NCBI RefSeq assembly: GCF_020991085.1
Contig: NZ_CP087719.1
Coordinates: 930,001-994,000 of the forward strand
Direction of reading: 5' to 3'
DNA: 64,000 nucleotides
Source of the DNA: Roseomonas sp. OT10
Lineage (GTDB): Bacteria; Pseudomonadota; Alphaproteobacteria; Acetobacterales; Acetobacteraceae
The translations under genes and the position numbers were made by a program. The notes beneath the pieces were generated by a model that was not told the DNA's origin, made no database searches, and worked only from the letters and a program-made list of their open reading frames with translations. This document shows, piece by piece, positions 1 through 64,000 of this stretch; positions within the stretch are counted from its first letter, which is position 1, and the number at the start of each line of letters is the position of its first letter.

Positions 1-677
1 TGAGCGCGGGCAGCGCCGAGGCGGCGTTGCGCGCCGCCGGGGCCGGCATCGCCGCGGTGGACGCGGTGCTGCGCGGCGAGTTCCGCCGGGCCTTCTGTGC
101 CGTCCGCCCGCCCGGCCACCATGCCGAGCCGGACCGTGCCATGGGCTTCTGCCTGTTCTCCAACATCGCCGTCGCCGCCCGCCATGCCCAGGCCGCGCAC
201 GGCGTCGCGCGCGTCGCGGTGGTGGATTTCGACGTCCACCACGGCAACGGCACCCAGGCGGCGTTCTGGGATGCGCCGGACCTGTTCTTCGCCTCCTCGC
301 ACCAGATGCCGCTCTACCCCGGCACCGGCTCGGCCCGGGAGCGCGGGGTGGCGGGCAACATCGTCAACGCCCCGCTGGTGCCCGGCACCAAGGGCGAGGA
401 GTTCCGCGCCGTCTGGCGCGACATCGTGCTGCCGGCGCTGGAGGCCTTCGCCCCCGGGCTGATCCTGGTCTCGGCCGGCTTCGACGCCCATGCCCGCGAC
501 CCCCTCGCCCAGCTCCGCCTCCAGGAAGCGGATTTCGACTGGGTGACGCGCGCCATCTGCAACGTGGCGCAGCGGGTCTGCGGCGGCCGCGTCGTCTCGA
601 TGCTGGAGGGGGGCTACGACGTCCAGGCCCTGGCCCGCTCCACCGCCGTCCATGTCCGCGCCCTGATGGAGGCGTGA
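1..677 (+). CDS. Histone deacetylase family protein (partial, 5' end outside window)
   Basis: This is the C-terminal part of a zinc-dependent deacetylase of the arginase/HDAC fold; bacterial members act on acetylated polyamines, acetoin-related substrates or small amides. The reading frame is already open at base 3, so the true start lies to the left. Visible motifs are RPPGHHAE (tandem catalytic histidines), the metal-ligand segment VDFDVHHGNGTQ, and GFDAHARDPLAQL with the other zinc aspartate. The C-terminal LEGGYD motif of the family is present. The gene lies just upstream of xseB-ispA-dxs, a neighbourhood it often shares in alphaproteobacteria. The family is clear; the substrate is not. 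Confidence 0.9.
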   Translation, partial: SAGSAEAALRAAGAGIAAVDAVLRGEFRRAFCAVRPPGHHAEPDRAMGFCLFSNIAVAARHAQAAHGVARVAVVDFDVHHGNGTQAAFWDAPDLFFASSHQMPLYPGTGSARERGVAGNIVNAPLVPGTKGEEFRAVWRDIVLPALEAFAPGLILVSAGFDAHARDPLAQLRLQEADFDWVTRAICNVAQRVCGGRVVSMLEGGYDVQALARSTAVHVRALMEA

Positions 678-842
678 GGCGGCGCGGCCCTCGATTCCGG
701 CCCCTGCGCACGGCCCGCACGATGGCGTGAGGCGGCCGCCCGGCCCGGCCCGCCGCCGGAGGGGCGCCGGTAGGCTGCTACCCCGCCTCTGGACCGGCAC
801 GCCGTCGCCTGTATGGTCCGGGGCATGCCGGATGAGCAGAGC

Positions 843-1082
843 ATGACGACCGACGCCCCGCCCGTGGAGAGCCTGAGCTTCGAGGAGGCGCTGCGCGAGC
901 TGGAGGGCATCGTGCGCGGGCTGGAACGGGGCGAGGCCCCGCTGGAGGAGGCGATCGGCGCCTATACCCGCGGCACCGCGCTGCGCGCCCATTGCGAGCG
1001 CAAGCTGAGCGAGGCGGAGCAGCGGGTGCAGGCCATCGTCCCCGGCGCCGCCGGCCCCGCCCTGCGCGAGATGGACGAGTGA
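843..1082 (+). CDS. xseB: Exodeoxyribonuclease VII small subunit
   Basis: XseB is the small regulatory subunit of exonuclease VII, which with XseA degrades single-stranded DNA. From ATG 843 the protein has 79 residues, the normal family size. The family core begins about 12 residues in (SFEEALRELEGIVRGLERGE) and continues through the KLSEAEQRVQ helix. In-frame ATGs at 813 and 825 would add 10 or 6 residues and cannot be excluded; no candidate has a strong ribosome-binding site. The stop TGA (1080-1082) overlaps a GTG that may start the next gene, which suggests translational coupling. xseA is not in the window. Confidence 0.88.
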   Translation: MTTDAPPVESLSFEEALRELEGIVRGLERGEAPLEEAIGAYTRGTALRAHCERKLSEAEQRVQAIVPGAAGPALREMDE

Positions 1083-2065
1083 GCGACGCGGAGACAGGCC
1101 CGGGGGGCACGGACCGGACGGGCACGGACCGGACGGGCACGGACCGGACGGGCATGGACCGGACGGGCATGAGCGAGGCCCTGGCGGCCGCCCTGGCCGA
1201 GGCGCAGGCGGAGATCGAGGAGGCGCTGGACACCCTGCTGCCGCCCGCGGAGGGGCCGGAGGCGCCGCTGCTGGCGGCCATGCGCCATGCCGCCATGGGC
1301 GGGGGCAAGCGGCTGCGCGGCTTCCTGGTGCTGGAAGGCGCGCGGCAGTTCCGGGTCGCCCGCGCCTCCGCCCTGCGGGTCGCCGCGGCGATCGAGATGC
1401 TGCACGCCTATTCCCTGGTGCATGACGACCTGCCGGCGATGGACGACGACGACCTGCGCCGCGGCCGGCCGACGGTGCACAAGCAGTGGGACGAGGCGAC
1501 CGCGATCCTGGCCGGCGATGCCCTGCAGACCCAGGCCTTCGCCGTGCTGGCGGCGCCGGACACGCATTCCGACCCGGCGGTGCGGGCCGAGCTCTGCCTG
1601 CGCCTGGCCCAGGCGGCCGGGGCGCGCGGCATGTGCGGCGGGCAGATGCTGGACATGCTGGCCGAGGCGGCGACGGAGCCGCTGGGCGAAGCCGCCGTGG
1701 CCCGGCTGCAACTGCTGAAGACCGGCAAGCTGATCGAGTTCTCGGCCGAGGCCGGGGCCATCCTGGGCAAGGCGCCGCATCCGCAGCGGGTGGCGCTGGC
1801 CGCCTATGGCCACGACATCGGCGCCGCCTTCCAGATCGCCGACGACCTGCTGGACGCCACGGCGACGGAGGCGGAGGCGGGCAAGCGCACCGGCAAGGAT
1901 GCCGGGGCGGGCAAGGCGACGCTGGTCGGGCTGCTGGGCGCCGGGCGTGCCGCCGCCCAGGCGGAGCGGCTGGTGGAGCAGGCCAAGGCGCATCTCGACG
2001 GGATGGGCGGGGAGGCCGGGCTGCTGCGCGCCCTGGCGGATTTCGTGATCGCGAGGCGCGCCTGA
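1079..2065 (+). CDS. ispA: Polyprenyl synthetase (farnesyl/geranyl diphosphate synthase)
   Basis: It condenses isopentenyl diphosphate with allylic diphosphates to give farnesyl or geranyl diphosphate for quinones, undecaprenyl and hopanoid carriers. The first aspartate-rich motif lies in HDDLPAMDDDDLRRG and the second in FQIADDLLD; both bind the Mg-diphosphate. GTG 1079 overlaps the xseB stop by four bases, an arrangement seen repeatedly in this window, and gives 328 residues with a TDRTG pentapeptide repeat at the N-terminus. ATG 1169, just after the repeat, gives 298 residues, nearer the usual length. Neither start has a good Shine-Dalgarno sequence, so the start is unresolved. dxs follows, supplying the precursors. 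Confidence 0.9.
   Translation: MSDAETGPGGTDRTGTDRTGTDRTGMDRTGMSEALAAALAEAQAEIEEALDTLLPPAEGPEAPLLAAMRHAAMGGGKRLRGFLVLEGARQFRVARASALRVAAAIEMLHAYSLVHDDLPAMDDDDLRRGRPTVHKQWDEATAILAGDALQTQAFAVLAAPDTHSDPAVRAELCLRLAQAAGARGMCGGQMLDMLAEAATEPLGEAAVARLQLLKTGKLIEFSAEAGAILGKAPHPQRVALAAYGHDIGAAFQIADDLLDATATEAEAGKRTGKDAGAGKATLVGLLGAGRAAAQAERLVEQAKAHLDGMGGEAGLLRALADFVIARRA
1106..1165 (+). repeat. 15-bp tandem repeat at the ispA 5' end
   Basis: Four head-to-tail copies of GGCACGGACCGGACG; the fourth has a C-to-T change, and a 5-base partial fifth copy follows. The period is a multiple of three, so the ispA frame reads TDRTG pentapeptides. The C-to-T changes create in-frame ATG codons at 1154 and 1169. A repeat of this kind can gain or lose units by slippage without a frameshift. 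Confidence 0.9.
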
Positions 2066-2218
2066 GCCGAGGCCGGAAGGCGGTGGCGCCCGGAGCGGGG
2101 GCCCGCCCCGTGGAGGGTCCGCCGCGGCCTGGTCCCGCCCCGTCGGACCGGCGCCGCATCGCCGGGCCAGGAAGCAGAGGCCGGGGTGCTGCCCCCGGTC
2201 CGGTCGGAGAATGATCTG

Positions 2219-4138
2219 ATGCCACGACCCCGCACCCCGCTGCTCGACCGTGTCCGGGTGCCTTCCGACCTGCGCAACTTCTCGGGCGAGCAGCTGCGGC
2301 AGGTCGCCGACGAGCTGCGGGCGGAGACGATCGACGCGGTCAGCACCACGGGTGGGCATCTGGGCGCCAGCCTCGGCGTGGTGGAGCTGACGGTGGCCCT
2401 CCACGCCGTCTTCGACACGCCGCGCGACCGGCTGATCTGGGATGTCGGGCACCAGGCCTATCCGCACAAGATCCTCACCGGCCGGCGCGACCGCATCCGC
2501 ACCCTGCGCCAGCCGGGCGGGCTGTCCGGCTTCACCCGACGGTCGGAGAGCGAGTACGACCCCTTCGGCGCGGCGCATTCCTCGACCTCCATCTCGGCCG
2601 GGCTGGGCATGGCGGTGGCGCGCGACCTGAAGGGCGACGACCGCCAGGTGATCGCCGTCATCGGCGACGGCGCGATGAGCGCCGGCATGGCCTATGAGGC
2701 GATGAACAACGCGGGCGCGATGAAGTCCCGCCTGATCGTCGTGCTGAACGACAACGACATGTCGATCGCCCCGCCCGTGGGCGCGCTCTCCGCCTATCTC
2801 TCGCGCACCATCTCCTCGCGCCCCTTCCTCTCCGTGCGCGAGGTGATGGCGCGGGTCGCCAAGCGCTTCCCCGCGCCGCTGGCCAAGGCGGCGGAGCGCG
2901 CGGACGAGTATGCCCGCGGCATGCTGACCGGCGGCACGCTGTTCGAGGAGCTGGGCTTCTACTACGTCGGCCCCATCGACGGGCACGACCTCGACCACCT
3001 GCTACCCGTGCTGCGCAACCTGCGCGATGCGGAGGAGGCGCATCCCGTCCTGCTCCACGTCGTGACGCAGAAGGGCAAGGGCTACGCGCCCGCCGAGGCC
3101 TCGGCCGACAAGTACCACGGCGTGCAGAAGTTCAACGTCGTCACGGGCGAGCAGCAGAAGGCCCCGCCCGGCCCGCCCGCCTATACCAAGGTCTTCGCGA
3201 ACGCCCTGATCGCCGAGGCGGAGCACGACCCGCGCATCGTGGCCGTCACCGCCGCCATGCCCTCCGGCACGGGGCTCGATGCCTTCGGCAAGCGCTTCCC
3301 CGACCGCACCTTCGACGTGGGCATCGCCGAGCAGCACGCCGTCACCTTCGCCGCCGGCATGGCGACGGAAGGGATGCGGCCCTTCTGCGCGATCTACTCG
3401 ACCTTCCTCCAGCGCGCCTACGACCAGGTGATGCACGACGTGGCGCTGCAGAACCTGCCCGTCCGCTTCGCGCTCGACCGCGCCGGTCTGGTGGGCGCCG
3501 ATGGCGCGACGCATGCGGGCGCCTACGACATCGCCTATCTCGGCTGCCTGCCGAACATGGTGCTGATGGCGCCGGCCGACGAGGTGGAGCTGGTCCACAT
3601 GACCGCCACCGCCGCCGCCCACGATGCCGGCCCCATCGCCTTCCGCTACCCGCGCGGCGAGGGCACCGGCCTCGCCCTGCCGGCGCGGGGCGAGGTGCTG
3701 CCGATCGGCAAGGGCCGCATCCTGCGCGAGGGGACGGCGGTGGCCATCCTCTCCTATGGCACCCGGCTCGCCGAGGCCCTGCTGGCCGCCGAGGAGCTGG
3801 CGACGCAGGGCCTGTCCTGCACCGTGGCCGATGCCCGATTCGCCAAGCCGCTCGATACCGCGTTGGTGGAGCAGCTCGCGCGGCACCACGCCGTGCTGCT
3901 GACCGTGGAGGAAGGGGCGACCGGCGGCTTCGGCAGCATGGTGGCGCACCACCTCGCCTGGGCCGGGCTGCTGGACAGCGGGCTGCGCTTCCGGCCGATG
4001 ACGCTGCCGGACCGCTACATCGACCACAACGCCCCGAAGCGGCAGTACGAGGAGGCGGGGCTGAGCGCCGCCCAGATCGCCCAGGCGGCGCGCGATGCGC
4101 TGGGCCGGGACAGCGGGGCGCGGCCCGCCCGCGCGTGA
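2219..4138 (+). CDS. dxs: 1-deoxy-D-xylulose-5-phosphate synthase
   Basis: This thiamine-diphosphate enzyme joins pyruvate and glyceraldehyde 3-phosphate, the first committed step of the non-mevalonate isoprenoid pathway. The 639-residue protein has the family's usual length. The thiamine-diphosphate motif [16 protein letters not shown] starts near residue 149, the [20 protein letters not shown] segment is typical, and the transketolase pyrimidine-binding domain (GIAEQHAV) and C-terminal domain are intact. ATG 2219 is preferred over GTG 2186 because the [12 protein letters not shown] opening matches the family. It follows ispA, so precursor synthesis and chain elongation are encoded together. 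Confidence 0.97.
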
Positions 4139-4187
4139 GCGGCCGGCCGGCACCGGGGATCGCCCCCCGCGCCGGGCGGCCGGCGCT

Positions 4188-4217
4188 ATGCTGCGATCCG
4201 ACATGCTGCGATCCGAC
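4188..4217 (+). repeat. 15-bp direct duplication upstream of tlyA
   Basis: The sequence ATGCTGCGATCCGAC occurs twice head to tail between dxs and tlyA. Each copy begins with an ATG in the tlyA frame, so the duplication makes two spurious candidate starts upstream of the better-supported GTG at 4233. Confidence 0.85.
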
Positions 4218-4232
4218 CCGAGGGAGGATGCC

Positions 4233-5015
4233 GTGCCGCAATCCCTAGCCGGCCCGGCCGCGGCCGCCGCCCCGAAGCCCGCGAAGCAGCGGGCCGACCA
4301 GATGCTGGTGGATCGCGGCCTGGCGGAGAGCCGCACCCGCGCGCAGGCGCTGATCCTGGCGGGCAAGGTCTTCTCGGGCGAGGCGCGGGTGGACAAGCCC
4401 GGCCAGGTGCTGAAGCCGGACACGCCGCTGGAGGTGCGCGGCCAGGACCATCCCTGGGTCTCGCGCGGCGGCATCAAGCTGGCCCACGCCCTGGCGCATT
4501 TCGGGCTGGACCCGAAGGCGCGCGTGGCGGTCGATGTCGGCGCCTCGACCGGCGGCTTCACCGACGTGCTGCTGCAATCCGGCGCGGCGAAGGTCTACGC
4601 CGTGGATGTCGGCCACGGGCAGCTCGCCTGGAGCCTGCGCCAGGACCCGCGCGTGGTCGTGCTGGAACGCACCAACGCCCGCTGGCTGGACGCGACGCAG
4701 GTGCCGGAGCCGGTGGGCGCCGTCGTCTGCGACGCCTCCTTCATCGGCCTGCGCACCGTCCTCCCGGCGGCGCTGGCGCTGGCGGAGCCGGGCGCCTGGG
4801 CGGCCGCCCTGATCAAGCCGCAGTTCGAGGCAGGGCCGGGGCAGGTGGGGAAGGGGGGCGTGGTGCGCGACCCGAACGTCCATCGCGCGGTCTGCGAGAC
4901 GATCCGGCGCTGGTGGTCGGCGCTGCCGGGCTGGACGGTGCTGGGGGTGACGGAAAGCCCGATCACCGGGCCGGAGGGGAACCGCGAGTTCCTGATCGCC
5001 GCCATGCGCGGCTGA
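4233..5015 (+). CDS. tlyA: TlyA family rRNA (cytidine-2'-O)-methyltransferase / haemolysin-like
   Basis: TlyA proteins 2'-O-methylate cytidines of 16S and 23S rRNA using S-adenosylmethionine. An N-terminal S4 RNA-binding domain (KQRADQMLVDRGLAESRTRA) is followed by an FtsJ-like methyltransferase domain with the SAM loop VDVGASTGGFTDVLL and AVDVGHGQLAW. The start is set at GTG 4233 because AGGGAGG lies at 4221-4227 with suitable spacing, giving 260 residues as usual. The ATGs at 4188 and 4203 lie in a 15-bp duplication and lack a ribosome-binding site. Position after dxs is typical of alphaproteobacteria. Confidence 0.92.
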   Translation: MPQSLAGPAAAAAPKPAKQRADQMLVDRGLAESRTRAQALILAGKVFSGEARVDKPGQVLKPDTPLEVRGQDHPWVSRGGIKLAHALAHFGLDPKARVAVDVGASTGGFTDVLLQSGAAKVYAVDVGHGQLAWSLRQDPRVVVLERTNARWLDATQVPEPVGAVVCDASFIGLRTVLPAALALAEPGAWAAALIKPQFEAGPGQVGKGGVVRDPNVHRAVCETIRRWWSALPGWTVLGVTESPITGPEGNREFLIAAMRG

Positions 5016-5045
5016 GCCGCCGCCCGGCGCAGGGGCGGCGGGCGG

Positions 5046-5219
5046 TCAGGCGGAGGGCGGCAGCGCGACCGTAGCCGGCAACGCGGGGATCTCCGGCGGC
5101 ACGCAGGGCGACACCTCGTCCAGGAGGGTCCAGACGCGGTCCGGGTCCATCCGCGTCTCCGGGTCGTTCAGGAGGCGTTCGAGTTCCAGAAGGCGCTGCT
5201 CCAGCTCCGTCTCGGTCAT
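5046..5219 (-). CDS. Small acidic protein, release-factor-N-terminus-like helix
   Basis: A 57-residue protein opening MTETELEQRLLELERLLNDP. The first 35 residues look like an amphipathic helix with heptad leucines. The segment LERLLNDPETRMDPDRVWTL loosely resembles the N-terminal helices of peptide chain release factors, but no other release-factor domain is present. The C-terminal 20 residues are proline-rich. GAGGAGG lies upstream of the ATG with acceptable spacing, which supports translation. An 11-bp palindrome sits about 33 bases before the start. Function unknown. Confidence 0.6.
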   Translation of the reverse strand: MTETELEQRLLELERLLNDPETRMDPDRVWTLLDEVSPCVPPEIPALPATVALPPSA

Positions 5220-5251
5220 CGGGGGAGGAACCTCCTCGCCAATTTTGCTGC

Positions 5252-5262
5252 TATGCAGCATA
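5252..5262. promoter_or_regulatory. Palindromic operator candidate TATGCWGCATA
   Basis: The reverse complement of this site is TATGCTGCATA, an inverted repeat of five-base arms about a single central base. The identical 11-mer occurs at 26523-26533 upstream of a Bug receptor gene. Both sit in unusually A+T-rich patches just upstream of a minus-strand start. That is the expected place for a shared operator or promoter element; the regulator is not identified. Confidence 0.45.
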
Positions 5263-5343
5263 TGGTACTGTGTCCCGTATTGCCAAGGATTTCGAAAGTC
5301 ATCGCACCGTAACGCCGGGGTACCGTGCCGGTTGGGCGCCCGC

Positions 5344-6537
5344 CTACACGGAGGAGGCGATGGCGGGCAGCAGCGCCGGCAGCCTCGCCTGGGGGTGGGA
5401 CGGGTTGCGGAAGCGCAGCTCGCCATCCGGCGCGGCGTCCGGCACGGGCAGGTCCAGCATCTCCGCCCGCGAGGCGCAGGAGACGGCGACCAGCGGGCGC
5501 GCCTCCGGCCGTGTCAGGAAGCGGCGCACCGCGCCCTCCAGCTCCAGCCGCTCGCGCAGGCCCCGCCACTCGCCGCGCTCCAGGTCGTCCAGGAAGATGG
5601 CCAGCAGCGCCGGCCGCGTCCCGCTGAGGCGGCCGGCGGCCGCGGCGGCCAGGCGGCGGCAGACCGCGGCGGAGATGTCGTTCTCCCGCCCCGAGCGCGC
5701 GGCGATGACGAAGACGCTGCCGCCGGAAGGATCGCCCGCCACGGCCAGATGCGCCTCCGGCCCGAACTGCGCGCGCAGGCTGCCCGGCAACGCGGCCTGG
5801 GCGCCGGCCACCAACAGCGGGTCGAGCTTCAGGATCGCCGCCTGATCGGCATCCTGCCGGCGCTGCGCGGCCAGGAGGGCCATGATCCGCCGGTGCAGTT
5901 CCGCGACCTGCTGCGCCTCGCGCAGCCCCTCGGGCAGCGTCACCTTCAGCACGTAGCGGCCGGGATGGGCGGACAGCCAGGTGTGCAGGTCGGGGTTCAC
6001 CCGGTCCACCAGCGCGCACCAGTCGGTGCGCGGCATGTGCCGGCCATCCTCGGCCGAGACGGTCTCGCAGGCGATCTCCAGCGCCTCGCCCTCCCGGGTG
6101 CAGAGCAGGTCGTAGGACGCGCCGTCGATCAGCCCGGCATGATGCACCGTGAAGCCGCGGGCGCGTTGCAGCGCGGCGACGCGCAGCAGGTGGAGCAGCG
6201 GCATGAGGCAGGCCGGGCCCGTCAGCCCGGCGGCGAGGCGCTCCCGCAGCCGCTCGCCGGCGGGGCGGGGCAGCGCGCGGGCCAGGGTCACCGCCTCCTG
6301 CGCCAGGGCGACGAAGCGCCGCTCGGCCGCGGTGGCGCCGGCCAGGGCACCGGGGGTGCCGAGGCGCGCCAGGGCCAGCTCGGCCATGTGGCGCTGCTGC
6401 GCGGCACGGGCGCCGAGGGTGCGGGGGGTGATGGCCTGGCCGAGGTCGCGCAGGCGCCGGTTCCAGAGCGGCCGGCCGACGAGGTCGAGGAAGTCGCGTA
6501 CCGCCGCCGCATCCACCCCTGGCTCGGCGACGGGCAT
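5344..6537 (-). CDS. Hypothetical protein, 397 aa
   Basis: A soluble-looking protein with no signal peptide or membrane segment, rich in Arg, Ala and Leu. I do not recognise a domain. The central part (DWCALVDRVNPDLHTWLSAH, then PGRYVLKVTLPEGL) has alternating strands and helices, and the opening GVDAAAVRDFLDLVGRP is helical. The segment REGEALEIACETVSAEDGR contains acidic residues that could be nuclease-like, but this is speculation. Codon use matches the neighbours, so it is probably a native lineage-specific gene. A relatively A+T-rich stretch (6541-6600) upstream may hold its promoter. Confidence 0.7.
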   Translation of the reverse strand: MPVAEPGVDAAAVRDFLDLVGRPLWNRRLRDLGQAITPRTLGARAAQQRHMAELALARLGTPGALAGATAAERRFVALAQEAVTLARALPRPAGERLRERLAAGLTGPACLMPLLHLLRVAALQRARGFTVHHAGLIDGASYDLLCTREGEALEIACETVSAEDGRHMPRTDWCALVDRVNPDLHTWLSAHPGRYVLKVTLPEGLREAQQVAELHRRIMALLAAQRRQDADQAAILKLDPLLVAGAQAALPGSLRAQFGPEAHLAVAGDPSGGSVFVIAARSGRENDISAAVCRRLAAAAAGRLSGTRPALLAIFLDDLERGEWRGLRERLELEGAVRRFLTRPEARPLVAVSCASRAEMLDLPVPDAAPDGELRFRNPSHPQARLPALLPAIASSV

Positions 6538-6579
6538 CCGTGGACCTCTCGACGGTATGTTACGCTTCTTGTCCTAATT

Positions 6580-6596
6580 CCGAGCGTCAGGCTCGG
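6580..6596 (-). terminator. Possible terminator downstream of aroC
   Basis: CCGAGC and GCTCGG form a 6-bp stem with loop GTCAG, about 30 bases beyond the aroC stop in the direction of transcription and followed by the A+T-rich stretch AATTAG. The stem is short and there is no T-run, so this is weak. The same region may carry the promoter of the next minus-strand gene. Confidence 0.3.
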
Positions 6597-6625
6597 TCAA
6601 CGCAACGTTGTCGTGAGCGCCGCCA

Positions 6626-7732
6626 TCAGTTCCGCGGCAGGCGGGCGCGGTCCGGGGCGTGCGGGTTCTGCGCGCGGTGGCGCAGCAGGTGGTCGGCCAG
6701 GACGCAGGCCAGCATCGCCTCGCCCACCGGCACGGCGCGCAGCCCGACGCAGGGGTCGTGCCGGCCCTTGGTCACCAGCTCCACCTCCTGCCCGTGCCGG
6801 TCCACGGCGCGGCGGGGCGAGAGGATGGAGGAGGTGGGCTTCACCACGAAGCGCGCCACCACCGGCTGGCCGGTGGAGATGCCGCCCAGGATGCCGCCCG
6901 CGTGGTTGGACAGGAAGCGCACCGTGCCGTCCGGCTCCATGCGCATCTCGTCCGCGTTCTCCTCGCCCGACAGGGCGGCGGCGGCGAAGCCCTCGCCGAT
7001 CTCCACCGCCTTGACGGCGTTGACGGACATCAGCGCGCCCGCGATGTCCGCATCGAGCTTGCCGTAGATCGGCGCGCCGAGGCCGGGGGGGACGCCGTCC
7101 GCCACCACCTCCAGCACCGCGCCGATGCTGCTGCCGGCCTTGCGGATGGCCATGAGGCGGTCCGTCCAGCGCGCGACGCTGGTCGGGTCGGGGCAGAACA
7201 GGTCGTTGCGCCCGACCTCCTCCCAGTCCCAGGCGGCGCGGTCGATGCCGTCGGCGCCCAGCGAGACCATGGCGCCGCGGATGGTCACGCCCTCGCCAAG
7301 TACCTTGCGCGCCACCGCCCCGGCGGCGACGCGCATCGCCGTCTCCCGCGCCGAGGAGCGGCCGCCGCCGCGATAGTCCCGCACCCCGTATTTCAGGTGA
7401 TAGGCGAGGTCGGCATGGCCGGGGCGGAAGCGCTCGGCGATCTCGCCGTAGTCGCGCGAGCGCTGGTCCTGGTTGGCGATCTCCAGCGCGATCGGGGTGC
7501 CCGTGGTCAGCCCCTCGAACACGCCGGAGAGGATGCGGACCTCGTCCGGCTCCTGGCGCTGGGTCACCAGCTTCGACTGGCCGGGGCGACGGCGGTCCAG
7601 CCAGGGCTGGATGTCCGCCTCGGACAGCGCGATGCCGGGGGGGCAGCCGTCCACGACGCAGCCGATGGCCGGGCCGTGGCTCTCGCCCCAGGTTGTGACG
7701 CGGAAGAGGTGGCCGAAGCTGTTGTGGGACAT
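6626..7732 (-). CDS. aroC: Chorismate synthase
   Basis: Chorismate synthase converts 5-enolpyruvylshikimate 3-phosphate to chorismate with reduced FMN, the last shikimate-pathway step. The N-terminus [16 protein letters not shown] is the family signature, and the second signature ([17 protein letters not shown]) and third ([12 protein letters not shown]) are also present. The length of 368 residues is normal. It lies 28 bases after fabI on the same strand, so the two are probably co-transcribed. Its product feeds the chorismate mutase, tyrC and hisC cluster near 61 kb. Confidence 0.97.
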
Positions 7733-7760
7733 GAGGGGTCCGCGCGCCGGGCGGCGCGGC

Positions 7761-8609
7761 TCAGTGCTTCTCGACGGTGATGTCGGGCGCGTCGGGATGC
7801 TTCATGCCGACGACGTGGTAGCCGCAATCGACGTGGTGGACCTCGCCGGTCACGCCGCCCGACAGGTCGGAGAGCATGTACAGCCCGGCGCCGCCCACCT
7901 CGTCCAGCCCGACGTTGCGCCGCATCGGCGCGTTGTACTGGTTCCACTTCAGGATGTAGCGGAAGTCGCCGATGCCGCTGGCGGCGAGCGTCTTGATCGG
8001 CCCGGCGCTGATCGCGTTCACCCGCACGCCATCCGTGCCCAGGTCGGCCGCCATGTATCGCACGGAGGCCTCCAGCGCCGCCTTGGCCACGCCCATGACG
8101 TTGTAGTGCGGCATCACCCGCTCCGCGCCCAGATAGGTCAGGGTCAGCAGCGAGCCGCCCTTGTCCATCAGCGCCGCCGCCCGCCGCCCCACCGCGACGA
8201 AGGAGTAGCAGGAGATGTCGAGCGCCTGCAGGAAGGCCTCGCGCGGGGTGTCGAGGTACCGCCCGCGGAGGAAGTTCTTGTCGGCGAAGCCGATGGCATG
8301 GACCAGGAAGTCCAGCCGCCCCCAGCGCTCGCGCACCGCCTCGAAGGCCGCGTCCATCGAGGCGTCGTCGGCCACGTCGCAGGGCATCACCATGTCGCTG
8401 CCGACGCTGGCGGCGAGCGGGCGGACGCGCTTCTCCAGCGCCTCGCCCTGGTAGGTGAAGGCCAGCTCCGCCCCCTGGGCGGCGACGGCGCGGGCGATGG
8501 CCCAGGCGATGGAGCGGTCGTTCGCCACGCCCATGACCAGGCCGCGCTTGCCGGCCATCAGGGTGCCGGTGGCGGGTTCGTTCTCGGTGCGGGCATGGCT
8601 GTCGGGCAT
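7761..8609 (-). CDS. fabI: Enoyl-[acyl-carrier-protein] reductase (NADH)
   Basis: FabI reduces trans-2-enoyl-ACP in the last step of each round of fatty acid elongation. It is an atypical short-chain dehydrogenase. The nucleotide-binding segment [17 protein letters not shown] and the catalytic pair with spacing Tyr-x6-Lys in [11 protein letters not shown] identify FabI, and TYLGAERV carries the second tyrosine. ATG 8609 gives 282 residues; an internal start at MAGKRG would give 265, nearer typical size. It diverges from pdxH across a 92-bp gap and leads into aroC. Confidence 0.95.
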
Positions 8610-8701
8610 GGCGTGGAACCCCCTTCGGGGTCTCCCGTTGCACCCTTCCCCCCGGGGTCTCCCTGGGGGAACGGCGGATACGTTGCGGCGGCGGGGCAGG
8701 G

Positions 8702-9412
8702 GTGGCACATGCCTTCCGCCCCGGCAAGAGGGAGGCACCCCTGGATACCACCGACGCTCCCGGCCACCCGAAGGCGATTCCCGACCCCGCCGACGCCGGC
8801 CCCGGCCTGGACGGGCGGGAGGAGCCGATCCGGCTCTTCGAGGCCTGGATGGCCGAGGCCGCGGTCAGCGAGCCCAGCGATCCCAATGCCATGTGCCTGG
8901 CCACCGCGACGCCGGAGGGCCGCCCGGCCGCCCGCATCGTGCTGCTGAAGGGGCTGGATGCGCGCGGCTTCGTCTTCCACTCGCACTATGACGGGCGGAA
9001 GGGGACGGAGCTGACCGCCAACCCCTTCGCCGCGCTCTGCTTCCACTGGAAGACCCTGGGCCGCCAGGTGCGGGTCGAAGGCCGGGTGGAGCATGAGGGG
9101 GCGGCGGAATCCGACGCCTACTTCGCCACCCGCCCGCGCCTGTCGCGCCTCGGCGCCTGGGCCTCGCAACAGTCGCGGCCCCTGCCGGAGCGGGCCGCGC
9201 TGGTCCGCCGGCTGGAGGAGGCCCAGGCCCGCTTCCCCGGCGAGGCGATCCCCCGCCCGCCCCACTGGGGGGGCTTCCGCCTGCTGCCGGACCGCATCGA
9301 GTTCTGGCAGAACATGCCCTTCCGCCTGCACGACCGGCTGGTCTACCGGCGGCCCGCGCCGGGCGAGGCCGCCGGGCCGCACGGCTGGGCCATCCAGCGC
9401 CTCTATCCTTGA
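8702..9412 (+). CDS. pdxH: Pyridoxamine 5'-phosphate oxidase
   Basis: This FMN enzyme oxidises pyridoxamine or pyridoxine 5'-phosphate to pyridoxal 5'-phosphate. The family blocks RIVLLKGLDARGFVFHSHYD, FHWKTLGRQVRVEG and the C-terminal FWQNMPFRLHDRL and WAIQRLYP are intact. The start is doubtful. GTG 8702 (236 residues) lacks a good ribosome-binding site, while AGGGAGG at 8729-8735 is ideally placed for a CTG at 8741 (223 residues). The stop TGA overlaps the TTG start of the next gene, so the two are probably translated together. Confidence 0.93.
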   Translation: MAHAFRPGKREAPLDTTDAPGHPKAIPDPADAGPGLDGREEPIRLFEAWMAEAAVSEPSDPNAMCLATATPEGRPAARIVLLKGLDARGFVFHSHYDGRKGTELTANPFAALCFHWKTLGRQVRVEGRVEHEGAAESDAYFATRPRLSRLGAWASQQSRPLPERAALVRRLEEAQARFPGEAIPRPPHWGGFRLLPDRIEFWQNMPFRLHDRLVYRRPAPGEAAGPHGWAIQRLYP

Positions 9413-10926
9413 CGGCGGGCCCTGCGGGGGGCGCCTCGGCCGCCGCCTTCCCCGGCATCCCCGCCGGCCAGCGGGAGGCCGCGGCGCTCTGCGCCCGGCT
9501 GACCGGGGCGGCGCAGCCGGTGGAGACGCATAACTCCGCCGTCTTCGTCGGGCCGGACCGCGTGCTGAAGCTGAAGAAGGCGGTCGATCTCGGCTTCCTG
9601 GACTTCACCACCCTGGCGGCGCGCGAGCGCTTCTGCCGCCGCGAGCTGGAGATCAACACCCCCGCCGCGCCGGAGGTCTACCGCACCGTCCATGCCGTCA
9701 CCCGCGGCGCCGACGGCACGCTCGCCCTCGATGGCGCCGGCGAGCCGGTGGACTGGGTGCTGGAGATGGCCCCCCTGCCGCAGGACGGCTTCCTCGGCGG
9801 CGTGCTGGCCGGCGGCGGCGGCGGCCCGGCGCTGCTCGACGCGCTGGGCGACATGGTGGCGGCGCTGCACGCGGCCCAGCCGGTGGCATCGGGCGTGGAC
9901 GTGCCGGCCTCCCTGCACGGGCGGGTGGAGGGCGACCTGCGCTCCGCCCTCTCGGCCGGCCTGCCGGAGTCGCGGATGCGCGCGCTGGCGGCGGCGCAGC
10001 ACGGCTGGATCGACGCGCATGCGCCCTGGCTCGCGGCGCGCGGCGCGGCGGACTTCGTGCGCCGTTGCCATGGCGACCTGCATCCGGGGAACATCGTGCT
10101 GTGGCGCGGCGCGCCGCTCGCCTTCGACGCGTTGGAGTTCGACGAGTCGATGGCGACCATCGACACCGGCTACGACCTCGCCTTCCTGCTGATGGAGCTG
10201 GACCGGGGCCCCGGCCGCGCCGCGGCGAACCGCGTGCTGGGACGCACCGTCGCGCGCAACGGCGATGCCGCGCTGGTCGGCGGGCTGCCGCTGTGGCTCT
10301 CGCTGCGCGCGCTGGTGCGGGCGCATATCCGCGCCCGCACCGGGCAGGACGGGCTGCCCTGGCTCGATGCCTCGGAAGGCTATCTCCGCCCGGTGCGACC
10401 GCGCCTCGTCGCCGTGGGCGGGTTGCAGGGCACCGGCAAGACCTGGCTCGCCCGCGCCCTGGCGCCGGGGATCGGCGCCGCCCCGGGCGCGCTGCACCTG
10501 CGCAGCGACGAGATCCGCAAGCGCCTCGCCGGCGTCGCGCCGGAAACCCGCCTGCCGCCCGAGGCCTACACGCCGGAGGCCGGCGCGGCGGTGCAGGCGG
10601 AACTGCTGCGGCTGGCGCGCGAGTCGCTGGCGCTGGGGCATTCCGTGATGGCCGACGCCACCTTCCGCGAACCGGCGGCGCGGGCGGCGCTCGCCGCGCT
10701 GGCGCGCGACTCCGGCGTGCCCTTCCAGGGGATCTGGCTGCAGGCCCCGGCGGAGGTGCTGCGCGCGCGGCTGGCGGAGCGCCGCGGCGATGCCTCGGAC
10801 GCCGATGCCGCGGTCATGGAGCAGGCGGCTCAGCGCGATCCGGGGCCGGTGGACTGGGCATGCCTGGACGCCTCGGCTGATCCGCGTCCCGCCGCGCTTG
10901 CGCTCCTGGCCGCACCTGTGTGCTAG
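9409..10926 (+). CDS. Bifunctional aminoglycoside-phosphotransferase-like kinase / P-loop ATPase
   Basis: The N-terminal half (about residues 30-310) is APH/choline-kinase-like, with HGDLHPGNIVLW as catalytic loop and FDALEFDE as the metal-binding segment. The C-terminal half carries a Walker A motif GLQGTGKTWLA near residue 345 and resembles zeta-toxin/AAA-type small-molecule kinases. Such fusions are common in proteobacteria and mostly annotated as bifunctional APH/ATP-binding proteins; the substrate is unknown and there is no direct sign of antibiotic resistance. TTG 9409 overlaps the pdxH stop. A universal stress protein gene follows after 33 bases. Confidence 0.88.
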   Translation: MTAGPAGGASAAAFPGIPAGQREAAALCARLTGAAQPVETHNSAVFVGPDRVLKLKKAVDLGFLDFTTLAARERFCRRELEINTPAAPEVYRTVHAVTRGADGTLALDGAGEPVDWVLEMAPLPQDGFLGGVLAGGGGGPALLDALGDMVAALHAAQPVASGVDVPASLHGRVEGDLRSALSAGLPESRMRALAAAQHGWIDAHAPWLAARGAADFVRRCHGDLHPGNIVLWRGAPLAFDALEFDESMATIDTGYDLAFLLMELDRGPGRAAANRVLGRTVARNGDAALVGGLPLWLSLRALVRAHIRARTGQDGLPWLDASEGYLRPVRPRLVAVGGLQGTGKTWLARALAPGIGAAPGALHLRSDEIRKRLAGVAPETRLPPEAYTPEAGAAVQAELLRLARESLALGHSVMADATFREPAARAALAALARDSGVPFQGIWLQAPAEVLRARLAERRGDASDADAAVMEQAAQRDPGPVDWACLDASADPRPAALALLAAPVC

Positions 10927-10959
10927 TCTCCTGCCATCGTCGGGCACAAGGAGCCGACC

Positions 10960-11838
10960 ATGGCCTATCGCCGTATCCTGTTGCCGCTCACCGGCACCTC
11001 CGCCGGGGAAGCGGCCCTCGCCACCGCGCTGATGATCGCGCGCATCTGGCACAGCCACGTCCACTGCCTGCACGTCCGGGTCGATGCGCGCGATGTCGCG
11101 CCGCTGGCGGGCGAGGGCCTGTCGGGCGCGATGATCGAGGAGATGATGGCGGCGACGGAGCGCGAGAGCGGCGACCGCGCCGCCCGCGTCCGCGCGCTGT
11201 TCGACCGCTTCGTCGACGGCAAGGACGTGGTCATCGCCGACAACGCCGAGACCGCGAACAAGTCCGAGGCGCAGGCCACCATGTCCTTCGAGAGCGTGGC
11301 GGGCCGCGAGGAGGATCTCGTCGCCCAGCGCTCGCGGCTCTACGACATGGCCGTGGTGCCGCACCCCGAGGCGGGCGAGGACGTGTCCAGCAGCGACGCG
11401 CTGCACGCGGTGCTGTTCGACAGCGGCCGCCCGGTGCTGATCGCGCCGCGCGAGGCGCCGAAGACCATCGGCATCCGTGTCTGCTGCGCCTGGAACGGCT
11501 CGGCCGAGAGCGCCGCCGCCATTGCCGCGGCGCTGCCCTGGCTGCACCATGCCGAGGCGGTGCAGGTGCTGTATTCCGGCGACTACCAGCGGCGCGGCCC
11601 GGCCTTCAACGGCATCCTCGCCTATCTGCGCTGGCACAACATCACGGCCGAGGCGCGCGAGTTCAAGCCGGTGACGAAGGAGGTGGGCGCCGGCCTGCTG
11701 GGCGGCGCGCGCGACTTCGGCGCCGACCTGCTCTGCATGGGCGCCTACAGCCACTCCCGCCTGCGCCAGCTGATCCTGGGCGGCGTGACGCGGCACGTGC
11801 TGGAGAACGCGGAGCTGCCGGTGCTGATGTGCCGCTGA
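10960..11838 (+). CDS. Universal stress protein family
   Basis: A 292-residue UspA-fold protein. The opening MAYRRILLPLTGTSAGEAAL is the first strand of the fold, and the C-terminal GADLLCMGAYSHSRLRQLILGG followed by the VLENAELPVLMCR strand is the classic nucleotide-binding end of a Usp domain. The N-terminal half retains the strand-helix pattern but not the glycine loop, suggesting a degenerate tandem Usp. AAGGAG precedes the ATG by seven bases. It follows the APH/ATPase fusion and ends at a GC-rich hairpin, so it is probably the last gene of that unit. Confidence 0.9.
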   Translation: MAYRRILLPLTGTSAGEAALATALMIARIWHSHVHCLHVRVDARDVAPLAGEGLSGAMIEEMMAATERESGDRAARVRALFDRFVDGKDVVIADNAETANKSEAQATMSFESVAGREEDLVAQRSRLYDMAVVPHPEAGEDVSSSDALHAVLFDSGRPVLIAPREAPKTIGIRVCCAWNGSAESAAAIAAALPWLHHAEAVQVLYSGDYQRRGPAFNGILAYLRWHNITAEAREFKPVTKEVGAGLLGGARDFGADLLCMGAYSHSRLRQLILGGVTRHVLENAELPVLMCR

Positions 11839-11846
11839 GGGCGTCT

Positions 11847-11870
11847 CCGGGGGCCTGAACCGGCCCCCGG
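11847..11870 (+). terminator. Hairpin after the universal stress gene
   Basis: CCGGGGGCC and GGCCCCCGG form a perfect 9-bp stem with loop TGAACC, nine bases after the stop codon. There is no T-run. It lies between two convergent genes and could serve both directions. Confidence 0.55.
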
Positions 11871-11924
11871 GGCCCAGGGACGCCGCGGCTGCAGGACGGG
11901 CCGCGGCCGCCTACCCCGCCCGCG

Positions 11925-13376
11925 TCACGCCTGCTTGCCGCGCAGCGGCGGGGCGACGACGTCCTTCGGGATCGGGCAGGCATAGGCCCGCCCGCCCGTG
12001 CGATGCTTCAGCTCCGCCTTGGCGCGCTCCAGCAGCTCCGACTCGCGGAAGGCGTCCAGCGCCGTGGCGGCCATCGCCTTGGCCGCCTGGACCATGCCCT
12101 TGTGGGCGGCCGGGCTCTTGCCCTGCGCCACCGCCTGCCAGGTGTGGAAGGGCGTGCCGATCGCCCAGGTCGCCCCCCAGCACTGCACCACCGGCACGAT
12201 CTGGCTGACATCGCCGACATCGGTGGAGCCGCTGCCGGGCAGGGTGGTGCCGTCGAAGGGCAGCACGCCCTCGTGCAGCGGCTGCGCCCCCACCTCCGGC
12301 GCGGCGCCGACGGTGGCGGTGCTGCTGGCGATGTCCTCCTCGCTCAGCGTCGCGCGGATGGCTTCGGCGAAGGCGCGGTCGGCGGCGTCGAAGGCGGGGG
12401 CGCCGAGGTGCTGGAGGTTCTGGTGCATGCGCATCTCCAGCACCGTGTTGGGCACGGTCTCGGAGCAGGCCTTGTCCACCTCCATCTCCCAGCGCGTGCC
12501 GGTCATGATGGCCGCGCCCTCGGCGCAGGCCTTCACCCGCTCGAACAGCGCCTGGGCCTGGGCCACCTTCGGGCCGCGGATCAGGTAGAGCACCTCCGCT
12601 TCCGCCTGCACCACGTTGGGCGAGTTCCCGCCGCTGTTGGTGATGGCGTAGTGGACGCGGCAATCCAGCGGCATGTGCTCGCGCAGGTAGTTGACGCCGA
12701 CGTTCATCAGCTCGACTGCGTCCAGCGCGGACCGCCCCAGCCAGGGCGAGCCGGCGGCGTGCGAGGCGCGGCCGCGGAAGCGGAAATAGACCTGGAAATT
12801 GGCCATCGACGCGCTGGACATCACGCTGCTGACCACGCCGGGGTGCCAGCAGATCGCGGCGTCGAGGTCGTCGAACACCCCCTCCCGCGCCATGAAGGTC
12901 TTGCCCGAGCCGCCCTCCTCGCCGGGGCAGCCGTAGTAGCGCACCGTGCCCTTCGCCCCGCTGGCGCGCAGGGCGTCGCGCGCGGCGACGGCGGCCAGCA
13001 TCGCGCCCGCGCCCAGCAGGTTGTGGCCGCAGCCATGGCCGGTGGCGCCCGGGGTGGCGGTGCGCGGCTCGGCCACGCCCGCCTCCTGGCTCAGCCCGGC
13101 CAGCGCGTCGAACTCGCCCAGGAAGCCGATCACCGGCCCGCCCTCGCCGCTCTCCGCCACGAAGGCGGTGGGGATGCCGGCGACGTCGCGCGTCACCCGG
13201 AAGCCGGCGGCCTCCATCTGCGCGATCTGCTCCTCGACGGATTCGTGCTCCAGGAAGCGCAGCTCGGCATGGCCCCAGATACGGTCGCTCATCGCGACGT
13301 AGTCGGGGCTCAGCGCCTCCACCTCCGCCGAGAGGCGGTCGAGTTCGAGCGGGTCGTTGCGGGTGATGCTGTCCAT
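11925..13376 (-). CDS. M20 family amidohydrolase, AbgB-like
   Basis: A metal-dependent amidohydrolase of the p-aminobenzoyl-glutamate hydrolase (AbgB)/M20D type. The metal-ligand motif GATGHGCGHN is followed by the YGCPGEEGGSGKTFMAREG block with the catalytic glutamates and by CWHPG. ATG 13376 is preceded by GGAAAGGG, giving 483 residues, the AbgB size. Real substrates in this family vary (p-aminobenzoyl-glutamate, indole-3-acetyl-amino acids, N-acyl amino acids), so the exact reaction is open. The oxidoreductase upstream on the same strand ends 44 bases before the start. Confidence 0.9.
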   Translation of the reverse strand: MDSITRNDPLELDRLSAEVEALSPDYVAMSDRIWGHAELRFLEHESVEEQIAQMEAAGFRVTRDVAGIPTAFVAESGEGGPVIGFLGEFDALAGLSQEAGVAEPRTATPGATGHGCGHNLLGAGAMLAAVAARDALRASGAKGTVRYYGCPGEEGGSGKTFMAREGVFDDLDAAICWHPGVVSSVMSSASMANFQVYFRFRGRASHAAGSPWLGRSALDAVELMNVGVNYLREHMPLDCRVHYAITNSGGNSPNVVQAEAEVLYLIRGPKVAQAQALFERVKACAEGAAIMTGTRWEMEVDKACSETVPNTVLEMRMHQNLQHLGAPAFDAADRAFAEAIRATLSEEDIASSTATVGAAPEVGAQPLHEGVLPFDGTTLPGSGSTDVGDVSQIVPVVQCWGATWAIGTPFHTWQAVAQGKSPAAHKGMVQAAKAMAATALDAFRESELLERAKAELKHRTGGRAYACPIPKDVVAPPLRGKQA

Positions 13377-13420
13377 GATCCCTTTCCGCCGCCGGTCCAC
13401 CCGGCGGTGCCTTTCCTCCG

Positions 13421-14422
13421 TCAGTCGATCGCCACGATCAGCTTGCCGAAGTTCTTCCCGCCCAGCAGGCCGAGGAAGGCGTCCGGCGCCTTCTCCAGCC
13501 CCTGGACGACATCCTCGCGGTACTGCAGCGCGCCCTCGCGCAGCCAGCGCGCCCCGGTGCGCCGCCATTCGGCGAAGGCGTCCGGGTGGTCCATCACGAT
13601 GAAGCCGCGCAGCGACAGGCGCTTGCGCACCACCTGCATCAGGCTCGGCCCCGGCGCGGGCGGGCGAGTGTTGTACTCCGCCACCATGCCGCAGAAGGCG
13701 ACGCGGCCGAAGTCACGCAGCAGCGGCCAGACGGCGTGCTGCACCGCCCCGCCGACATTCTCGAAATAGACGTCGATCCCCTCCGGGCAGGCGGCGGCCA
13801 GGCGGGCGGGGAAGTCCTCCGCCCGATGGTCCACGCCGTCGTCGAAGCCCAGCGTGTCCGTCACGAAGGCGCATTTCTCCGGCCCGCCGGCGATGCCCAC
13901 CACCCGCGCGCCCATCCGCTTCGCGATCTGGCCCGCGACCGAGCCCACCGCGCCGGAGGCCGCCGAGACGACGAAGGTCTCGCCCGGCCTCGGCACGGCG
14001 ATGCGGGTGGTGCCGACCCAGGCGGTGGTGCCCGGCATGCCCAGCACGCCCAGCCAGGCGGTCAGCGGCGCGGCCTCCGGGTCCAGCTTCAGCAGCCCGC
14101 CCGCCGGCACGGCGGAGAGGCGCTGCCAGCCCTGGCCGCCCAGCACCCAGTCGCCGGGGGCGAAGCCCGGCACGGTGGAGGCGACGACCTGCCCGACGCT
14201 CTGCCCCTGCATCACCTCGCCCAGTCCGACCGCGGCGGCGTAGGACTTCGCGTCGTCCATCCGCCCACGCATGTAGGGGTCGAGCGAGAGGTAGCGGTGC
14301 CGCACCAGCACCTCGCCCGGAGCCATGTCCGGCGGCGCCGTCTCCACGAGGCTGAAGTCGCCCGGCTGCGGCGCCCCTTCCGGCCGGCGGGCCAGGCGGA
14401 TCTGCAGGTTGGTCTCGTTCAT
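13421..14422 (-). CDS. NADP-dependent oxidoreductase (medium-chain, CurA/leukotriene-B4 dehydrogenase type)
   Basis: A zinc-independent medium-chain reductase of 333 residues that reduces activated double bonds of enones with NADPH. The family pattern YLSLDPYMRGRM, the GMPGTTAW motif, and the nucleotide-binding GAVGSVAGQIAKRMGARVVG are all present. There are no zinc-ligand cysteines. GAGGCGG precedes the ATG. It is on the same strand as, and just upstream of, the M20 amidohydrolase and diverges from mobB across about 110 bp. The physiological substrate is unknown. Confidence 0.9.
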   Translation of the reverse strand: MNETNLQIRLARRPEGAPQPGDFSLVETAPPDMAPGEVLVRHRYLSLDPYMRGRMDDAKSYAAAVGLGEVMQGQSVGQVVASTVPGFAPGDWVLGGQGWQRLSAVPAGGLLKLDPEAAPLTAWLGVLGMPGTTAWVGTTRIAVPRPGETFVVSAASGAVGSVAGQIAKRMGARVVGIAGGPEKCAFVTDTLGFDDGVDHRAEDFPARLAAACPEGIDVYFENVGGAVQHAVWPLLRDFGRVAFCGMVAEYNTRPPAPGPSLMQVVRKRLSLRGFIVMDHPDAFAEWRRTGARWLREGALQYREDVVQGLEKAPDAFLGLLGGKNFGKLIVAID

Positions 14423-14534
14423 GCCGCCTCGCTCCGACCGATCGCCCGGAAGGTCCCGGACCGCCGCGCCGCCGCGCCGCCGCGCCCGCATGGCCCGGTT
14501 TGCGGCGGCCCTGCCGGTCATATATGCGCGGGCG

Positions 14535-15065
14535 ATGGTCCTGACGAGGCAAGCACCCCCTCCGCGCGTCCTCGGCCTGGCCGGCTGGAGCGGGGCGGGC
14601 AAGACGACGCTGCTGACGCGGCTGATCCCCTGCCTGCGCGGGCGGGGGTTCACGGTGTCCACCGTCAAGCACGCGCATCACCGGTTCGACCTGGACCAGC
14701 CCGGCAAGGACAGCCACCGCCACCGTGAGGCCGGGGCGGAGCAGGTGCTGGTCGCCTCCGCCACGCGCTGGGCGCTGATGACCGAGCTGCGCGGGGCGCC
14801 GGAGCCGGACCTCGCCTTCCTGCTCGCCCGCCTGTCGCCGGCCGACCTGGTGCTGGTGGAAGGGTTCAAGCGCGACGGCCATCCGAAGATCGAGGTCCAC
14901 CGCGCCGCCAACGGCAAGCCCTGGCTGCACCCGGAGGACCCCGCCATCGTCGCCCTCGCCGCCGACGCGCCGCCCCCGTCCGGTGCCCCGCCCTGGGTGC
15001 CGCTGGACGCGGTGGAGCGGGTGGCCGACCTCGTGCTGGAGCATGCCCGGCCATGGCCCAACTGA
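14535..15065 (+). CDS. mobB: Molybdopterin-guanine dinucleotide biosynthesis protein B
   Basis: MobB is a GTP-binding accessory protein that helps MobA attach GMP to molybdopterin. The P-loop GWSGAGKTTLLTRL lies near residue 18, and TVKHAHHRFDLDQPGKDSHRHREAGA is the typical switch region followed by LVLVEGFK. ATG 14535 gives 176 residues, the usual size. It overlaps moeA by 13 bases, so both are made from one transcript. The presence of this pair implies molybdenum enzymes elsewhere in the genome. Confidence 0.94.
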   Translation: MVLTRQAPPPRVLGLAGWSGAGKTTLLTRLIPCLRGRGFTVSTVKHAHHRFDLDQPGKDSHRHREAGAEQVLVASATRWALMTELRGAPEPDLAFLLARLSPADLVLVEGFKRDGHPKIEVHRAANGKPWLHPEDPAIVALAADAPPPSGAPPWVPLDAVERVADLVLEHARPWPN

Positions 15066-16297
15066 GGGACGACTGCTTCGCCGGGGGCGAGGCGGTCCTG
15101 GGGGTGGAGGAGGCCGCGGCCCGGGTCGCCGCCGGCGTCCTGCCGTTGCCGGGGGAGGAGCGGGTGGCGCTGCGCGCGGCGCGCGGCCGCGTGCTGGCGC
15201 GCAACCTCATCGCCGGGCAGCACCTGCCGCCCTTCTTCAACAGCGCCGTGGACGGCTATGCCTTCGCCCATGCCGACCTGCGCCCCGACGGCGCCTGGCT
15301 GCGCCTCGCCGGGCGGGCGGTGGCCGGGCAGGCCGCCCCCGCCCTGGCGCGGGGGCAGGCGCTGCGGGTGATGACCGGCGCCCCCATGCCGGTGGGGGCG
15401 GACACGGTGATAATGCAGGAGGATGCGGCGCTGGACGGCGGCACGCTGCGCCTGCCCCCCGGCCTGCCGCGCGGCGCCAATTGCCGCCCGGCCGGGGAGG
15501 ACGTGGCGCGCGGGGCCATCGCCCTGCCGAAGGGGCGCCGCCTCGGCCCGGCGGAGATCGGGCTGGCCGCCGCGCTGGGCCTCGCCGGCCTGTCGGTGAC
15601 GCCGCGCCCGCGGGTGGGCGTGTTCAGCACGGGCAACGAGTTGGTCTCGCCCGGGAGGACGCTGGGGGGCGCCCGCATCTTCGACAGCAACCGCTTCGCC
15701 CTGCTGGCCCTGCTGGACGGGCTGCCGGTGGAGGCGGTGGATCTCGGCATCCTGCGCGACCGGCCGGGGGAGCTGGCCGGCGCCATCGCCGCGGCGGCCG
15801 CCTCCCACGACCTGCTGATCACCTCGGGCGGGGTGAGCGTCGGCGAGGAGGACCACACCCGCGCCGCGATCGAGGCAGCGGGGTCGCTGGCCTTCTGGCG
15901 GCTGGCCATCAAGCCGGGCAAGGCGGCGGCGATGGGGGTGGTCGGCGGCACGCCCGTCCTCGGCCTGCCGGGCAACCCGGTGGCCGCCATCGTCACCTTC
16001 CTGCACCTGGCCCGGCCGCTGATCCTGCGGCTGGCGGGCGCCGCCCCCGCGCCGCTGCCGCGCTTCCCGGCCGTGGCGGATTTCGCCCACCGCAAGAAGC
16101 CCGGCCGGCGGGAATACCTGCGCGTCTCCCTGGTCCCCGGCGGGACGGTGCCGCTGGCCCGCAAGGAGGCGCGCGACGGGGCGGGGCTGCTCTCCTCCCT
16201 GACCCGCGCGGACGCCTTCGCCGAGCTGGCAGAGGACCGGGAGTCGGTGGAACCGGGCGAGGCCGTCACCGTCCTGCCCTTCGCCGCGCTGCTCTGA
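15053..16297 (+). CDS. moeA: Molybdopterin molybdenumtransferase
   Basis: MoeA inserts molybdate into adenylated molybdopterin. The 414-residue protein has FFNSAVDGYAF (domain opening), MTGAPMPVGADTVIMQED, the GNELVSPG loop, TSGGVSVGEEDH and GLPGNPVAAIVTF, all hallmark segments. It overlaps mobB at its start. Its TGA stop (16295-16297) is also the left flanking triplet of the dispersed repeat copy A, so the element begins on the base after the stop codon. Confidence 0.96.
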   Translation: MAQLRDDCFAGGEAVLGVEEAAARVAAGVLPLPGEERVALRAARGRVLARNLIAGQHLPPFFNSAVDGYAFAHADLRPDGAWLRLAGRAVAGQAAPALARGQALRVMTGAPMPVGADTVIMQEDAALDGGTLRLPPGLPRGANCRPAGEDVARGAIALPKGRRLGPAEIGLAAALGLAGLSVTPRPRVGVFSTGNELVSPGRTLGGARIFDSNRFALLALLDGLPVEAVDLGILRDRPGELAGAIAAAAASHDLLITSGGVSVGEEDHTRAAIEAAGSLAFWRLAIKPGKAAAMGVVGGTPVLGLPGNPVAAIVTFLHLARPLILRLAGAAPAPLPRFPAVADFAHRKKPGRREYLRVSLVPGGTVPLARKEARDGAGLLSSLTRADAFAELAEDRESVEPGEAVTVLPFAALL

Positions 16298-16716
16298 TAC
16301 CGGCGTCGGGATGATCTGACCCGTGTTGTGCTGTCGTGGTCGGGCGGCGGCACTGGGAGGGGACGCCGTCCCCTCCCAGACCCTCCCCTGCCGGGGCCAC
16401 AAGCGGGCCCCGGTCCCCGCTGAGAGTTGGTTCTAAGCGGTGGGCGTCAGCCTGCGGGCTGAACCCTGACGGAACACGGACAGGCGGGACTCTGAAAAAG
16501 CATCACAGGCGTCAGCGCGGGCGGACACCGTACCCGCCGAGGAGCCATGCTCCTCGGCGTCTCGACCCCGTCGCAGGCTGTCCCGCGGCAGCGCCTCTCG
16601 GGTCCAGGGCCCGCAGGGTCCTGGCGGAGTGGGGGTACGGGGGCGAGGCAGAGCCTTGCCCCCGGGGAACGGGCGCACCCTATGCCGCCACGGATCAACG
16701 CATCCCGCCGTCCGTA
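16298..16716 (+). mobile_element. Dispersed MITE-like repeat, copy A (intact)
   Basis: A 419-bp copy of a five-member repeat family. The left end reads TACCGGCGTCGGGATG and the reverse complement of the right end TACGGACGGCGGGATG, 13 of 16 identical. It is flanked on both sides by TGA (16295-16297 and 16717-16719), the left one being the moeA stop. Inside are a 12-bp-stem triloop hairpin (16353-16379), an 8-bp hairpin in the GCCGGGGCC region, a 10-bp-stem CAT-loop hairpin (16536-16558) and a GGGGGCGAGGC hairpin. No transposase is encoded. It lies between convergent genes and may terminate both. Confidence 0.82.
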
Positions 16717-16743
16717 TGACAGGGGGCGCGGGCGGCGTGGCGC

Positions 16744-17424
16744 TCAGCGCGCTCCGGCGCGCCTGTTCTCCAGCCGCGACAGCACGCGCACCAGCGGCCA
16801 GAGCAGCAGGAAGTACGCGACGGCGGCCGCCACGATGGGCGAGGCGTTGTAGGTCACGCTCTGGGCCTGCCGGGCCTGGAACAGCAGCTCCGGCAGCGCC
16901 ACCACCGAGGCGATGGAGGTGAGCTTCACCACCTCCAGCACGTTGCCCAGCAGGTCGGGCAGCACGTTGCGCGCTGCCTGCGGCAGCACGACCAGGGCCA
17001 TGCCCTGCCAGGGGCGCAGGCCGAGGGCGCGGGCGGCCTCGGACTGGCCTCTGGGCACGGAATCCAGGCCGGCGCGCAGCACCTCGCCGAAATAGGCGCC
17101 GGTGTTGAGCAGGAAGGCGATGGCGACGGCCGCCCAGGCGCTGACCTCCAGCCCGGCGAAGGGCAGGCCGGCATAGACCAGCACCAGCAGCACCAGCGGC
17201 GGCAGGGCGCGGAACAGGTCCACCCAGGCGGCGAGCGGCCAGCGCACCCAGCGGCTTTCCGCCCGCGACAGCAGCGCCAGCGCCAGCCCGGCGAGGAGGC
17301 CGAGCGGCACCACCAGCAGCGAAAGCAGCAGGGTCTGCTGCAGCCCCATCCACAGGATGGGCATCGCCTGCCGGACGATGCCGAGGTCCAGGAAGGCGGC
17401 GCGGAAATCCTCGAGGGTCATCAT
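16744..17424 (-). CDS. Amino acid ABC transporter permease (His/Glu type)
   Basis: A 226-residue inner-membrane permease of the polar amino-acid uptake family, with about five membrane segments. The EAA loop that contacts the ATPase is present as SEAARALGLRPWQGMALVVLPQA. The N-terminus carries the typical GLQQTLLLSLLVVPLGLLAG segment. It lies 13 bases after a second permease and downstream of a solute-binding protein, forming a three-gene unit. No ATP-binding gene is adjacent; repeat copy A follows instead. Start from tandem ATGs at 17424 and 17421 without a strong ribosome-binding site. Confidence 0.92.
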   Translation of the reverse strand: MMTLEDFRAAFLDLGIVRQAMPILWMGLQQTLLLSLLVVPLGLLAGLALALLSRAESRWVRWPLAAWVDLFRALPPLVLLVLVYAGLPFAGLEVSAWAAVAIAFLLNTGAYFGEVLRAGLDSVPRGQSEAARALGLRPWQGMALVVLPQAARNVLPDLLGNVLEVVKLTSIASVVALPELLFQARQAQSVTYNASPIVAAAVAYFLLLWPLVRVLSRLENRRAGAR

Positions 17425-17437
17425 CGGACCGGGGCCG

Positions 17438-18136
17438 TCACCGCGTGCGCACCGCGTAGCGCGCCTCGATCCAGCGGCCGAGGCAGACGACCGGGATGAA
17501 CAGCAGCAGATAGGCCGCCGCGCCGAGGATCAGCGGCGAGGGGTTGGCGGCGAAGGCCACGGCGGATTGCGAGGCGCCAAGGATCTCCGACACGCCGGCG
17601 ACGCTGCCCAGGGCGGTGTTCTTGGTGATGGCGATGGTGCGGTTGGTCAGCGGCGGGATGACCATCCGCACCGCCTGCGGCAGCACCACGAGGAACAGCA
17701 CCGGGACGGGGCGCAGGCCGAGCGCCGCCGCTGCCTCCGGCTGGCCGCGCGGGACAGCGGTGATGCCCGCCCAGAAGATCTCCTCGGCGAAGGCCATCAG
17801 GACCAGCGTCAGCGCCAGCCAGGTGGCGGCGAAGCCGGACAGCTCCGCCCCCGCCGCCGGCAGGCCGAAGAAGAACAGCACCACCAGCACCAGCGGCGGC
17901 ACGGCGCGGAACAGGTCGACGAGGAAGAGGATGGGCAGCGCCATCCAGCGCCCGCCGCGCCGGTCCGTCAGCAGGGCGCGCAGCACCGCCAGCGCCAGGC
18001 CCAGCGCCAAGCCGCACGTCACCACCAGCGCCGCCAGCTCCACCGTCACCACGAAGCCGGCGGCGATGGCGGGCAGGTAGGTCGCCATCACCGCCCCGTT
18101 CAGGAAGGTGAAGGCGAAGTTCTCCCAGCCGCTCAA
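17438..18136 (-). CDS. Amino acid ABC transporter permease (second subunit)
   Basis: Partner permease of the gene downstream. The EAA loop reads PEAAAALGLRPVPVLFLVVLPQA, and hydrophobic segments cover about residues 20-225. The start is uncertain: the upstream solute-binding gene ends at 18148, and TTG 18136 (opening MSGWENFAFTFLNG, 232 residues) is the first plausible codon after it. The PRGQPEAA motif is almost identical to the sister subunit's, suggesting gene duplication. Membrane-embedded, expected to form a heterodimer with the other permease. Confidence 0.88.
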   Translation of the reverse strand: MSGWENFAFTFLNGAVMATYLPAIAAGFVVTVELAALVVTCGLALGLALAVLRALLTDRRGGRWMALPILFLVDLFRAVPPLVLVVLFFFGLPAAGAELSGFAATWLALTLVLMAFAEEIFWAGITAVPRGQPEAAAALGLRPVPVLFLVVLPQAVRMVIPPLTNRTIAITKNTALGSVAGVSEILGASQSAVAFAANPSPLILGAAAYLLLFIPVVCLGRWIEARYAVRTR

Positions 18137-18147
18137 GCGGAACGGGC

Positions 18148-19011
18148 CTAGCCGCAGGTCACCTCGTGCGGCGTCGGGTCGTAGCCCGGCAGGTCGGGCA
18201 CGCCGTAGCCGGGGAAGGCGACGTTCTCGGCATCGTCGGCGGCGGGCTTGGTGCCGAACCACTTCTCCGACAGGGCGGCCAGGCTGCCGTCCTTCTTCAT
18301 GCACTCCAGCACCCGCTCCACCGCGTTGCGCAGCTCCACGTTGTCCTTGCGGAAGGGCGCGGCCCAGTGGGCGCGGGTCTCGCGGATGGTGAAGTCCGGC
18401 ACCAGCAGCCGCACCTGCTGCGCGGCGTAGCGGACCACGGTGTTGCCGGCGAGCACGGCATAGGCCCGGTTGGCGACCACCGCCTGCACCGCGTCGGGGT
18501 TGGTGTCGAAGGTCTGGTAGGTGAAGCCCAGCCGCTGCGCGTTCGCCTGCGCCCAGGCGTCGTAGGCGCTGCCCTTGTTCACCGCGATCACCTTGCCGCG
18601 CAGGTCGTCGAGCGAGGTGATGGGCGCGTTGCCGCGGCGGATGCCGAACTGGAAGGCGGTGTAGAGGTAGCCTTCGGTGAAGAGCAGCGCCTCCGCGCGC
18701 TCCTTCGTCACCGTCACCGGCGCGGCGAGGAAGTCGTACCGGCCGGCGTTCAGCGCCGGCACCAGGCCGGAGAAGGAGGCGCTGTCGATGGTCACGTCGC
18801 GCCCCATGCGGCGCGCCACCTCCTGGAACAGGTCCACGTTGAAGCCCTGCACCCCGCCATCGAGCTTGGGGAAGGCATGCGGGGCGAAGGTCCCGTCGAC
18901 GGCGGTGCGCAGCGGCGGCTGGGCGCCGCCCGTGCCCTGCGCCAGGGTCGCGGTCCCGGCGCCGAGGGACAGCCCGGCCAGTAGCAGGGTCAGGGGAAGG
19001 AAGGGACGCAT
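18148..19011 (-). CDS. Amino acid ABC transporter substrate-binding protein
   Basis: A periplasmic solute-binding protein of the bacterial extracellular family 3. The first 24 residues form a signal peptide (FLPLTLLLAGLSLGAG). The mature part has the family sequence FNVDLFQEVARRMGRDVTI and the ASFSGLVPALNAGRYDFL hinge segment, and ends in ALSEKWFGTKP. The ligand is probably a polar amino acid but cannot be told from sequence by eye. It is the first gene of a binding protein-permease-permease unit that lacks a linked ATPase. The 287-residue length is typical. Confidence 0.92.
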   Translation of the reverse strand: MRPFLPLTLLLAGLSLGAGTATLAQGTGGAQPPLRTAVDGTFAPHAFPKLDGGVQGFNVDLFQEVARRMGRDVTIDSASFSGLVPALNAGRYDFLAAPVTVTKERAEALLFTEGYLYTAFQFGIRRGNAPITSLDDLRGKVIAVNKGSAYDAWAQANAQRLGFTYQTFDTNPDAVQAVVANRAYAVLAGNTVVRYAAQQVRLLVPDFTIRETRAHWAAPFRKDNVELRNAVERVLECMKKDGSLAALSEKWFGTKPAADDAENVAFPGYGVPDLPGYDPTPHEVTCG

Positions 19012-19304
19012 CGCGGGTTCTCCGGCGGTCGGGGCCTTGTCCGGACGGGGCGGATGCCGCGGCCGGGTCGGGTCAGGCTGGCAGCAAGAAGCGTGCGACG
19101 GCCAGCCCCCGCACGCCGGAAAGCCTGCATCCCCGGACACCGGCCCTGGGGGCGGGAGAGGCGAGGCCGGCGAAGGGGAGCCATGCGGCCGGCCCGGGAC
19201 CGGCCGCATTCCTGCCACAAAGCGGACCTCGCGGCGCCGCGAGCGGGGCGTGTCCTTCCCCTCGGCCGCGACACGGCCCTTCACCCCGGCCCCGGGAGGC
19301 CACC

Positions 19305-19514
19305 ATGTTCCGCTTCGCCCTTCTCCTCGTTGTCCTCGGCTTCGGCACCATCCTGACGCTGACCGCCCGGCTGCTCGGCGGGCTGGCGACGCAGCAACTC
19401 GATGCCCTGCCGATCGCGCTCAGCGCGCTGGCCGCCTGCTCCATGCTGGTCGGCGGGCTCGGCCTGCTGGAACGCCGCGCCCATGGGCAGCGCGCCCGCT
19501 TCCTGGTCGGCTGA
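19305..19514 (+). CDS. Small two-TM membrane protein, unknown
   Basis: A 69-residue protein with two predicted membrane helices (FALLLVVLGFGTILTLTA, and about residues 33-51) and a short basic C-terminus ERRAHGQRARF. GGGAGG lies just before the ATG, which supports real translation. I recognise no family. It is alone on the plus strand, between the divergent ABC unit and convergent secB, and is followed by two strong hairpins. Confidence 0.65.
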   Translation: MFRFALLLVVLGFGTILTLTARLLGGLATQQLDALPIALSALAACSMLVGGLGLLERRAHGQRARFLVG

Positions 19515-19521
19515 TCCGGCC

Positions 19522-19570
19522 GCGGGGCGAAGCCCCGCCATCCGTGGGCGGAGGCCGCTCGCCTCCGCCC
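19522..19570. terminator. Double hairpin between convergent genes
   Basis: Two perfect stems in tandem: GCGGGGC/GCCCCGC with triloop GAA (19522-19538), and GGGCGGAGGC/GCCTCCGCCC with loop CGCTC (19546-19570). They fill the space between the small membrane protein gene and the end of secB, consistent with a bidirectional terminator. Neither has a T-run. Confidence 0.6.
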
Positions 19571-19579
19571 GGGGGCGCG

Positions 19580-20080
19580 TCAGGCGTTCGCCACCGGCGG
19601 CATGACGCCGGCCTGCGCCCGGCGGGACTGCCACAGCGCCACGAAGTCGATCGGCGTCAGCAGCACGGGCATGAAGCCGCCCTCGCGCGTGGCATCGGCC
19701 AGCACGTTGCGCGCGAAGGGGAAGAGCAGGCGCGGGCATTCCACCAGCAGCACTGGCTCTAGGCTCTCCTGCGGCACGTTCACGGTGAAGATGCCGCAAT
19801 AGACCAGCTCGGCGATGAAGGCGGTGGTGTCGCCCGACTTGGCGTCGCAGCGGATCTGCAGCGCCACCTCGAAGACGTTGCCGTTCTGCTGCAGCGGCCG
19901 CGCCTGGACGTCGAGCGCGATGTCGATGCGCGGCTGCTCGCGGAGCTGGGTGAAGACCTCCGGCGCGCCGGGGACCTCGAAGGACAGGTCCTTCACGTAT
20001 TGCAGGTTCACCACCAGCGGGCCCTGCGGGGCGGCCTCGCCATTGGGGACGTTACCGGCGGGCGCGATCGGATCGGACAT
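19580..20080 (-). CDS. secB: Protein-export chaperone SecB
   Basis: SecB holds preproteins unfolded in the cytoplasm and delivers them to SecA. The 166-residue protein has VNLQYVKDLSFEVPGAPEVF at the N-terminus, DIALDVQARPL, the CGIFTV strand and the conserved ECPRLLFPFARN and GFMPVLLTPIDF segments. The length is in range for alphaproteobacterial SecB. ATG 20080 has an AGGGACCTG stretch upstream, not a strong Shine-Dalgarno. It appears to be transcribed alone. Confidence 0.97.
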   Translation of the reverse strand: MSDPIAPAGNVPNGEAAPQGPLVVNLQYVKDLSFEVPGAPEVFTQLREQPRIDIALDVQARPLQQNGNVFEVALQIRCDAKSGDTTAFIAELVYCGIFTVNVPQESLEPVLLVECPRLLFPFARNVLADATREGGFMPVLLTPIDFVALWQSRRAQAGVMPPVANA

Positions 20081-20165
20081 GACAGGGACCTGCGTCTGGT
20101 TCGGGAAGGGCCGGGGCGCGGTAGCACGCCCCCCGCCTCACCGGAAGGCCGGCCCCGGCCCGTGC

Positions 20166-20780
20166 TCAGGCCCGCAGCAGAGGCCAGAGCGCCATCCCCA
20201 CGCAGCCCAGCAGGGCCAGGCCGACCGCCGTCTCCATGCGGTGCCCGGCGCGGAGGTACAAGGCGCGCCAGCAGGGCAGGGACAGGACCCGCCCCAGCAG
20301 CAGGAACCAGCTTCCGGCCAGCAGGAAGACCGAGCCGCAGGCCACCGTCGCCGCCACCGCGTCCCCCGGCGGGATACGCCCCAGGAAGAAGCCGGCGAAG
20401 AAGGGCACGGTGAGCGGGTTGGACATGGCGCTGAGCAGGCCGAGGCGGAAATGCCCGGCCGTCCGTGCCGGCCCCGGCGACTCCGCCCGGATCTGGCCGG
20501 CGCGCCGCAGGCTCCGCCACCCCGCCCGCGCCAGGAGCGCGGCGAAGACGATCCGCCCCGCCAGCTCGACGCCCTGCAGGCCGAGCAGCAGCGTCCCGCC
20601 CAGGATGGCGACGGCCGCGGCGAGCGACGCCTCGCAGGCGATGCAGAGCGCCGCGGCCACGGCCGCCCGGGCGGAGGGTTCGAGGCTGGCGCGCAGAATG
20701 AGGAGAAGGTTGGGCCCGGGCGTGGCCATCACCAGCAGGTACGGCAGGGCCAACTCCACAGGCACGACCAGGATGTGCAT
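20166..20780 (-). CDS. LysE family amino-acid exporter
   Basis: A six-helix inner-membrane exporter of the LysE/RhtB family, 204 residues. The signature region LPYLLVMATPGPNLLLILRASL lies at residues 11-32, with the conserved ATPGPN motif, and the second conserved block is RLGLLSAMSNPLTVPFFAGFF. RhtB-type members export homoserine, threonine, cysteine derivatives or aromatic amino acids; the substrate is not deducible. Its 5' side faces repeat copy B, whose left end lies 123 bases upstream of the start, so the element may supply or disturb its promoter. Confidence 0.92.
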   Translation of the reverse strand: MHILVVPVELALPYLLVMATPGPNLLLILRASLEPSARAAVAAALCIACEASLAAAVAILGGTLLLGLQGVELAGRIVFAALLARAGWRSLRRAGQIRAESPGPARTAGHFRLGLLSAMSNPLTVPFFAGFFLGRIPPGDAVAATVACGSVFLLAGSWFLLLGRVLSLPCWRALYLRAGHRMETAVGLALLGCVGMALWPLLRA

Positions 20781-20903
20781 GGGCTTGGCTCACGGCAGGA
20801 AGGGTGAGCCAAGACAAGGCCAGCCGCCCACGCCGCCGCGTCCTCCGATCGGGCGACCCCGGCGGCCCGCGGTCCCGGCGGCCTTCCCGGACCGTCCGGC
20901 TCA

Positions 20904-21311
20904 TACCAACGGTGGGATGACCTGACCCGTCGTGTTCGGGCGGCGGACCGGGAGGGGACGCTGTCCCCTCCCAGACCCTCCCCTGCCGGGGCCACAAGCG
21001 GGCCCCGGTCCCCGCTGGGAGTCTGGTGTTGGCGGCTGCCGCCAGCCTGCGGGCTGAACCCTGACGGGGCGCGGACAGGCGGGACTCCAGAATAGCTTTG
21101 AAGGCGTCAGCGAGGGCTGAGGCCGTACCCGCCGAGGAGCATGGCTCCTCGGCGCTGTGACCCCGTCGCAGTCATCTGCGCGGCAGCGCTGATCGGGTCC
21201 AGGGCTCGCAGGGTCCTGGCGGAGTGGGGGTACGGGGGCGAGGCAGCGCCTTGCCCCCGGGCCACGGGCGCACCCCGCGCCGCCATGGATCAACGCATCC
21301 CGCCGTCCGTA
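20904..21311 (-). mobile_element. Dispersed MITE-like repeat, copy B (intact)
   Basis: A 408-bp copy in the same orientation as copy A relative to the window. The left end reads TACCAACGGTGGGATG and the right end (reverse complement) TACGGACGGCGGGATG. TCA flanks both ends (20901-20903 and 21312-21314); the right one is the TGA stop of the endonuclease III homologue on the minus strand. Internal hairpins: GGGAGGGGAC/GTCCCCTCCC with loop GCT (20950-20972) and GCCGAGGAGC/GCTCCTCGGC with loop ATG (21131-21153). No coding capacity is apparent. Confidence 0.82.
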
Positions 21312-22085
21312 TCAAGCGGGCGGCTGTTCCGCCGCGCCGCCGGCCGGGTCCGGGCGCGCCGCCGCCGGGTGCCGCTCCCGTCCGGTCGGGCACAGGTCCA
21401 GCAGGGTGCACCGCCCGCAGGCGGGGTTGCGGAAGAAGCAAACGCGCTGCCCGTGCAGCATCAGCACCTCGTGGTTGTCGTAGACCTGCTGCGCGTCCCA
21501 TTCCGGGGGCAGCATGGCCTCCAGCACCCGGTGCGCCGGTCCCACCGCCAGGCCCGGCGGGATCAGGCCCAGCCGTGCCGCCACGCGATGGTGATGGCTG
21601 TCCACCGGCAGGGCGCGCCGGCGCAGCACGCTGAAGGACAGCACCGCCGCGCTGGTCTTGGGCCCGACGCCCGGCAGGGCCTCCAGCCAGGCCCGCGCCT
21701 CGGGGACCGACAGCTCCGCCAGGTGGTCCAGGCTCAGCCGGCCCTGCCGTTCCGTGATGACGCGCAGCGTCCGTTGCAATGCCGGGGCCTTCGCCTCCGG
21801 CCAGGTGCAGGGGGCGAGCGCCGCCTCCACCGCCGCCACCGGCGCGTCGCGCACCGCCGCCCAGTCCGCGAATCCCTCGCGGAGGTTGCGGAAGGCGCGG
21901 GCGCTGTCGGCGTTGCGGGTGCGGTGGGAGAGCAGGGAGGAAACCAGCTCGTCCAGCGGCTCCAGCGCGTGGAAGTAGCCGATCGGGCAGCGGTAGAGGG
22001 CGCAGAGGCGCGCCTGCACCTCCAGCAGCAGGGCGGGGGCACCGGGCGGCGCGGCCGGGCCTTCCGCATGCGTCGCTCGGGCCAA
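21312..22085 (-). CDS. Endonuclease III homologue (HhH-GPD DNA glycosylase)
   Basis: A base-excision repair glycosylase of the Nth/MutY fold. It has the helix-hairpin-helix LPGVGPKTSAAVL with the catalytic lysine, the catalytic aspartate in VDSHHHRVAARLGL, and the C-terminal four-cysteine iron-sulphur motif with spacing C-x6-C-x2-C-x5-C (CFFRNPACGRCTLLDLC). TTG 22085 is preceded by GGGGAGG, giving 257 residues. It differs enough from standard Nth to be a paralogue. Its TGA stop coincides with the flanking triplet of repeat copy B. Confidence 0.88.
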   Translation of the reverse strand: MARATHAEGPAAPPGAPALLLEVQARLCALYRCPIGYFHALEPLDELVSSLLSHRTRNADSARAFRNLREGFADWAAVRDAPVAAVEAALAPCTWPEAKAPALQRTLRVITERQGRLSLDHLAELSVPEARAWLEALPGVGPKTSAAVLSFSVLRRRALPVDSHHHRVAARLGLIPPGLAVGPAHRVLEAMLPPEWDAQQVYDNHEVLMLHGQRVCFFRNPACGRCTLLDLCPTGRERHPAAARPDPAGGAAEQPPA

Positions 22086-22250
22086 GCGTGCCTCCCCTGC
22101 CGGCAGGACGGGACAACGCGGCGGCGGTGCGCGGGGCTGCGGGCTGCTTGACAGGAACGGCGCCGACGGGCTGAGGGGAGGGTGCCGTCCCTCGCGGGCG
22201 GCCACCGAACATGCATCAGCGCCCGCACGGGTGCGCCGGGAGACGTCGTG

Positions 22251-23231
22251 ATGATCACCCCTCTTCGCCGAGGCCTGCTGGCGGCGCTGCTGCCGCTGGC
22301 GGCCCTGCTGCTGCCGGGCGCCGCCTCCGCCCAGGACTACCCGACCCGCCCGATCCGCGTGATCGTGCCCTTCGCGGCCGGCGGCACCACCGACCTGGTG
22401 GCGCGGCTGGTGACGACGGAGATGGCCAAGCGGCTCGGCCAGCCGGTGGTGGTGGACAACCGCGCCGGCGCCGGCGGCAACATCGGCAGCGACATGTGCG
22501 CCAAGGCGGCGCCCGACGGCTACACGCTGTGCATGGGCACGATCAGCAGCCACGCGATCAACGCCAGCGTCTACCCGAACATGCCGTTCAACAACCTGAC
22601 GGACTTCGCCCCCGTCGCCCTGCTCGCCACCCAGCCGAACATGCTGGTGGTCGCGAAGAACGTGCCCGCCACCACCGTCGCCGAGTTGATCGCGCTGATG
22701 AAGAAGGAGCCGGGCAAGTTCAACTACGGCTCCTCGGGCGTCGGCACCTCGATCCATCTCGCGGGCGAGCTGTTCCTGCAGATGACCGGCACCCAGGCGG
22801 AGCACGTGCCCTATCGCGGCAGCGGCCAGATCATGACGGACATGCTGGCCGGCACCCTGCCCATGGCCTTCGACAACTTCTCCTCCGGCTGGCCGCATGT
22901 GCGCGAGGGGCGGCTGACCGGCCTCGGCGTCGGCTCGCGCGAGCGGCTGCCGCAGGCCCCGAACATCCCGACCATCGCCGAGACCCTGCCGGGCTTCGAA
23001 TCCCTCTCCTGGCACGGACTCTTCGCCCCCGCCGCGACGCCGCCCGCCATCGTGGCGCGGCTGAACCAGGAGGCGCTGGCGGCCTTGCAGACCCCCGCCG
23101 TCGCCGCCCGCTTCGAGGAGCTGGGCATCACCGCCGGCCGCACCTCGCCGGCCGAGTTCAAGACCTTCGTCGCCGCCGAGACGGAGCGCTGGGGCGCGGT
23201 GGCCCGCCGCTCGAACATCCGGGCCGAGTGA
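22251..23231 (+). CDS. Tripartite tricarboxylate transporter substrate-binding protein (Bug family)
   Basis: A periplasmic solute receptor of the TctC/Bug family, 326 residues, with a signal peptide (LLAALLPLAALLLPGAASA). The family blocks YPTRPIRVIVPFAAGGTTDL, VVVDNRAGAGGNIG, APDGYTL and FNYGSSGVGTSIHLAGELF are clear. ATG 22251 is preceded by GGGAGA. No TctA or TctB membrane gene is nearby, as is common for the many orphan Bug receptors in Roseomonas-type genomes; the ligand (usually a carboxylate) is unknown. Confidence 0.93.
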   Translation: MITPLRRGLLAALLPLAALLLPGAASAQDYPTRPIRVIVPFAAGGTTDLVARLVTTEMAKRLGQPVVVDNRAGAGGNIGSDMCAKAAPDGYTLCMGTISSHAINASVYPNMPFNNLTDFAPVALLATQPNMLVVAKNVPATTVAELIALMKKEPGKFNYGSSGVGTSIHLAGELFLQMTGTQAEHVPYRGSGQIMTDMLAGTLPMAFDNFSSGWPHVREGRLTGLGVGSRERLPQAPNIPTIAETLPGFESLSWHGLFAPAATPPAIVARLNQEALAALQTPAVAARFEELGITAGRTSPAEFKTFVAAETERWGAVARRSNIRAE

Positions 23232-23273
23232 GCCCGGGGCCGGGGGGCGCCGCCCTCCGGCCCGCCACGGCCG

Positions 23274-23687
23274 TCAGCGCTGCCGCCAGGGCAGGCCCTC
23301 CGCCTTCCAGCCGGCCACGGTGCCGCGATGGCCGGAGCCGTCCACCGGCCCCTCGAACCCATCCGCCACGTTCCAGGCATGCGGGAAGCCTGCCGCCTGC
23401 GCCGCCTGCGCCGCAGCCAGGGAACGCGCCCCGGAACGGCAGAGGAAGTACAGCTTGCTGAGCGGCGTGGCCCCGGCCTTGCGCAGGTGGTCCGAGAAGG
23501 CGCCGTTCACCTGCATCGACGGATAGACCTGCCAGGGGATCAGCAGCGGCTGCCTGCCCAGGCCGGAGAGGTCGGGAAGGCCGACGAAGTTCCATTCGGC
23601 ATCGGTGCGCACATCCACCAGAAGCGCCTCCGGATCCTCGCGCAGCGCCTCGAAGGCCGCACGGGGGGGGACATCCTCGACCGGCAT
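23274..23687 (-). CDS. Rhodanese-like domain protein
   Basis: A single-domain rhodanese of 137 residues. The active-site loop CRSGARS carries the catalytic cysteine near residue 83, and LLVDVRTDAEWNFVG is the CH2A-like motif. The insert PWQVYPSMQVNGAF and the C-terminal AGFPHAWNVADGFEGPVD, GHRGTVAGWKAEGLPW match the group of proteobacterial rhodaneses annotated as sulfurtransferases. AGGAGAG precedes the ATG. Likely role: transfer of sulfane sulphur or a related cysteine-based function in the cytoplasm. It is transcribed toward the 3' end of the Bug gene. Confidence 0.9.
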   Translation of the reverse strand: MPVEDVPPRAAFEALREDPEALLVDVRTDAEWNFVGLPDLSGLGRQPLLIPWQVYPSMQVNGAFSDHLRKAGATPLSKLYFLCRSGARSLAAAQAAQAAGFPHAWNVADGFEGPVDGSGHRGTVAGWKAEGLPWRQR

Positions 23688-23877
23688 CACGCTCTCCTGG
23701 TCCTGGGCTGAAGCACGCCGCACAGTCTGGGTACGCGGCCCCGGCGCGTCCACCCCGCCCCCCACCGCGGCAGGCCACCATGGAGCCTGGCCGGGCGGCG
23801 GATTCACGCGCCCAGGCGATCCCGCGCGCCGGCGATCTGCCGTAGCCTGCCCGAGACACCCGGAGCCGCCTGCCCGC

Positions 23878-25122
23878 ATGCCCCATCCCCCGTCGCCCGC
23901 CGCCCCCGTCACCCAGGGGCACACCGAGGGGGGCGGGAGGGAGGCCGATGCGTTGCCGCCCGCCGGGCTGCGCCGGGTGCCGGTGCTGGCGGCCGCCTCC
24001 TTCGCCACCTCCACCCAGGCTTTCGTCATGGCAGGGCTGCTGAACGAGCTGGCGGCCGATCTGGGGATCTCCGTCGCCCAGGCCGGGCAGCTCGCCACCG
24101 TCTTCGCCCTGGCCTTCGGCATCTCCGCCCCCTTCGTCACCGCCCTGACCGCTGCCTGGCCGCGGCGGGGACTCCTGGTCGGCGCGCTCGGGGCGATGGC
24201 GCTGCTGAACCTGCTGATCGTGCTGACCCATTCCTACGCGGCCGTGCTGGGGCTGCGCCTGCTCTGCGGCGTGGCCGCGGCGCTGGTGGTGCCCGCCGCC
24301 GCGGCCACGGCGGCCGGGCTGGCGCCTCCGGCGCAGCGGGCACGGGCCCTGGCCATGGTCATGGCCGGAACCACCGCCGCCTTCCTGTTCGGCCTGCCGA
24401 TGGGCTCGGTGACGGGGGAGGTCTTCGGCTGGCGCGGCGCCTTCGGCTTCGCCGCCCTGCTGGCCGGGGGGGCCGCCCTGGCGATCCGGCTGCTGCTGCC
24501 CGACGTGCCGGGGGAACGCAGCGGGCTGCACGGCTTCCGCGCCCTGCGCCGCCCCGGGGTGGGCGGCGGGCTGGCGCTGACCTTCACCACCTACGCCGCC
24601 GTCTTCTCCATCAGCGCCTTCGTCGGACCGGCGGTGAACCGGGTCAGCGGCCTGACCGGCGGGCAGGTGGGGATCATGCAGGCCCTGGCCGGCGTCGCCT
24701 CCCTGGCCGGCGTGCCGGCAGGCGCCTGGATGGCCGAGCACGGGGGGCTGCGCCGGGCCTGGGTGCTGCCCCTGCTGGTGGCCGGGGCGGGGGCCACGCA
24801 GTTCGCCCTGCTCTCCGGCGCCGCCGATGGGATGCGCCTCGCCCCGGTGCTGCAAGGGGCCGCGATCCTGGCCGCCGCCGGCTGCCTCTTCGCCCTCTCC
24901 CCGCTGGTGCAGTCCTACCTCGTCGGGCTGGTGCCGGAGGCCCGCGGCGTGGTGCTGGCCGTGAACTCCTCCGCACTGTTCCTGGGCCAGGCCGCCGGCG
25001 CCGCACTGGGCGGGCTGGGCATCGCGCTGATCGGCCTGCCCGGCATCGGCGCCGCCGCCTTCCTGATGGCCGGCCTCGCCCTGGTGGTCGCGCTGCTGCA
25101 ACGGCCCCGCGCGGGGGGCTGA
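23878..25122 (+). CDS. MFS transporter
   Basis: A 414-residue major facilitator with 12 predicted membrane segments. The loop motif between helices 2 and 3 is weak (TAAWPRRGLLVG), and the motif after helix 4 (GLRLLCGVAAALVVPAAAATAAGLAP) resembles drug/arabinose-efflux (AraJ-like) permeases. The central loop ERSGLHGFRALRRPGVGG divides the two six-helix halves. ATG 23878 lacks a strong ribosome-binding site. It diverges from the rhodanese gene and ends just before repeat copy C. Substrate unknown. Confidence 0.9.
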   Translation: MPHPPSPAAPVTQGHTEGGGREADALPPAGLRRVPVLAAASFATSTQAFVMAGLLNELAADLGISVAQAGQLATVFALAFGISAPFVTALTAAWPRRGLLVGALGAMALLNLLIVLTHSYAAVLGLRLLCGVAAALVVPAAAATAAGLAPPAQRARALAMVMAGTTAAFLFGLPMGSVTGEVFGWRGAFGFAALLAGGAALAIRLLLPDVPGERSGLHGFRALRRPGVGGGLALTFTTYAAVFSISAFVGPAVNRVSGLTGGQVGIMQALAGVASLAGVPAGAWMAEHGGLRRAWVLPLLVAGAGATQFALLSGAADGMRLAPVLQGAAILAAAGCLFALSPLVQSYLVGLVPEARGVVLAVNSSALFLGQAAGAALGGLGIALIGLPGIGAAAFLMAGLALVVALLQRPRAGG

Positions 25123-25135
25123 CGCGGCGGCCGTC

Positions 25136-25525
25136 GCGCTGTGGTGTTCCGGCGTGGGACCGGGAGGGCACGCCGTCCCCTCCCAGACCCTCCCCTGCCG
25201 GGGCCACAAGCGGGCCCCGGACCCCGCTGGGAGTCTGGTGCTGCGCGGCTGCCGTCAGCCTGCGGGCTGAACCCTGACGGAGCGCGGACAGGCGGGACTC
25301 TAGAATAGCTTCAAAAGCGTCAGCGCGGGCGGACCCCGTACCCGCCGAGGAGCATGGCTCCTCGGCGCTGTGACCCCGTATCCGGCTGTCCCGCGGCAGC
25401 GCCGATCGGGTCCAGGGCCCGCAGGGTCCTGGCGGAGTGGGGGTATCGGGGGCGAGGCAGAGCCTTGCCCCCGGGCCACGGGCGCACCCCGCGCCGGCAC
25501 GGATCGAGGTATCCCGCCGTCCGTA
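25136..25525 (-). mobile_element. Dispersed MITE-like repeat, copy C (left end missing)
   Basis: About 390 bp of the family, lacking roughly the first 30 bases of the left terminus. The right end (reverse complement) is TACGGACGGCGGGATA and is followed by TCA (25526-25528), the TGA stop of the adjacent Bug gene. The 10-bp-stem hairpin with loop ATG is intact (25344-25366); the GGGAGGGCAC hairpin has one mismatch. It occupies almost the whole space between convergent MFS and Bug genes. Confidence 0.8.
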
Positions 25526-26497
25526 TCACTCGATGGCGCGGAAGCCGGTCGCCCGCACCACCTCGGCCCAGCGTGCCGTCTCGTCTCGAATCAGCGTGGC
25601 GAAGGCGGTGCGGCCCTGGCCGGAGACGCGGAAGCCGGCCTCCTGCATCCGCGCGCGCAGTCCCGGCGCGGCCAGGGCGCGCAGGGTCGCGGATTCCAGG
25701 GCTGCCTGCACCGGCTCCGGCGTGGCACGGGGGGCGACCAGGCCGAACCAGGAATGGAAGGAGAGGGCGGGCTGGCCCAGCTCCGCCATGGTCGGCACCT
25801 CGGGCAGCAGCGGCGAGCGCGTGGGGCCGGTGATGGCCAGGGCGCGCAGCCGTCCGGCCTGCACATGCGGCGCCACCAGCGCGACCGAGCCGAACATGCC
25901 CTGGACGTTGTTGTTCAGGATCGCCGTCATGGCGTCGCCGGTGGAGCGGAAGTGCACCGCCTCCGCCTTCAGCCCGGACCCGGCGGCCAGCATGGCCGCG
26001 CCGAAATGCCCCGGCGTGCCGGCCCCGAAGGTGCCCAGGAACAGGCCCGGCTGCGCTGTCGCCCAGGCGAGGTAGGCGGGCAGGTCCCGCGCCGGGACGC
26101 CGGCGGGGACGACGAAGGCGAAGTCGATGGCCGCCACCTCGGCGATCGGGGCGAAGTCGCGCGCCGGGTCGTAGGGGAGGCGGGCATAGGTGCTGGGCGC
26201 CATGGCGAGCTGGCCGACCTCGCCGAGCAGCAGCGTGGTGCCGTCCGGCGCGGCGGTCCGGGCCACCTCCTGCGCGGCGATGGCACCCGCCGCGCCCGGG
26301 CGGTTGTCCACCACCACCCCGGACGGCACGGTCTCCTTCTGCCCGTCCGCCAGCAGCCGGGCGACGACGTCGGGGCCGCTGCCGGGCGGGAAGCCGAGCA
26401 CGAGGCGTACCGGCCGCTCCGGCGGCGCCGCCCGGGCGGAGGCTGCGGACAACAGGGCGAGGCCGGCGAGGGCCGCGCGGCGGGTCGTCTGGGGCAA
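25526..26497 (-). CDS. Tripartite tricarboxylate transporter substrate-binding protein (Bug family)
   Basis: A second Bug receptor with an RR-containing signal peptide (TTRRAALAGLALLSAASARA). Family motifs are VRLVLGFPPGSGPDVVARLL, VVDNRPGAAGAIAAQEVA and APDGTTLLLGE. TTG 26497 is preferred over ATG 26515 because GGAGGA lies between them, nine bases before the TTG, and it yields a clean 323-residue preprotein. A palindrome TATGCTGCATA overlaps the promoter. The TGA stop abuts repeat copy C. The two receptors in this window are diverged and neither has linked TctAB genes. Confidence 0.92.
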   Translation of the reverse strand: MPQTTRRAALAGLALLSAASARAAPPERPVRLVLGFPPGSGPDVVARLLADGQKETVPSGVVVDNRPGAAGAIAAQEVARTAAPDGTTLLLGEVGQLAMAPSTYARLPYDPARDFAPIAEVAAIDFAFVVPAGVPARDLPAYLAWATAQPGLFLGTFGAGTPGHFGAAMLAAGSGLKAEAVHFRSTGDAMTAILNNNVQGMFGSVALVAPHVQAGRLRALAITGPTRSPLLPEVPTMAELGQPALSFHSWFGLVAPRATPEPVQAALESATLRALAAPGLRARMQEAGFRVSGQGRTAFATLIRDETARWAEVVRATGFRAIE

Positions 26498-26522
26498 GGG
26501 AAGCGTCCTCCACATTATTTGT

Positions 26523-26533
26523 TATGCTGCATA
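26523..26533. promoter_or_regulatory. Palindromic operator candidate TATGCTGCATA
   Basis: A perfect inverted repeat (TATGC, T, GCATA), extendable to TTATGCTGCATAA at 26522-26534. It lies about 25 bases upstream of the preferred TTG start of the Bug gene and matches the site at 5252-5262 base for base. A transcriptional repressor or a shared core promoter element are both possible. Confidence 0.5.
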
Positions 26534-26695
26534 AAGGAATATCGCGGGCCGGAGTCCGGTGCCAGGGAAATGGACGCAGGCCCGCGGAGGCACCGGGGGG
26601 GTCGCGTGGCGGCACGGGTCCCGCCCGGCGGGATGCCCCGGCGCCGGCGGCCGGCGGTTGCGCGGGCGGTCCGCGCGGTGTGACCGGTAACTGCG

Positions 26696-26724
26696 TTGAC
26701 GGGCCGGAATCCGCCGGGTTTATG
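26696..26724 (+). promoter_or_regulatory. Predicted sigma-70 promoter of pckA
   Basis: TTGACG at 26696-26701, a 17-base spacer, then TTTATG at 26719-26724. The -35 element matches the consensus at five of six bases and the -10 poorly (three of six). It lies about 75 bases upstream of the pckA start, the only such pair in the gap. Confidence 0.45.
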
Positions 26725-26797
26725 CCACGAATGACGTGCAGGACGGCCCGGCGCGGGCCAGATCCGGCCCGCATCCGCAACGGAGGCTTTCCACTTC

Positions 26798-28390
<1,593 letters not shown>

Positions 28391-28409
28391 CGCCGCGCCG
28401 GGGCTGACC

Positions 28410-28445
28410 GGAAGGGGGCGGGGCCGCGCGGTCCCGCCCCCTTCC
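28410..28445 (+). terminator. Hairpin after pckA
   Basis: GGAAGGGGGCGGG and CCCGCCCCCTTCC form a perfect 13-bp stem with a 10-base loop, 20 bases after the pckA stop. There is no T-run, as is common in high-G+C terminators. Confidence 0.65.
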
Positions 28446-28519
28446 GCCGGTTGCGGCTGATTCTGGCCCTGGCCCGGCGTCCTGCCGGGCCAGGGTCGCC
28501 TCCGGGCTGGCGCCCGCGC

Positions 28520-29401
28520 ATGATGCCGGCGATGCCCACACCCCTCGCCGGCGTGCTTCTCCAGCTCTGCGCGCTGCTCCTCTTCGTCTCCCTCGACACC
28601 TGCACGAAATGGCTGGCCCAGCACCACGAGGTGCCGCAGCTCATGTTCCTGCGCTTCCTGTCGCACGTGGTGCTGGTGGCGCTGGTGCTGCGCCTCGTCA
28701 CCGGGCGCGTGCCCTGGCGGTCCCGGGCGCCGGTGCTGCAGACCGTGCGCGGGGCCATGCTGGCGGGGGCGAACCTGCTCTTCACCACCGCCCTGGTCTT
28801 CGTGCCGCTGGCCGATGCGGTGGCGGTCGGCTTCGCCTCGCCGCTCATCACCGTGGCCCTGGCGGCGCTGTGGCTGCGCGAGCCGGTGTCGCCCCGCCGC
28901 TGGTCGGGCGTGGTCCTGGGGCTGGCCGGGGTGCTGGTGGCGCTGCGGCCGCCCTTCCTGACGGGTGAGGCGCCGCCGCACTGGGCGATCTTCCTGCCGC
29001 TGGGCACCGCGGCGCTCTTCGCCGTCTACCAGATCCTGACGCGGCGCCTGGCCACGGTGGACGACCCGCGCACCACCATCCTGCACACGGGCATCGCCGG
29101 CGCCTGCCTGACCGCGCTGGCCCAGCCCTTCGTCTGGACGGAGCCCACGGCCTTCTCGTGGGTCCTCCTGCTGCTGGCAGGGGTGCTCGGCCTGGGCGGG
29201 CACGGGCTGCTGATCATGGCCTATGCCCGTGCCCCTGCCAGCCTGCTGGCGCCGATCTCCTACAGCCAGCTCATCGGCGCGGTGATCGCCTCCGCCCTGG
29301 TCTTCGGCGACCAACCGGACCTCTGGACCCTGGCCGGGGCCGCCATCGTGGCGGCCGGCGGGTTGCTGGTGGCCTGGCCCTCGCGCCGCGACGGCGGCTG
29401 A
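28520..29401 (+). CDS. EamA/DMT family transporter
   Basis: A ten-helix drug/metabolite transporter of 293 residues made of two EamA repeats. The first is marked by LLLFVSLDTCTKWLAQ and FVPLADAVAVGFASPLITVALAALWLREPVS in part, the second by PASLLAPISYSQLIGAVIAS. Members export metabolites such as amino acids, purines or cofactors; the substrate is unknown. Three in-frame ATGs (28520, 28523, 28532) compete for the start. It runs convergent with the luciferase-like oxidoreductase gene. Confidence 0.9.
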   Translation: MMPAMPTPLAGVLLQLCALLLFVSLDTCTKWLAQHHEVPQLMFLRFLSHVVLVALVLRLVTGRVPWRSRAPVLQTVRGAMLAGANLLFTTALVFVPLADAVAVGFASPLITVALAALWLREPVSPRRWSGVVLGLAGVLVALRPPFLTGEAPPHWAIFLPLGTAALFAVYQILTRRLATVDDPRTTILHTGIAGACLTALAQPFVWTEPTAFSWVLLLLAGVLGLGGHGLLIMAYARAPASLLAPISYSQLIGAVIASALVFGDQPDLWTLAGAAIVAAGGLLVAWPSRRDGG

Positions 29402-29443
29402 CCAGGGCGCCCTGGCGGCCGCGATCCGTGGGGCCGCGATCCG

Positions 29444-30475
29444 TCAGGCCGCGGCGCGGGAGGGCGCCGAGAGGCCGGGCGCCAGCTCCGCCAGCAGGGC
29501 GAAGGACCGCAGCCGGGCCGCGTGGTCATGGATCTGCGCGGTGACGATCAGCTCGTCCGCCGCGGTGGCCTCGACCAGCTGCTGCAGGGCGCGGCGGACC
29601 GTGTCCGGCGCCCCGACGGCGGAGACGGAGAGGGCGTGCCCGGTCCCGGCCTGCTCGGCCGGGCTCCACAGCCCTTCCAGGCTGTCCACCGGGGCGGGCA
29701 GGGGGCCGGGCCGGCCGCGCCGCAGGTTGACGAAGGCCTGTTGCAGCGAGGTGAAGAGCCGTGCCGCCGCCGCATCCGTCTCCGCGACGATGGCGTTGGC
29801 GGCGACCATGGCATGCGGGCGCTCCAGGGTCGCGGAGGGGCGGAAGCCCTCGCGGTAGAGCCGCAGCGCCTGCATCAGGTGGTCGGGGGCGAAATGCGAG
29901 GCGAAGGCGAAGGGCAGCCCCAGCATCGCCGCCAGCTGCGCCCCGAACAGGCTGGAGCCGAGGATCCAGACGGGCACCTCCAGCCCCTCGCCCGGCACGG
30001 CGCGCACGGCCTGGCCCGGCTGGGCGGGGCGGAAGTAGGACATCAGCTCCACCACGTCCTGCGGGAAGCTGTCGCCGTCGCTGCCCCCGCCCGGGCCGAG
30101 GTTCCGGCGCAGGGCGTGGGCGGTGCGCAGGTCGCTGCCCGGGGCCCGGCCGAGGCCGAGGTCGATCCGGCCGGGGTGCAGCGCGGCCAGGGTGCCGAAC
30201 TGCTCGGCGATCACGAGCGGGGCGTGGTTGGGCAGCATGATGCCGCCGGCGCCGACCCGGATGGTGCTGGTCCCGGCGGCGACATGGGCGATCACCACCG
30301 CCGTGGCGGCGGAGGCGATGCCCGTCATGTTGTGGTGCTCGGCCAGCCAGTAGCGGCGGTAGCCCAGCCGCTCGGCATGGCGGGCGAGGTCGAGGGTGTT
30401 GCGCAGCGCCTGACCCGCATCGGCACCGGCCGGGATGGGGGAAAGGTCGAGGACGGAGATCGGAAGGGAGGTCAT
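29444..30475 (-). CDS. LLM class flavin-dependent oxidoreductase
   Basis: A luciferase-like TIM-barrel monooxygenase or reductase using reduced FMN or F420, 343 residues. The family opening [21 protein letters not shown], the block [20 protein letters not shown] and the [22 protein letters not shown] plus [12 protein letters not shown] segments place it in the YhbW/MsnO8-like group. GGGAGG precedes the ATG at 30475. Substrate unknown. It diverges from the HtrA-like protease gene. Confidence 0.93.
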
Positions 30476-30672
30476 GCGGTGCAGATAGGAGCGCGGCGGG
30501 CCGTGCCGTAGCCCCCGGGACCGCCGCCGGCCGATCCCTCGCCGCTGCGGGCTTTCCCCGGGGCGGCCGCCCCCAGGGTGGCATTGTGGCAACGCTGACG
30601 GCCCCCTGTTGCCGCAGTGCCACATCCACCCTTCACGCCCCCGGGTGGGGTGCTTATCTCCCGGCCAACCGG

Positions 30673-31746
<1,074 letters not shown>

Positions 31747-31780
31747 GCCGCCGGCCGGTCCCGCCGGACGGAGGAGGCCC

Positions 31781-32359
31781 TCAGCCGCGCCCGAGCATGT
31801 GGAATTCCGGGTTCGGCCGCAGGTCGGTGGCATTGGCCAGCCGGTTCGACATGGAGAAGAAGGCGGCGATCGCGGCGATGTCCCAGATCTCCTCCTCGTC
31901 GAAGCCCGCGGCGCGCAGCGCGTCGCGGTCCGCCTCCTCCACCCGGTGCGCCTCCAGCGCGACCTTCAGCGCGTAGTCCAGCATCGCGCGCTGCCGCGGC
32001 GGCAGGCCCGCCTTGCGGTAATTCGTCGCCACCAGGTCGGCGATGCGCGGGTCCTTGGCCCGCACGCGCAGAATGGCCCCGTGCGCGACCACGCAATAGA
32101 GGCAGTTGTTCGCCCCGCTCACCGCGACGACGATCATCTCGCGCTCGGCGGCGCTCAACCCCTCGCGCTTGTCCATCAGCGCGTCGTGATAGGCGAGGAA
32201 GGCACGGAACTCGTCCGGGCGGCGGGCGAGCAGCAGGAAGACGTTGGGCACGAAGCCCGCCTTCTCCTGCACCGCCAGAATGCGCTCGCGGATGTCGTCG
32301 GGCAGCGCGTCCAGCGCGGGCGCCGGGTAGCGGCTGGGGGCGGGCGTCGGCGTCGTCAT
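31781..32359 (-). CDS. Peroxidase-related enzyme, carboxymuconolactone decarboxylase/AhpD-like
   Basis: A 192-residue AhpD-like protein. The redox motif Cys-x-x-Cys occurs in ANNCLYCVVAHGAILR, followed by the family histidine, and the C-terminal EEEIWDIAAIAAFFSMSNRLAN is typical of the uncharacterised peroxidase-related subfamily. Members act as alkylhydroperoxidases or thiol reductants in the cytoplasm. AGGAGG lies eight bases before the ATG. It is convergent with the serine protease and divergent from the cold-shock gene. Confidence 0.92.
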   Translation of the reverse strand: MTTPTPAPSRYPAPALDALPDDIRERILAVQEKAGFVPNVFLLLARRPDEFRAFLAYHDALMDKREGLSAAEREMIVVAVSGANNCLYCVVAHGAILRVRAKDPRIADLVATNYRKAGLPPRQRAMLDYALKVALEAHRVEEADRDALRAAGFDEEEIWDIAAIAAFFSMSNRLANATDLRPNPEFHMLGRG

Positions 32360-32687
32360 GGCGTTCCTCCTGTCCCCGGCCCGGCCAGGCCGGGCCGGCG
32401 GTCGTCCCTTTGCTCTAGCGGCAGGGCCGGCCGGGCGCCAGGACGCCGGGCCCCGGGGCACGGCGCGGGCCGTGGTGCGGGGGGCCGGCAAGGGCATCGG
32501 CCGGTTTCCCGCCGCCGGGCCTTGTCGGGCGCGCCGCGAAGCCCCACATGGTGACCGTCAGTTTCGTCGGTTCGGCCTGCCTCCTTGCCCCTCCCGGGGC
32601 GCCGAGCCCGGTGTCCGTCTCCCCTCGAAGGTTGATCCGTTCCGTGGTCGTCACGGATCGGGACCTCATTCCATACGGAACACCATC
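32360..32687. other. Intergenic region and 5' leader of the cold-shock gene
   Basis: 328 bases without a convincing gene. The last 60 bases before the cold-shock ATG hold two candidate stems: GATCCGT/ACGGATC (32634-32659), or the alternative TCCGTG/CACGGA inside it, and TTCC/GGAA around ATAC just before the start. Cold-shock mRNAs often have structured, temperature-sensing leaders, so this region is the place to look for one. The rest is plain G+C-rich sequence. Confidence 0.5.
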
Positions 32688-32894
32688 ATGGCCATCGGCA
32701 CCGTCAAGTGGTTCAACCCGACCAAGGGCTTCGGCTTCATTCAGCCGGATGACGGCTCGAAGGACGTCTTCCTGCACATCTCCGACGTGCAGCGCGCCGG
32801 CCTCCAGGAGCCGCGCGAGGGCGACAAGATCCAGTACGACCTGCAGAGCGGGCAGCAGGGCAAGGTCTCTGCCGGCAACCTGAAGGCCGCCTGA
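32688..32894 (+). CDS. Cold-shock domain protein (CspA family)
   Basis: A 68-residue single-stranded nucleic-acid-binding OB-fold protein that acts as an RNA chaperone. RNP1 is KGFGFIQPDD and RNP2 VFLHIS; the opening MAIGTVKWFNPTKGFGFI is canonical. Transcribed alone behind a long leader and followed by an intrinsic-type hairpin. Whether this paralogue is cold-inducible cannot be told from the protein. Confidence 0.97.
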   Translation: MAIGTVKWFNPTKGFGFIQPDDGSKDVFLHISDVQRAGLQEPREGDKIQYDLQSGQQGKVSAGNLKAA

Positions 32895-32897
32895 CCG

Positions 32898-32922
32898 GAC
32901 GGGGGCCCTCGCGGCCCCCGTC
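32898..32922 (+). terminator. Terminator after the cold-shock gene
   Basis: GACGGGGGCC and GGCCCCCGTC form a perfect 10-bp stem with loop CTCGC, four bases after the stop codon, followed by GTTCC. Confidence 0.7.
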
Positions 32923-33088
32923 GTTCCCCGGGGCGACCGGCCGCGAGGCCGGCTGCCCCGGACCCCCGGCCGGGGTCTCCGGCCGGCTCCTCCCCGACCG
33001 CCGCGGGGCCTGCCGGTTCCCTTCCCCGGGAATGGCGGCCCGATCGCCCCGGCCCCGGGGCCATCCGGATCGTCCAGGGAGGCCATCC

Positions 33089-33322
33089 ATGCAGGTCCAT
33101 CGCTTCCAGATCGGCGAGAACGTCGAGATCGTCGCCAACGCCCTCACGGCGCGTCACGCACCCGGCCAGTACACCGTGGTCCGGCTGATGCCCAATGACG
33201 GCGCCGACCGCGAATACCGCGTGCGCCACAACCATGACGGCCACGAGCGCGTGGTCCGCCAGAGCGAGATCCGCCGCGGTCCCCTCGCCGCGCTGGGGCG
33301 CAGCCTGCCGCCCGCCGAGTGA
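33089..33322 (+). CDS. Small conserved-looking protein, SH3-like
   Basis: A 77-residue protein opening MQVHRFQIGENVEIVANALT. The pattern of short strands (GENVEIVAN, GQYTVVRLMPND, EYRVRHN, HERVVRQSEI) suggests a small beta-barrel of the KOW/SH3 kind, with many basic residues that could bind nucleic acid; this is inference. AGGGAGG at 33077-33083 is well placed for the ATG, strong support for translation. No close family recognised. It lies between the cold-shock gene and another small ORF. Confidence 0.72.
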   Translation: MQVHRFQIGENVEIVANALTARHAPGQYTVVRLMPNDGADREYRVRHNHDGHERVVRQSEIRRGPLAALGRSLPPAE

Positions 33323-33385
33323 CCATCGCGCCGGCCGGCCAACGCCGTCCGGCCCCAATCCCGTTGCAGAAACCGAGGACATCCC

Positions 33386-33577
33386 GTGGAGCGAACCAGG
33401 ACCGCGCCCGACACCGCCAGCAAGCCGGCGGCCGAGGGGATCGAGGAGACCATCGCCTATCTGGCGAAGCGGCACCGCGTCTCGCCCGCCATCGTGCGGG
33501 AGATCGCGCGCAAGCTGGGCTCGGGCGAGCGCAGCGCCATCGAGCGCGAGATCGCGCGCGGCAAGTCCCGCCGCTAG
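33386..33577 (+). CDS. Small basic helical protein, unknown
   Basis: A 63-residue protein starting at GTG 33386 with CGAGGA upstream. The core EETIAYLAKRHRVSPAIVREIARKLG looks like a helix-turn-helix or other three-helix unit, and the C-terminus is strongly basic (REIARGKSRR). It could be a small DNA- or RNA-binding protein; no family is recognised with confidence. It probably shares a transcript with the preceding 77-residue ORF, which ends 63 bases upstream. Confidence 0.6.
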   Translation: MERTRTAPDTASKPAAEGIEETIAYLAKRHRVSPAIVREIARKLGSGERSAIEREIARGKSRR

Positions 33578-33641
33578 GGCCTTCCCGGCCTGGCGCGTCC
33601 GGCCGGGCGGCGCCGCCTCGCCGGACGGGGAGGGCCGGCGG

Positions 33642-35297
33642 TCAGCGCCCCTCCACCAGCGCCTGGCCCGCCTCCCGCAGCCCGGCCCGGGACTCGTCGG
33701 CGGCGTAGAACATGTGCCCGCCCGGGAAGGTCCGCAGCGCCACCCGGTCTCCTCCGGCCGAGGCGGGGATCTGGTCCAGCAGCAGGCGGCTGGCGAAATA
33801 GGGCGTGACCAGGTCGTAGAGCCCGTGCGCCACCACCACGCGCAGCGCCGGGTCCAGCGCCAGGGCGGTGCGCAGCGCGCCCAGCGATTCCACCCCGCGC
33901 CGCCCGCCGCGCCCCCAGCCCCATTCCCGGTTCACCTGCTGGTTCAGGACGCTGTAGCGGCGGTCCGCCGGCAGCCATTCCAGCCGCTCGCGGTAGAGCG
34001 TCAGCATCGCCGAGGTCAGCGGCGGCACCAGCCCGTCGAGCACCGGGTCGGGGATGTCGGCGGCGATCGCCAGCGGGAAGGGGTCGGCCCGGGTCTCCGT
34101 GGCGTCGTAGGCGCTGGCGACGCGGCCCTCCGCCTGGCCCGGGCCGCGCAGCAGGGCGTCCCAGGGCATCCGCCCCTGGAAGCGGCGGACGAAGCCGGGA
34201 TCGAGTCCCGTCACCGCCGCCACCTGCCGGTTCAGCCGTTCCACCGCCTCGCCGTCGCGCACCCCGCGCAGCAGGTCGCGCAGGTAGTCGCCGGCGGCGT
34301 AGCGCTCCGCCTCGGCCAGGAACTCCGCCGACGGCGGGGCGCCGCTGGCGGTGGCGCGGGTGGCCGCGGCGAGGCTGGGCAGGCGCGCCACCAGGGTGAG
34401 CGGGTCGAAGGCCGAGCGCCCGCCGAAATCCAGCACGGGCGACACCAGCACCAGCCCGCGCAGCCCCACTCCCTCCTGCTCCGCCAGGACGCGGGCCAGG
34501 CGCGGGCCCCGGAAGCCGCCATAGCTTTCCCCGACCAGGAATTTCGGCGAGCCCAGCCGGCCGTTCCGTTGCAGCCAGATCCGGATCGCCTCGGCCAGGG
34601 AGCGGATGTCGCCCTCCACGGACCACAGGCTCCGCCGTGCCTCCTCGCCGCGCCCCAGCACCTCGCTGAAGCCGGTGCCGGCGGGGTCGAGGAAGACCAG
34701 GTCGGCGAAGTCCAGCCAGGTCTCGGCATTGGGCAGCAGCGCGGGCGGCGCGGAGGGCGTCGCGGCATCCCCGCTCATGGGCAGGCGCCAGGGCCCCAGC
34801 GCGCCCAGCTGCAGCCAGGCAGAGGAGGCGCCGGGGCCGCCGTTCACCGCGAAGGCGACAGGCCGCCGCGCCGGGTCCGGCGTGTCGAGGCGATAGGCGA
34901 TGAACGCGATGTCCGCCCGGGGGGCGCCGGCCTCGTCCGTGAGGCGCAGGCTGCCGGCGGTGGCCACCACCGCGAGGCTGCGCCCGGGCAGGTCCAGCCG
35001 GTGACGGGTGGTCGCCTCGGCGGGCAGGCGGCGCTCCGGCACGGCCGCGGCGGGCGGCGCCGGACCCTCCCGGCGCGGTGCGTCCTGGCCCGTCGCCTCC
35101 CGGCGGCGCGGATTGGCGTCGTCGCGCGGCACCGGGTCGGCGGCGGCCTGCGCCAGGGCGGGCGCGGGCAGGGCCAGTGCCGCCAGCAGGGCGAGGCGGA
35201 GGAGGCGCCCGGCCGGCCCGGATGCCGGGGCGGCCGGACGCCGCGGCGGCGTGGCGGACCGGCCGCCGGGCGGCCTCGGCGGCGCGGCCCGGGTCAT
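33642..35297 (-). CDS. S10 family serine carboxypeptidase
   Basis: A secreted alpha/beta-hydrolase peptidase of 551 residues. A long n-region with a hydrophobic stretch (LLRLALLAALALPAPALAQ) ends near residue 50 as a signal peptide, followed by an Arg/Pro-rich linker. The oxyanion segment is VNGGPGASSAW, the nucleophile is Ser258 in GESYGG, and the Asp and His lie in VVAHGLYDLVTPY and FPGGHMFY. The family is abundant in some Acetobacteraceae and releases C-terminal amino acids from peptides. The next gene upstream, the MBL-like protein, ends 23 bases before its start. Confidence 0.92.
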   Translation of the reverse strand: MTRAAPPRPPGGRSATPPRRPAAPASGPAGRLLRLALLAALALPAPALAQAAADPVPRDDANPRRREATGQDAPRREGPAPPAAAVPERRLPAEATTRHRLDLPGRSLAVVATAGSLRLTDEAGAPRADIAFIAYRLDTPDPARRPVAFAVNGGPGASSAWLQLGALGPWRLPMSGDAATPSAPPALLPNAETWLDFADLVFLDPAGTGFSEVLGRGEEARRSLWSVEGDIRSLAEAIRIWLQRNGRLGSPKFLVGESYGGFRGPRLARVLAEQEGVGLRGLVLVSPVLDFGGRSAFDPLTLVARLPSLAAATRATASGAPPSAEFLAEAERYAAGDYLRDLLRGVRDGEAVERLNRQVAAVTGLDPGFVRRFQGRMPWDALLRGPGQAEGRVASAYDATETRADPFPLAIAADIPDPVLDGLVPPLTSAMLTLYRERLEWLPADRRYSVLNQQVNREWGWGRGGRRGVESLGALRTALALDPALRVVVAHGLYDLVTPYFASRLLLDQIPASAGGDRVALRTFPGGHMFYAADESRAGLREAGQALVEGR

Positions 35298-35320
35298 CGC
35301 CCGCCCGGCCGGGGCGGCGC

Positions 35321-36007
35321 TCAGCGGGATTGCTCCAGCACGTAGACGTGCGGCGCATCGGCCGGCAGCGTCTCCGGCGTCAGCTCCAGCGTCGGCCCGC
35401 CGACCCGCGTGACGGAGTCCGGCGGCAGGCGGTCGAGGAAGGTCTCCACCGGCTCGATCTTCAGGATGCCGCGCGGGTGGAAGTAGTGCATCGGGATCAC
35501 CACGCGCGGGCCGATCGCCGCGATGGCCGCGTCCAGGTCGTCCAGCGCGATGGTGGCGTGCGCGCCGGTGAGCGCCAGCAGGATGTCCACCTGCCCGGCC
35601 AGCGCCGCGAGCTGCGCCGGATCGACCGGGTTGCCGATGTCGCCCATGTGCAGCACCCGCAACCCGCCCAGGGTGAAGAGATAGAGCGCGTTGGCATCCG
35701 GATCGCGCCCGGCGGCCGCCTGGAAGTCGAAGGTGTGGCTCTCGTAGGCGGGGAAGGACCGGACGGGGATGCCGCGCACCACCGTGCCCTCGGGCGGCAG
35801 CTCCAGCGTGTTGACCACCACCGGGTCGCCCCGGACGTGGCTGGGGTCGGAGTGGAACTCGTCCGTCGCCGAGCTCATCAGCACCACATCCGCGGGCTCG
35901 TCGATCGGGTGGAAGCGGCTGAGCGCGGGCTTGTAGGGGTCGGTGACGACGACGAGCCCGTCCGCCTCCAGGCGGAAGCTGGCATGGGCGTAGAAGGTGA
36001 TCTTCAC
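35321..36007 (-). CDS. Metallo-beta-lactamase-fold protein with atypical metal site
   Basis: A 228-residue protein of the UPF0173/Lactamase_B_3 kind. The opening MKITFYAHASFRLEADGLVVVTDPY is the family's first hairpin. Later ligand positions appear as LHMGDIGNPVD and PMHYFHPRG. The usual HxHxDH motif is absent: the corresponding loop reads SSATDEFHSDPSH, leaving few possible ligands. It may be inactive or bind one metal. GTG 36007 is preceded by GGGAGG with good spacing. It is followed after 23 bases by the S10 peptidase gene on the same strand. Confidence 0.82.
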   Translation of the reverse strand: MKITFYAHASFRLEADGLVVVTDPYKPALSRFHPIDEPADVVLMSSATDEFHSDPSHVRGDPVVVNTLELPPEGTVVRGIPVRSFPAYESHTFDFQAAAGRDPDANALYLFTLGGLRVLHMGDIGNPVDPAQLAALAGQVDILLALTGAHATIALDDLDAAIAAIGPRVVIPMHYFHPRGILKIEPVETFLDRLPPDSVTRVGGPTLELTPETLPADAPHVYVLEQSR

Positions 36008-36335
36008 GGCGTTCCTCCCGTCCGGCTGGGCGCGGCGGTCAGGCTGCCGCCGGGGCGCGCCCATGGCCAGTGACGACTTCGCTGGCACGCCCGCCGGACG
36101 GCGGGGGAGGGGGCCGGCGGCATGGGCGGCGGCGCCCGGCGGGGAGGGCCGGGGCGCCGGGCCTTCCCGGCCCCGGCACGGGGACGCGGGCGCCGCCCGG
36201 GGGCCTCGCCGCTGCGGGAGGAGCGGAGGGCGCCGGACTGGCATCCTCCCCCTCCCATGGCCGCCACCCCCGGACCGCCCATGCCCGGTCCCGGCACCCG
36301 CTCCCCCCGCCGAGCCTGGGAGGCGCCCTGGCGCG
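36008..36335. other. Intergenic region, no gene seen
   Basis: 328 bases of very G+C-rich sequence between two minus-strand genes. It holds several overlapping inverted repeats (for example around GCCGGGGCGCCGGGCC near 36150) and a few short shadow ORFs with no ribosome-binding site. It must contain the promoter of the MBL-like gene, but no clear -35/-10 pair is visible. Confidence 0.5.
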
Positions 36336-36809
36336 TCAGCCGCGCCGCGCCGCCGCGATCGCGGCGACGTCGATCTTCGTCATGGTCATCATGGCGTCGA
36401 AGGCGCGCCGCGCCTCCTCCCCGCCGGCCGCCATCGCCTCGGTCAGCACGCGCGGCGTGATCTGCCACGAAATCCCCCAGCGGTCCTTGCACCAGCCGCA
36501 GGCGCTCTCCTGGCCGCCATGGCCGATGATGGCGTTCCAGTAGCGGTCCGTCTCCGCCTGGTCGTCGGTGGCGATCTGGAACGAGAACGCCTCGCTGTGC
36601 CGGAAGGCCGGTCCGCCGTTCAGGCCGATGCAGGGGATGCCCGCCACGGTGAACTCGACCGTCAGCACGTCGCCCGCCTTGCCGGCCGGGTAGTCGGCGG
36701 GAGCGCGGCGCACGGCGTGGACGGCGCTGTCGGGGAAGACCCCGGCGTAGAAGCGGGCGGCCGCCTCGGCGTCGCCGTCGTACCAGAGGCAGATCGTGTT
36801 CTTCGGCAT
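36336..36809 (-). CDS. VOC family protein (PhnB/3-demethylubiquinone methyltransferase-like)
   Basis: A 157-residue vicinal-oxygen-chelate protein of the PhnB-like group (PF06983). Diagnostic are the N-terminal ICLWYDGDAEAAARFYAGVFP, FTVAGIPCIGLNGGPAFRHSEAFSF, and the C-terminal CKDRWGISWQITPRVL. Members form domain-swapped dimers; many are of unknown function despite the methyltransferase label. The ATG at 36809 lacks a strong Shine-Dalgarno. It appears monocistronic. Confidence 0.92.
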   Translation of the reverse strand: MPKNTICLWYDGDAEAAARFYAGVFPDSAVHAVRRAPADYPAGKAGDVLTVEFTVAGIPCIGLNGGPAFRHSEAFSFQIATDDQAETDRYWNAIIGHGGQESACGWCKDRWGISWQITPRVLTEAMAAGGEEARRAFDAMMTMTKIDVAAIAAARRG

Positions 36810-37087
36810 TGTGTCGCCCACCCTCCCATATCGGTCCCGGCGCTCCGGAGCGGCCGCGGGCGCCCTCCCAACGCGCGGCCTCCGGAGGAGGCTGCCACCA
36901 GCGACGAGGCCCCCCGGGCGGTGTCCGCGTCCCTGCGGCCCCGGGCGGGCCGGCGCGATCCGGTCACTCCCGACGGACAGGCCGGGTGCATCGCCATGGC
37001 GGCGCATCGGGCGACGCCCGGGCCCGTCCGGCCCGGGGCCCGGCGGCTGGCGCGCCGCGCCCCTCCCGGCCCCCGCCTGCCCGCGCC

Positions 37088-37927
37088 TCACGCCGCCCGC
37101 GCCCGCCACCCGGCCAGCAGCCCCCGCCGTGGCGCGAAGACCAGCGCCAGCCCGAACAGCCCGGTCAGCGCCAGCACGATGCAGCCGGCGGTCGACGCGT
37201 TGAGGTGGTAGCTGGCCAGGATGCCCAGGGCATTGGCCAGCACGGCGGAGCCGGCGGCGATGGCGGCCACGCGCCCGAAGCGTTCGGCCAGCAGCAGCCC
37301 GATGCAGCCCGGCGTGATCAGCAGCGCCACCACCAGGATCACCCCCACCGACTGCACCCCCGCCACCACGGCACCGGAGAGCAGCGCCAGGAACAGCAGG
37401 TGCAGCCGGTCCGGGTTCAGCCCGATCCCCCGGGCGTGGGTGGGATCGAAGGCCGCCAGGATCAGGTCGCGCCCGAACACCGCCAGCACCGCCAGCGTCG
37501 CGCCGCCGGCGACCAGCGCCTGGACCCGGTCGGCGGGCTCGATGCCCAGGATGTTGCCGAACAGGATATGGGTGATGTGCGCCTCGGTGGTCAGGAAGGC
37601 GAGCAGCACCAGGCCGATGGCGAACATGCCGGTGAAGACCACGCCCAGCGCCGCATCCTCCTTCACCCGGCTGCGCGACTGCACGAAGCCGGCGGCGAGC
37701 GCGCAGACCAGCCCCGCCGCGAAGGCCCCCAGCGCCAGCGGCAGCCCGGCGGCGGAGGCCAGCACCACCCCCGGCAGCACGGCGTGGGAGACGGCGTCGC
37801 CCAGCAGCGACCAGCCCTTCGGCACGATCAGGCAGGAGAGCAGCGCGCAGGCCACCGAGACCACGCTGCCGACCAGCAGCGCGTCGCGCAGGAAATCATG
37901 CGCGAACGGCTCCAGCAGCCCGCTCAT
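37088..37927 (-). CDS. Manganese/zinc ABC transporter permease (SitD/MntB type)
   Basis: A 279-residue ABC-3 family permease with eight predicted membrane helices. Family segments are KGWSLLGDAVSHAVLPGVVLA and FDPTHARGIGLNPD. It overlaps the second permease gene by four bases (ATGA). Last gene of a binding protein-ATPase-permease-permease unit. Linkage to a divergent MntR-like repressor and a palindromic operator argues for manganese; such systems can also take up iron or zinc. Confidence 0.94.
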   Translation of the reverse strand: MSGLLEPFAHDFLRDALLVGSVVSVACALLSCLIVPKGWSLLGDAVSHAVLPGVVLASAAGLPLALGAFAAGLVCALAAGFVQSRSRVKEDAALGVVFTGMFAIGLVLLAFLTTEAHITHILFGNILGIEPADRVQALVAGGATLAVLAVFGRDLILAAFDPTHARGIGLNPDRLHLLFLALLSGAVVAGVQSVGVILVVALLITPGCIGLLLAERFGRVAAIAAGSAVLANALGILASYHLNASTAGCIVLALTGLFGLALVFAPRRGLLAGWRARAA

Positions 37928-38781
37928 GCCACCACCGCCGCCTGGCGCCGCGCCCGCCGGGCGGCGAGCAGCCCGTGGCGCGGCGCCCAGACCAGCACCA
38001 GGGTGAAGACCAGCGCCTGCAGCGCGACGATCACCCCGCCGGTCGAGCCGTCGAGGAAGTAGCTGAGATAGGCCCCCAGCGCCGCCGTGCCCGCGCCCAT
38101 CCCGGCGGCGAGGCCCAGCATCCGCGCGAAGCGGTCGGTCAGCAGGTGCGCAGCCGCCCCCGGCGCCACCAGCATGGCGATCACCAGCACGGCGCCGACG
38201 GTGACCATCGCCGCCACCGCCACCGCCGCCGTCATCGCCAGCAGCAGCATCTGCAACAGGCCGGGGTTCAGCCCGATGGCCCGGGCCTGGGTGGCGTCGA
38301 AGGCCCAGAGCATCAGGTCCCGCCCCCGCAGCGCCAGCAGGGCCAGCACGGCGCCGACGACGATCAGCAACTGGGCGATGTCCTCCGGCGCGATGCCCAG
38401 CACGTTGCCGAACAGGATGGTCCGCAGGCGCAGGTTGCTGGGGTAGAGGCTGAGCAGCACCAGCCCCAGCCCGAAGAAGGCGGTGAAGACCACGCCGATG
38501 GTCGCATCGGCCGGCAGCCGGCTGTGGCGGCGCAGCGCGCCCATCGCCCAGGCTGCCAGCAGCCCGGCGGCGAAGGCCCCCAGCGCGAAGGGCAGCCCCC
38601 AGATCCAGGCCAGCGCCACCCCCGGCACCACGGCGTGGGAGAGCGCGTCGCCCATCAGCGACCAGCCCTTCAGCGCCACGAAGCAGGAGAGCAGCCCGCA
38701 GACTCCGCCGGTCAGCGCGCTGACCCACAGGGCGTTGCGCAGGAACTCGTAGCCGAAGGGCTCCAGCAGCAGCGCCGTCAC
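37924..38781 (-). CDS. Manganese/zinc ABC transporter permease (SitC/MntB type)
   Basis: The second ABC-3 permease, 285 residues, homologous to its neighbour: KGWSLMGDALSHAVVPGVALAW and FDATQARAIGLNPG align with the partner's segments. Two permeases per system, as in SitABCD, suggest a heterodimeric channel. It overlaps the ATPase gene by four bases at its start and its partner by four at its end, so the whole unit is translationally coupled. Confidence 0.94.
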   Translation of the reverse strand: MTALLLEPFGYEFLRNALWVSALTGGVCGLLSCFVALKGWSLMGDALSHAVVPGVALAWIWGLPFALGAFAAGLLAAWAMGALRRHSRLPADATIGVVFTAFFGLGLVLLSLYPSNLRLRTILFGNVLGIAPEDIAQLLIVVGAVLALLALRGRDLMLWAFDATQARAIGLNPGLLQMLLLAMTAAVAVAAMVTVGAVLVIAMLVAPGAAAHLLTDRFARMLGLAAGMGAGTAALGAYLSYFLDGSTGGVIVALQALVFTLVLVWAPRHGLLAARRARRQAAVVA

Positions 38782-39761
38782 GACGCCGCCTCCTGCACCC
38801 CCGCATGGCGTCCGCCCCCGTGCCGCCCCGCATCCGGGCGGGCGGCGGCGAGGCGGCCGAGCAGCGTGCCGTCGGGTGCGAGCACCAGCGTCTCGCCCTG
38901 CGGTCCCTCGGCCAGCCGCGCCTCCGACTCGCCGCCCGCCAGCGGCAGGGCCTGCGGCCGCAGCGCTTCGCCGAAGGCCAGGGCGAGGTTGGCGGCGGTG
39001 AAGACCTGCGCCACCGGCCCCTCGGCCAGCACCGTGCCCTTCACCAGCGCCACCCGGTCGCAGAGTTCCGGCACGCCGGCCAGGTCGTGGGTGGAGACGA
39101 GGATGATCCGCCCCTCCGCCCGCAATTCGCGCAACAGGGCGGCGATGCGGTCCTGGGTGGTGACGTCCACGCCGCCGAAGGGCTCGTCCAGCAGGATCAC
39201 CCGCCCGTCCTGCGCCAGCGCCCGCGCCAGGAAGACGCGCTTGCGCTGCCCGCCGGAGAGCTGGCCGATCTGGCGGTCCGCGAAGCCCTCCATCCCCACC
39301 CGGTGCAGCGCGGCCTCCACCGCTGCGCGGTCGGCGGCGCGCGGGATGCGCAGCAGGCCCATCCGACCGTAGCGGCCCATCATCACCACGTCGCGCACGG
39401 AGACGGGGAAGTCCCAGTCCACCTCCTCGCTCTGCGGCACATAGGCGACCCAGCCGCGCCGCTGCGCCGCGGCCAGCGGGGCGCCGCCGATGCGGACCTG
39501 CCCGGCGGCGGGGCGGACCATGCCCATGATCGCCTTGAACAGGCTGGACTTGCCGCTGCCGTTCACGCCCAGCAGCCCGCAGATGGTCGGCCCGCCCAGC
39601 CGCAGCGAGGCATCGCGCAGCGCCACCTGCCCGTTGGGATAGGCGACGGTGACGCCGGACACCTCCAGGGCCGGGGGCGGCCGCGGCGCGGCGCGGGGGG
39701 CGTCCGTGAGAGCGGCGCCGGGGGAGGTGGCGCCGGAGGCATCCAGCGGCATGGCCGTCAT
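38778..39761 (-). CDS. Manganese/zinc ABC transporter ATP-binding protein
   Basis: The ATPase of the importer, 327 residues. Walker A is GVNGSGKSSLFKA, the signature LSGGQRKRVFLARAL, Walker B VILLDEPFGGVD and the switch histidine STHDLAG. PQSEEVDWDFPVSVRDVVMMG is typical of MntA/SitB. It carries an extra C-terminal region of about 60 residues rich in Arg, Gly and Leu after the ATPase domain, and an Ala/Pro-rich N-terminal extension of about 30. It overlaps the binding-protein gene at 39758-39761. Confidence 0.94.
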   Translation of the reverse strand: MTAMPLDASGATSPGAALTDAPRAAPRPPPALEVSGVTVAYPNGQVALRDASLRLGGPTICGLLGVNGSGKSSLFKAIMGMVRPAAGQVRIGGAPLAAAQRRGWVAYVPQSEEVDWDFPVSVRDVVMMGRYGRMGLLRIPRAADRAAVEAALHRVGMEGFADRQIGQLSGGQRKRVFLARALAQDGRVILLDEPFGGVDVTTQDRIAALLRELRAEGRIILVSTHDLAGVPELCDRVALVKGTVLAEGPVAQVFTAANLALAFGEALRPQALPLAGGESEARLAEGPQGETLVLAPDGTLLGRLAAARPDAGRHGGGRHAGVQEAAS

Positions 39762-40711
39762 CGCTCCGTGAGGCCGCGCAGGAGGGTGGCCGCGTTCGCC
39801 TCCAGCAGCGCGACGTAGCTGGGCGCGGGGCCGTCCGGCGCGGTCAGGCTGTCCACGTGCAGCACGCCGGCGAAGCGCGACTTCGCCTCCCGCGCCACCT
39901 GCCGCATGGCGCGGTCGCTGACCGTGCTCTCGCAGAACAGGGCGGGGATGGCATTCTGCCGCACCGTGTCCACCACCTTGCGGATCTGGCGCGGGGTGCC
40001 CTCCTCCTCCGCGTTGATCGGCCAGAGGTACAGCTCGCGCAGGCCATAGGCGGCCGTCAGGTAGGAGAAGGCGCCCTCGCAGCTCACCAGCCAGCGCTGC
40101 GCCTCGGGGATCTGCGCCAGCCGCGCGCGGATCGGCGCGTCCAGCGCGCGCAGGCGGTCGGCGTAGCGGGCGGCGTTGGCGTCGTAGACGGCGGCGTTGG
40201 CGGGATCGAGCGCGACCAGCGCCTTGCGGATGTTCTCGACATAGACCAGCGCATTGGCCGGCGACATCCAGGCATGCGGGTTGGGCCGGCCGGCATAGGG
40301 GCCCTCGGTGATGACGATGGGGGCGATGCCCTCGGTCAGCACGGCGGAGGGGACGCCCTTCAGCCGCTGGAAGAAGCGCTCGAACCAGCGCTCCAGCCCC
40401 ATCCCGTTCCACAGCACGAGGTCGGCGGACTGCGCCTTCACCACATCCTGTGGCGTCGGCTCGTAGTCGTGGATCTCGGCCCCCGGGCGGGTGATGGATT
40501 CGACCACCGCCGCTTCCCCCGCCACGCTCTGCGCCATGTCCTGCAGGATGGTGAAGGTGGTCACGATCCGCTTCGGGGCGGCCTGTGCCATCGCTGCCCC
40601 CGCCGGCATGGCCAGCCCGATCGCGAGCAGCCCCCCCAGCAGCCTGCCCAGCCGTCCCCCGGCGACGCGGCGCGGCCACTGGCCGGACGAGGGTCGGTTG
40701 CCTGGTCGCAT
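39758..40711 (-). CDS. Manganese/zinc ABC transporter substrate-binding protein
   Basis: A periplasmic cluster A-I metal-binding protein, 317 residues, with a signal peptide (LGGLLAIGLAMPAGAAMA). The ligand regions are HDYEPTPQDV (first His), NPHAWMSPANA (second His), then FCESTVSD (Glu) and the C-terminal Asp in LHVDSL. The Asp/Glu-rich set fits manganese or iron better than the His-rich loop of zinc-specific ZnuA, which is absent. AGGAGAG precedes the ATG. First gene of the operon, reading away from mntR. Confidence 0.93.
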   Translation of the reverse strand: MRPGNRPSSGQWPRRVAGGRLGRLLGGLLAIGLAMPAGAAMAQAAPKRIVTTFTILQDMAQSVAGEAAVVESITRPGAEIHDYEPTPQDVVKAQSADLVLWNGMGLERWFERFFQRLKGVPSAVLTEGIAPIVITEGPYAGRPNPHAWMSPANALVYVENIRKALVALDPANAAVYDANAARYADRLRALDAPIRARLAQIPEAQRWLVSCEGAFSYLTAAYGLRELYLWPINAEEEGTPRQIRKVVDTVRQNAIPALFCESTVSDRAMRQVAREAKSRFAGVLHVDSLTAPDGPAPSYVALLEANAATLLRGLTER

Positions 40712-40759
40712 CGGCTCTCTCCTGTAGCATGGACGCTTACTTCGGGTTCGGGATTAAAT

Positions 40760-40777
40760 ATGTAGCTTAGGCTACAT
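40760..40777. promoter_or_regulatory. MntR-type operator between divergent mntR and the Mn importer
   Basis: A perfect inverted repeat, ATGTAGC, TTAG, GCTACAT, in an A+T-rich patch 49 bases upstream of the importer's first gene and 47 bases upstream of mntR. DtxR/MntR-family repressors bind palindromes of this size. Position and symmetry make repression of both genes by Mn-MntR the natural reading; this is inferred, not shown. Confidence 0.75.
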
Positions 40778-40824
40778 GACAAGCGTCTTGCCGAGCTTCG
40801 CCCGAGAGGCCAGAGAAGCTGGCG

Positions 40825-41346
40825 ATGCCGTCCCGCCCCATCCGCGATCCGGCCCGGATTCGCTCCGCGGTGCCGGCCGACCCCGCGCCCCACCTCCTCC
40901 CGGCCGAGGACGACCAGGCGGCGCGGCATGCCAGCGCCCGGGCCGGCCGTGCCTCCGCGGTGCTGGAGGATTATGTCGAGCTGATCGACGACCTGCTGGC
41001 CGAGGGCGGCGAGGCGCGGCCGACCGACCTGGCCCGCCGCTTCGGCGTCTCCCACGCCACCGCGATCAAGAGCATCGCCCGGCTGAAGGCGCTGGGGCTG
41101 GCGCATTCGCGCCCCTATCGCGGCGTCTTCCTGACCCCCGAGGGCCATGCCCTGGCCGAGCGGGTGCGCGCCCGCCACCGCGTGGTGGTGGACCTGCTCC
41201 TCGCCGTCGGCGTGCCGGCGGAGGTGGCGGAAACCGATGCCGAGGGCATCGAGCACCATGTCAGCGACGCCACCCTAGCCGCCTTCGCCCGCTTCCTGGC
41301 CGGGCCGGGTAGGGGGCCGGGCGATACGGGGCCGGCCGGGAAATAG
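40825..41346 (+). CDS. mntR: Manganese-dependent transcriptional regulator, DtxR family
   Basis: A 173-residue repressor of the MntR type. The winged helix-turn-helix is PTDLARRFGVSHATAIKSIARL, and the dimerisation and metal-binding domain follows with RHRVVVDLLLAVGVPAEVAETDAEGIEHHVSD, which supplies the Glu/His ligands. There is no SH3-like third domain, as expected for MntR. It diverges from the manganese importer across a palindromic operator. Its TAG stop is followed directly by the terminus of repeat copy D. Confidence 0.92.
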   Translation: MPSRPIRDPARIRSAVPADPAPHLLPAEDDQAARHASARAGRASAVLEDYVELIDDLLAEGGEARPTDLARRFGVSHATAIKSIARLKALGLAHSRPYRGVFLTPEGHALAERVRARHRVVVDLLLAVGVPAEVAETDAEGIEHHVSDATLAAFARFLAGPGRGPGDTGPAGK

Positions 41347-41766
41347 TACGGATGGCGGGATGCCCCTTGATCCGTGCCGGCGGGGGGTGCGCCCGTGGCC
41401 CGGGGGCAAGGCTCTGCCTCGCCCCCGGTCCCCCACTCCGCCAGGACCCTGCGGGCCCTGGACCCGATGGGCGCTGCCGCGGGACAGCCTGACACGGGGT
41501 CACAGCGCCGAGGAGCCATGCTCCTCGGCGGGTACGGCCGCAGCACTCGCGGACGCCTTCTGAAGCTTTTCCAGAGTCCCACCTGTCCGCGCTCCGTCAG
41601 GGTTGAGCCCGCAGGCTGACGGCAGCCATGAAGCACCAGATTCCCAGCGGGGACCGGGGCCCGCTTGTGGCCCCGGCAGGGGAGGGTCTGGGAGGGGACG
41701 GCGTCCCCTCCCGGTCCGACGCCAGACCACCACAGCATGACGGGTCAGATCATCCCGACGTCGGTG
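41347..41766 (+). mobile_element. Dispersed MITE-like repeat, copy D (intact, inverted relative to A-C)
   Basis: A 420-bp copy in the opposite orientation to copies A, B and C. Its left end TACGGATGGCGGGATG matches their right ends, and its right end (reverse complement) CACCGACGTCGGGATG matches copy A's left end. The base before it completes the mntR TAG stop (41344-41346); TGA follows at 41767-41769, so no exact flanking duplication remains. Hairpins: GCCGAGGAGC/GCTCCTCGGC with loop CAT (41507-41529), and GGGAGGGGAC/GTCCCCTCCC. Confidence 0.8.
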
Positions 41767-41916
41767 TGAGCGCCGGAATCATCCGAACGGATGGCGCGGC
41801 GGCCGCCGGGGTGGCGTAGGCAGTCTGCTCCGCGCGGGCGCGGGCCCGCCCCGGTGCCGGGCGGCCATCTGCCACGGCCCGGACGGGCTTCCCCGCGGCT
41901 GGTGTGGAGCAGGGCC

Positions 41917-42750
41917 ATGGACATCCAGCGCATCGCCGCCTTCTCCGCCGGAGCCACCGGCGGCAACCCGGCCGGCGTGGTGATTGAGGCCGCGCTGCCG
42001 GCCCCCGCGACGATGCAGCGCGTCGCGGCCGAGCTCGGCTATTCCGAGACCGCCTTCGCCGCGCCGGACGGGGAGGGGTGGCGCGTGCGCTACTTCTCGC
42101 CGGAGACGGAGGTGCCGTTCTGCGGCCACGCCACCATCGCCCTGGGCGCCGCGCTGGCCCTGCGCCATGGCGACGGTGCCTTCGACCTGCGGCTGAACGA
42201 GGCGGCCATCACCGTCGAGGGCCGGCGCGACGGCCCGACCCTGGCGGCCACGCTGTGCTCCCCGCCCACCCGCAGCCGTCCCGTCGCGCCGGAGCTGGTG
42301 CGCGAGGCGCTGGCGCTGTTCGGCTGGAGCATCGCGGCGCTGGACCCGCGCCTGCCGCCGGCCCGGGTGCATGCCGGGGCGGACCACCTGCTGCTGGCGC
42401 TGCGCGAGCGCGGGACGCTGTGCAGCATGTACTACGACCTGGCCTCGGGCCGGGCGCTGATGCGCGAGGCCGGGCTGGTGACGATCATCCTCGCCCATGC
42501 CGTGACGCCGCGCCGCTTCCGCATGCGCAACCCCTTCGCCTCGGGCGGGGTGTACGAGGATCCGGCGACCGGCGCGGCGGCGGCGGCGCTGGCGGGCTAC
42601 CTGCGCGACCTCGGCTGGCCGCATGAGGGGGCGATCGAGATCCAGCAGGGCGACGAGATGGGGATGCCCTCGCGCCTGCGGGCGGAAATCCCGCCGGAGG
42701 TCGGGGCGCCCGTGCGCGTCTCGGGCACGGCGCGGGTGCTGGCGGGCTGA
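41917..42750 (+). CDS. PhzF family isomerase
   Basis: A 277-residue protein of the diaminopimelate-epimerase-like PhzF fold. The presumed catalytic glutamate is Glu44 in GYSETAF, and the diagnostic ETEVPFCGHATIA and GGVYEDPATGAAAAALAGYL segments are present. True PhzF isomerises a phenazine precursor, but no other phenazine genes are here, so a different small-molecule isomerase role is likely. ATG 41917 has GGAG seven bases upstream. About 150 bases separate it from repeat copy D. Confidence 0.92.
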   Translation: MDIQRIAAFSAGATGGNPAGVVIEAALPAPATMQRVAAELGYSETAFAAPDGEGWRVRYFSPETEVPFCGHATIALGAALALRHGDGAFDLRLNEAAITVEGRRDGPTLAATLCSPPTRSRPVAPELVREALALFGWSIAALDPRLPPARVHAGADHLLLALRERGTLCSMYYDLASGRALMREAGLVTIILAHAVTPRRFRMRNPFASGGVYEDPATGAAAAALAGYLRDLGWPHEGAIEIQQGDEMGMPSRLRAEIPPEVGAPVRVSGTARVLAG

Positions 42751-42852
42751 GGGCCCGCCGGCGGCCCGGCCGCCGGACCGGGGGCGCGGCGGTGCCGTGC
42801 CGCGGCGATCCGCCCTATGCTCCTCGGCGACGAGACGAGGGCGCGCCCGGAC

Positions 42853-43410
42853 ATGGACCATGCCGCAACGCCGCCGCCGGGGACGGGCGACCCGGAGGAG
42901 GTGGCCGAGGACAAGCCGCTGCGGCTGGGCAGCTTCCTGCCCTATCGCCTCTCCGTCGCCGCGGAGGCGGTCAGCCGCGCCTTCGCCGCCCGCTATGAGG
43001 CGGAGTTCCACCTCGGCATCCCCGAATGGCGGATCATGGCCGTGCTGGGCGAGGCCGGGACGCTCACCACGCAGGAGGTGATCCGGCGGACGGAGATGGA
43101 CCGGGTGAAGGTCAGCCGCGCGGTGATCCGGCTGGCCGACAAGCGGCTGCTGGCGCGCGCGCCGCTTCCGGAGGACCTGCGCGCGCACCGGCTGCGCCTG
43201 ACGGCCCAGGGGACGGCGCTCTACGCCCGCATCGTCCCCCGCGCCCGCGCCCTGCAGGCGGAGCTGGCGGAGGTGCTGACGGCGCGGGAGCTGGCCGAGC
43301 TGTCCGCGATTCTCGCCAAGGTCCACGACCGCGCCGCGGCGCTCCTGCGGCGGCGGGAGGAGGGCGAGGGCCACCAGGACGGCCGGGAGGACGGGGAGGC
43401 GGAGCGATGA
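42853..43410 (+). CDS. MarR family transcriptional regulator
   Basis: A winged-helix regulator of 185 residues. The DNA-binding region is GIPEWRIMAVLGEAGTLTTQEVIRRTEMDRVKVSRAVIRL, with the wing in RAPLPEDLRAHRLRLTAQG. The C-terminus is a charged tail (RREEGEGHQDGRED). ATG 42853 is favoured over 42817 because the former has GAGGGC upstream. It ends about 100 bases before the TonB receptor and might regulate it, but a Fur-like box in the gap is the better candidate for iron control. Confidence 0.9.
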   Translation: MDHAATPPPGTGDPEEVAEDKPLRLGSFLPYRLSVAAEAVSRAFAARYEAEFHLGIPEWRIMAVLGEAGTLTTQEVIRRTEMDRVKVSRAVIRLADKRLLARAPLPEDLRAHRLRLTAQGTALYARIVPRARALQAELAEVLTARELAELSAILAKVHDRAAALLRRREEGEGHQDGREDGEAER

Positions 43411-43455
43411 GCCTGGGGGCGGCCGCCCCCGCTCAAGGACCTGTGATCCTGTATT

Positions 43456-43474
43456 GCGACTGATTATCAGAATC
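43456..43474 (+). promoter_or_regulatory. Fur-box-like site upstream of the haem receptor
   Basis: GCGACTGATTATCAGAATC matches the classical 19-bp Fur consensus at 14 of 19 positions, including the intact core TGATTATCA. It lies 40 bases upstream of the receptor start in an A+T-rich stretch, suiting iron-responsive repression. The ORF reading through it has no support as coding sequence. Confidence 0.7.
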
Positions 43475-43513
43475 TCTATCAAGACGAGGAGTCCCGCATA
43501 CAGGAGTCCCCCC

Positions 43514-45718
43514 GTGCCGCTGTCCCGCCGCCCGGTCCGCCCGGCCGTGCTGTCCCTGCTCCTCTGCCCCGCGGCCGCCTGGGCGCAGTCCGCGGGTTCC
43601 GGAGACAGCGTCGCCCTGCCCGAGATGGTGGTGACCGGCTCACGCGAGGAGCGCGCGATCGAGGACGTGCCCGCCACCATCAGCGTCATCGACCGCCAGC
43701 AGCTGGACCGGCAGAACGCCACCACCCCCCGCGACGCCATCCGCTACGAGCCGGGGGTGAGCTTCGGCAACCAGCCGGCGCGCGGCGGCGGCACCAACTT
43801 CGTCATCCGCGGCATCGGCGGGAACCGCGTGCGGGTGCAGGTGGACGGGGTGCGCCTGCCCGACTTCCCCGAGAGCAACATCGGCGCGGGCAACTACACC
43901 CGCGACTTCGTGGACCTGGAGACGATCAAGCGCATCGAGATCCTGCGCGGCCCGGCCTCGGCGCTCTACGGGTCGGACGCGCTGGGGGGCGTCGTCGCCT
44001 ATGTCACCAAGGACCCGTCCGACTACCTGACGGAGCCGGGGCGGAACGTCGCCTTCGGCGGGCGCCTCGGCTACAGCGGCGCCGACCAGTCCCTCTACCA
44101 GTCCATCCTCGGCGCCGCGCGGGCCGGCGACGTGGAGGCACTGGTGCAGTACGGCGCCCGCGTCGGGCACGAGGTGCGCCCGAACGGCAATGTCCTGCCC
44201 AACCCGCAGAACTACACGGACCAGAGCTTCCTGGCGAAGGTGGTCTGGCACCTGACGCCGATCGACACGCTGCGCCTGACCGGCGAGATCTTCCAGCGCG
44301 AGCTGGACACCACGCTGAACACGGACAGGCCCGGCTCGGCCGGCGCCTACGTCCTCGATTCCAGCGGCGACGACTACACCCGCCGCGCCCGCGTCAGCCT
44401 GGACTACACGCATGAGGGGCCGGTGCTCTTCGCCGACCGCGTGCAGGTCCGCGGCTGGTACGTGGACCTCGACCGCAGCGAGCGGACGGAGCAGTGGCGC
44501 TCCACCGCCACCAGCCTGGCCGCCGCGACGATCGGCGGGCCCAACCGCCTGCGGTTCACCAACAGCGGCTTCGACCAGAGCCTCTATGGCGGCGAGGTGC
44601 AGTTCGGCAACAGCTTCGAGCTGCTCGGCGGCCAGCACCGCCTCGTCTACGGCGCGACGCTGGAGCGCATCGAGACCTCCCGCCCGCGCGACCGCTTCGA
44701 GCAGAACCTGCTGACCGGCAGCGTCGCCACCACCGTCGCGGGCGAGACCTACCCGAACAAGAACTTCCCGGACACGACGACGACGCAGCTCGGCGTCTAC
44801 GTGCAGGACGAGATCACGCTCGGCCGCTTCACCCTGGTCCCCGGCGTGCGCTTCGACAACTACCAGCTGCGCCCGCATCCGGACGCGGACTTCCTGCGCT
44901 CCTCGGGCAGCGGCACCGCCTCGCAGGTCAGCGACCTCGACGAGTTCGCCGTCTCGCCCAAGCTCGGCGCCATCGCCCGGCTGGACGACCGCCTCTCCGC
45001 CTATGGCCAGTACGCCCGCGGCTTCCGCGCACCGCCCTACGACACGACGAACTTCGGCTTCACCAACCGCGCCTTCGGCTACGAGATCCTGCCAGCGGCC
45101 AACCTCGATTCCGAGACCAGCGACGGCTTCGAGATCGGCCTGCGCGGCCGCTGGCCCGACCGCAGCAACTTCCAGGTCGCCGGCTACTACAACCTCTACC
45201 ACGACTTCATCGACACCCGGGTGGTGGGCAATGCCGGCGGGCTGCAGCAGTTCCAGTACGTGAACGTCAGCAACGTCCACATCTACGGCGTCGAGGCGCG
45301 GGGCGAGTGGTACTTCCACCCCAACTGGGCGCTGCGGGGCAGCGCCGCCTATGCCCGCAGCGAGGACAAGGACACCGGCCGGCCGGTGGACAGCGTGGAC
45401 CCCGCCCGCTTCGTCGCCGGCCTCGCCTGGGACTCCGGCTGGGGACTGGGGGCGGAGGTGAACCTGACCCATGCGCTGCGGCACAACCAGGTCAGCTCCC
45501 CCACCTACTTCCGCGCGCCCTCCTACACGGTGCTGGACATCGCCGCGCATTACGACCTGGGGAGGAACCTCTCCATCAATGCCGGCCTGTTCAACGTGAC
45601 CAACGAGAAGTACTTCCTGACCCCCGACGTGGCCGGGGTTTCGGCCACCAGCGCCACCCGCGACCTCTACGCGCAGCCCGGGCGCTACGCCGCCGTCAAC
45701 CTGGTGCTACGCTGGTAG
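43514..45718 (+). CDS. TonB-dependent haem/haemoglobin receptor
   Basis: An outer-membrane beta-barrel receptor of 734 residues. The signal peptide (PAVLSLLLCPAAAWA) is followed by a TonB box-like MVVTGSREE, the plug domain with EDVPATISVIDRQQLDRQ and LRGPASALYGSDALGGVV, and a 22-strand barrel ending in aromatic LVLRW. The haemoglobin/haem receptor type (HmuR/HutA-like) is inferred from plug sequence and the haem genes that follow. GTG 43514 has AGGAG eight bases upstream. First gene of the haem locus, under the Fur-like box. Confidence 0.94.
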   Translation: MPLSRRPVRPAVLSLLLCPAAAWAQSAGSGDSVALPEMVVTGSREERAIEDVPATISVIDRQQLDRQNATTPRDAIRYEPGVSFGNQPARGGGTNFVIRGIGGNRVRVQVDGVRLPDFPESNIGAGNYTRDFVDLETIKRIEILRGPASALYGSDALGGVVAYVTKDPSDYLTEPGRNVAFGGRLGYSGADQSLYQSILGAARAGDVEALVQYGARVGHEVRPNGNVLPNPQNYTDQSFLAKVVWHLTPIDTLRLTGEIFQRELDTTLNTDRPGSAGAYVLDSSGDDYTRRARVSLDYTHEGPVLFADRVQVRGWYVDLDRSERTEQWRSTATSLAAATIGGPNRLRFTNSGFDQSLYGGEVQFGNSFELLGGQHRLVYGATLERIETSRPRDRFEQNLLTGSVATTVAGETYPNKNFPDTTTTQLGVYVQDEITLGRFTLVPGVRFDNYQLRPHPDADFLRSSGSGTASQVSDLDEFAVSPKLGAIARLDDRLSAYGQYARGFRAPPYDTTNFGFTNRAFGYEILPAANLDSETSDGFEIGLRGRWPDRSNFQVAGYYNLYHDFIDTRVVGNAGGLQQFQYVNVSNVHIYGVEARGEWYFHPNWALRGSAAYARSEDKDTGRPVDSVDPARFVAGLAWDSGWGLGAEVNLTHALRHNQVSSPTYFRAPSYTVLDIAAHYDLGRNLSINAGLFNVTNEKYFLTPDVAGVSATSATRDLYAQPGRYAAVNLVLRW

Positions 45719-45750
45719 CCATGTCTGAGGCCGAGGAGGGACCCGACGCG

Positions 45751-46812
45751 ATGGACGACCTGCCCCACCGCCACGCTTCCTTGCTGCGCGAGCAGCCCCG
45801 CCTGCGGGCCCGGGACGCCGCCCGCGCCCTGGGCACGACCGAGGCGGCGCTGGTCGCCAGCGGTGCCACGGGGCCGGCGGCGCCGCTGCGCCCCGACTGG
45901 GCCGCGCTGATCGGCGCGCTGCCGAAGGTCGGCGGCATCATGGCGCTGACCCGCAACGAGCACGCGGTGCACGAGCGGCACGGCGCCTTCCGGGACGTCT
46001 CCTCCGGCCCCGGGCACATCCTGGTGCTGGGGCCGGACATCGACCTGCGCCTCTTCCCCGGCGGCTGGGCCTATGCCTATGCGCTGGGGGGCGAGCGGCC
46101 CTCGATCCAGATCTTCGACCGGGACGGGGAGGCGGTGCACAAGGTCTACGCCACCGGCGAGACGGACCGCGACGCCTGGGCCGCGCTGTGCCGCGACTTC
46201 GCCGCGCCGGCAGCCGGGCCCGGTGCCGCCCGGCCGCCCCTGGCCCCGGCCGTGCCGGAGCCGCCGCCGACGGAGACCCTGGTGGATGCCAAGGGGCTGC
46301 GCCAGGACTGGCTGGCGCTGCAGGACACGCACGACTTCGTCACGCTGCTGAAGCGGCACAAGGCGAGCCGCCGCCAGGCCTTCCGCCTGGCCGGCGACGA
46401 CCTGGCCCGGCCGCTCGCCACCACCGCCGGATCCGCCACGCTGCGCCTCGCCGCCGCGCGCGAGGTGCCGGTGATGGTCTTCGTCGGCAACCGCCACGCC
46501 ATCCAGATCCACACCGGCCCCGTCCACCGCCTGGTGGACGTGCCCGGCTGGTTCAACGTGCTCGACCCCGCCTTCAACCTGCACCTGCGCGAGGCGGGCG
46601 TGACCGAGGCCTGGCGCGTGGTGAAGCCCACCGTGGACGGCGTGGTCACCTCGATCGAGCTGCTGGACGAGGCGGGGCGTCCGGTCGCCCTGCTGTTCGG
46701 CGCCCGCAAGCCCGGCCAGCCGGAGCGCGAGGACTGGCGGGCGCTGGCCGCCGAGATCGCCGAGGGCGGCCCGGGCGGCGGCTCCCGCGCGGCGGTCGAC
46801 GCGGCGGCGTGA
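45751..46812 (+). CDS. hmuS: Haem-degrading/haem-trafficking factor, HemS family
   Basis: A cytoplasmic haem-binding protein with two homologous HemS repeats (about residues 25-165 and 195-330). It binds haem delivered by the ABC importer and may release its iron. Typical segments are GGIMALTRNEHAVHERHG and GNRHAIQIHTGPVHRL, the latter with the histidine region of the second repeat, then WFNVLDPAFNLHL. ATG 45751 has GAGGAGGG upstream; ATG 45721, two bases after the receptor stop, would add ten residues. The stop overlaps the hmuT start (TGATG). Confidence 0.93.
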   Translation: MDDLPHRHASLLREQPRLRARDAARALGTTEAALVASGATGPAAPLRPDWAALIGALPKVGGIMALTRNEHAVHERHGAFRDVSSGPGHILVLGPDIDLRLFPGGWAYAYALGGERPSIQIFDRDGEAVHKVYATGETDRDAWAALCRDFAAPAAGPGAARPPLAPAVPEPPPTETLVDAKGLRQDWLALQDTHDFVTLLKRHKASRRQAFRLAGDDLARPLATTAGSATLRLAAAREVPVMVFVGNRHAIQIHTGPVHRLVDVPGWFNVLDPAFNLHLREAGVTEAWRVVKPTVDGVVTSIELLDEAGRPVALLFGARKPGQPEREDWRALAAEIAEGGPGGGSRAAVDAAA

Positions 46813-47696
46813 TGCGCCGGCGCGCCCTCCTCGCCGCCGCGGCCGCGTGGCCGGCCCTCCGCCCCGCGCCCGGGCGGGCGGCGGGCCCCTCGCGGATCGT
46901 CTGCGTCGGCGGGGCGCTGACCGAATGCGTCTTCGCGCTCGGCCAGGGGGACAAGGTGGTGGGGGTGGATTCGACCAGCCTCTTCCCCGCCGCCGCCCGC
47001 GCGCTGCCCAACATCGGCTACATGCGCGCCCTGCCGCCCGAGGGCGTGGTGTCCCTCCACCCCGACCTGCTGCTGCTCTCCGACGAGGCGGGGCCGCCCG
47101 GGGCGGTGGAGACGCTGCGCGCCGCCCATCTGTCGCTGCACTCCATCCCCGACCAGGCCGGGGGCGAGGCCGCGGTGGCCAAGCTGCGGGCGGTGGCCGG
47201 GGCGCTGGGCGTCTCGCCCGAGCCCGTGGCCGGTGCCCTGGCCGCCGACTGGGCGGCGATGGACGCGCCGATCGCCGCCCTGGCCGGCCGTCCCCGCGTG
47301 CTCTTCCTGCTGGCGGCCAGCAGCGGCGCGCCGCTGGCCGCCGGCCGCGGCACCCATGCCGAGGCGGCCATCGCCTCGGCCGGGGCGGTGAACGTGGTCG
47401 GGGGCTTCGCCGGCTACCGCCCGCTCTCGGCGGAGGCGGCGGCGACGCTGGCGCCCGACACGATCCTGCTGATGGACCACGCCCTGCAGGGTCTCGGCGG
47501 CCGCGAGGCGCTGCGCCGCATCCCCGCCGTCGCCGTCACCCCGGCCGGCGCGTCCGGCCGCATCCTGACCATGGACGGCGCCTACATGCTCGGCTTCGGG
47601 CCGCGCGCCGCCCATGCCCGCCGGGACCTCGCCCTGCTGCTCCATCCGGGCGCGACCCTGCCGGAGCTGCCCGACCGGCCCTGGCTGCGGGGATGA
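46812..47696 (+). CDS. hmuT: Haem ABC transporter substrate-binding protein
   Basis: A periplasmic haem-binding protein of 294 residues. A short signal peptide (RRRALLAAAAAWPALRPAPG) precedes the type III binding-protein fold with RIVCVGGALTECVFALGQGDKVVGVD and PNIGYMRALPPEGVVSLHPDLLLLSDEAGP, both hallmark HmuT segments. The C-terminal lobe has GRILTMDGAYMLGFGPR. It starts inside the hmuS stop codon, so the two are coupled. A 220-bp gap with a strong hairpin separates it from hmuU. Confidence 0.93.
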   Translation: MRRRALLAAAAAWPALRPAPGRAAGPSRIVCVGGALTECVFALGQGDKVVGVDSTSLFPAAARALPNIGYMRALPPEGVVSLHPDLLLLSDEAGPPGAVETLRAAHLSLHSIPDQAGGEAAVAKLRAVAGALGVSPEPVAGALAADWAAMDAPIAALAGRPRVLFLLAASSGAPLAAGRGTHAEAAIASAGAVNVVGGFAGYRPLSAEAAATLAPDTILLMDHALQGLGGREALRRIPAVAVTPAGASGRILTMDGAYMLGFGPRAAHARRDLALLLHPGATLPELPDRPWLRG

Positions 47697-47875
47697 TGCG
47701 CGGCGCCTCCCCGGCCCCCGGCGATGTCCGCCATCCTGCCCGCGGCCCCGCATCCCGTCCCGGCGTCCCGCCTGTCCGCGCCCTCGCCGCCGGCACGCCG
47801 CAGGCTGCGCGGGATGCCCGCCCTGCACCCGGGGCAGGCTCCGCCGGGCCGCGGACCCTCCGGCGCAGGGCGGCG

Positions 47876-47902
47876 GGGCCGGGCGGGGTCCCCGCCCGGC
47901 CC
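47876..47902 (+). other. Strong hairpin in the hmuT-hmuU gap
   Basis: GGGCCGGGCGGG and CCCGCCCGGCCC form a perfect 12-bp stem with triloop GTC, 15 bases upstream of hmuU. In an otherwise tightly overlapped operon this gap is unusual. The hairpin could attenuate expression of the membrane genes, stabilise the upstream mRNA, or mask the hmuU ribosome-binding site. Confidence 0.6.
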
Positions 47903-47916
47903 GCCGCCCCCGGGCC

Positions 47917-48972
47917 ATGAGTGCCGCGCGCCTGACACCCCCCCGCGCCCGCGCGACGCTGATCGCGGCCGTGCTGCTGGTGGCCTCGCTGCTGGCGGCG
48001 GTGCTGTTCGGCCCGGCGCATGTCTCCGCGGCGGGGCTTCTCGCCGTCCTGCGGGATCTGCTGGGGCTGGGGGCCTTGCCGGCGGAGCATGCGCGCGACG
48101 CCGCGGTCCTGAACGTGGTGCGCGCCCCGCGGGCGGTGGTGGGCGCGCTGGTCGGGGCGGGCCTGGGCTGCGCCGGGGCGGTGCTGCAGGGGCTGTTCCG
48201 CAATCCGCTGGCCGATCCGGCGCTGATCGGCGTGTCCTCCGGCGCCGCGCTCTTCGCCGTGGGCGGCATCGTGCTGGGGCATGGGCTGGTCGGGCTGGCG
48301 GGCGGGGCCTTCGGCCTGTGGCTGCTGCCGGGGCTGGCCTTCCTGGGCGGGCTGGCGGCCACGCTGCTGATCGCGCGGCTGGCCACGCGCGGCGGCGCGG
48401 TGGGGGTCGGCACGCTGCTGCTGGCGGGGATCGGGGTGAACGCGCTCTGCGCCGCGGGGCTGGGGCTGTTCATCGCCATCGCCGACGACCGGCAGGCGCG
48501 GGACATCAACTTCTGGATGCTGGGCAGCCTGGCCGGGGCGCGCTGGCCGCAGGTGCCGGTGCTGCTGGTGCTGGTGCTGGGGCCCTGCCTGGGGATGCTG
48601 GGCCTGGCCCGGCCGCTGAACGCGCTGATGCTGGGCGAGCGCGAGGCCTTCCACCTCGGCGTGTCGGTGGAGCGGGCCAAGCGCGCCGCGATCCTGCTGG
48701 CGGCGCTGGCGGTCGCGGCGGCGGTGGCGTTCAGCGGGATGATCGGCTTCGTCGGGCTGGTGGTGCCGCATCTGGTGCGGATGACGGTGGGGCCGGACCA
48801 CCGGGTGGTGCTGCCCTGCGCGGCGCTGCTGGGGGCGGCGCTGCTGGTGGCGGCCGACCTGGTGGCGCGCAGCCTGGTCGCCCCGTCCGAGCTGCCGATC
48901 GGCGTCATCACCGGGCTGGTGGGGGCGCCGTTCTTCCTCTGGCTGCTGCGGCACCGGCGGGTGGGCCCGTGA
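47917..48972 (+). CDS. hmuU: Haem ABC transporter permease
   Basis: A FecCD-family inner-membrane permease of 351 residues with about ten helices. Diagnostic are RAPRAVVGALVGAGLGCAGAVLQGLFRNPLADPALIGVSSGA in pieces, the helix WMLGSLAGARWPQV, and GMIGFVGLVVPHLVRMTVG near the C-terminus, which contacts HmuV. Start at ATG 47917; there is no strong Shine-Dalgarno, perhaps because of the hairpin just upstream. It overlaps hmuV by four bases (GTGA). Confidence 0.94.
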   Translation: MSAARLTPPRARATLIAAVLLVASLLAAVLFGPAHVSAAGLLAVLRDLLGLGALPAEHARDAAVLNVVRAPRAVVGALVGAGLGCAGAVLQGLFRNPLADPALIGVSSGAALFAVGGIVLGHGLVGLAGGAFGLWLLPGLAFLGGLAATLLIARLATRGGAVGVGTLLLAGIGVNALCAAGLGLFIAIADDRQARDINFWMLGSLAGARWPQVPVLLVLVLGPCLGMLGLARPLNALMLGEREAFHLGVSVERAKRAAILLAALAVAAAVAFSGMIGFVGLVVPHLVRMTVGPDHRVVLPCAALLGAALLVAADLVARSLVAPSELPIGVITGLVGAPFFLWLLRHRRVGP

Positions 48973-49748
48973 TCGCGGCCGAGGGCATCGTGCTGGAGGC
49001 GGATGGGCGGCGGCTGCTCGACGGCGTCTCGGTGACGATGCGGCCGGGCGAGGTGCTGGCGGTGGTCGGCCCCAACGGCGCCGGGAAGTCCACCCTGCTG
49101 CACGTCCTGGCCGGCGACCTGCGCCCGGCGGCCGGCCGGGTCGCCCTGCAGGGCCGTGCCCTGCGCGACTGGACGGCGGGCGACCTGGCGCGGTGCCGGG
49201 CGGTGATGGGGCAGCAGGCGGCGCTGGCCTTCGACATGGCGGCGGAGGAGGTGGTGGCGCTGGGGCGCATGCCCTGGCAGGGGCTGCCGCCATCGGCCCG
49301 CGACGCGGCGGCGGTGCGGGACGCGCTGGAGCGGGCCGGGGTCTCGGACCTGGCGCGGCGCATCTATGCCACCCTGTCGGGCGGCGAGCGGCAGCGGGTC
49401 CAGCTCGCCCGCGCCCTGGCACAGCTGGACGGCGCGGCGCGCCCGGCGGCGCTGCTGCTGGACGAGCCGACCGCCAGCCTGGACGTGCGCCACCGCGCCG
49501 CGCTGCTGCGGACCCTGCGCGGACTGGCGGGGGAGGGGATGGCGGTGCTGGTGGTCCTGCACGACCTGCAGGAGACGGCCGCCTGCGCCGACCGGGTGCT
49601 GGTGCTGCATGACGGCCGCGCCGTCGCCTGCGGCCCCGTGGCGGAGGTGCTGGAGCCGGAGCGGCTGCATGCCGTCTACGGGCTGGGCTTCCGGCGGCAG
49701 GCGGATGGCAGCCTGGCGCCGGACTACTCGGGGGCGCTGGGCCGCTAG
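48969..49748 (+). CDS. hmuV: Haem ABC transporter ATP-binding protein
   Basis: The ATPase of the haem importer, 259 residues. Walker A is VGPNGAGKSTLLHVLAGD near residue 34, the signature LSGGERQRVQLARAL, Walker B ALLLDEPTASLD and the switch region VVLHDLQETAACADRVLVL. HmuV-typical segments such as VMGQQAALAFDMAAEEVVALGR are present. GTG 48969 overlaps the hmuU stop. Last gene of the haem locus; a four-copy AGGCG repeat begins on the base after its stop. Confidence 0.95.
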   Translation: MIAAEGIVLEADGRRLLDGVSVTMRPGEVLAVVGPNGAGKSTLLHVLAGDLRPAAGRVALQGRALRDWTAGDLARCRAVMGQQAALAFDMAAEEVVALGRMPWQGLPPSARDAAAVRDALERAGVSDLARRIYATLSGGERQRVQLARALAQLDGAARPAALLLDEPTASLDVRHRAALLRTLRGLAGEGMAVLVVLHDLQETAACADRVLVLHDGRAVACGPVAEVLEPERLHAVYGLGFRRQADGSLAPDYSGALGR

Positions 49749-49768
49749 AGGCGAGGCGAGGCGAGGCG
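49749..49768 (+). repeat. Pentanucleotide repeat (AGGCG)x4
   Basis: Four perfect AGGCG units immediately after the hmuV stop codon. It is short and non-coding; the pattern is prone to slippage but has no evident function. Confidence 0.85.
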
Positions 49769-50063
49769 CGGTCCGGTCGGGACGGCGGCGTTCCGCCCCG
49801 GGACGCTGCTTTCAGGGCCGGCCCACGCCTCCGCGTGCGTCCGCTCCCGGCGGACGGCGCGAAGCCGGACGGGCCCCGGGGGAGGGGGCAGGCACCGGGC
49901 CTTCCGGACGCAGGGGTGGGGGCGGCGGGCGCAGGCGGCGGACGCACGGCAGGGCCGGCGCCAGCCCAGGTTGACCCCTCGTTGCGGCGCTGCGAAACAC
50001 CCTGGCCTGCCGGGTCCCCGGGCGGCTTCCCACCACCCACGCGACAAGAGGGCGAACCAGGCC
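49749..50063. other. Intergenic region and leader of metK
   Basis: 315 bases without a supported gene, between hmuV and metK. It contains the AGGCG repeat, a GTCCGC/GCGGAC hairpin near 49850, and the leader GTTGACCCCTCGTTGCGG near 49970. metK leaders in alphaproteobacteria can carry SAM-sensing riboswitches, but I could not recognise a SAM-II or SAM/SAH core here by eye. It must contain the metK promoter. Confidence 0.5.
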
Positions 50064-51251
50064 ATGCGCGACAAGGGCGAGTATCTCTTCACCTCGGAAT
50101 CCGTCTCCGAGGGCCACCCGGACAAGGTCGCCGACCGCATCAGCGACACGGTCCTCGACGCCTACCTGCGGGAGGACCCCTATGCCCGGGTCGCCTGCGA
50201 GACGATGGTGACGACGAACCGCATCATCCTGGCCGGCGAGACCCGCGGCCCCGGCAGCGTCACGCCGGAATACCTGATGCACCTCGCGCGGCTGGCGGTG
50301 CACGACATCGGCTACGACCAGGAGGGCTTCTCCTGGAAGAACGCGCATGTGGAATGCCACCTGCACGCCCAGTCGGCCCATATCGCCCAGGGCGTGGACG
50401 CGGCCGGCAACAAGGACGAGGGCGCCGGCGACCAGGGCATCATGTTCGGCTTCGCCTGCGACGAGACGCCGGAGCTGATGCCCGCTCCGCTCTACTACGC
50501 GCACCTGATCCTGCGCCGGATCAGCGAGCTGCGGCACAATGACGACAAGTCCGTGGCCGGGCTGCTGCCGGACGCGAAGTCCCAGGTCACGCTGCGCTAC
50601 GTGGACGGCAAGCCGGTCGGCGCCACCTCCGTCGTGCTCTCCACCCAGCACGAGGAGGCGCTGAGCCAGGAGCAGGTCCGCGCCATCGTCCAGCCGATCA
50701 TCGAGAGCAGCCTGCCCCGGGGCTGGATGCCCGCGGAGGAGGAGCTCTACGTCAACCCGACCGGCACCTTCGTCATCGGCGGGCCGGACGGCGATTGCGG
50801 CCTGACCGGGCGCAAGATCATCGTCGACACCTATGGCGGCGCGGCCCCGCACGGCGGCGGCGCCTTCTCGGGCAAGGATCCGACCAAGGTCGACCGCTCG
50901 GCGGCCTATGCCTGCCGCTACCTGGCGAAGAACGTGGTCGCGGCCGGGCTGGCCAGCCGCTGCACCATCCAGGTCTCCTACGCCATCGGCGTGTCCAAGC
51001 CGCTCTCGGTCTATTTCGACCTGCACGGCACGGGCCGCGACGTGGACGAGGACAAGCTGGCCCGCGTGGTGAACGAGATGGTCAACCTCTCGCCGCGCGG
51101 CATCCGCGAGCACCTGCAGCTCAACCGGGCGATCTACGTCCCCACCTCGGCCTATGGCCATTTCGGCCGCACCCCGGACGAGGAGAAGGGCACCTTCACC
51201 TGGGAGCGGACGGACCTGGCCGCCGAGCTGAAGCGCGCCTTCGGCCGCTGA
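50064..51251 (+). CDS. metK: S-adenosylmethionine synthetase
   Basis: MetK makes S-adenosylmethionine from methionine and ATP. The 395-residue protein opens with [20 protein letters not shown], the methionine-binding region, and contains [16 protein letters not shown] and [19 protein letters not shown], the two PROSITE signature blocks. ATG 50064 has AGAGGG at moderate distance. It is followed two bases later by trmB, which consumes SAM, so the two are likely co-transcribed. metX, for methionine synthesis, is at the right edge of the window. Confidence 0.97.
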
Positions 51252-51252
51252 C

Positions 51253-51999
51253 GTGACCCCGGACGCCGAGCCCGGGGCGCACCCCCCGGCGCCCGGCGCG
51301 CCGGAGGGCGGCCCCCCCGCGGTCCCGGACCGGCTCTACGGCCGGCGCCGGGGCCATCCCCTCCGCGTCCGGCAGCAGCGGCTGCTGGAGGCGGGGGCGC
51401 CGCGCCTGTCGCTGGACCCGGCGCGGCTGGACGATCCGGCCGCCGCCTTCGCGACCCGGCCGGCGGCGCTGTGGCTGGAGATCGGCTTCGGCGGCGGCGA
51501 GCATGCCGAGGCCCTGGCCCGCGCCAACCCGGGCGTCGGGCTGATCGCCGCCGAGGTCTTCGAGAACGGCATCTGCTCCCTCCTCTCCCGCCTGTTGCCG
51601 GAGGGCGAGGAGGCCACCGCGCCCGGCCTGCCCAACCTGCGGCTCTGGACCCGGGACGCGCGGCACCTGCTGGCGGCGTTGCCGGAGGGGGCGCTGGACC
51701 GGCTCTACCTGATGTTTCCCGACCCCTGGCCGAAGGCGCGCCATGCCAAGCGGCGCTTCGTGCACCCGGCCACCCTGCCGCTGGTCGCCCGCGCCCTGCG
51801 CCCCGGCGGGGAATGGCGGATCGCCAGCGACCACCTCGTCTACCAGGGCTGGGTCGAGGAGGTGATGGGCGCCCAGGCGCTGTTCGAGCCCGTCTCGGAT
51901 TCGCTGCAACGCCCCGCCGACGGCTTCCCCACCCGTTACGAGGCCAAGGCCCACCGCGAGGGCCGCACCCCGCGCTACTGGAGCTTCCGCCGGCGCTGA
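51253..51999 (+). CDS. trmB: tRNA (guanine-N7-)-methyltransferase
   Basis: TrmB methylates G46 in the variable loop of tRNAs using SAM. The 248-residue protein has the SAM site EIGFGGGEHAEALARANP, the second motif LWTRDARHLLAALPEG, and the diagnostic LMFPDPWPKARHAKRRFV followed by RIASDHLVYQGWVEEVM. GTG 51253 lies two bases after the metK stop, suggesting translational coupling. The first 30 residues form a Pro/Gly/Ala-rich extension with no obvious role. Confidence 0.95.
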   Translation: MTPDAEPGAHPPAPGAPEGGPPAVPDRLYGRRRGHPLRVRQQRLLEAGAPRLSLDPARLDDPAAAFATRPAALWLEIGFGGGEHAEALARANPGVGLIAAEVFENGICSLLSRLLPEGEEATAPGLPNLRLWTRDARHLLAALPEGALDRLYLMFPDPWPKARHAKRRFVHPATLPLVARALRPGGEWRIASDHLVYQGWVEEVMGAQALFEPVSDSLQRPADGFPTRYEAKAHREGRTPRYWSFRRR

Positions 52000-52119
52000 T
52001 CCCGCCGGGGCGGTGGTCCCCGGCCGCGGCCCGGTGGGGGAGGGGCGTCCGGATTCCCCTTGCCCCGGGCGGCGGGGGGGACTACATCCACCCCGTTGAC
52101 AATCCGCCTGTACCAGGGG

Positions 52120-52146
52120 GGTGGCCTTCGCGGGCCGCCTTTTTTT
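52120..52146 (+). terminator. Intrinsic terminator/attenuator at the rimP start
   Basis: A stem of seven pairs (52120-52126 with 52133-52139, one G-T wobble), loop TTCGCG, then seven Ts (52140-52146): a textbook intrinsic terminator. It lies just before rimP, so it probably ends the metK-trmB transcript or attenuates the rimP-nusA-infB operon. NusA, encoded downstream, modulates such hairpins, so autoregulation is an attractive inference. Confidence 0.75.
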
Positions 52147-52147
52147 G

Positions 52148-52768
52148 TTGCCGAAGCCTGACGCTGCCGACGAATCCAACCTCCATGAGGGGCTCGAGGC
52201 CCGTCTTGCGCGGACCATCACCCCGACCCTGACCGGCATGGGCTACGAGCTGGTGCGCGTGCAGGTCAGCGGCACCCGCACGCCCACCGTGCAGGTGATG
52301 GCCGACCGGGCGGACGGCACGATGATCGGCGTGGAGGATTGCGAGGCGATCAGCCACGCGCTGGGTGCGGTGCTGGACGTCGAGGACCCCTTCTCCGGCG
52401 AGTGGAACCTGGAGGTCTCCTCGGCGGGGATCGACCGGCCGCTCACCCGCACCAAGGACTGGGTCCGCTTCGCCGGCCACGTCGCCACCGTGGAACTGCT
52501 GGTGCCGCAGGACGGCCGCCGCCGGTTCCGGGGCATCATCCTGTCCGGCGACGACGAGCGGGTGCGGCTGCGCCTGGACGACGGCAGCGATGCCGAGCTG
52601 GCGCGCGATGTCATCCGCCGCGCCAAGCTGGTGCTGACCGACGAGCTGATCGCCGCGACCGCGGTGCCTGCGGCGGAGGAGGAGGACGGCGCCGATGCCC
52701 CGGCCCCCCGGCCCGGGAAGCCGCCCCCGAAGAACAAGGGCCCCAAGGGCCCTAGCAAGAGGAACTGA
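52148..52768 (+). CDS. rimP: Ribosome maturation factor RimP
   Basis: RimP is needed for 30S subunit maturation. The conserved parts are [32 protein letters not shown] and the diagnostic [23 protein letters not shown], followed by the C-terminal Sm-like domain and a Lys/Pro-rich tail ending [10 protein letters not shown]. The start is odd: no ATG or GTG lies between the terminator and the conserved region, leaving TTG 52145 or 52148 right after the T-run, or GTG 52121 inside the terminator stem. TTG 52148 gives 206 residues. Heads the rimP-nusA-ylxR-infB-rbfA operon. Confidence 0.93.
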
Positions 52769-52773
52769 AGACG

Positions 52774-54381
52774 ATGGCCCTGGACGCCTCCGTCCTTCGC
52801 CCGGAACTGCTGCAGGTGGCCGACGCCGTCGCGCGCGAGAAGATGATCGAGCGCGACGAGGTGCTGGAGGCCATGGAGCAGGCCATCCAGAAGGCCGGCC
52901 GCGCCAAGTACGGCGCCGAGAAGGACATCCGCGCCACCATCGACCGCCGCTCCGGCGAGGTGAAGCTCTCCCGCTGGACCGAGGTGGTGGACGCCGATTC
53001 GGTCGAGAACGAGGAGACGCAGATCCCGCTGCGGATCGCGCTGAAGTTCCGCCCCGGCATCTCCGCCGGCGAGTACATCGTCGACCCCCTGCCGCCGATC
53101 GACTTCGGCCGCATCGCCGCCCAGACCGCCAAGCAGGTGATCGTGCAGCGGGTGCGCGAGGTCGAGCGCAAGAAGCAGTTCGACGAGTACAAGGACCGCG
53201 TCGGCGAGGTCATCAACGGCGTCGTCAAGCGCACCGAGTACGGCAACCTGATGGTGGATCTCGGCCGGGCGGAGGCGCTGCTGCGCCGCGACGAGACCAT
53301 CCCGCGCGAGGCCTTCCGCAACGGCGACCGGGTCCGCGCCTATATCTACGACGTGCGCGAGGAGGCCCGCGGGCCGCAGATCTTCCTCTCCCGCACCCAT
53401 CCCGGCTTCCTGGCCAAGCTCTTCGCCCAGGAGGTGCCGGAGATCTACGACGGCATCATCGAGATCAAGGCGGTCGCCCGCGACCCGGGCTCGCGCGCCA
53501 AGATGGCGGTGATCAGCCGCGACAGCTCCATCGACCCGGTCGGCGCCTGCGTCGGCATGCGCGGCTCGCGCGTGCAGGCGGTGGTGGCGGAGCTGCAGGG
53601 CGAGCGCATCGACATCATCCCCTGGGCCTCCGACCCCGCCACCTTCCTGGTGAACGCCCTGGCCCCGGCCGAGGTGAGCAAGGTGGTGCTGGACGACGAG
53701 GGGCGGCGGGTTGAAGTCGTGGTCCCCGATGACCAGCTTTCCCTTGCCATCGGGCGGCGCGGCCAGAACGTGCGCCTCGCCTCCCAGCTCACCCGCTTCG
53801 ACATCGACATCCAGACGGAGAGCGAGGAGAGCGAGCGGCGCCAGGAGGATTTCCGCAAGCGCACCGGCCTCTTCGTCGAGGCGCTGGACGTGGACGACGT
53901 GATCGCCGGCCTGCTGGTGGCCGAGGGCTTCTCCTCCATCGAGGAGATCATCGAGACCGAGGACGAGGAGCTCGCCAACATCGAGGGCTTCGACGAGAGC
54001 GTGGCCCAGGAGCTGAAGCGCCGCGGCCTCGCCTGGCTGGAGCGCCGCGACGAGGAGCTGGACGCCAAGCGCCGCGAGATGGGCGTGGAGGACGCGGTCG
54101 CCGAGGCCGGCGGCTTCACCCCCGCCATGCTGGTGGCGCTGGGCGAGAAGGGGGTGAAGACCCTGGACGACCTGGCCGACCTCGCCTCCGACGAGCTGGT
54201 CGAGATGCTCGGCGAGGGCGCGGTGGACGAGGAGACGGCGAACGCCATCATCATGGCGGCGCGTCAGCACTGGTTCGAGGGTCAGGGCGGCGAGGCGGGC
54301 CAGGCCACGGCCCCGGCGGCGGAGGGCCAGGCCCCGGGCGCCCCGGAGAGCGGGGAGGCGGACGACGCAGCCCGCGCCTGA
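52774..54381 (+). CDS. nusA: Transcription termination/antitermination factor NusA
   Basis: NusA binds RNA polymerase and nascent RNA to control pausing, termination and antitermination. The 535-residue protein has the N-terminal polymerase-binding domain (residues 1-125), an S1 domain (about 135-200, [22 protein letters not shown]), two KH domains ([37 protein letters not shown]), then helix-hairpin-helix-type C-terminal repeats as in many alphaproteobacteria. It starts five bases after rimP. A GGGGAGG near its end may serve as the ribosome-binding site for ylxR. Confidence 0.97.
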
Positions 54382-54460
54382 CGAGCAGCGCCCCGGGGCG
54401 GATGCGGCGGGCCCGCTTGGCCAGCCGGAGCCCGAGGGCAAGGGCCCCCTGCGCCGCTGC

Positions 54461-55033
54461 GTGGCGACGCGGGAGAGCCTGCCCAAGGAGGGGATGATCC
54501 GCTTCGTGCTGGGACCGGCCCGCGAGCTGGTCCCCGACCTGGGCGGGAGGCTGCCCGGCCGGGGAATGTGGTTGAGCGCCCGGTCCGATGTGCTAGAAGC
54601 CGCGCTCAAACGCGGTGCCTTCGCGAAGGCGGCCCGCGGACCGGTGCACCCACCCCCCGACCTGAGCGCGCGGATCGAGGACGGCTTGCGGCATCGCATC
54701 CGCGACCTGGCCGGTTTTGCGCGGCGCGCCGGGCAGGCGGTGAGCGGCTTCCAGCAGGCTCGCGAGTGGTTGCAGGCCGGCCGCGCCGGGCTGGTCCTGC
54801 AGGCTTCCGATGGCAGCGCCGCCGAGCGGGCGCGACTCGTCGGAGGGCGGGAAGTCCCGGTGGTCGCCGTGCTGACGGCGGCGGAGCTGGGGGGTGTTTT
54901 CGGGCGCGACCACGCGGTTCACGTCGTGGTGGCGCAGGGCCGTCTGGCCCAGGAGATCGCGCGGGAGGCGGTGCGGCTGGAAGGTTTCCTTCCACGCGGC
55001 CCCTCCGGTGCCGTGGAGAGAATGGGTGGCTGA
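54461..55033 (+). CDS. YlxR-like RNA-binding protein fused to an L7Ae-like domain (start uncertain)
   Basis: The usual nusA-infB spacer gene. The N-terminal part is YlxR/DUF448 ([22 protein letters not shown], then [10 protein letters not shown]); the C-terminal part, from about residue 75, resembles the L7Ae/YlxQ fold ([32 protein letters not shown]). The start is a puzzle. GTG 54461 is the first canonical codon but cuts into the RRCVATRE motif. Homologous coding clearly begins upstream (GKGPLRRC), where the frame stays open to about 54362 with no ATG, GTG or TTG. ACG 54365 after GGGGAGG, or CTG 54449, may be used. Confidence 0.85.
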
Positions 55034-58000
55034 CGAGAATTCGGGTTCAGGCGGCGGGCGGATGAGCGACCAGAACGACCAGGATGCGGCCAAGGGCCGG
55101 CTGAGCCTGCGGCCTGGCGGGCGGATGGAGCTTGGCAGCAAGACGGTGGACGCGGGCAGCGTCCGCCAGTCCTTCAGCCATGGCCGCAGCAAGACCGTGC
55201 AGGTCGAGGTGGTGAAGAAGCGGAACCCGGCCCCGGGTGCCGCGGCCGGCGGGGCACGCCCCGCGGCCGCCGGCCCGACCGGGGGCGGTTCCGGCGGCCG
55301 CGCCGCGGGTCCGGGTGGCCGGGCCGGTGGCCCCGCCGCGCGTGGCCCCGCGCCGCAGGCCGGGCGCCCGCTGACCCAGGCGGAGCAGGCCAACCGCCAG
55401 CGCGTGCTGGAGGAGCAGCGCCGCAACGAGCTGCAGCGCCAGCGCGAGGAGCGCGAGCGCCAGGCGCTCATGCTGCGTTCCGCCGCCGAGGAAGCGGCCC
55501 GCCGGGCCGAGGACGAGGCGCGCCAGGCCGAGGAGGCCCGCCGCCAGGCGGCCGAGGACGCCGCGCGCCGTGCCGCCGCCGAGGAGGAGTCGCGCCGTGC
55601 CGCGGCGGCTGCGGCCGCTGCCGCCGCGGCCCGCCCGGCCGCCCCCGAGGCGGCGCCCGAGCCTCCCGCAGCGCCTCCGGCGCGCCCGGCCGCGCCGCCG
55701 CCCGCGCCGATGCAGGCCCGCGCGCCCCAGCGCGACGAATCCGTACGCGAGGATCGCCCGGTCCGTGACGACCGCGGCCCGCGCGACTACGGCCGCGACC
55801 GCGATGCCGGCGGCCCGCCGCGCGGACCGGGCGGCTATGCCCCGCGTCCCGCCGGCGGCGGCTATGGCGCCCGCGCCCCGGGCGGTCCCGGCGGCGGTTA
55901 CGCCCCGCGCGGCCCGGGTGGCCCGGGCGGTGGTGCCGGCGGCGGCTATGGCGCCCGCGGTCCCGGTGGTGGCTCCGGCGGCGGCTATGGCGCCCGCGGT
56001 CCGGGTGGTCCCGGCGGCGGGGGCGGTGGCTACGGTGCTCGCGGCCCGGGTGGTCCGGGTGGCGGCGCCGGTGGTGGCTATGGTGCCCGCGGCCCCGGCG
56101 GCGGTGCCGGTGGCGGCTATGGCGCCCGCGGCCCGGGTGGTCCGGGTGGCGGAGCCGGCGGCGGCTATGGCGCGCGTGGCCCGGGTGGCGGAGCCGGCGG
56201 CCCTGCCGCGCGCCTCTCCCTGACGCCACGTCCCGCCGAGGCGACGGAGGATCCCGATCGTCGCACGCCGCGCCGGCTGGGCCCGCCCGCCGCGCCGTCC
56301 GCGCGCCGGCCGACGCCCACCGCGCCGCGCAAGCCCCCGGTCGGCGCCGACAAGCGCCGCGAGGGCCGCATCGACGTCCAGGCGGCGATCGAGGGCGAGG
56401 ACGACCGGTCCCGCTCCCTCGCCTCCGTCCGCCGCGCCCGCGAGCGCGAGCGGCGGCAGGCGGAGCTGGCGCGCCTGCGCTCGGATGGGGTGAAGGTCGT
56501 CCGCGACGTCGTCATCCCCGACGTCATCACCGTGCAGGAGCTGGCGAACCGCATGGCCGCCCGTGGCGGCGAGGTGGTGAAGGCGCTGTTCCGCATGGGC
56601 GTGATGGCGACGCTGACCCAGTCCATCGACGCCGACACGGCGGAGCTGGTGGTGACCGAGTTCGGCCACCGCGCCCGCCGCGTCTCCGAGTCGGATGTGG
56701 AGCTGGGCCTGGAAGGCGCGCTGGACCAGGACGAGGAGCTGCTGCCGCGTCCGCCGGTCGTGACCATCATGGGCCATGTCGACCACGGCAAGACCTCGCT
56801 GCTCGACGCGCTCCGCAAGACGGACGTGGCGGCGCGCGAGGCGGGCGGCATCACCCAGCACATCGGCGCCTACCAGATCGAGGTGCCGGACGGGACGAAG
56901 GTCACCTTCATCGACACGCCGGGCCACGAGGCCTTCACCGCCATGCGCGCCCGCGGCGCGTCGGTGACGGACATGGTGGTGCTGGTGGTCGCGGCCGATG
57001 ACGGCGTGATGCCCCAGACGGTCGAGGCGATCCGCCACGCCAAGGCGGCGAACGTCCCGCTGATCGTGGCGGTGAACAAGATCGACAAGCCGGGGGTCAA
57101 CCCCGACCGCGTGCGGCAGGAGCTGCTGCAGCACGAGATCGTGGTGGAATCGCTCGGCGGCGAGACGCAGGAGGTCGAGGTCTCCGCGCTCAAGGGCACC
57201 AACCTCGACAAGCTGCTGGAGGCGATCTCCCTGCAGGCCGAGGTGCTGGACCTGCGCGCCAACCCCGACCGCGCCGGCGAGGGCACGGTGATCGAGTCCA
57301 AGCTGGACAAGGGACGCGGCCCGGTGGCCACGGTCCTGGTCCAGAAGGGCACGCTGCGCCAGGGCGACATCGTCGTGGCCGGCACCGAGTGGGGCCGCGT
57401 CCGCGCCCTGGTCGACGACAAGGGCCGCAACGCCAAGGAGGCGCCGCCCTCCCTGCCGGTGGAGATCCTGGGCCTCTCGGGCGTCCCCTCGGCCGGCGAG
57501 AACTTCGTCGCGGTCGAGGATGAGGGCCGGGCGCGCGAGATCTCCGAGTTCCGCCAGCGCAAGCTGCGCGAGAAGCAGGCGGCGGCGCTGGGTGCGGCGC
57601 GCGGCACGCTGAACGAGATGCTGGCCCGCATCCAGGCGGGCGAGCAGAAGGAGGTGGCGGTCGTCGTCAAGGCGGACGTGCAGGGCTCGGCCGAGGCGCT
57701 CGGCGTCACCCTGGCCAAGCTGTCGCGCGACGAGGTCCGGGTCCGCCTGCTGCACAGCGGCGTGGGCCAGATCACCGAGACGGACATCCAGCTCGCCAAG
57801 GCGTCCGACGCCGTGGTGGTGGCCTTCAACGTCCGTGCCACGACCCAGGCCCGCGAGCTGGCGCAGCGCGAGGGCGTGGAGATCCGCTACTACTCGATCA
57901 TCTACGAGGTGGCCGACGACATCGAGAAGCTGGTCAAGGGCAAGCTCGCCCCGATCCAGCGCGAGAAGTTCCTGGGCTACGCGCAGATCCTGCAGGTCTT

Positions 58001-58256
58001 CGAGGTCAAGCGCCTCGGCAACATCGCCGGCTGCCGCGTGACCGAGGGCGTGGTGAAGCGCGGCGCGGGCGTCCGCCTGCTGCGCGACGGCGTGGTGATC
58101 CATCAGGGCACCCTGGCCACGCTGCGCCGCTTCAAGGATGACGTGAAGGAAGTGTCGAACGGCTACGAGTGCGGCATGTCCTTCGCGAACTACAACGACA
58201 TCCGCGTCGACGACCAGATCGAGTGCTACGAGACGGAGACCGTCGCGGCCGACTGA
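55026..58256 (+). CDS. infB: Translation initiation factor IF-2 with extended disordered N-terminus
   Basis: IF-2 delivers initiator tRNA to the 30S subunit in a GTP-dependent way. GTG 55026 follows GGAGAG and overlaps the ylxR stop; ATG 55062 is the alternative. The 1076 residues comprise an alphaproteobacterial N-terminal box ([14 protein letters not shown]), a charged coiled coil (about 120-195), an Ala/Pro stretch, a Gly/Tyr/Arg repeat region (about 260-395), the IF2-N helix region, the G domain ([14 protein letters not shown] near residue 580, [18 protein letters not shown]) and domains II-IV. The length exceeds most IF-2 because of the repeats. An intrinsic terminator follows. Confidence 0.97.
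55807..56208 (+). repeat. Gly/Tyr/Arg-rich repeat region inside infB
   Basis: About 130 codons made of seven GYGAR and two GYAPR units separated by PGG/GGG linkers (typical unit [11 protein letters not shown]). Units differ at silent positions, so this is an old, maintained protein repeat rather than a very recent expansion. The composition is like RGG-box disordered regions that bind RNA. Confidence 0.9.
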
Positions 58257-58276
58257 TCTTTCTAGAATTTGAATAG

Positions 58277-58313
58277 AAATAGGCTCCCATGGTTATGCCG
58301 TGGGAGCCTATTT
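58277..58313 (+). terminator. Strong intrinsic terminator after infB
   Basis: AAATAGGCTCCCA and TGGGAGCCTATTT pair perfectly over 13 bases with an 11-base loop, and the A- and T-runs make it bidirectional. It starts 21 bases after the infB stop, within the A+T-rich insert, and would cut rbfA off from the upstream operon. Confidence 0.9.
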
Positions 58314-58345
58314 TATTTGTAGAACAAAAAGTAAAGAAGTAAGCG

Positions 58346-59059
58346 ATGTGGCCTTGGTCCGCAGAAATGTCCGCTTCAGTAGCCGCTTTGGCTGCACTGT
58401 TATCCGGCGCTACAAGCTTGGCGTTAGCTTGGTTTACTTGGCGTCTGGTTATTTTGACGAAAACTCTCGCTGAAGAGACTAGGCTGACGCGTCAAGTCAA
58501 TGAGCGAGCTGATGTTCAACTTGCGATCGAACCTCATCCAAGAGGCGGAAATATTTTTGAACTTGTTATTGCAAACACTGGTAAAGCTGCTGCAAAAAAC
58601 CTTATCGTGCAGATTGGCGAGGACAGTTTAAGCGAAAGAAGACGTGGTACTGGTCCTGTAAATAGATCTATTACTACGCTGCTTCCCGGGTCGCAGACCG
58701 CCATATTCCTTGGGCCATTTTTTGGAGACGAGGCAAAAGCGAAAATCGTTCGAGCACGAGCAACTTATCAAGATTCATTTGGAAATCATACTTTGGAGAT
58801 CGAACAGAAAATTTCTGGTTGGTTTGGGCCGCACCGATTGTCCAGGTATCCTGACTTCAAGGCGGCCGATGCGCTGGAAAAAATATTCGAAACAATGAGA
58901 AGTTGGTCTGGCTCGTCTCGGCTCAATGTTGATATTCATACGCGTCAAGACAGAAATTTCGAGCGAGCAGAAATGGAACGTATATGGAGTGAACAGGCTT
59001 CTGCCGAACAGTCTTTAGAGGAAGGAGAGGGCAAAGATGAGCAAAAGAGCACCGACTAA
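58346..59059 (+). CDS. A+T-rich foreign-looking gene: one-TM protein with beta-rich domain, unknown
   Basis: A 237-residue protein with one N-terminal membrane helix (about residues 10-37, [20 protein letters not shown]), a short helical linker, then a beta-rich domain ([36 protein letters not shown]) reminiscent of immunoglobulin-like or CARDB-type sandwiches, and an acidic tail. I recognise no named family. Codon use is unlike all neighbours: 58561-58620 is 25/60 G+C by hand count, against 40/60 in a comparable infB stretch. It sits between infB and rbfA, behind a terminator, and its last 23 bases overlap rbfA. Recent horizontal acquisition is the best explanation. The ATG has only a weak AAGAAG upstream. 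Confidence 0.75.
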
Positions 59060-59447
59060 CGCACCCTCCCAGCGCCAGCTTCGCGTCGCCGAGGAGGTCC
59101 GCCACGCCCTGGCCGCCGTCCTGGCCCGCGGCGACCTGCGCGACATGGAGCTGGCCGAGGCGCGCGTGACCGTCACCGAGGTCCGCGCCTCGCCCGACCT
59201 GAAGCACATGACGGTCTTCGTCTCGCGCCTCGGCCGCACCGCGGACAAGGCCCTGCTGGATGCGCTGAAGCGCAGCCAGCCGGAGCTGCGGACGCAGGTC
59301 GCCCGTGCCGTCCGCCTGCGCGCGGCGCCGGAGCTGCACTTCCAGGCGGACACCGCCCTGGACCACGCCATGCACATCGATGCCCTGATGCGCCGGCCGG
59401 AGGTGGCCCGCGACCTGGCCGGCCCGCGCGCGGACGACGAGGAATGA
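59037..59447 (+). CDS. rbfA: Ribosome-binding factor A
   Basis: RbfA is a KH-fold protein that matures the 5' end of 16S rRNA in 30S subunits, important in the cold. Conserved parts are [22 protein letters not shown], the strand [20 protein letters not shown], and the C-terminal [23 protein letters not shown]. The 136-residue length is normal. GGAGAGG sits seven bases before ATG 59037, but this leader is also the 3' coding part of the A+T-rich gene. With a terminator between infB and this gene, rbfA may now depend on a promoter within the insert. Confidence 0.95.
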
Positions 59448-59842
59448 GCCAGCCGGAGGAGGAACCCAGCCTCCCCGATGAGGCGCCGCTGATCCGCACC
59501 ATCGCCATGCCGACGGACACCAACCCGTCCGGCGACATCTTCGGCGGCTGGCTGATGGCGCAGATGGACCTGGCCGCCGGCAACGCCGCCGCCCGCCGCG
59601 CCCGCGGCCGCTGCGCCACCGTGGCCGTGGAAGCGATCACCTTCCACTCCCCGGTGAAGGTGGGCGACGAGGTCAGCCTCTATGCCGAAATCCTGAAGGT
59701 CGGCCGCACCTCCCTCCGCATCCGCGTCGAAGCCTGGCGCCGCGAACGACACAGCGACGACAGCAACCGCGTGACCCAGGCGGTCTTCACCTTCGTCGCC
59801 CTGGATTCGACCGGGCGCCCGCGGACCGTGCCGGCGGCGTAG
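59444..59842 (+). CDS. Acyl-CoA thioesterase, YciA-like hotdog fold
   Basis: A 132-residue cytoplasmic acyl-CoA hydrolase. The opening block [33 protein letters not shown] carries the family's aspartate in GDIFGGW and the catalytic helix, and [24 protein letters not shown] is the second signature. It overlaps rbfA by four bases (ATGA), so is translated with it. Its TAG stop is followed within a few bases by repeat copy E. Confidence 0.93.
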
Positions 59843-59844
59843 CG

Positions 59845-60178
59845 CCCGTGGCCCGGGGGCAAGGCTCTGCCTCGCCCCCGATGCCCCCACTCCGCCAGGA
59901 CCCGCTGATCCCCTTTGGGGGCCCTGGACCCGATCGGCGCTGCCGCGGGACAGCCAGACACGGGGTCGAGGCGCCGAGGAGCTTGGCTCCTCGGCGGGAC
60001 CGGCCTCCGCCCTCGCTGGTGTCTTACGGGGCCGGTCATCTCGCCGTCGACATCAGGGTTCAACCCGCAGGCCGATCCCCTGCCACGCAGCGCCAGACTC
60101 CCGCCGGGGTCCGGGGGCCGGCTCGCCCCCGGCGGAGGGGGTATCGGGGGAGGCGGCGCCTCCCCCGGGGAACGGGCG
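59845..60178 (+). mobile_element. Dispersed MITE-like repeat, copy E (diverged, both ends missing)
   Basis: About 330 bp in the same orientation as copy D. It begins inside the family sequence (CGCCCGTGGCCCGGGGGCAA) and lacks both terminal inverted repeats. The 10-bp-stem hairpin is kept but with a new loop TTG (59973-59995), and the motif AGGGTTCAACCCGCAGGC is recognisable. An extra hairpin-forming segment (CCCCTTTGGGGG) is inserted. The copy fills the entire gap between the convergent thioesterase and tyrC stops. Confidence 0.72.
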
Positions 60179-60185
60179 TGCCCCG

Positions 60186-61073
60186 TCAGGCCTGCTTCAT
60201 CTCGATCAGCGAGCGGCGGATCTTCCGCCCGCGTTCGATGCGGTCCTCGATGAACTCCACCTCGCCGCGGCGCACCGCGCGGCCCAGGGCGGCGGCGTCC
60301 TCGGTGAAGCGGGCCAGCATCTCCAGCAGGGCCTCGCGGTTGTTCAGGAAGACGTCGCGCCACATCGCCACGTCGCTGGCGGCGATGCGGGTGAAGTCGC
60401 GGAAGCCGCTGGCGGCGAAGCGGAAGACGCCCTCCGGGGTCTCCTGCGCCAGGTCGTCGGCGGTGGAGCAGATGGTGAAGGCGATCAGGTGGGGCAGATG
60501 GCTGACGATCGCCACCACCCTGTCGTGGGTCGCCGCATCCATCCGTTCGAGCTGCGAGCCGGCGCGGCGCCACAGCTCGGACACCTTCTCGATCGCATCC
60601 GGGTCGGTGCCGGGGGGCGGGGTCAGGATGCACCAGCGCCCCTGGAACAGGGTGCTGAAGCCCGCATCGGGTCCGGAATACTCCGTCCCGGCCATGGGAT
60701 GCGCCGGCACCAGGTGGACCCCCGCCGGCAGCAGCGGCAGCAGGTCGCGCAGCACGCTGCCCTTGGTGCTGCCGACATCGGACAGGACGCAGCCCGGCGC
60801 CAGGTGGGGCGCGATCCGCACCATCACCTCGCGATAGGCGCCGACCGGCACGCAGAGGATCACCCCGTCGCAGCCTTCCACCGCCCGGGCGGCGTCGGCC
60901 TCCACCACGTCGGCGAAGCCCAGCTCGCGCACGCGCTCCAGGGTGCGCTCCGTCTTGGCGGTGACGACCAGGGTGCGGGCGATGTCGCCGCGCTCCTTCG
61001 CCAGCCGCGCGATGGAGGAGCCGATCAGCCCGGGGCCGATCAGGCACAGGCGCTCGAACAGGGCCTCAGCCAT
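60186..61073 (-). CDS. tyrC: Prephenate/arogenate dehydrogenase
   Basis: An NAD(P)-dependent dehydrogenase of tyrosine biosynthesis, 295 residues. The nucleotide-binding motif is [19 protein letters not shown]; the catalytic region has [19 protein letters not shown], then [18 protein letters not shown] with the key histidine, and [27 protein letters not shown]. It overlaps hisC by eight bases at its start, in a hisC-tyrC arrangement typical of alphaproteobacteria, where cyclohexadienyl dehydrogenases accept prephenate or arogenate. The substrate preference is not visible. Confidence 0.95.
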
Positions 61074-62157
61074 CGGTGCGCGCGAACGCCGTCAGCGCCT
61101 CCGTGACGAGGCCGCATTCCTCGGCCGTGCCGATGGTGACGCGCAGGTAGGCGGGCAGGCCGTAGGAGCCCATGGCGCGCACGATCAGCCCGCGCTGGCG
61201 CAGGGCGGCATCGGCGCGCTTCGCCCGCTCGGCCGAGCCGAAGCCGACGAGGAGGAAGTTGCCCTCGCTGGGGCGCACCTCCAGCCCGGCGGCGGTGAGC
61301 GCCTCCGCGACCTTGCCGCGCCACTCGGTGTTGTGGGCGACGCTCTTCTCGATCCAGCCGGGCTCGGCCAGGGCGGCAATGCCGGCGGCCATGGCGGCGG
61401 CGTTCACGTTGAACGGCCCGCGCACCCGGCCCAGCACGTCGATCACCGCGGGCGGGGCATAGGCCCAGCCGAGGCGCATCCCGCCCAGCCCGTAGATCTT
61501 GGAGAAGGTCCGGGTCATCACCGTGTTGGGCGTCGAATCCACCAGCCCCACGCCCGGGTCGTAGCCCGGCTGGGTGACGTATTCGGCATAGGCGCTGTCG
61601 AGCACCAGCAGGATGTCCTCGCGCAGGCCGGCGCGCAGCCGCTCCACCTCCGACTGCGGCAGGATCGAGCCGGTCGGGTTGTTGGGGTTGGCCAGGAAGA
61701 CCAGCTTCGTGCGCGGGCCGCAGGCGGCGAGCATCGCGTCCACGTCGGCGGTCAGGTCGCGCTCCGGCACCTTGATGACGCGGCAGCCGGCCCAGGTGCC
61801 GGTCAGCTCGTACATGGAGAAGCCGTAGGCGGACATGACCAGCTCCGTCCCCTCGCCGCCATAGGCGAGGATGAGGAGGGCGATCAGCTCGTCCGAGCCG
61901 TTGCCGCAGACGATTCGCGCCGGGTCCAGCCCGAAGCGCGCCCCGATCGCCTGGCGCAGCGCGGTGGCGCCGCCGTCGGGGTAGCGGTGCGCCTCGGTCG
62001 CCATCCGCCGGATCGCCTCGATGGCCGAGGGCGGCGGCCCGAAGGCGCCCTCGTTGGAGGAGAGCTTGATGATCCGGTTCACGCCGGGAAGCTTCGACTC
62101 GCCGCCGACATAGGGCTCGACCGCCAGGATCGAGGGGCGTGGCATGAGGGCGTTCAT
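61066..62157 (-). CDS. hisC: Histidinol-phosphate aminotransferase (may also act on aromatic amino acids)
   Basis: A fold-type I PLP aminotransferase of 363 residues. Markers are [57 protein letters not shown], and the PLP lysine in [15 protein letters not shown]. In this position between chorismate mutase and tyrC, HisC-like enzymes often double as aromatic aminotransferases for tyrosine and phenylalanine, which the context supports. It overlaps both neighbours (4 and 8 bases), so the three genes are one translational unit. Confidence 0.95.
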
Positions 62158-62993
62158 GGCAGGGTCTCCGGCTCGGCGAAGGCGCCCAGCAGGTCGGCGC
62201 GCAGGGGGGGGAGGCGGGGGTCGTCGGCGGCCAGCAGCCCGGCCACCTCGGCCAGGGCGTGACGCGGGCCGGGGGCGGCGTCGCGGTGGAGGATCAGGCG
62301 CAGCGGCGGTAGCCCGGCGGCGGCCAGCGCGCCGGCCAGGGCATCGCGCGACTGCTCCGGCGCATGCTCCAGCCGCAGCAGCGAGCGGTCCCGGCCGGTC
62401 GGGTCGGCGGCGGAGGCGGCGACCACCAGGGCCTTCGGCCCGCGCCCGCCGGCCGGCAGCAGGAAGGGCAGGGCGGCGACCACCTGCAGCCGGGGCGCCT
62501 CCAGCCGGGGCCACCAGGCGGTGCCGGGCGCCTCGCCCTCCTCCGGGGCAGGCAGCACGGCCACGGTGGCCTCGCCCGAGGAGACGGCCGCCAGCGCCCG
62601 GGCCGGGGTGGGATGGGCGCGCCAGGGGGTGTTGAAGCCGAAATGCCCGCGCGCGAGGTCCAGGGCCGGGCTGTCCGGCTGCGGCGCCAGCACCGCCACG
62701 CTGAAGTTCCCCTGCTGCGCCAGGGAGGAGGCGATGATCTCCCGCCAGATGCGCAGCAGCGCCGCCGGGGGCAGGCCGCCCGAATGCCGCGCCAGCAGCC
62801 GGCGGAAGATCGCCGCCTCCCGTCCCGGCCGGAAGCTGCCGCCCTGGCCCTTGATGCGCTCCGCCGCGAGCCGGCCGGTAATGGCGGCGCGGCGTATCAG
62901 CAGGTCGTGCAGGCCGTCATCGATCGCATCGATCCCGGCGCGCAGCGTGGCCAGGTCGGGGGGAGCCGGGGCGGGGAGGGGCTGGTCTGGCAT
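62154..62993 (-). CDS. Chorismate mutase fused to a degenerate prephenate-dehydratase-like domain
   Basis: A 279-residue protein. Residues 10-100 are an AroQ-type mutase ([33 protein letters not shown] in pieces), converting chorismate to prephenate. The rest (about 100-275) resembles the prephenate dehydratase plus ACT layout of PheA, with [12 protein letters not shown] and [22 protein letters not shown], but the catalytic TRF and ENS motifs of true dehydratases are not seen. It is therefore probably a mutase with a regulatory or dead domain. First gene of the mutase-hisC-tyrC unit, diverging from metX. Confidence 0.85.
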
Positions 62994-63131
62994 GATGGAA
63001 CGGTTCCCATAGAACCCGCCGCGCCTCGCGCCAAGGTGAGGCGTCCGGCGGCGCGCGCGTCCCGCCGCGCAGGGGGCCCGGCGCATCGGGGCGGTTCCCC
63101 CCGCGCCGCGCCGGCGCTAAGCCTGCCGCCC

Positions 63132-64000
63132 GTGAGCGACACCTCGACCGAAGCCCCCGCCGAGCGGGGCCCCGCCCCGACCCAGGCGCCCCTGCCGGCG
63201 GTCGAGCATCAGCGTGCCGTCTTCGCCGACGGGCTGGGGCTGGATTGCGGCGCCATCATCGCGCCGCTGGCCGTCGCCTACCGCACCTATGGCCGGCTGA
63301 ACGCCACCCGCTCCAACGCCGTGCTGGTCTGCCATGCCCTGACCGGCGACCAGTACCTGGCGGAGGAGCATCCGCTGACCGGCAAGCCCGGCTGGTGGGA
63401 CGGGGTGGTCGGGCCGGGCATGGCCATCGACACGGACCGCTTCTTCGTCGTCTGCGCCAATGTGCTGGGCGGCTGCATGGGCAGCACGGGCCCGCGCGAG
63501 GAGATGACGGACGCGCAGGGCCGGGGGCTCGGCCGCCCCTGGGGCACGGATTTCCCGACCATCACCATCCGCGACATGGTCCGCGCCCAGGCCCGGCTGG
63601 TGGAGCACCTGGGGATCGGCCGGCTGCTGGCGGTGGTCGGCGGCTCGATGGGCGGGATGCAGGCGCTGGAATGGGCGGCGACCTTCCCCGACCGGGTCTT
63701 CGCCTGCGTCGCCATCGCGACCGCCGCGCACCATTCCGCGCAGAACATCGCCTTCAACGAGGTCGGCCGCGCGGCCATCCACGCCGACCCGGACTGGAAG
63801 GGCGGGCGCTACTGGGAGGATGGCCGCATCCCGGCGCGCGGCCTGGGCGTGGCGCGGATGATGGCGCACATCACCTACCTCTCCGAGGCGGCGCTGGCCC
63901 GCAAGTTCGGCCGGCGGCTGCAGGGGGCGTCGGCGATGACCTTCCTGGAGGACGTGTTCCAGGTGGAGAGCTACCTGCGCCATCAGGGCAGCACCTTCGT
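63132..64000 (+). CDS. metX: Homoserine O-acetyltransferase (partial, runs off right edge)
   Basis: MetX acetylates (or succinylates) homoserine in the first committed step of methionine synthesis. GTG 63132 opens an uninterrupted frame to base 64000, about 290 codons of an expected 380 or so. Family blocks are [47 protein letters not shown], and the nucleophile elbow [13 protein letters not shown] with the catalytic serine near residue 172. The catalytic Asp and His lie beyond the window. It diverges from the chorismate mutase gene across about 140 bp. A typical partner, metW, would be expected next. Confidence 0.95.

Follow-up and report, generated by a model that had tools for sequence, protein, structure and literature searches.

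Non-autonomous DNA transposons (MITEs) of bacteria include, among others, RUP and Correia/NEMIS. An insertion target that coincides with a stop codon is known from IS870, which inserts at CTAG and thereby acquires the stop that ends its ORF; the repeat family described here has such a coincidence in common with it, but in this case it is the stop of the host gene that is duplicated and kept. Bacterial MITEs, of which MITEAba12 (PMC6382973) is an example, are short, non-coding elements in many dispersed copies, with terminal inverted repeats and target duplications. All these features recur in our family, which differs in three respects: (i) the 3-bp duplication, within C(TSA)G, falls on a stop codon in the majority of copies, (ii) near-invariant hairpin stems lie beside decayed ends and (iii) no partner IS was found among the ISs examined.

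The IS1031 group of the IS5 family follows, according to PMC12016507, the rule of a TNA target and a 3-bp direct repeat, and its ends start with GA (GAACCTGTCTAGTATCT). The target and the length of the repeat are common to both groups, whereas the ends of the family studied here start with TAC and its perfect duplications are exclusively TSA. REP/BIME palindromes (PMC3733652), which in REP/RAYT systems lie beside a GTAG or CGTC tag, also form hairpins, occur in many copies and have been proposed to act in transcription termination and in stabilizing mRNA; they are, however, 20-40 bp long, as against 418 bp here, where there are also terminal repeats and duplications, and a search of the genome found no Y1 transposase. 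Among the matches listed in a literature search, judged by their titles and the beginnings of their abstracts, there was no description of this family or of any MITE with a stop codon as its target duplication.

Copies, ends and target duplications

The window, i.e. the whole 64-kb stretch of DNA that was analyzed, lies on contig C1 (5.33 Mb), where it spans 930001-994000; the genome has 5.69 Mb in three contigs. Comparison of the window with itself recovered all five members of the family described in the original prediction, with A, B and C in direct and D and E in inverted orientation (Table 1). A, B and D are full length, C is devoid of its left end and E of both ends. A and B have intact ends and perfect 3-bp duplications (TGA/TGA and TCA/TCA, respectively), while the duplication flanking D (TAG/TGA) is imperfect. 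A stop codon is touched exactly by A, B, C and D. Copy E, with a core identity of 0.86, extends 17 bp into the end of ORF 59444-59842(+) as called, and thus does not adjoin the stop exactly. In line with the prediction that no transposase is encoded, the three ORFs inside or over A and B gave no Pfam match at E≤0.1. The 64-kb window produced no Rfam 15 match at the gathering score, and plasmid and phage collections gave no match.

Table 1. Repeat copies in the window, their flanking triplets and the predicted hairpins of copy A
Feature	Position	Strand	Remarks
Copy A	16298..16716	+	full length, 419 bp; BLAST and profile scan
TGA left of A	16295..16297	+	target duplication; also the stop of ORF 15053-16297(+)
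TGA right of A	16717..16719	+	target duplication
Left terminal inverted repeat of A	16298..16313	+	
Right terminal inverted repeat of A	16701..16716	-	
Hairpin 1 of A	16355..16377		GGGAGGGGAC/GTCCCCTCCC
Hairpin 2 of A	16391..16413		CCGGGGCC/GGCCCCGG
Central hairpin of A	16535..16559		CGCCGAGGAGC, loop CAT, GCTCCTCGGCG
Hairpin of A with G-U pairs	16604..16624		CCAGGGCCC/GGGTCCTGG
Last hairpin of A	16639..16663		GGGGGCGAGGC/GCCTTGCCCCC
Copy B	20904..21311	+	full length, 408 bp
Duplicated TCA of B	20901-20903 and 21312-21314		second TCA is the stop codon of ORF 21312-22085(-)
Copy C	25131..25525	+	left end lost; alignment begins at model position 24
TCA at right end of C	25526-25528		stop codon of ORF 25526-26515(-)
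Copy D	41347..41766	-	full length, right end altered
TAG adjoining D	41344-41346		stop codon of ORF 40825-41346(+)
Copy E	59826..60182	-	diverged form without terminal repeats; profile match, model 38-394

The family is not confined to the window. A BLAST search of the genome with copy A returned 371 first-look candidates. The 40 places that were scored match most of the query at 86-100% identity, and a further 55 among the matches listed are short pieces on the reverse strand. A profile built from 33 copies was then used to scan five 400-kb blocks of C1 together with 353 kb of C2 and C3, a sample amounting to 41% of the genome bases. It gave 110 matches: 108 in the 2.0 Mb of C1, two on C2 (both short of full length) and none on C3. 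From the 108 matches in 2.0 Mb we estimate a total of approximately 290 copies on C1 (5.33 Mb). This agrees with the several hundred copies anticipated on the assumption of uniform density, although the density itself is uneven (25, 6, 19, 27 and 31 matches per block). Convergent gene pairs are nevertheless more numerous (60) in the block with six copies (G000:C1:1600001-2000000) than in any of the other four.

Fifty-eight of the sampled copies are near full length (405-450 bp). Their consensus of 418 bp begins with TAC and carries an imperfect terminal inverted repeat of 27 bp (81%), which is also evident from the composition of 116 ends; the ends read TACSGRCGGCGGGATG. The core identity of the 107 matches with enough core is at least 0.95 in 76 cases, between 0.85 and 0.95 in 12 and lower in 19. 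The copies are 79-92% identical to the consensus and no pair exceeds 89.5%, which indicates that the family is old; there is no sign of recent activity, and the copies presumably no longer move. The end pattern matched 141 times, as against 20 for the reversed control, and in combination with TSA it matched 197 times, as against none in the control and 0-7 in each of 14 congeners. These counts and the BLAST identities exclude a chance repeat. A wider scan of genome contigs, in which near genomes may be missing, placed the end pattern at ten loci of unrelated taxa, which were taken from their titles to be chance matches.

Element ends were fixed by a weight matrix before the outer 3-mers were compared. 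In 27 of the 58 copies the left and right 3-mers agree (TGA/TGA in 18 and TCA/TCA in 9). At shifts of -3, -2, -1, +1 and +2 there was no such case, and at +3 and at +4 there was one each, so that the duplication is specific to a single register. The pairs are direct and not inverted; the outer triplet is therefore not part of the element but a target duplication. In each of the 27 perfect duplications the triplet is TSA (S standing for C or G), and where an end adjoins TSA it is preceded by C in 35 of 42 cases and followed by G in 32 of 45. The flanks of TNA form noted in the original prediction are thus consistent with the IS1031 rule, but are narrower than any TNA. The remaining 31 duplications are imperfect, including four TGA/TCA pairs, which could result from exchange between copies; mismatched triplets in general may stem partly from such exchange or from misplaced ends. 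The view of a mobile, MITE-like family is supported by the terminal repeats, by 3-bp duplications confined to a single register, by the lack of Pfam matches in three ORFs inside or over A and B and by the many dispersed copies. We conclude that this is a transposon-like (MITE) family with the target C(TSA)G.

Position of the copies relative to genes

Two observations go beyond the original prediction, i.e. the placement of copies on stop codons and the special conservation of the hairpin stems (see below). With genes called by a home-made codon-model gene finder, 42 of the 58 copies adjoin a called stop codon exactly (offset 0), 26 of them by their left end and 17 by their right end, with one copy doing so on both sides. 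The stop codon is one half of the duplicated triplet, and the encoded protein is therefore unchanged. As the target supplied the triplet, the in-frame TGA must predate the insertion. Alignments with congeners place gene ends at the same points. Among the matches listed for the gene left of A, six of eight end at query positions 1245-1252, which is the stop codon or at most 7 bp past it (the other two end at 1220 and 1185). Among those listed for the gene right of C, all ten start at 10473-10476, i.e. inside the stop codon or 1 bp ahead of it.

None of the 58 full copies lies inside a called gene. In the sampled chromosome, copies are present in 64 of 244 convergent gaps, i.e. about a quarter, in 38 of 1185 tandem gaps and in 3 of 253 divergent ones. 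The copies thus avoid genes and promoter-side gaps. Around A, B and C the gene order is unlike that of the congeners, in which, in the matches listed, the flanking genes are found at distant or inverted places; the repeats may act as rearrangement points. The family profile gave no match in 19 loci, from 14 congeners, that represent this gene neighbourhood.

Hairpins and their conservation

Five hairpins are predicted in copy A (Table 1), and RNA folding gave z-scores of -6.15 for A and -5.66 for B, with none of 100 shuffles as good. Conservation was measured in an alignment of 56 copies, two of the 58 having been omitted because they cross a 20-kb locus border. The pairwise identity is 0.989 at G/C sites and 0.997 at A/T sites in the stems, 0.91 and 0.83 in the loops, 0.83 and 0.76 in the linkers, and 0.75 and 0.68 in the terminal repeats, which are the least conserved part of the element. 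Since sites of both kinds show it, the conservation of the stems is not explained by base composition. Only 26 substitutions were counted in the 92 × 56 = 5152 stem sites (0.5%).

The duplicated triplet provides a clock, because both of its halves are identical at insertion. The halves now differ at 16% of sites in the 32 copies with clean ends (identity 0.84) and at 29% in the 40 stop-anchored copies (identity 0.71). This clock is rough: linker identity bears no relation to whether the triplet is intact (P = 0.34), and that of the terminal repeats bears hardly any (P = 0.08), so that part of the variation was apparently inherited from diverse sources. Near-invariant stems set against differing triplets suggest either a function kept after insertion or homogenisation. 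Covariation among copies was considered as structural support and rejected, as changes on both sides were seen within the genome in 2 of 82 predicted pairs; the case for the predicted structure is its invariance and its change between species.

The central stem (CGCCGAGGAGC/GCTCCTCGGCG) is present in 56 of the 58 copies, with variable loops. In the 56 aligned copies, the central 3-base loop (16546-16548 in A) reads ATG in 27, CAT in 19, CAA in 8 and GTG in 2; ATG is the reverse complement of CAT, which looks like an inversion of the loop within the palindrome. Approximately 28 extra bases, with a possible stem of their own (ATCGACGC/GCGTCGAT), were counted by eye in the loop of hairpin 1 in 14 of the 56 copies.

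A BLAST search of 60 genomes with copy B yielded matches, mostly short, in ten: the own genome, 8 of the 14 congeners and one other member of the family of bacteria. Related repeats of approximately 320 bp occur in three congeners (G012, G003 and G004). In G012, 239 first-look candidates were obtained, 40 were scored and 30 fetched, and 23 of these 30 share the central stem CGCCGGAGAGC/GCTCTCCGGCG, again with variable loops. The central stem, fixed within each of the two species, is therefore changed on both sides between them. No TAC ends were seen in the G012 copies, which are mostly intergenic, often 10-50 bp from a stop.

Source of mobility and rival explanations

The genome gave 34 matches to PF01609 and 26 to PF13340, the Pfam models of IS5-type transposases. 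TAC ends were absent from the IS5-type loci (L100-L155) in a scan for inverted repeats and duplications, which allowed 3 mismatches in 18 and also missed the ends of a resident 12-copy IS. They were equally absent from the 11 clusters of repeated 0.6-6-kb segments present in 2.35 Mb, and a direct comparison of the MITE ends with those of seven ISs found none alike. The transposase of the 12-copy IS (PF01609 and PF13340) is a 273-aa ORF in a repeated unit of 962 bp. This element inserts at C(TNA)G with 3-bp TNA repeats, read by eye at 12 of 12 junction pairs (TGA 5, TCA 3, TAA 2, TTA 2), and its ends (GAGCCTGATCCG...) start with GA (GAGCCTGATCCGAAATT), unlike the TAC of the MITE family. The IS1031/IS427-type driver suggested in the original prediction fits the target and the duplication, but no IS with TAC ends was encountered among those examined. 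For this reason, an IS1031-like enzyme is deduced from the target alone, and we give it an even chance. A further candidate for the driver, at 12932-13993 of locus L086 (G000:C1:3732932-3733993), was rejected; its ORF looks like a broken, truncated IS5-type transposase gene adjoining a damaged copy of the element. No Y1 transposase (PF01797) was detected in the genome, while the control search gave matches in 5 of 14 genomes, and a RAYT origin is consequently unsupported.

The past mobility of the family is very probable. As an explanation of the whole, including the enzyme and the retained hairpins, a MITE is probable, although less so than mobility as such. According to this explanation, a DDE transposase that chose its targets in the manner of the IS1031 group, and that may since have been lost, would have moved the element in trans by 3-bp staggered cuts. 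In a chromosome of approximately 73% G+C, most C(TSA)G sites outside genes would be stop codons, and surviving insertions would be expected to sit there. The copies would be old and their movement ended, and the remaining hairpins would be kept by selection at gene ends, where their most plausible role would be that of two-way transcription stops or of transcript 3′-end structures between convergent genes. That the hairpins have retained a function is a tentative proposal, to which we assign somewhat less than an even chance. On this basis the repeats probably represent a new MITE family, mobile in the past and of unusual and instructive target habit, in which a function of the stems is plausible.

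The absence of any transposon, i.e. an inherited intergenic structure (REP/BIME-like or terminator-like) flanked by TSA by chance, would agree with the intergenic, stop-proximal position of the related repeats in congeners and with their lack of TAC ends. It is contradicted by the duplications at a single register, by the 197 combinations of TSA and TAC ends set against 0-7 in the congeners, by the absence of profile matches at the congener loci examined and by the lack of the Y1 transposase typical of REP/RAYT systems, all of which make it highly improbable. It is unlikely, too, that the family was driven by the resident 12-copy IS through recognition of the CCTGAYCCG motif that lies inward in the MITE ends. 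Apart from the C(TNA)G target, the two have CCTGA(T/C)CCG in common, at position 4 of the IS and position 18 of the MITE, with a nominal P of 0.03 that is not significant given 14 comparisons. Moreover, the cut point would fall 14 bp further out, and the IS copies are near-identical (99.9-100%) whereas those of the MITE are old.

The mobile family being accepted, it may be asked whether the enzyme, or a partner of it, has an active preference for stop codons or the ends of transcripts that goes beyond C(TSA)G. From TSA sites alone, a null that omits stop codons overlapping another gene (323 TSA sites), 26.5% of copies would be expected at stops, well below the 42 of 58 observed, and the excess appears in convergent gaps (30/42; null 0.48, P = 0.002) as well as in tandem ones (12/15; null 0.40, P = 0.002). 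It vanishes once sites are weighted by their C/G context and genes are excluded (40.6 of 58 expected, P = 0.40), under a null that is generous because its weights were derived from the copies themselves. Such sensing of stop codons is hence not needed, and we regard it as improbable. Of the exact CTSAG sites in copy-free gaps, 284 of 411 are stop codons, and in the simplest reading the C(TSA)G motif, together with the removal of harmful insertions, leaves the survivors on stop codons. A short target preference can thus make insertion almost harmless, since the motif outside genes is mostly a stop and the duplication rebuilds that stop.

A stronger competitor, as credible in our view as retained function itself, keeps the same mobile family but ascribes the uniformity of the stems to gene conversion between copies or to constraint on a source element instead of selection at the sites. 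It accounts for stems that vary between genomes and are uniform inside each of them, for the independence of linker identity from the duplication state, and for linker variants that, as judged by eye, recur among the copies in differing combinations. Under long conversion tracts, however, conservation would not be expected to change as sharply as it does from a stem to its loop or to the adjacent linker. The terminal repeats, which a transposase needs, also speak against it, being the least conserved part.

Should the MITE explanation with selected stems be correct, stop codons may have served as a safe harbour through which hundreds of gene ends were seeded with a multi-hairpin module. The host would then keep the modules, by purifying selection, as gene-end punctuation (two-way termination or protection of transcript 3′ ends), each species of the genus having its own co-evolved stem set. 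This extension is speculative and rather unlikely in full. The duplicated triplet, used as a clock, makes the family well suited to the question of whether remnants of transposons undergo domestication in bulk at the ends of bacterial genes.

Three other repeats were noticed in the window. The stretches 37308-37850 and 38159-38701, which are 851 bp apart and 72-83% identical, are probably neighbouring duplicated genes or domains. Positions 16970-17223 and 17667-17920, 697 bp apart and 72-76% identical, are paralogous and lie inside minus-strand genes. Finally, ten overlapping repeat copies with spacings that are multiples of 3 occupy positions 55791-56228 inside ORF 55062-58256, and are predicted to constitute a repetitive protein region.
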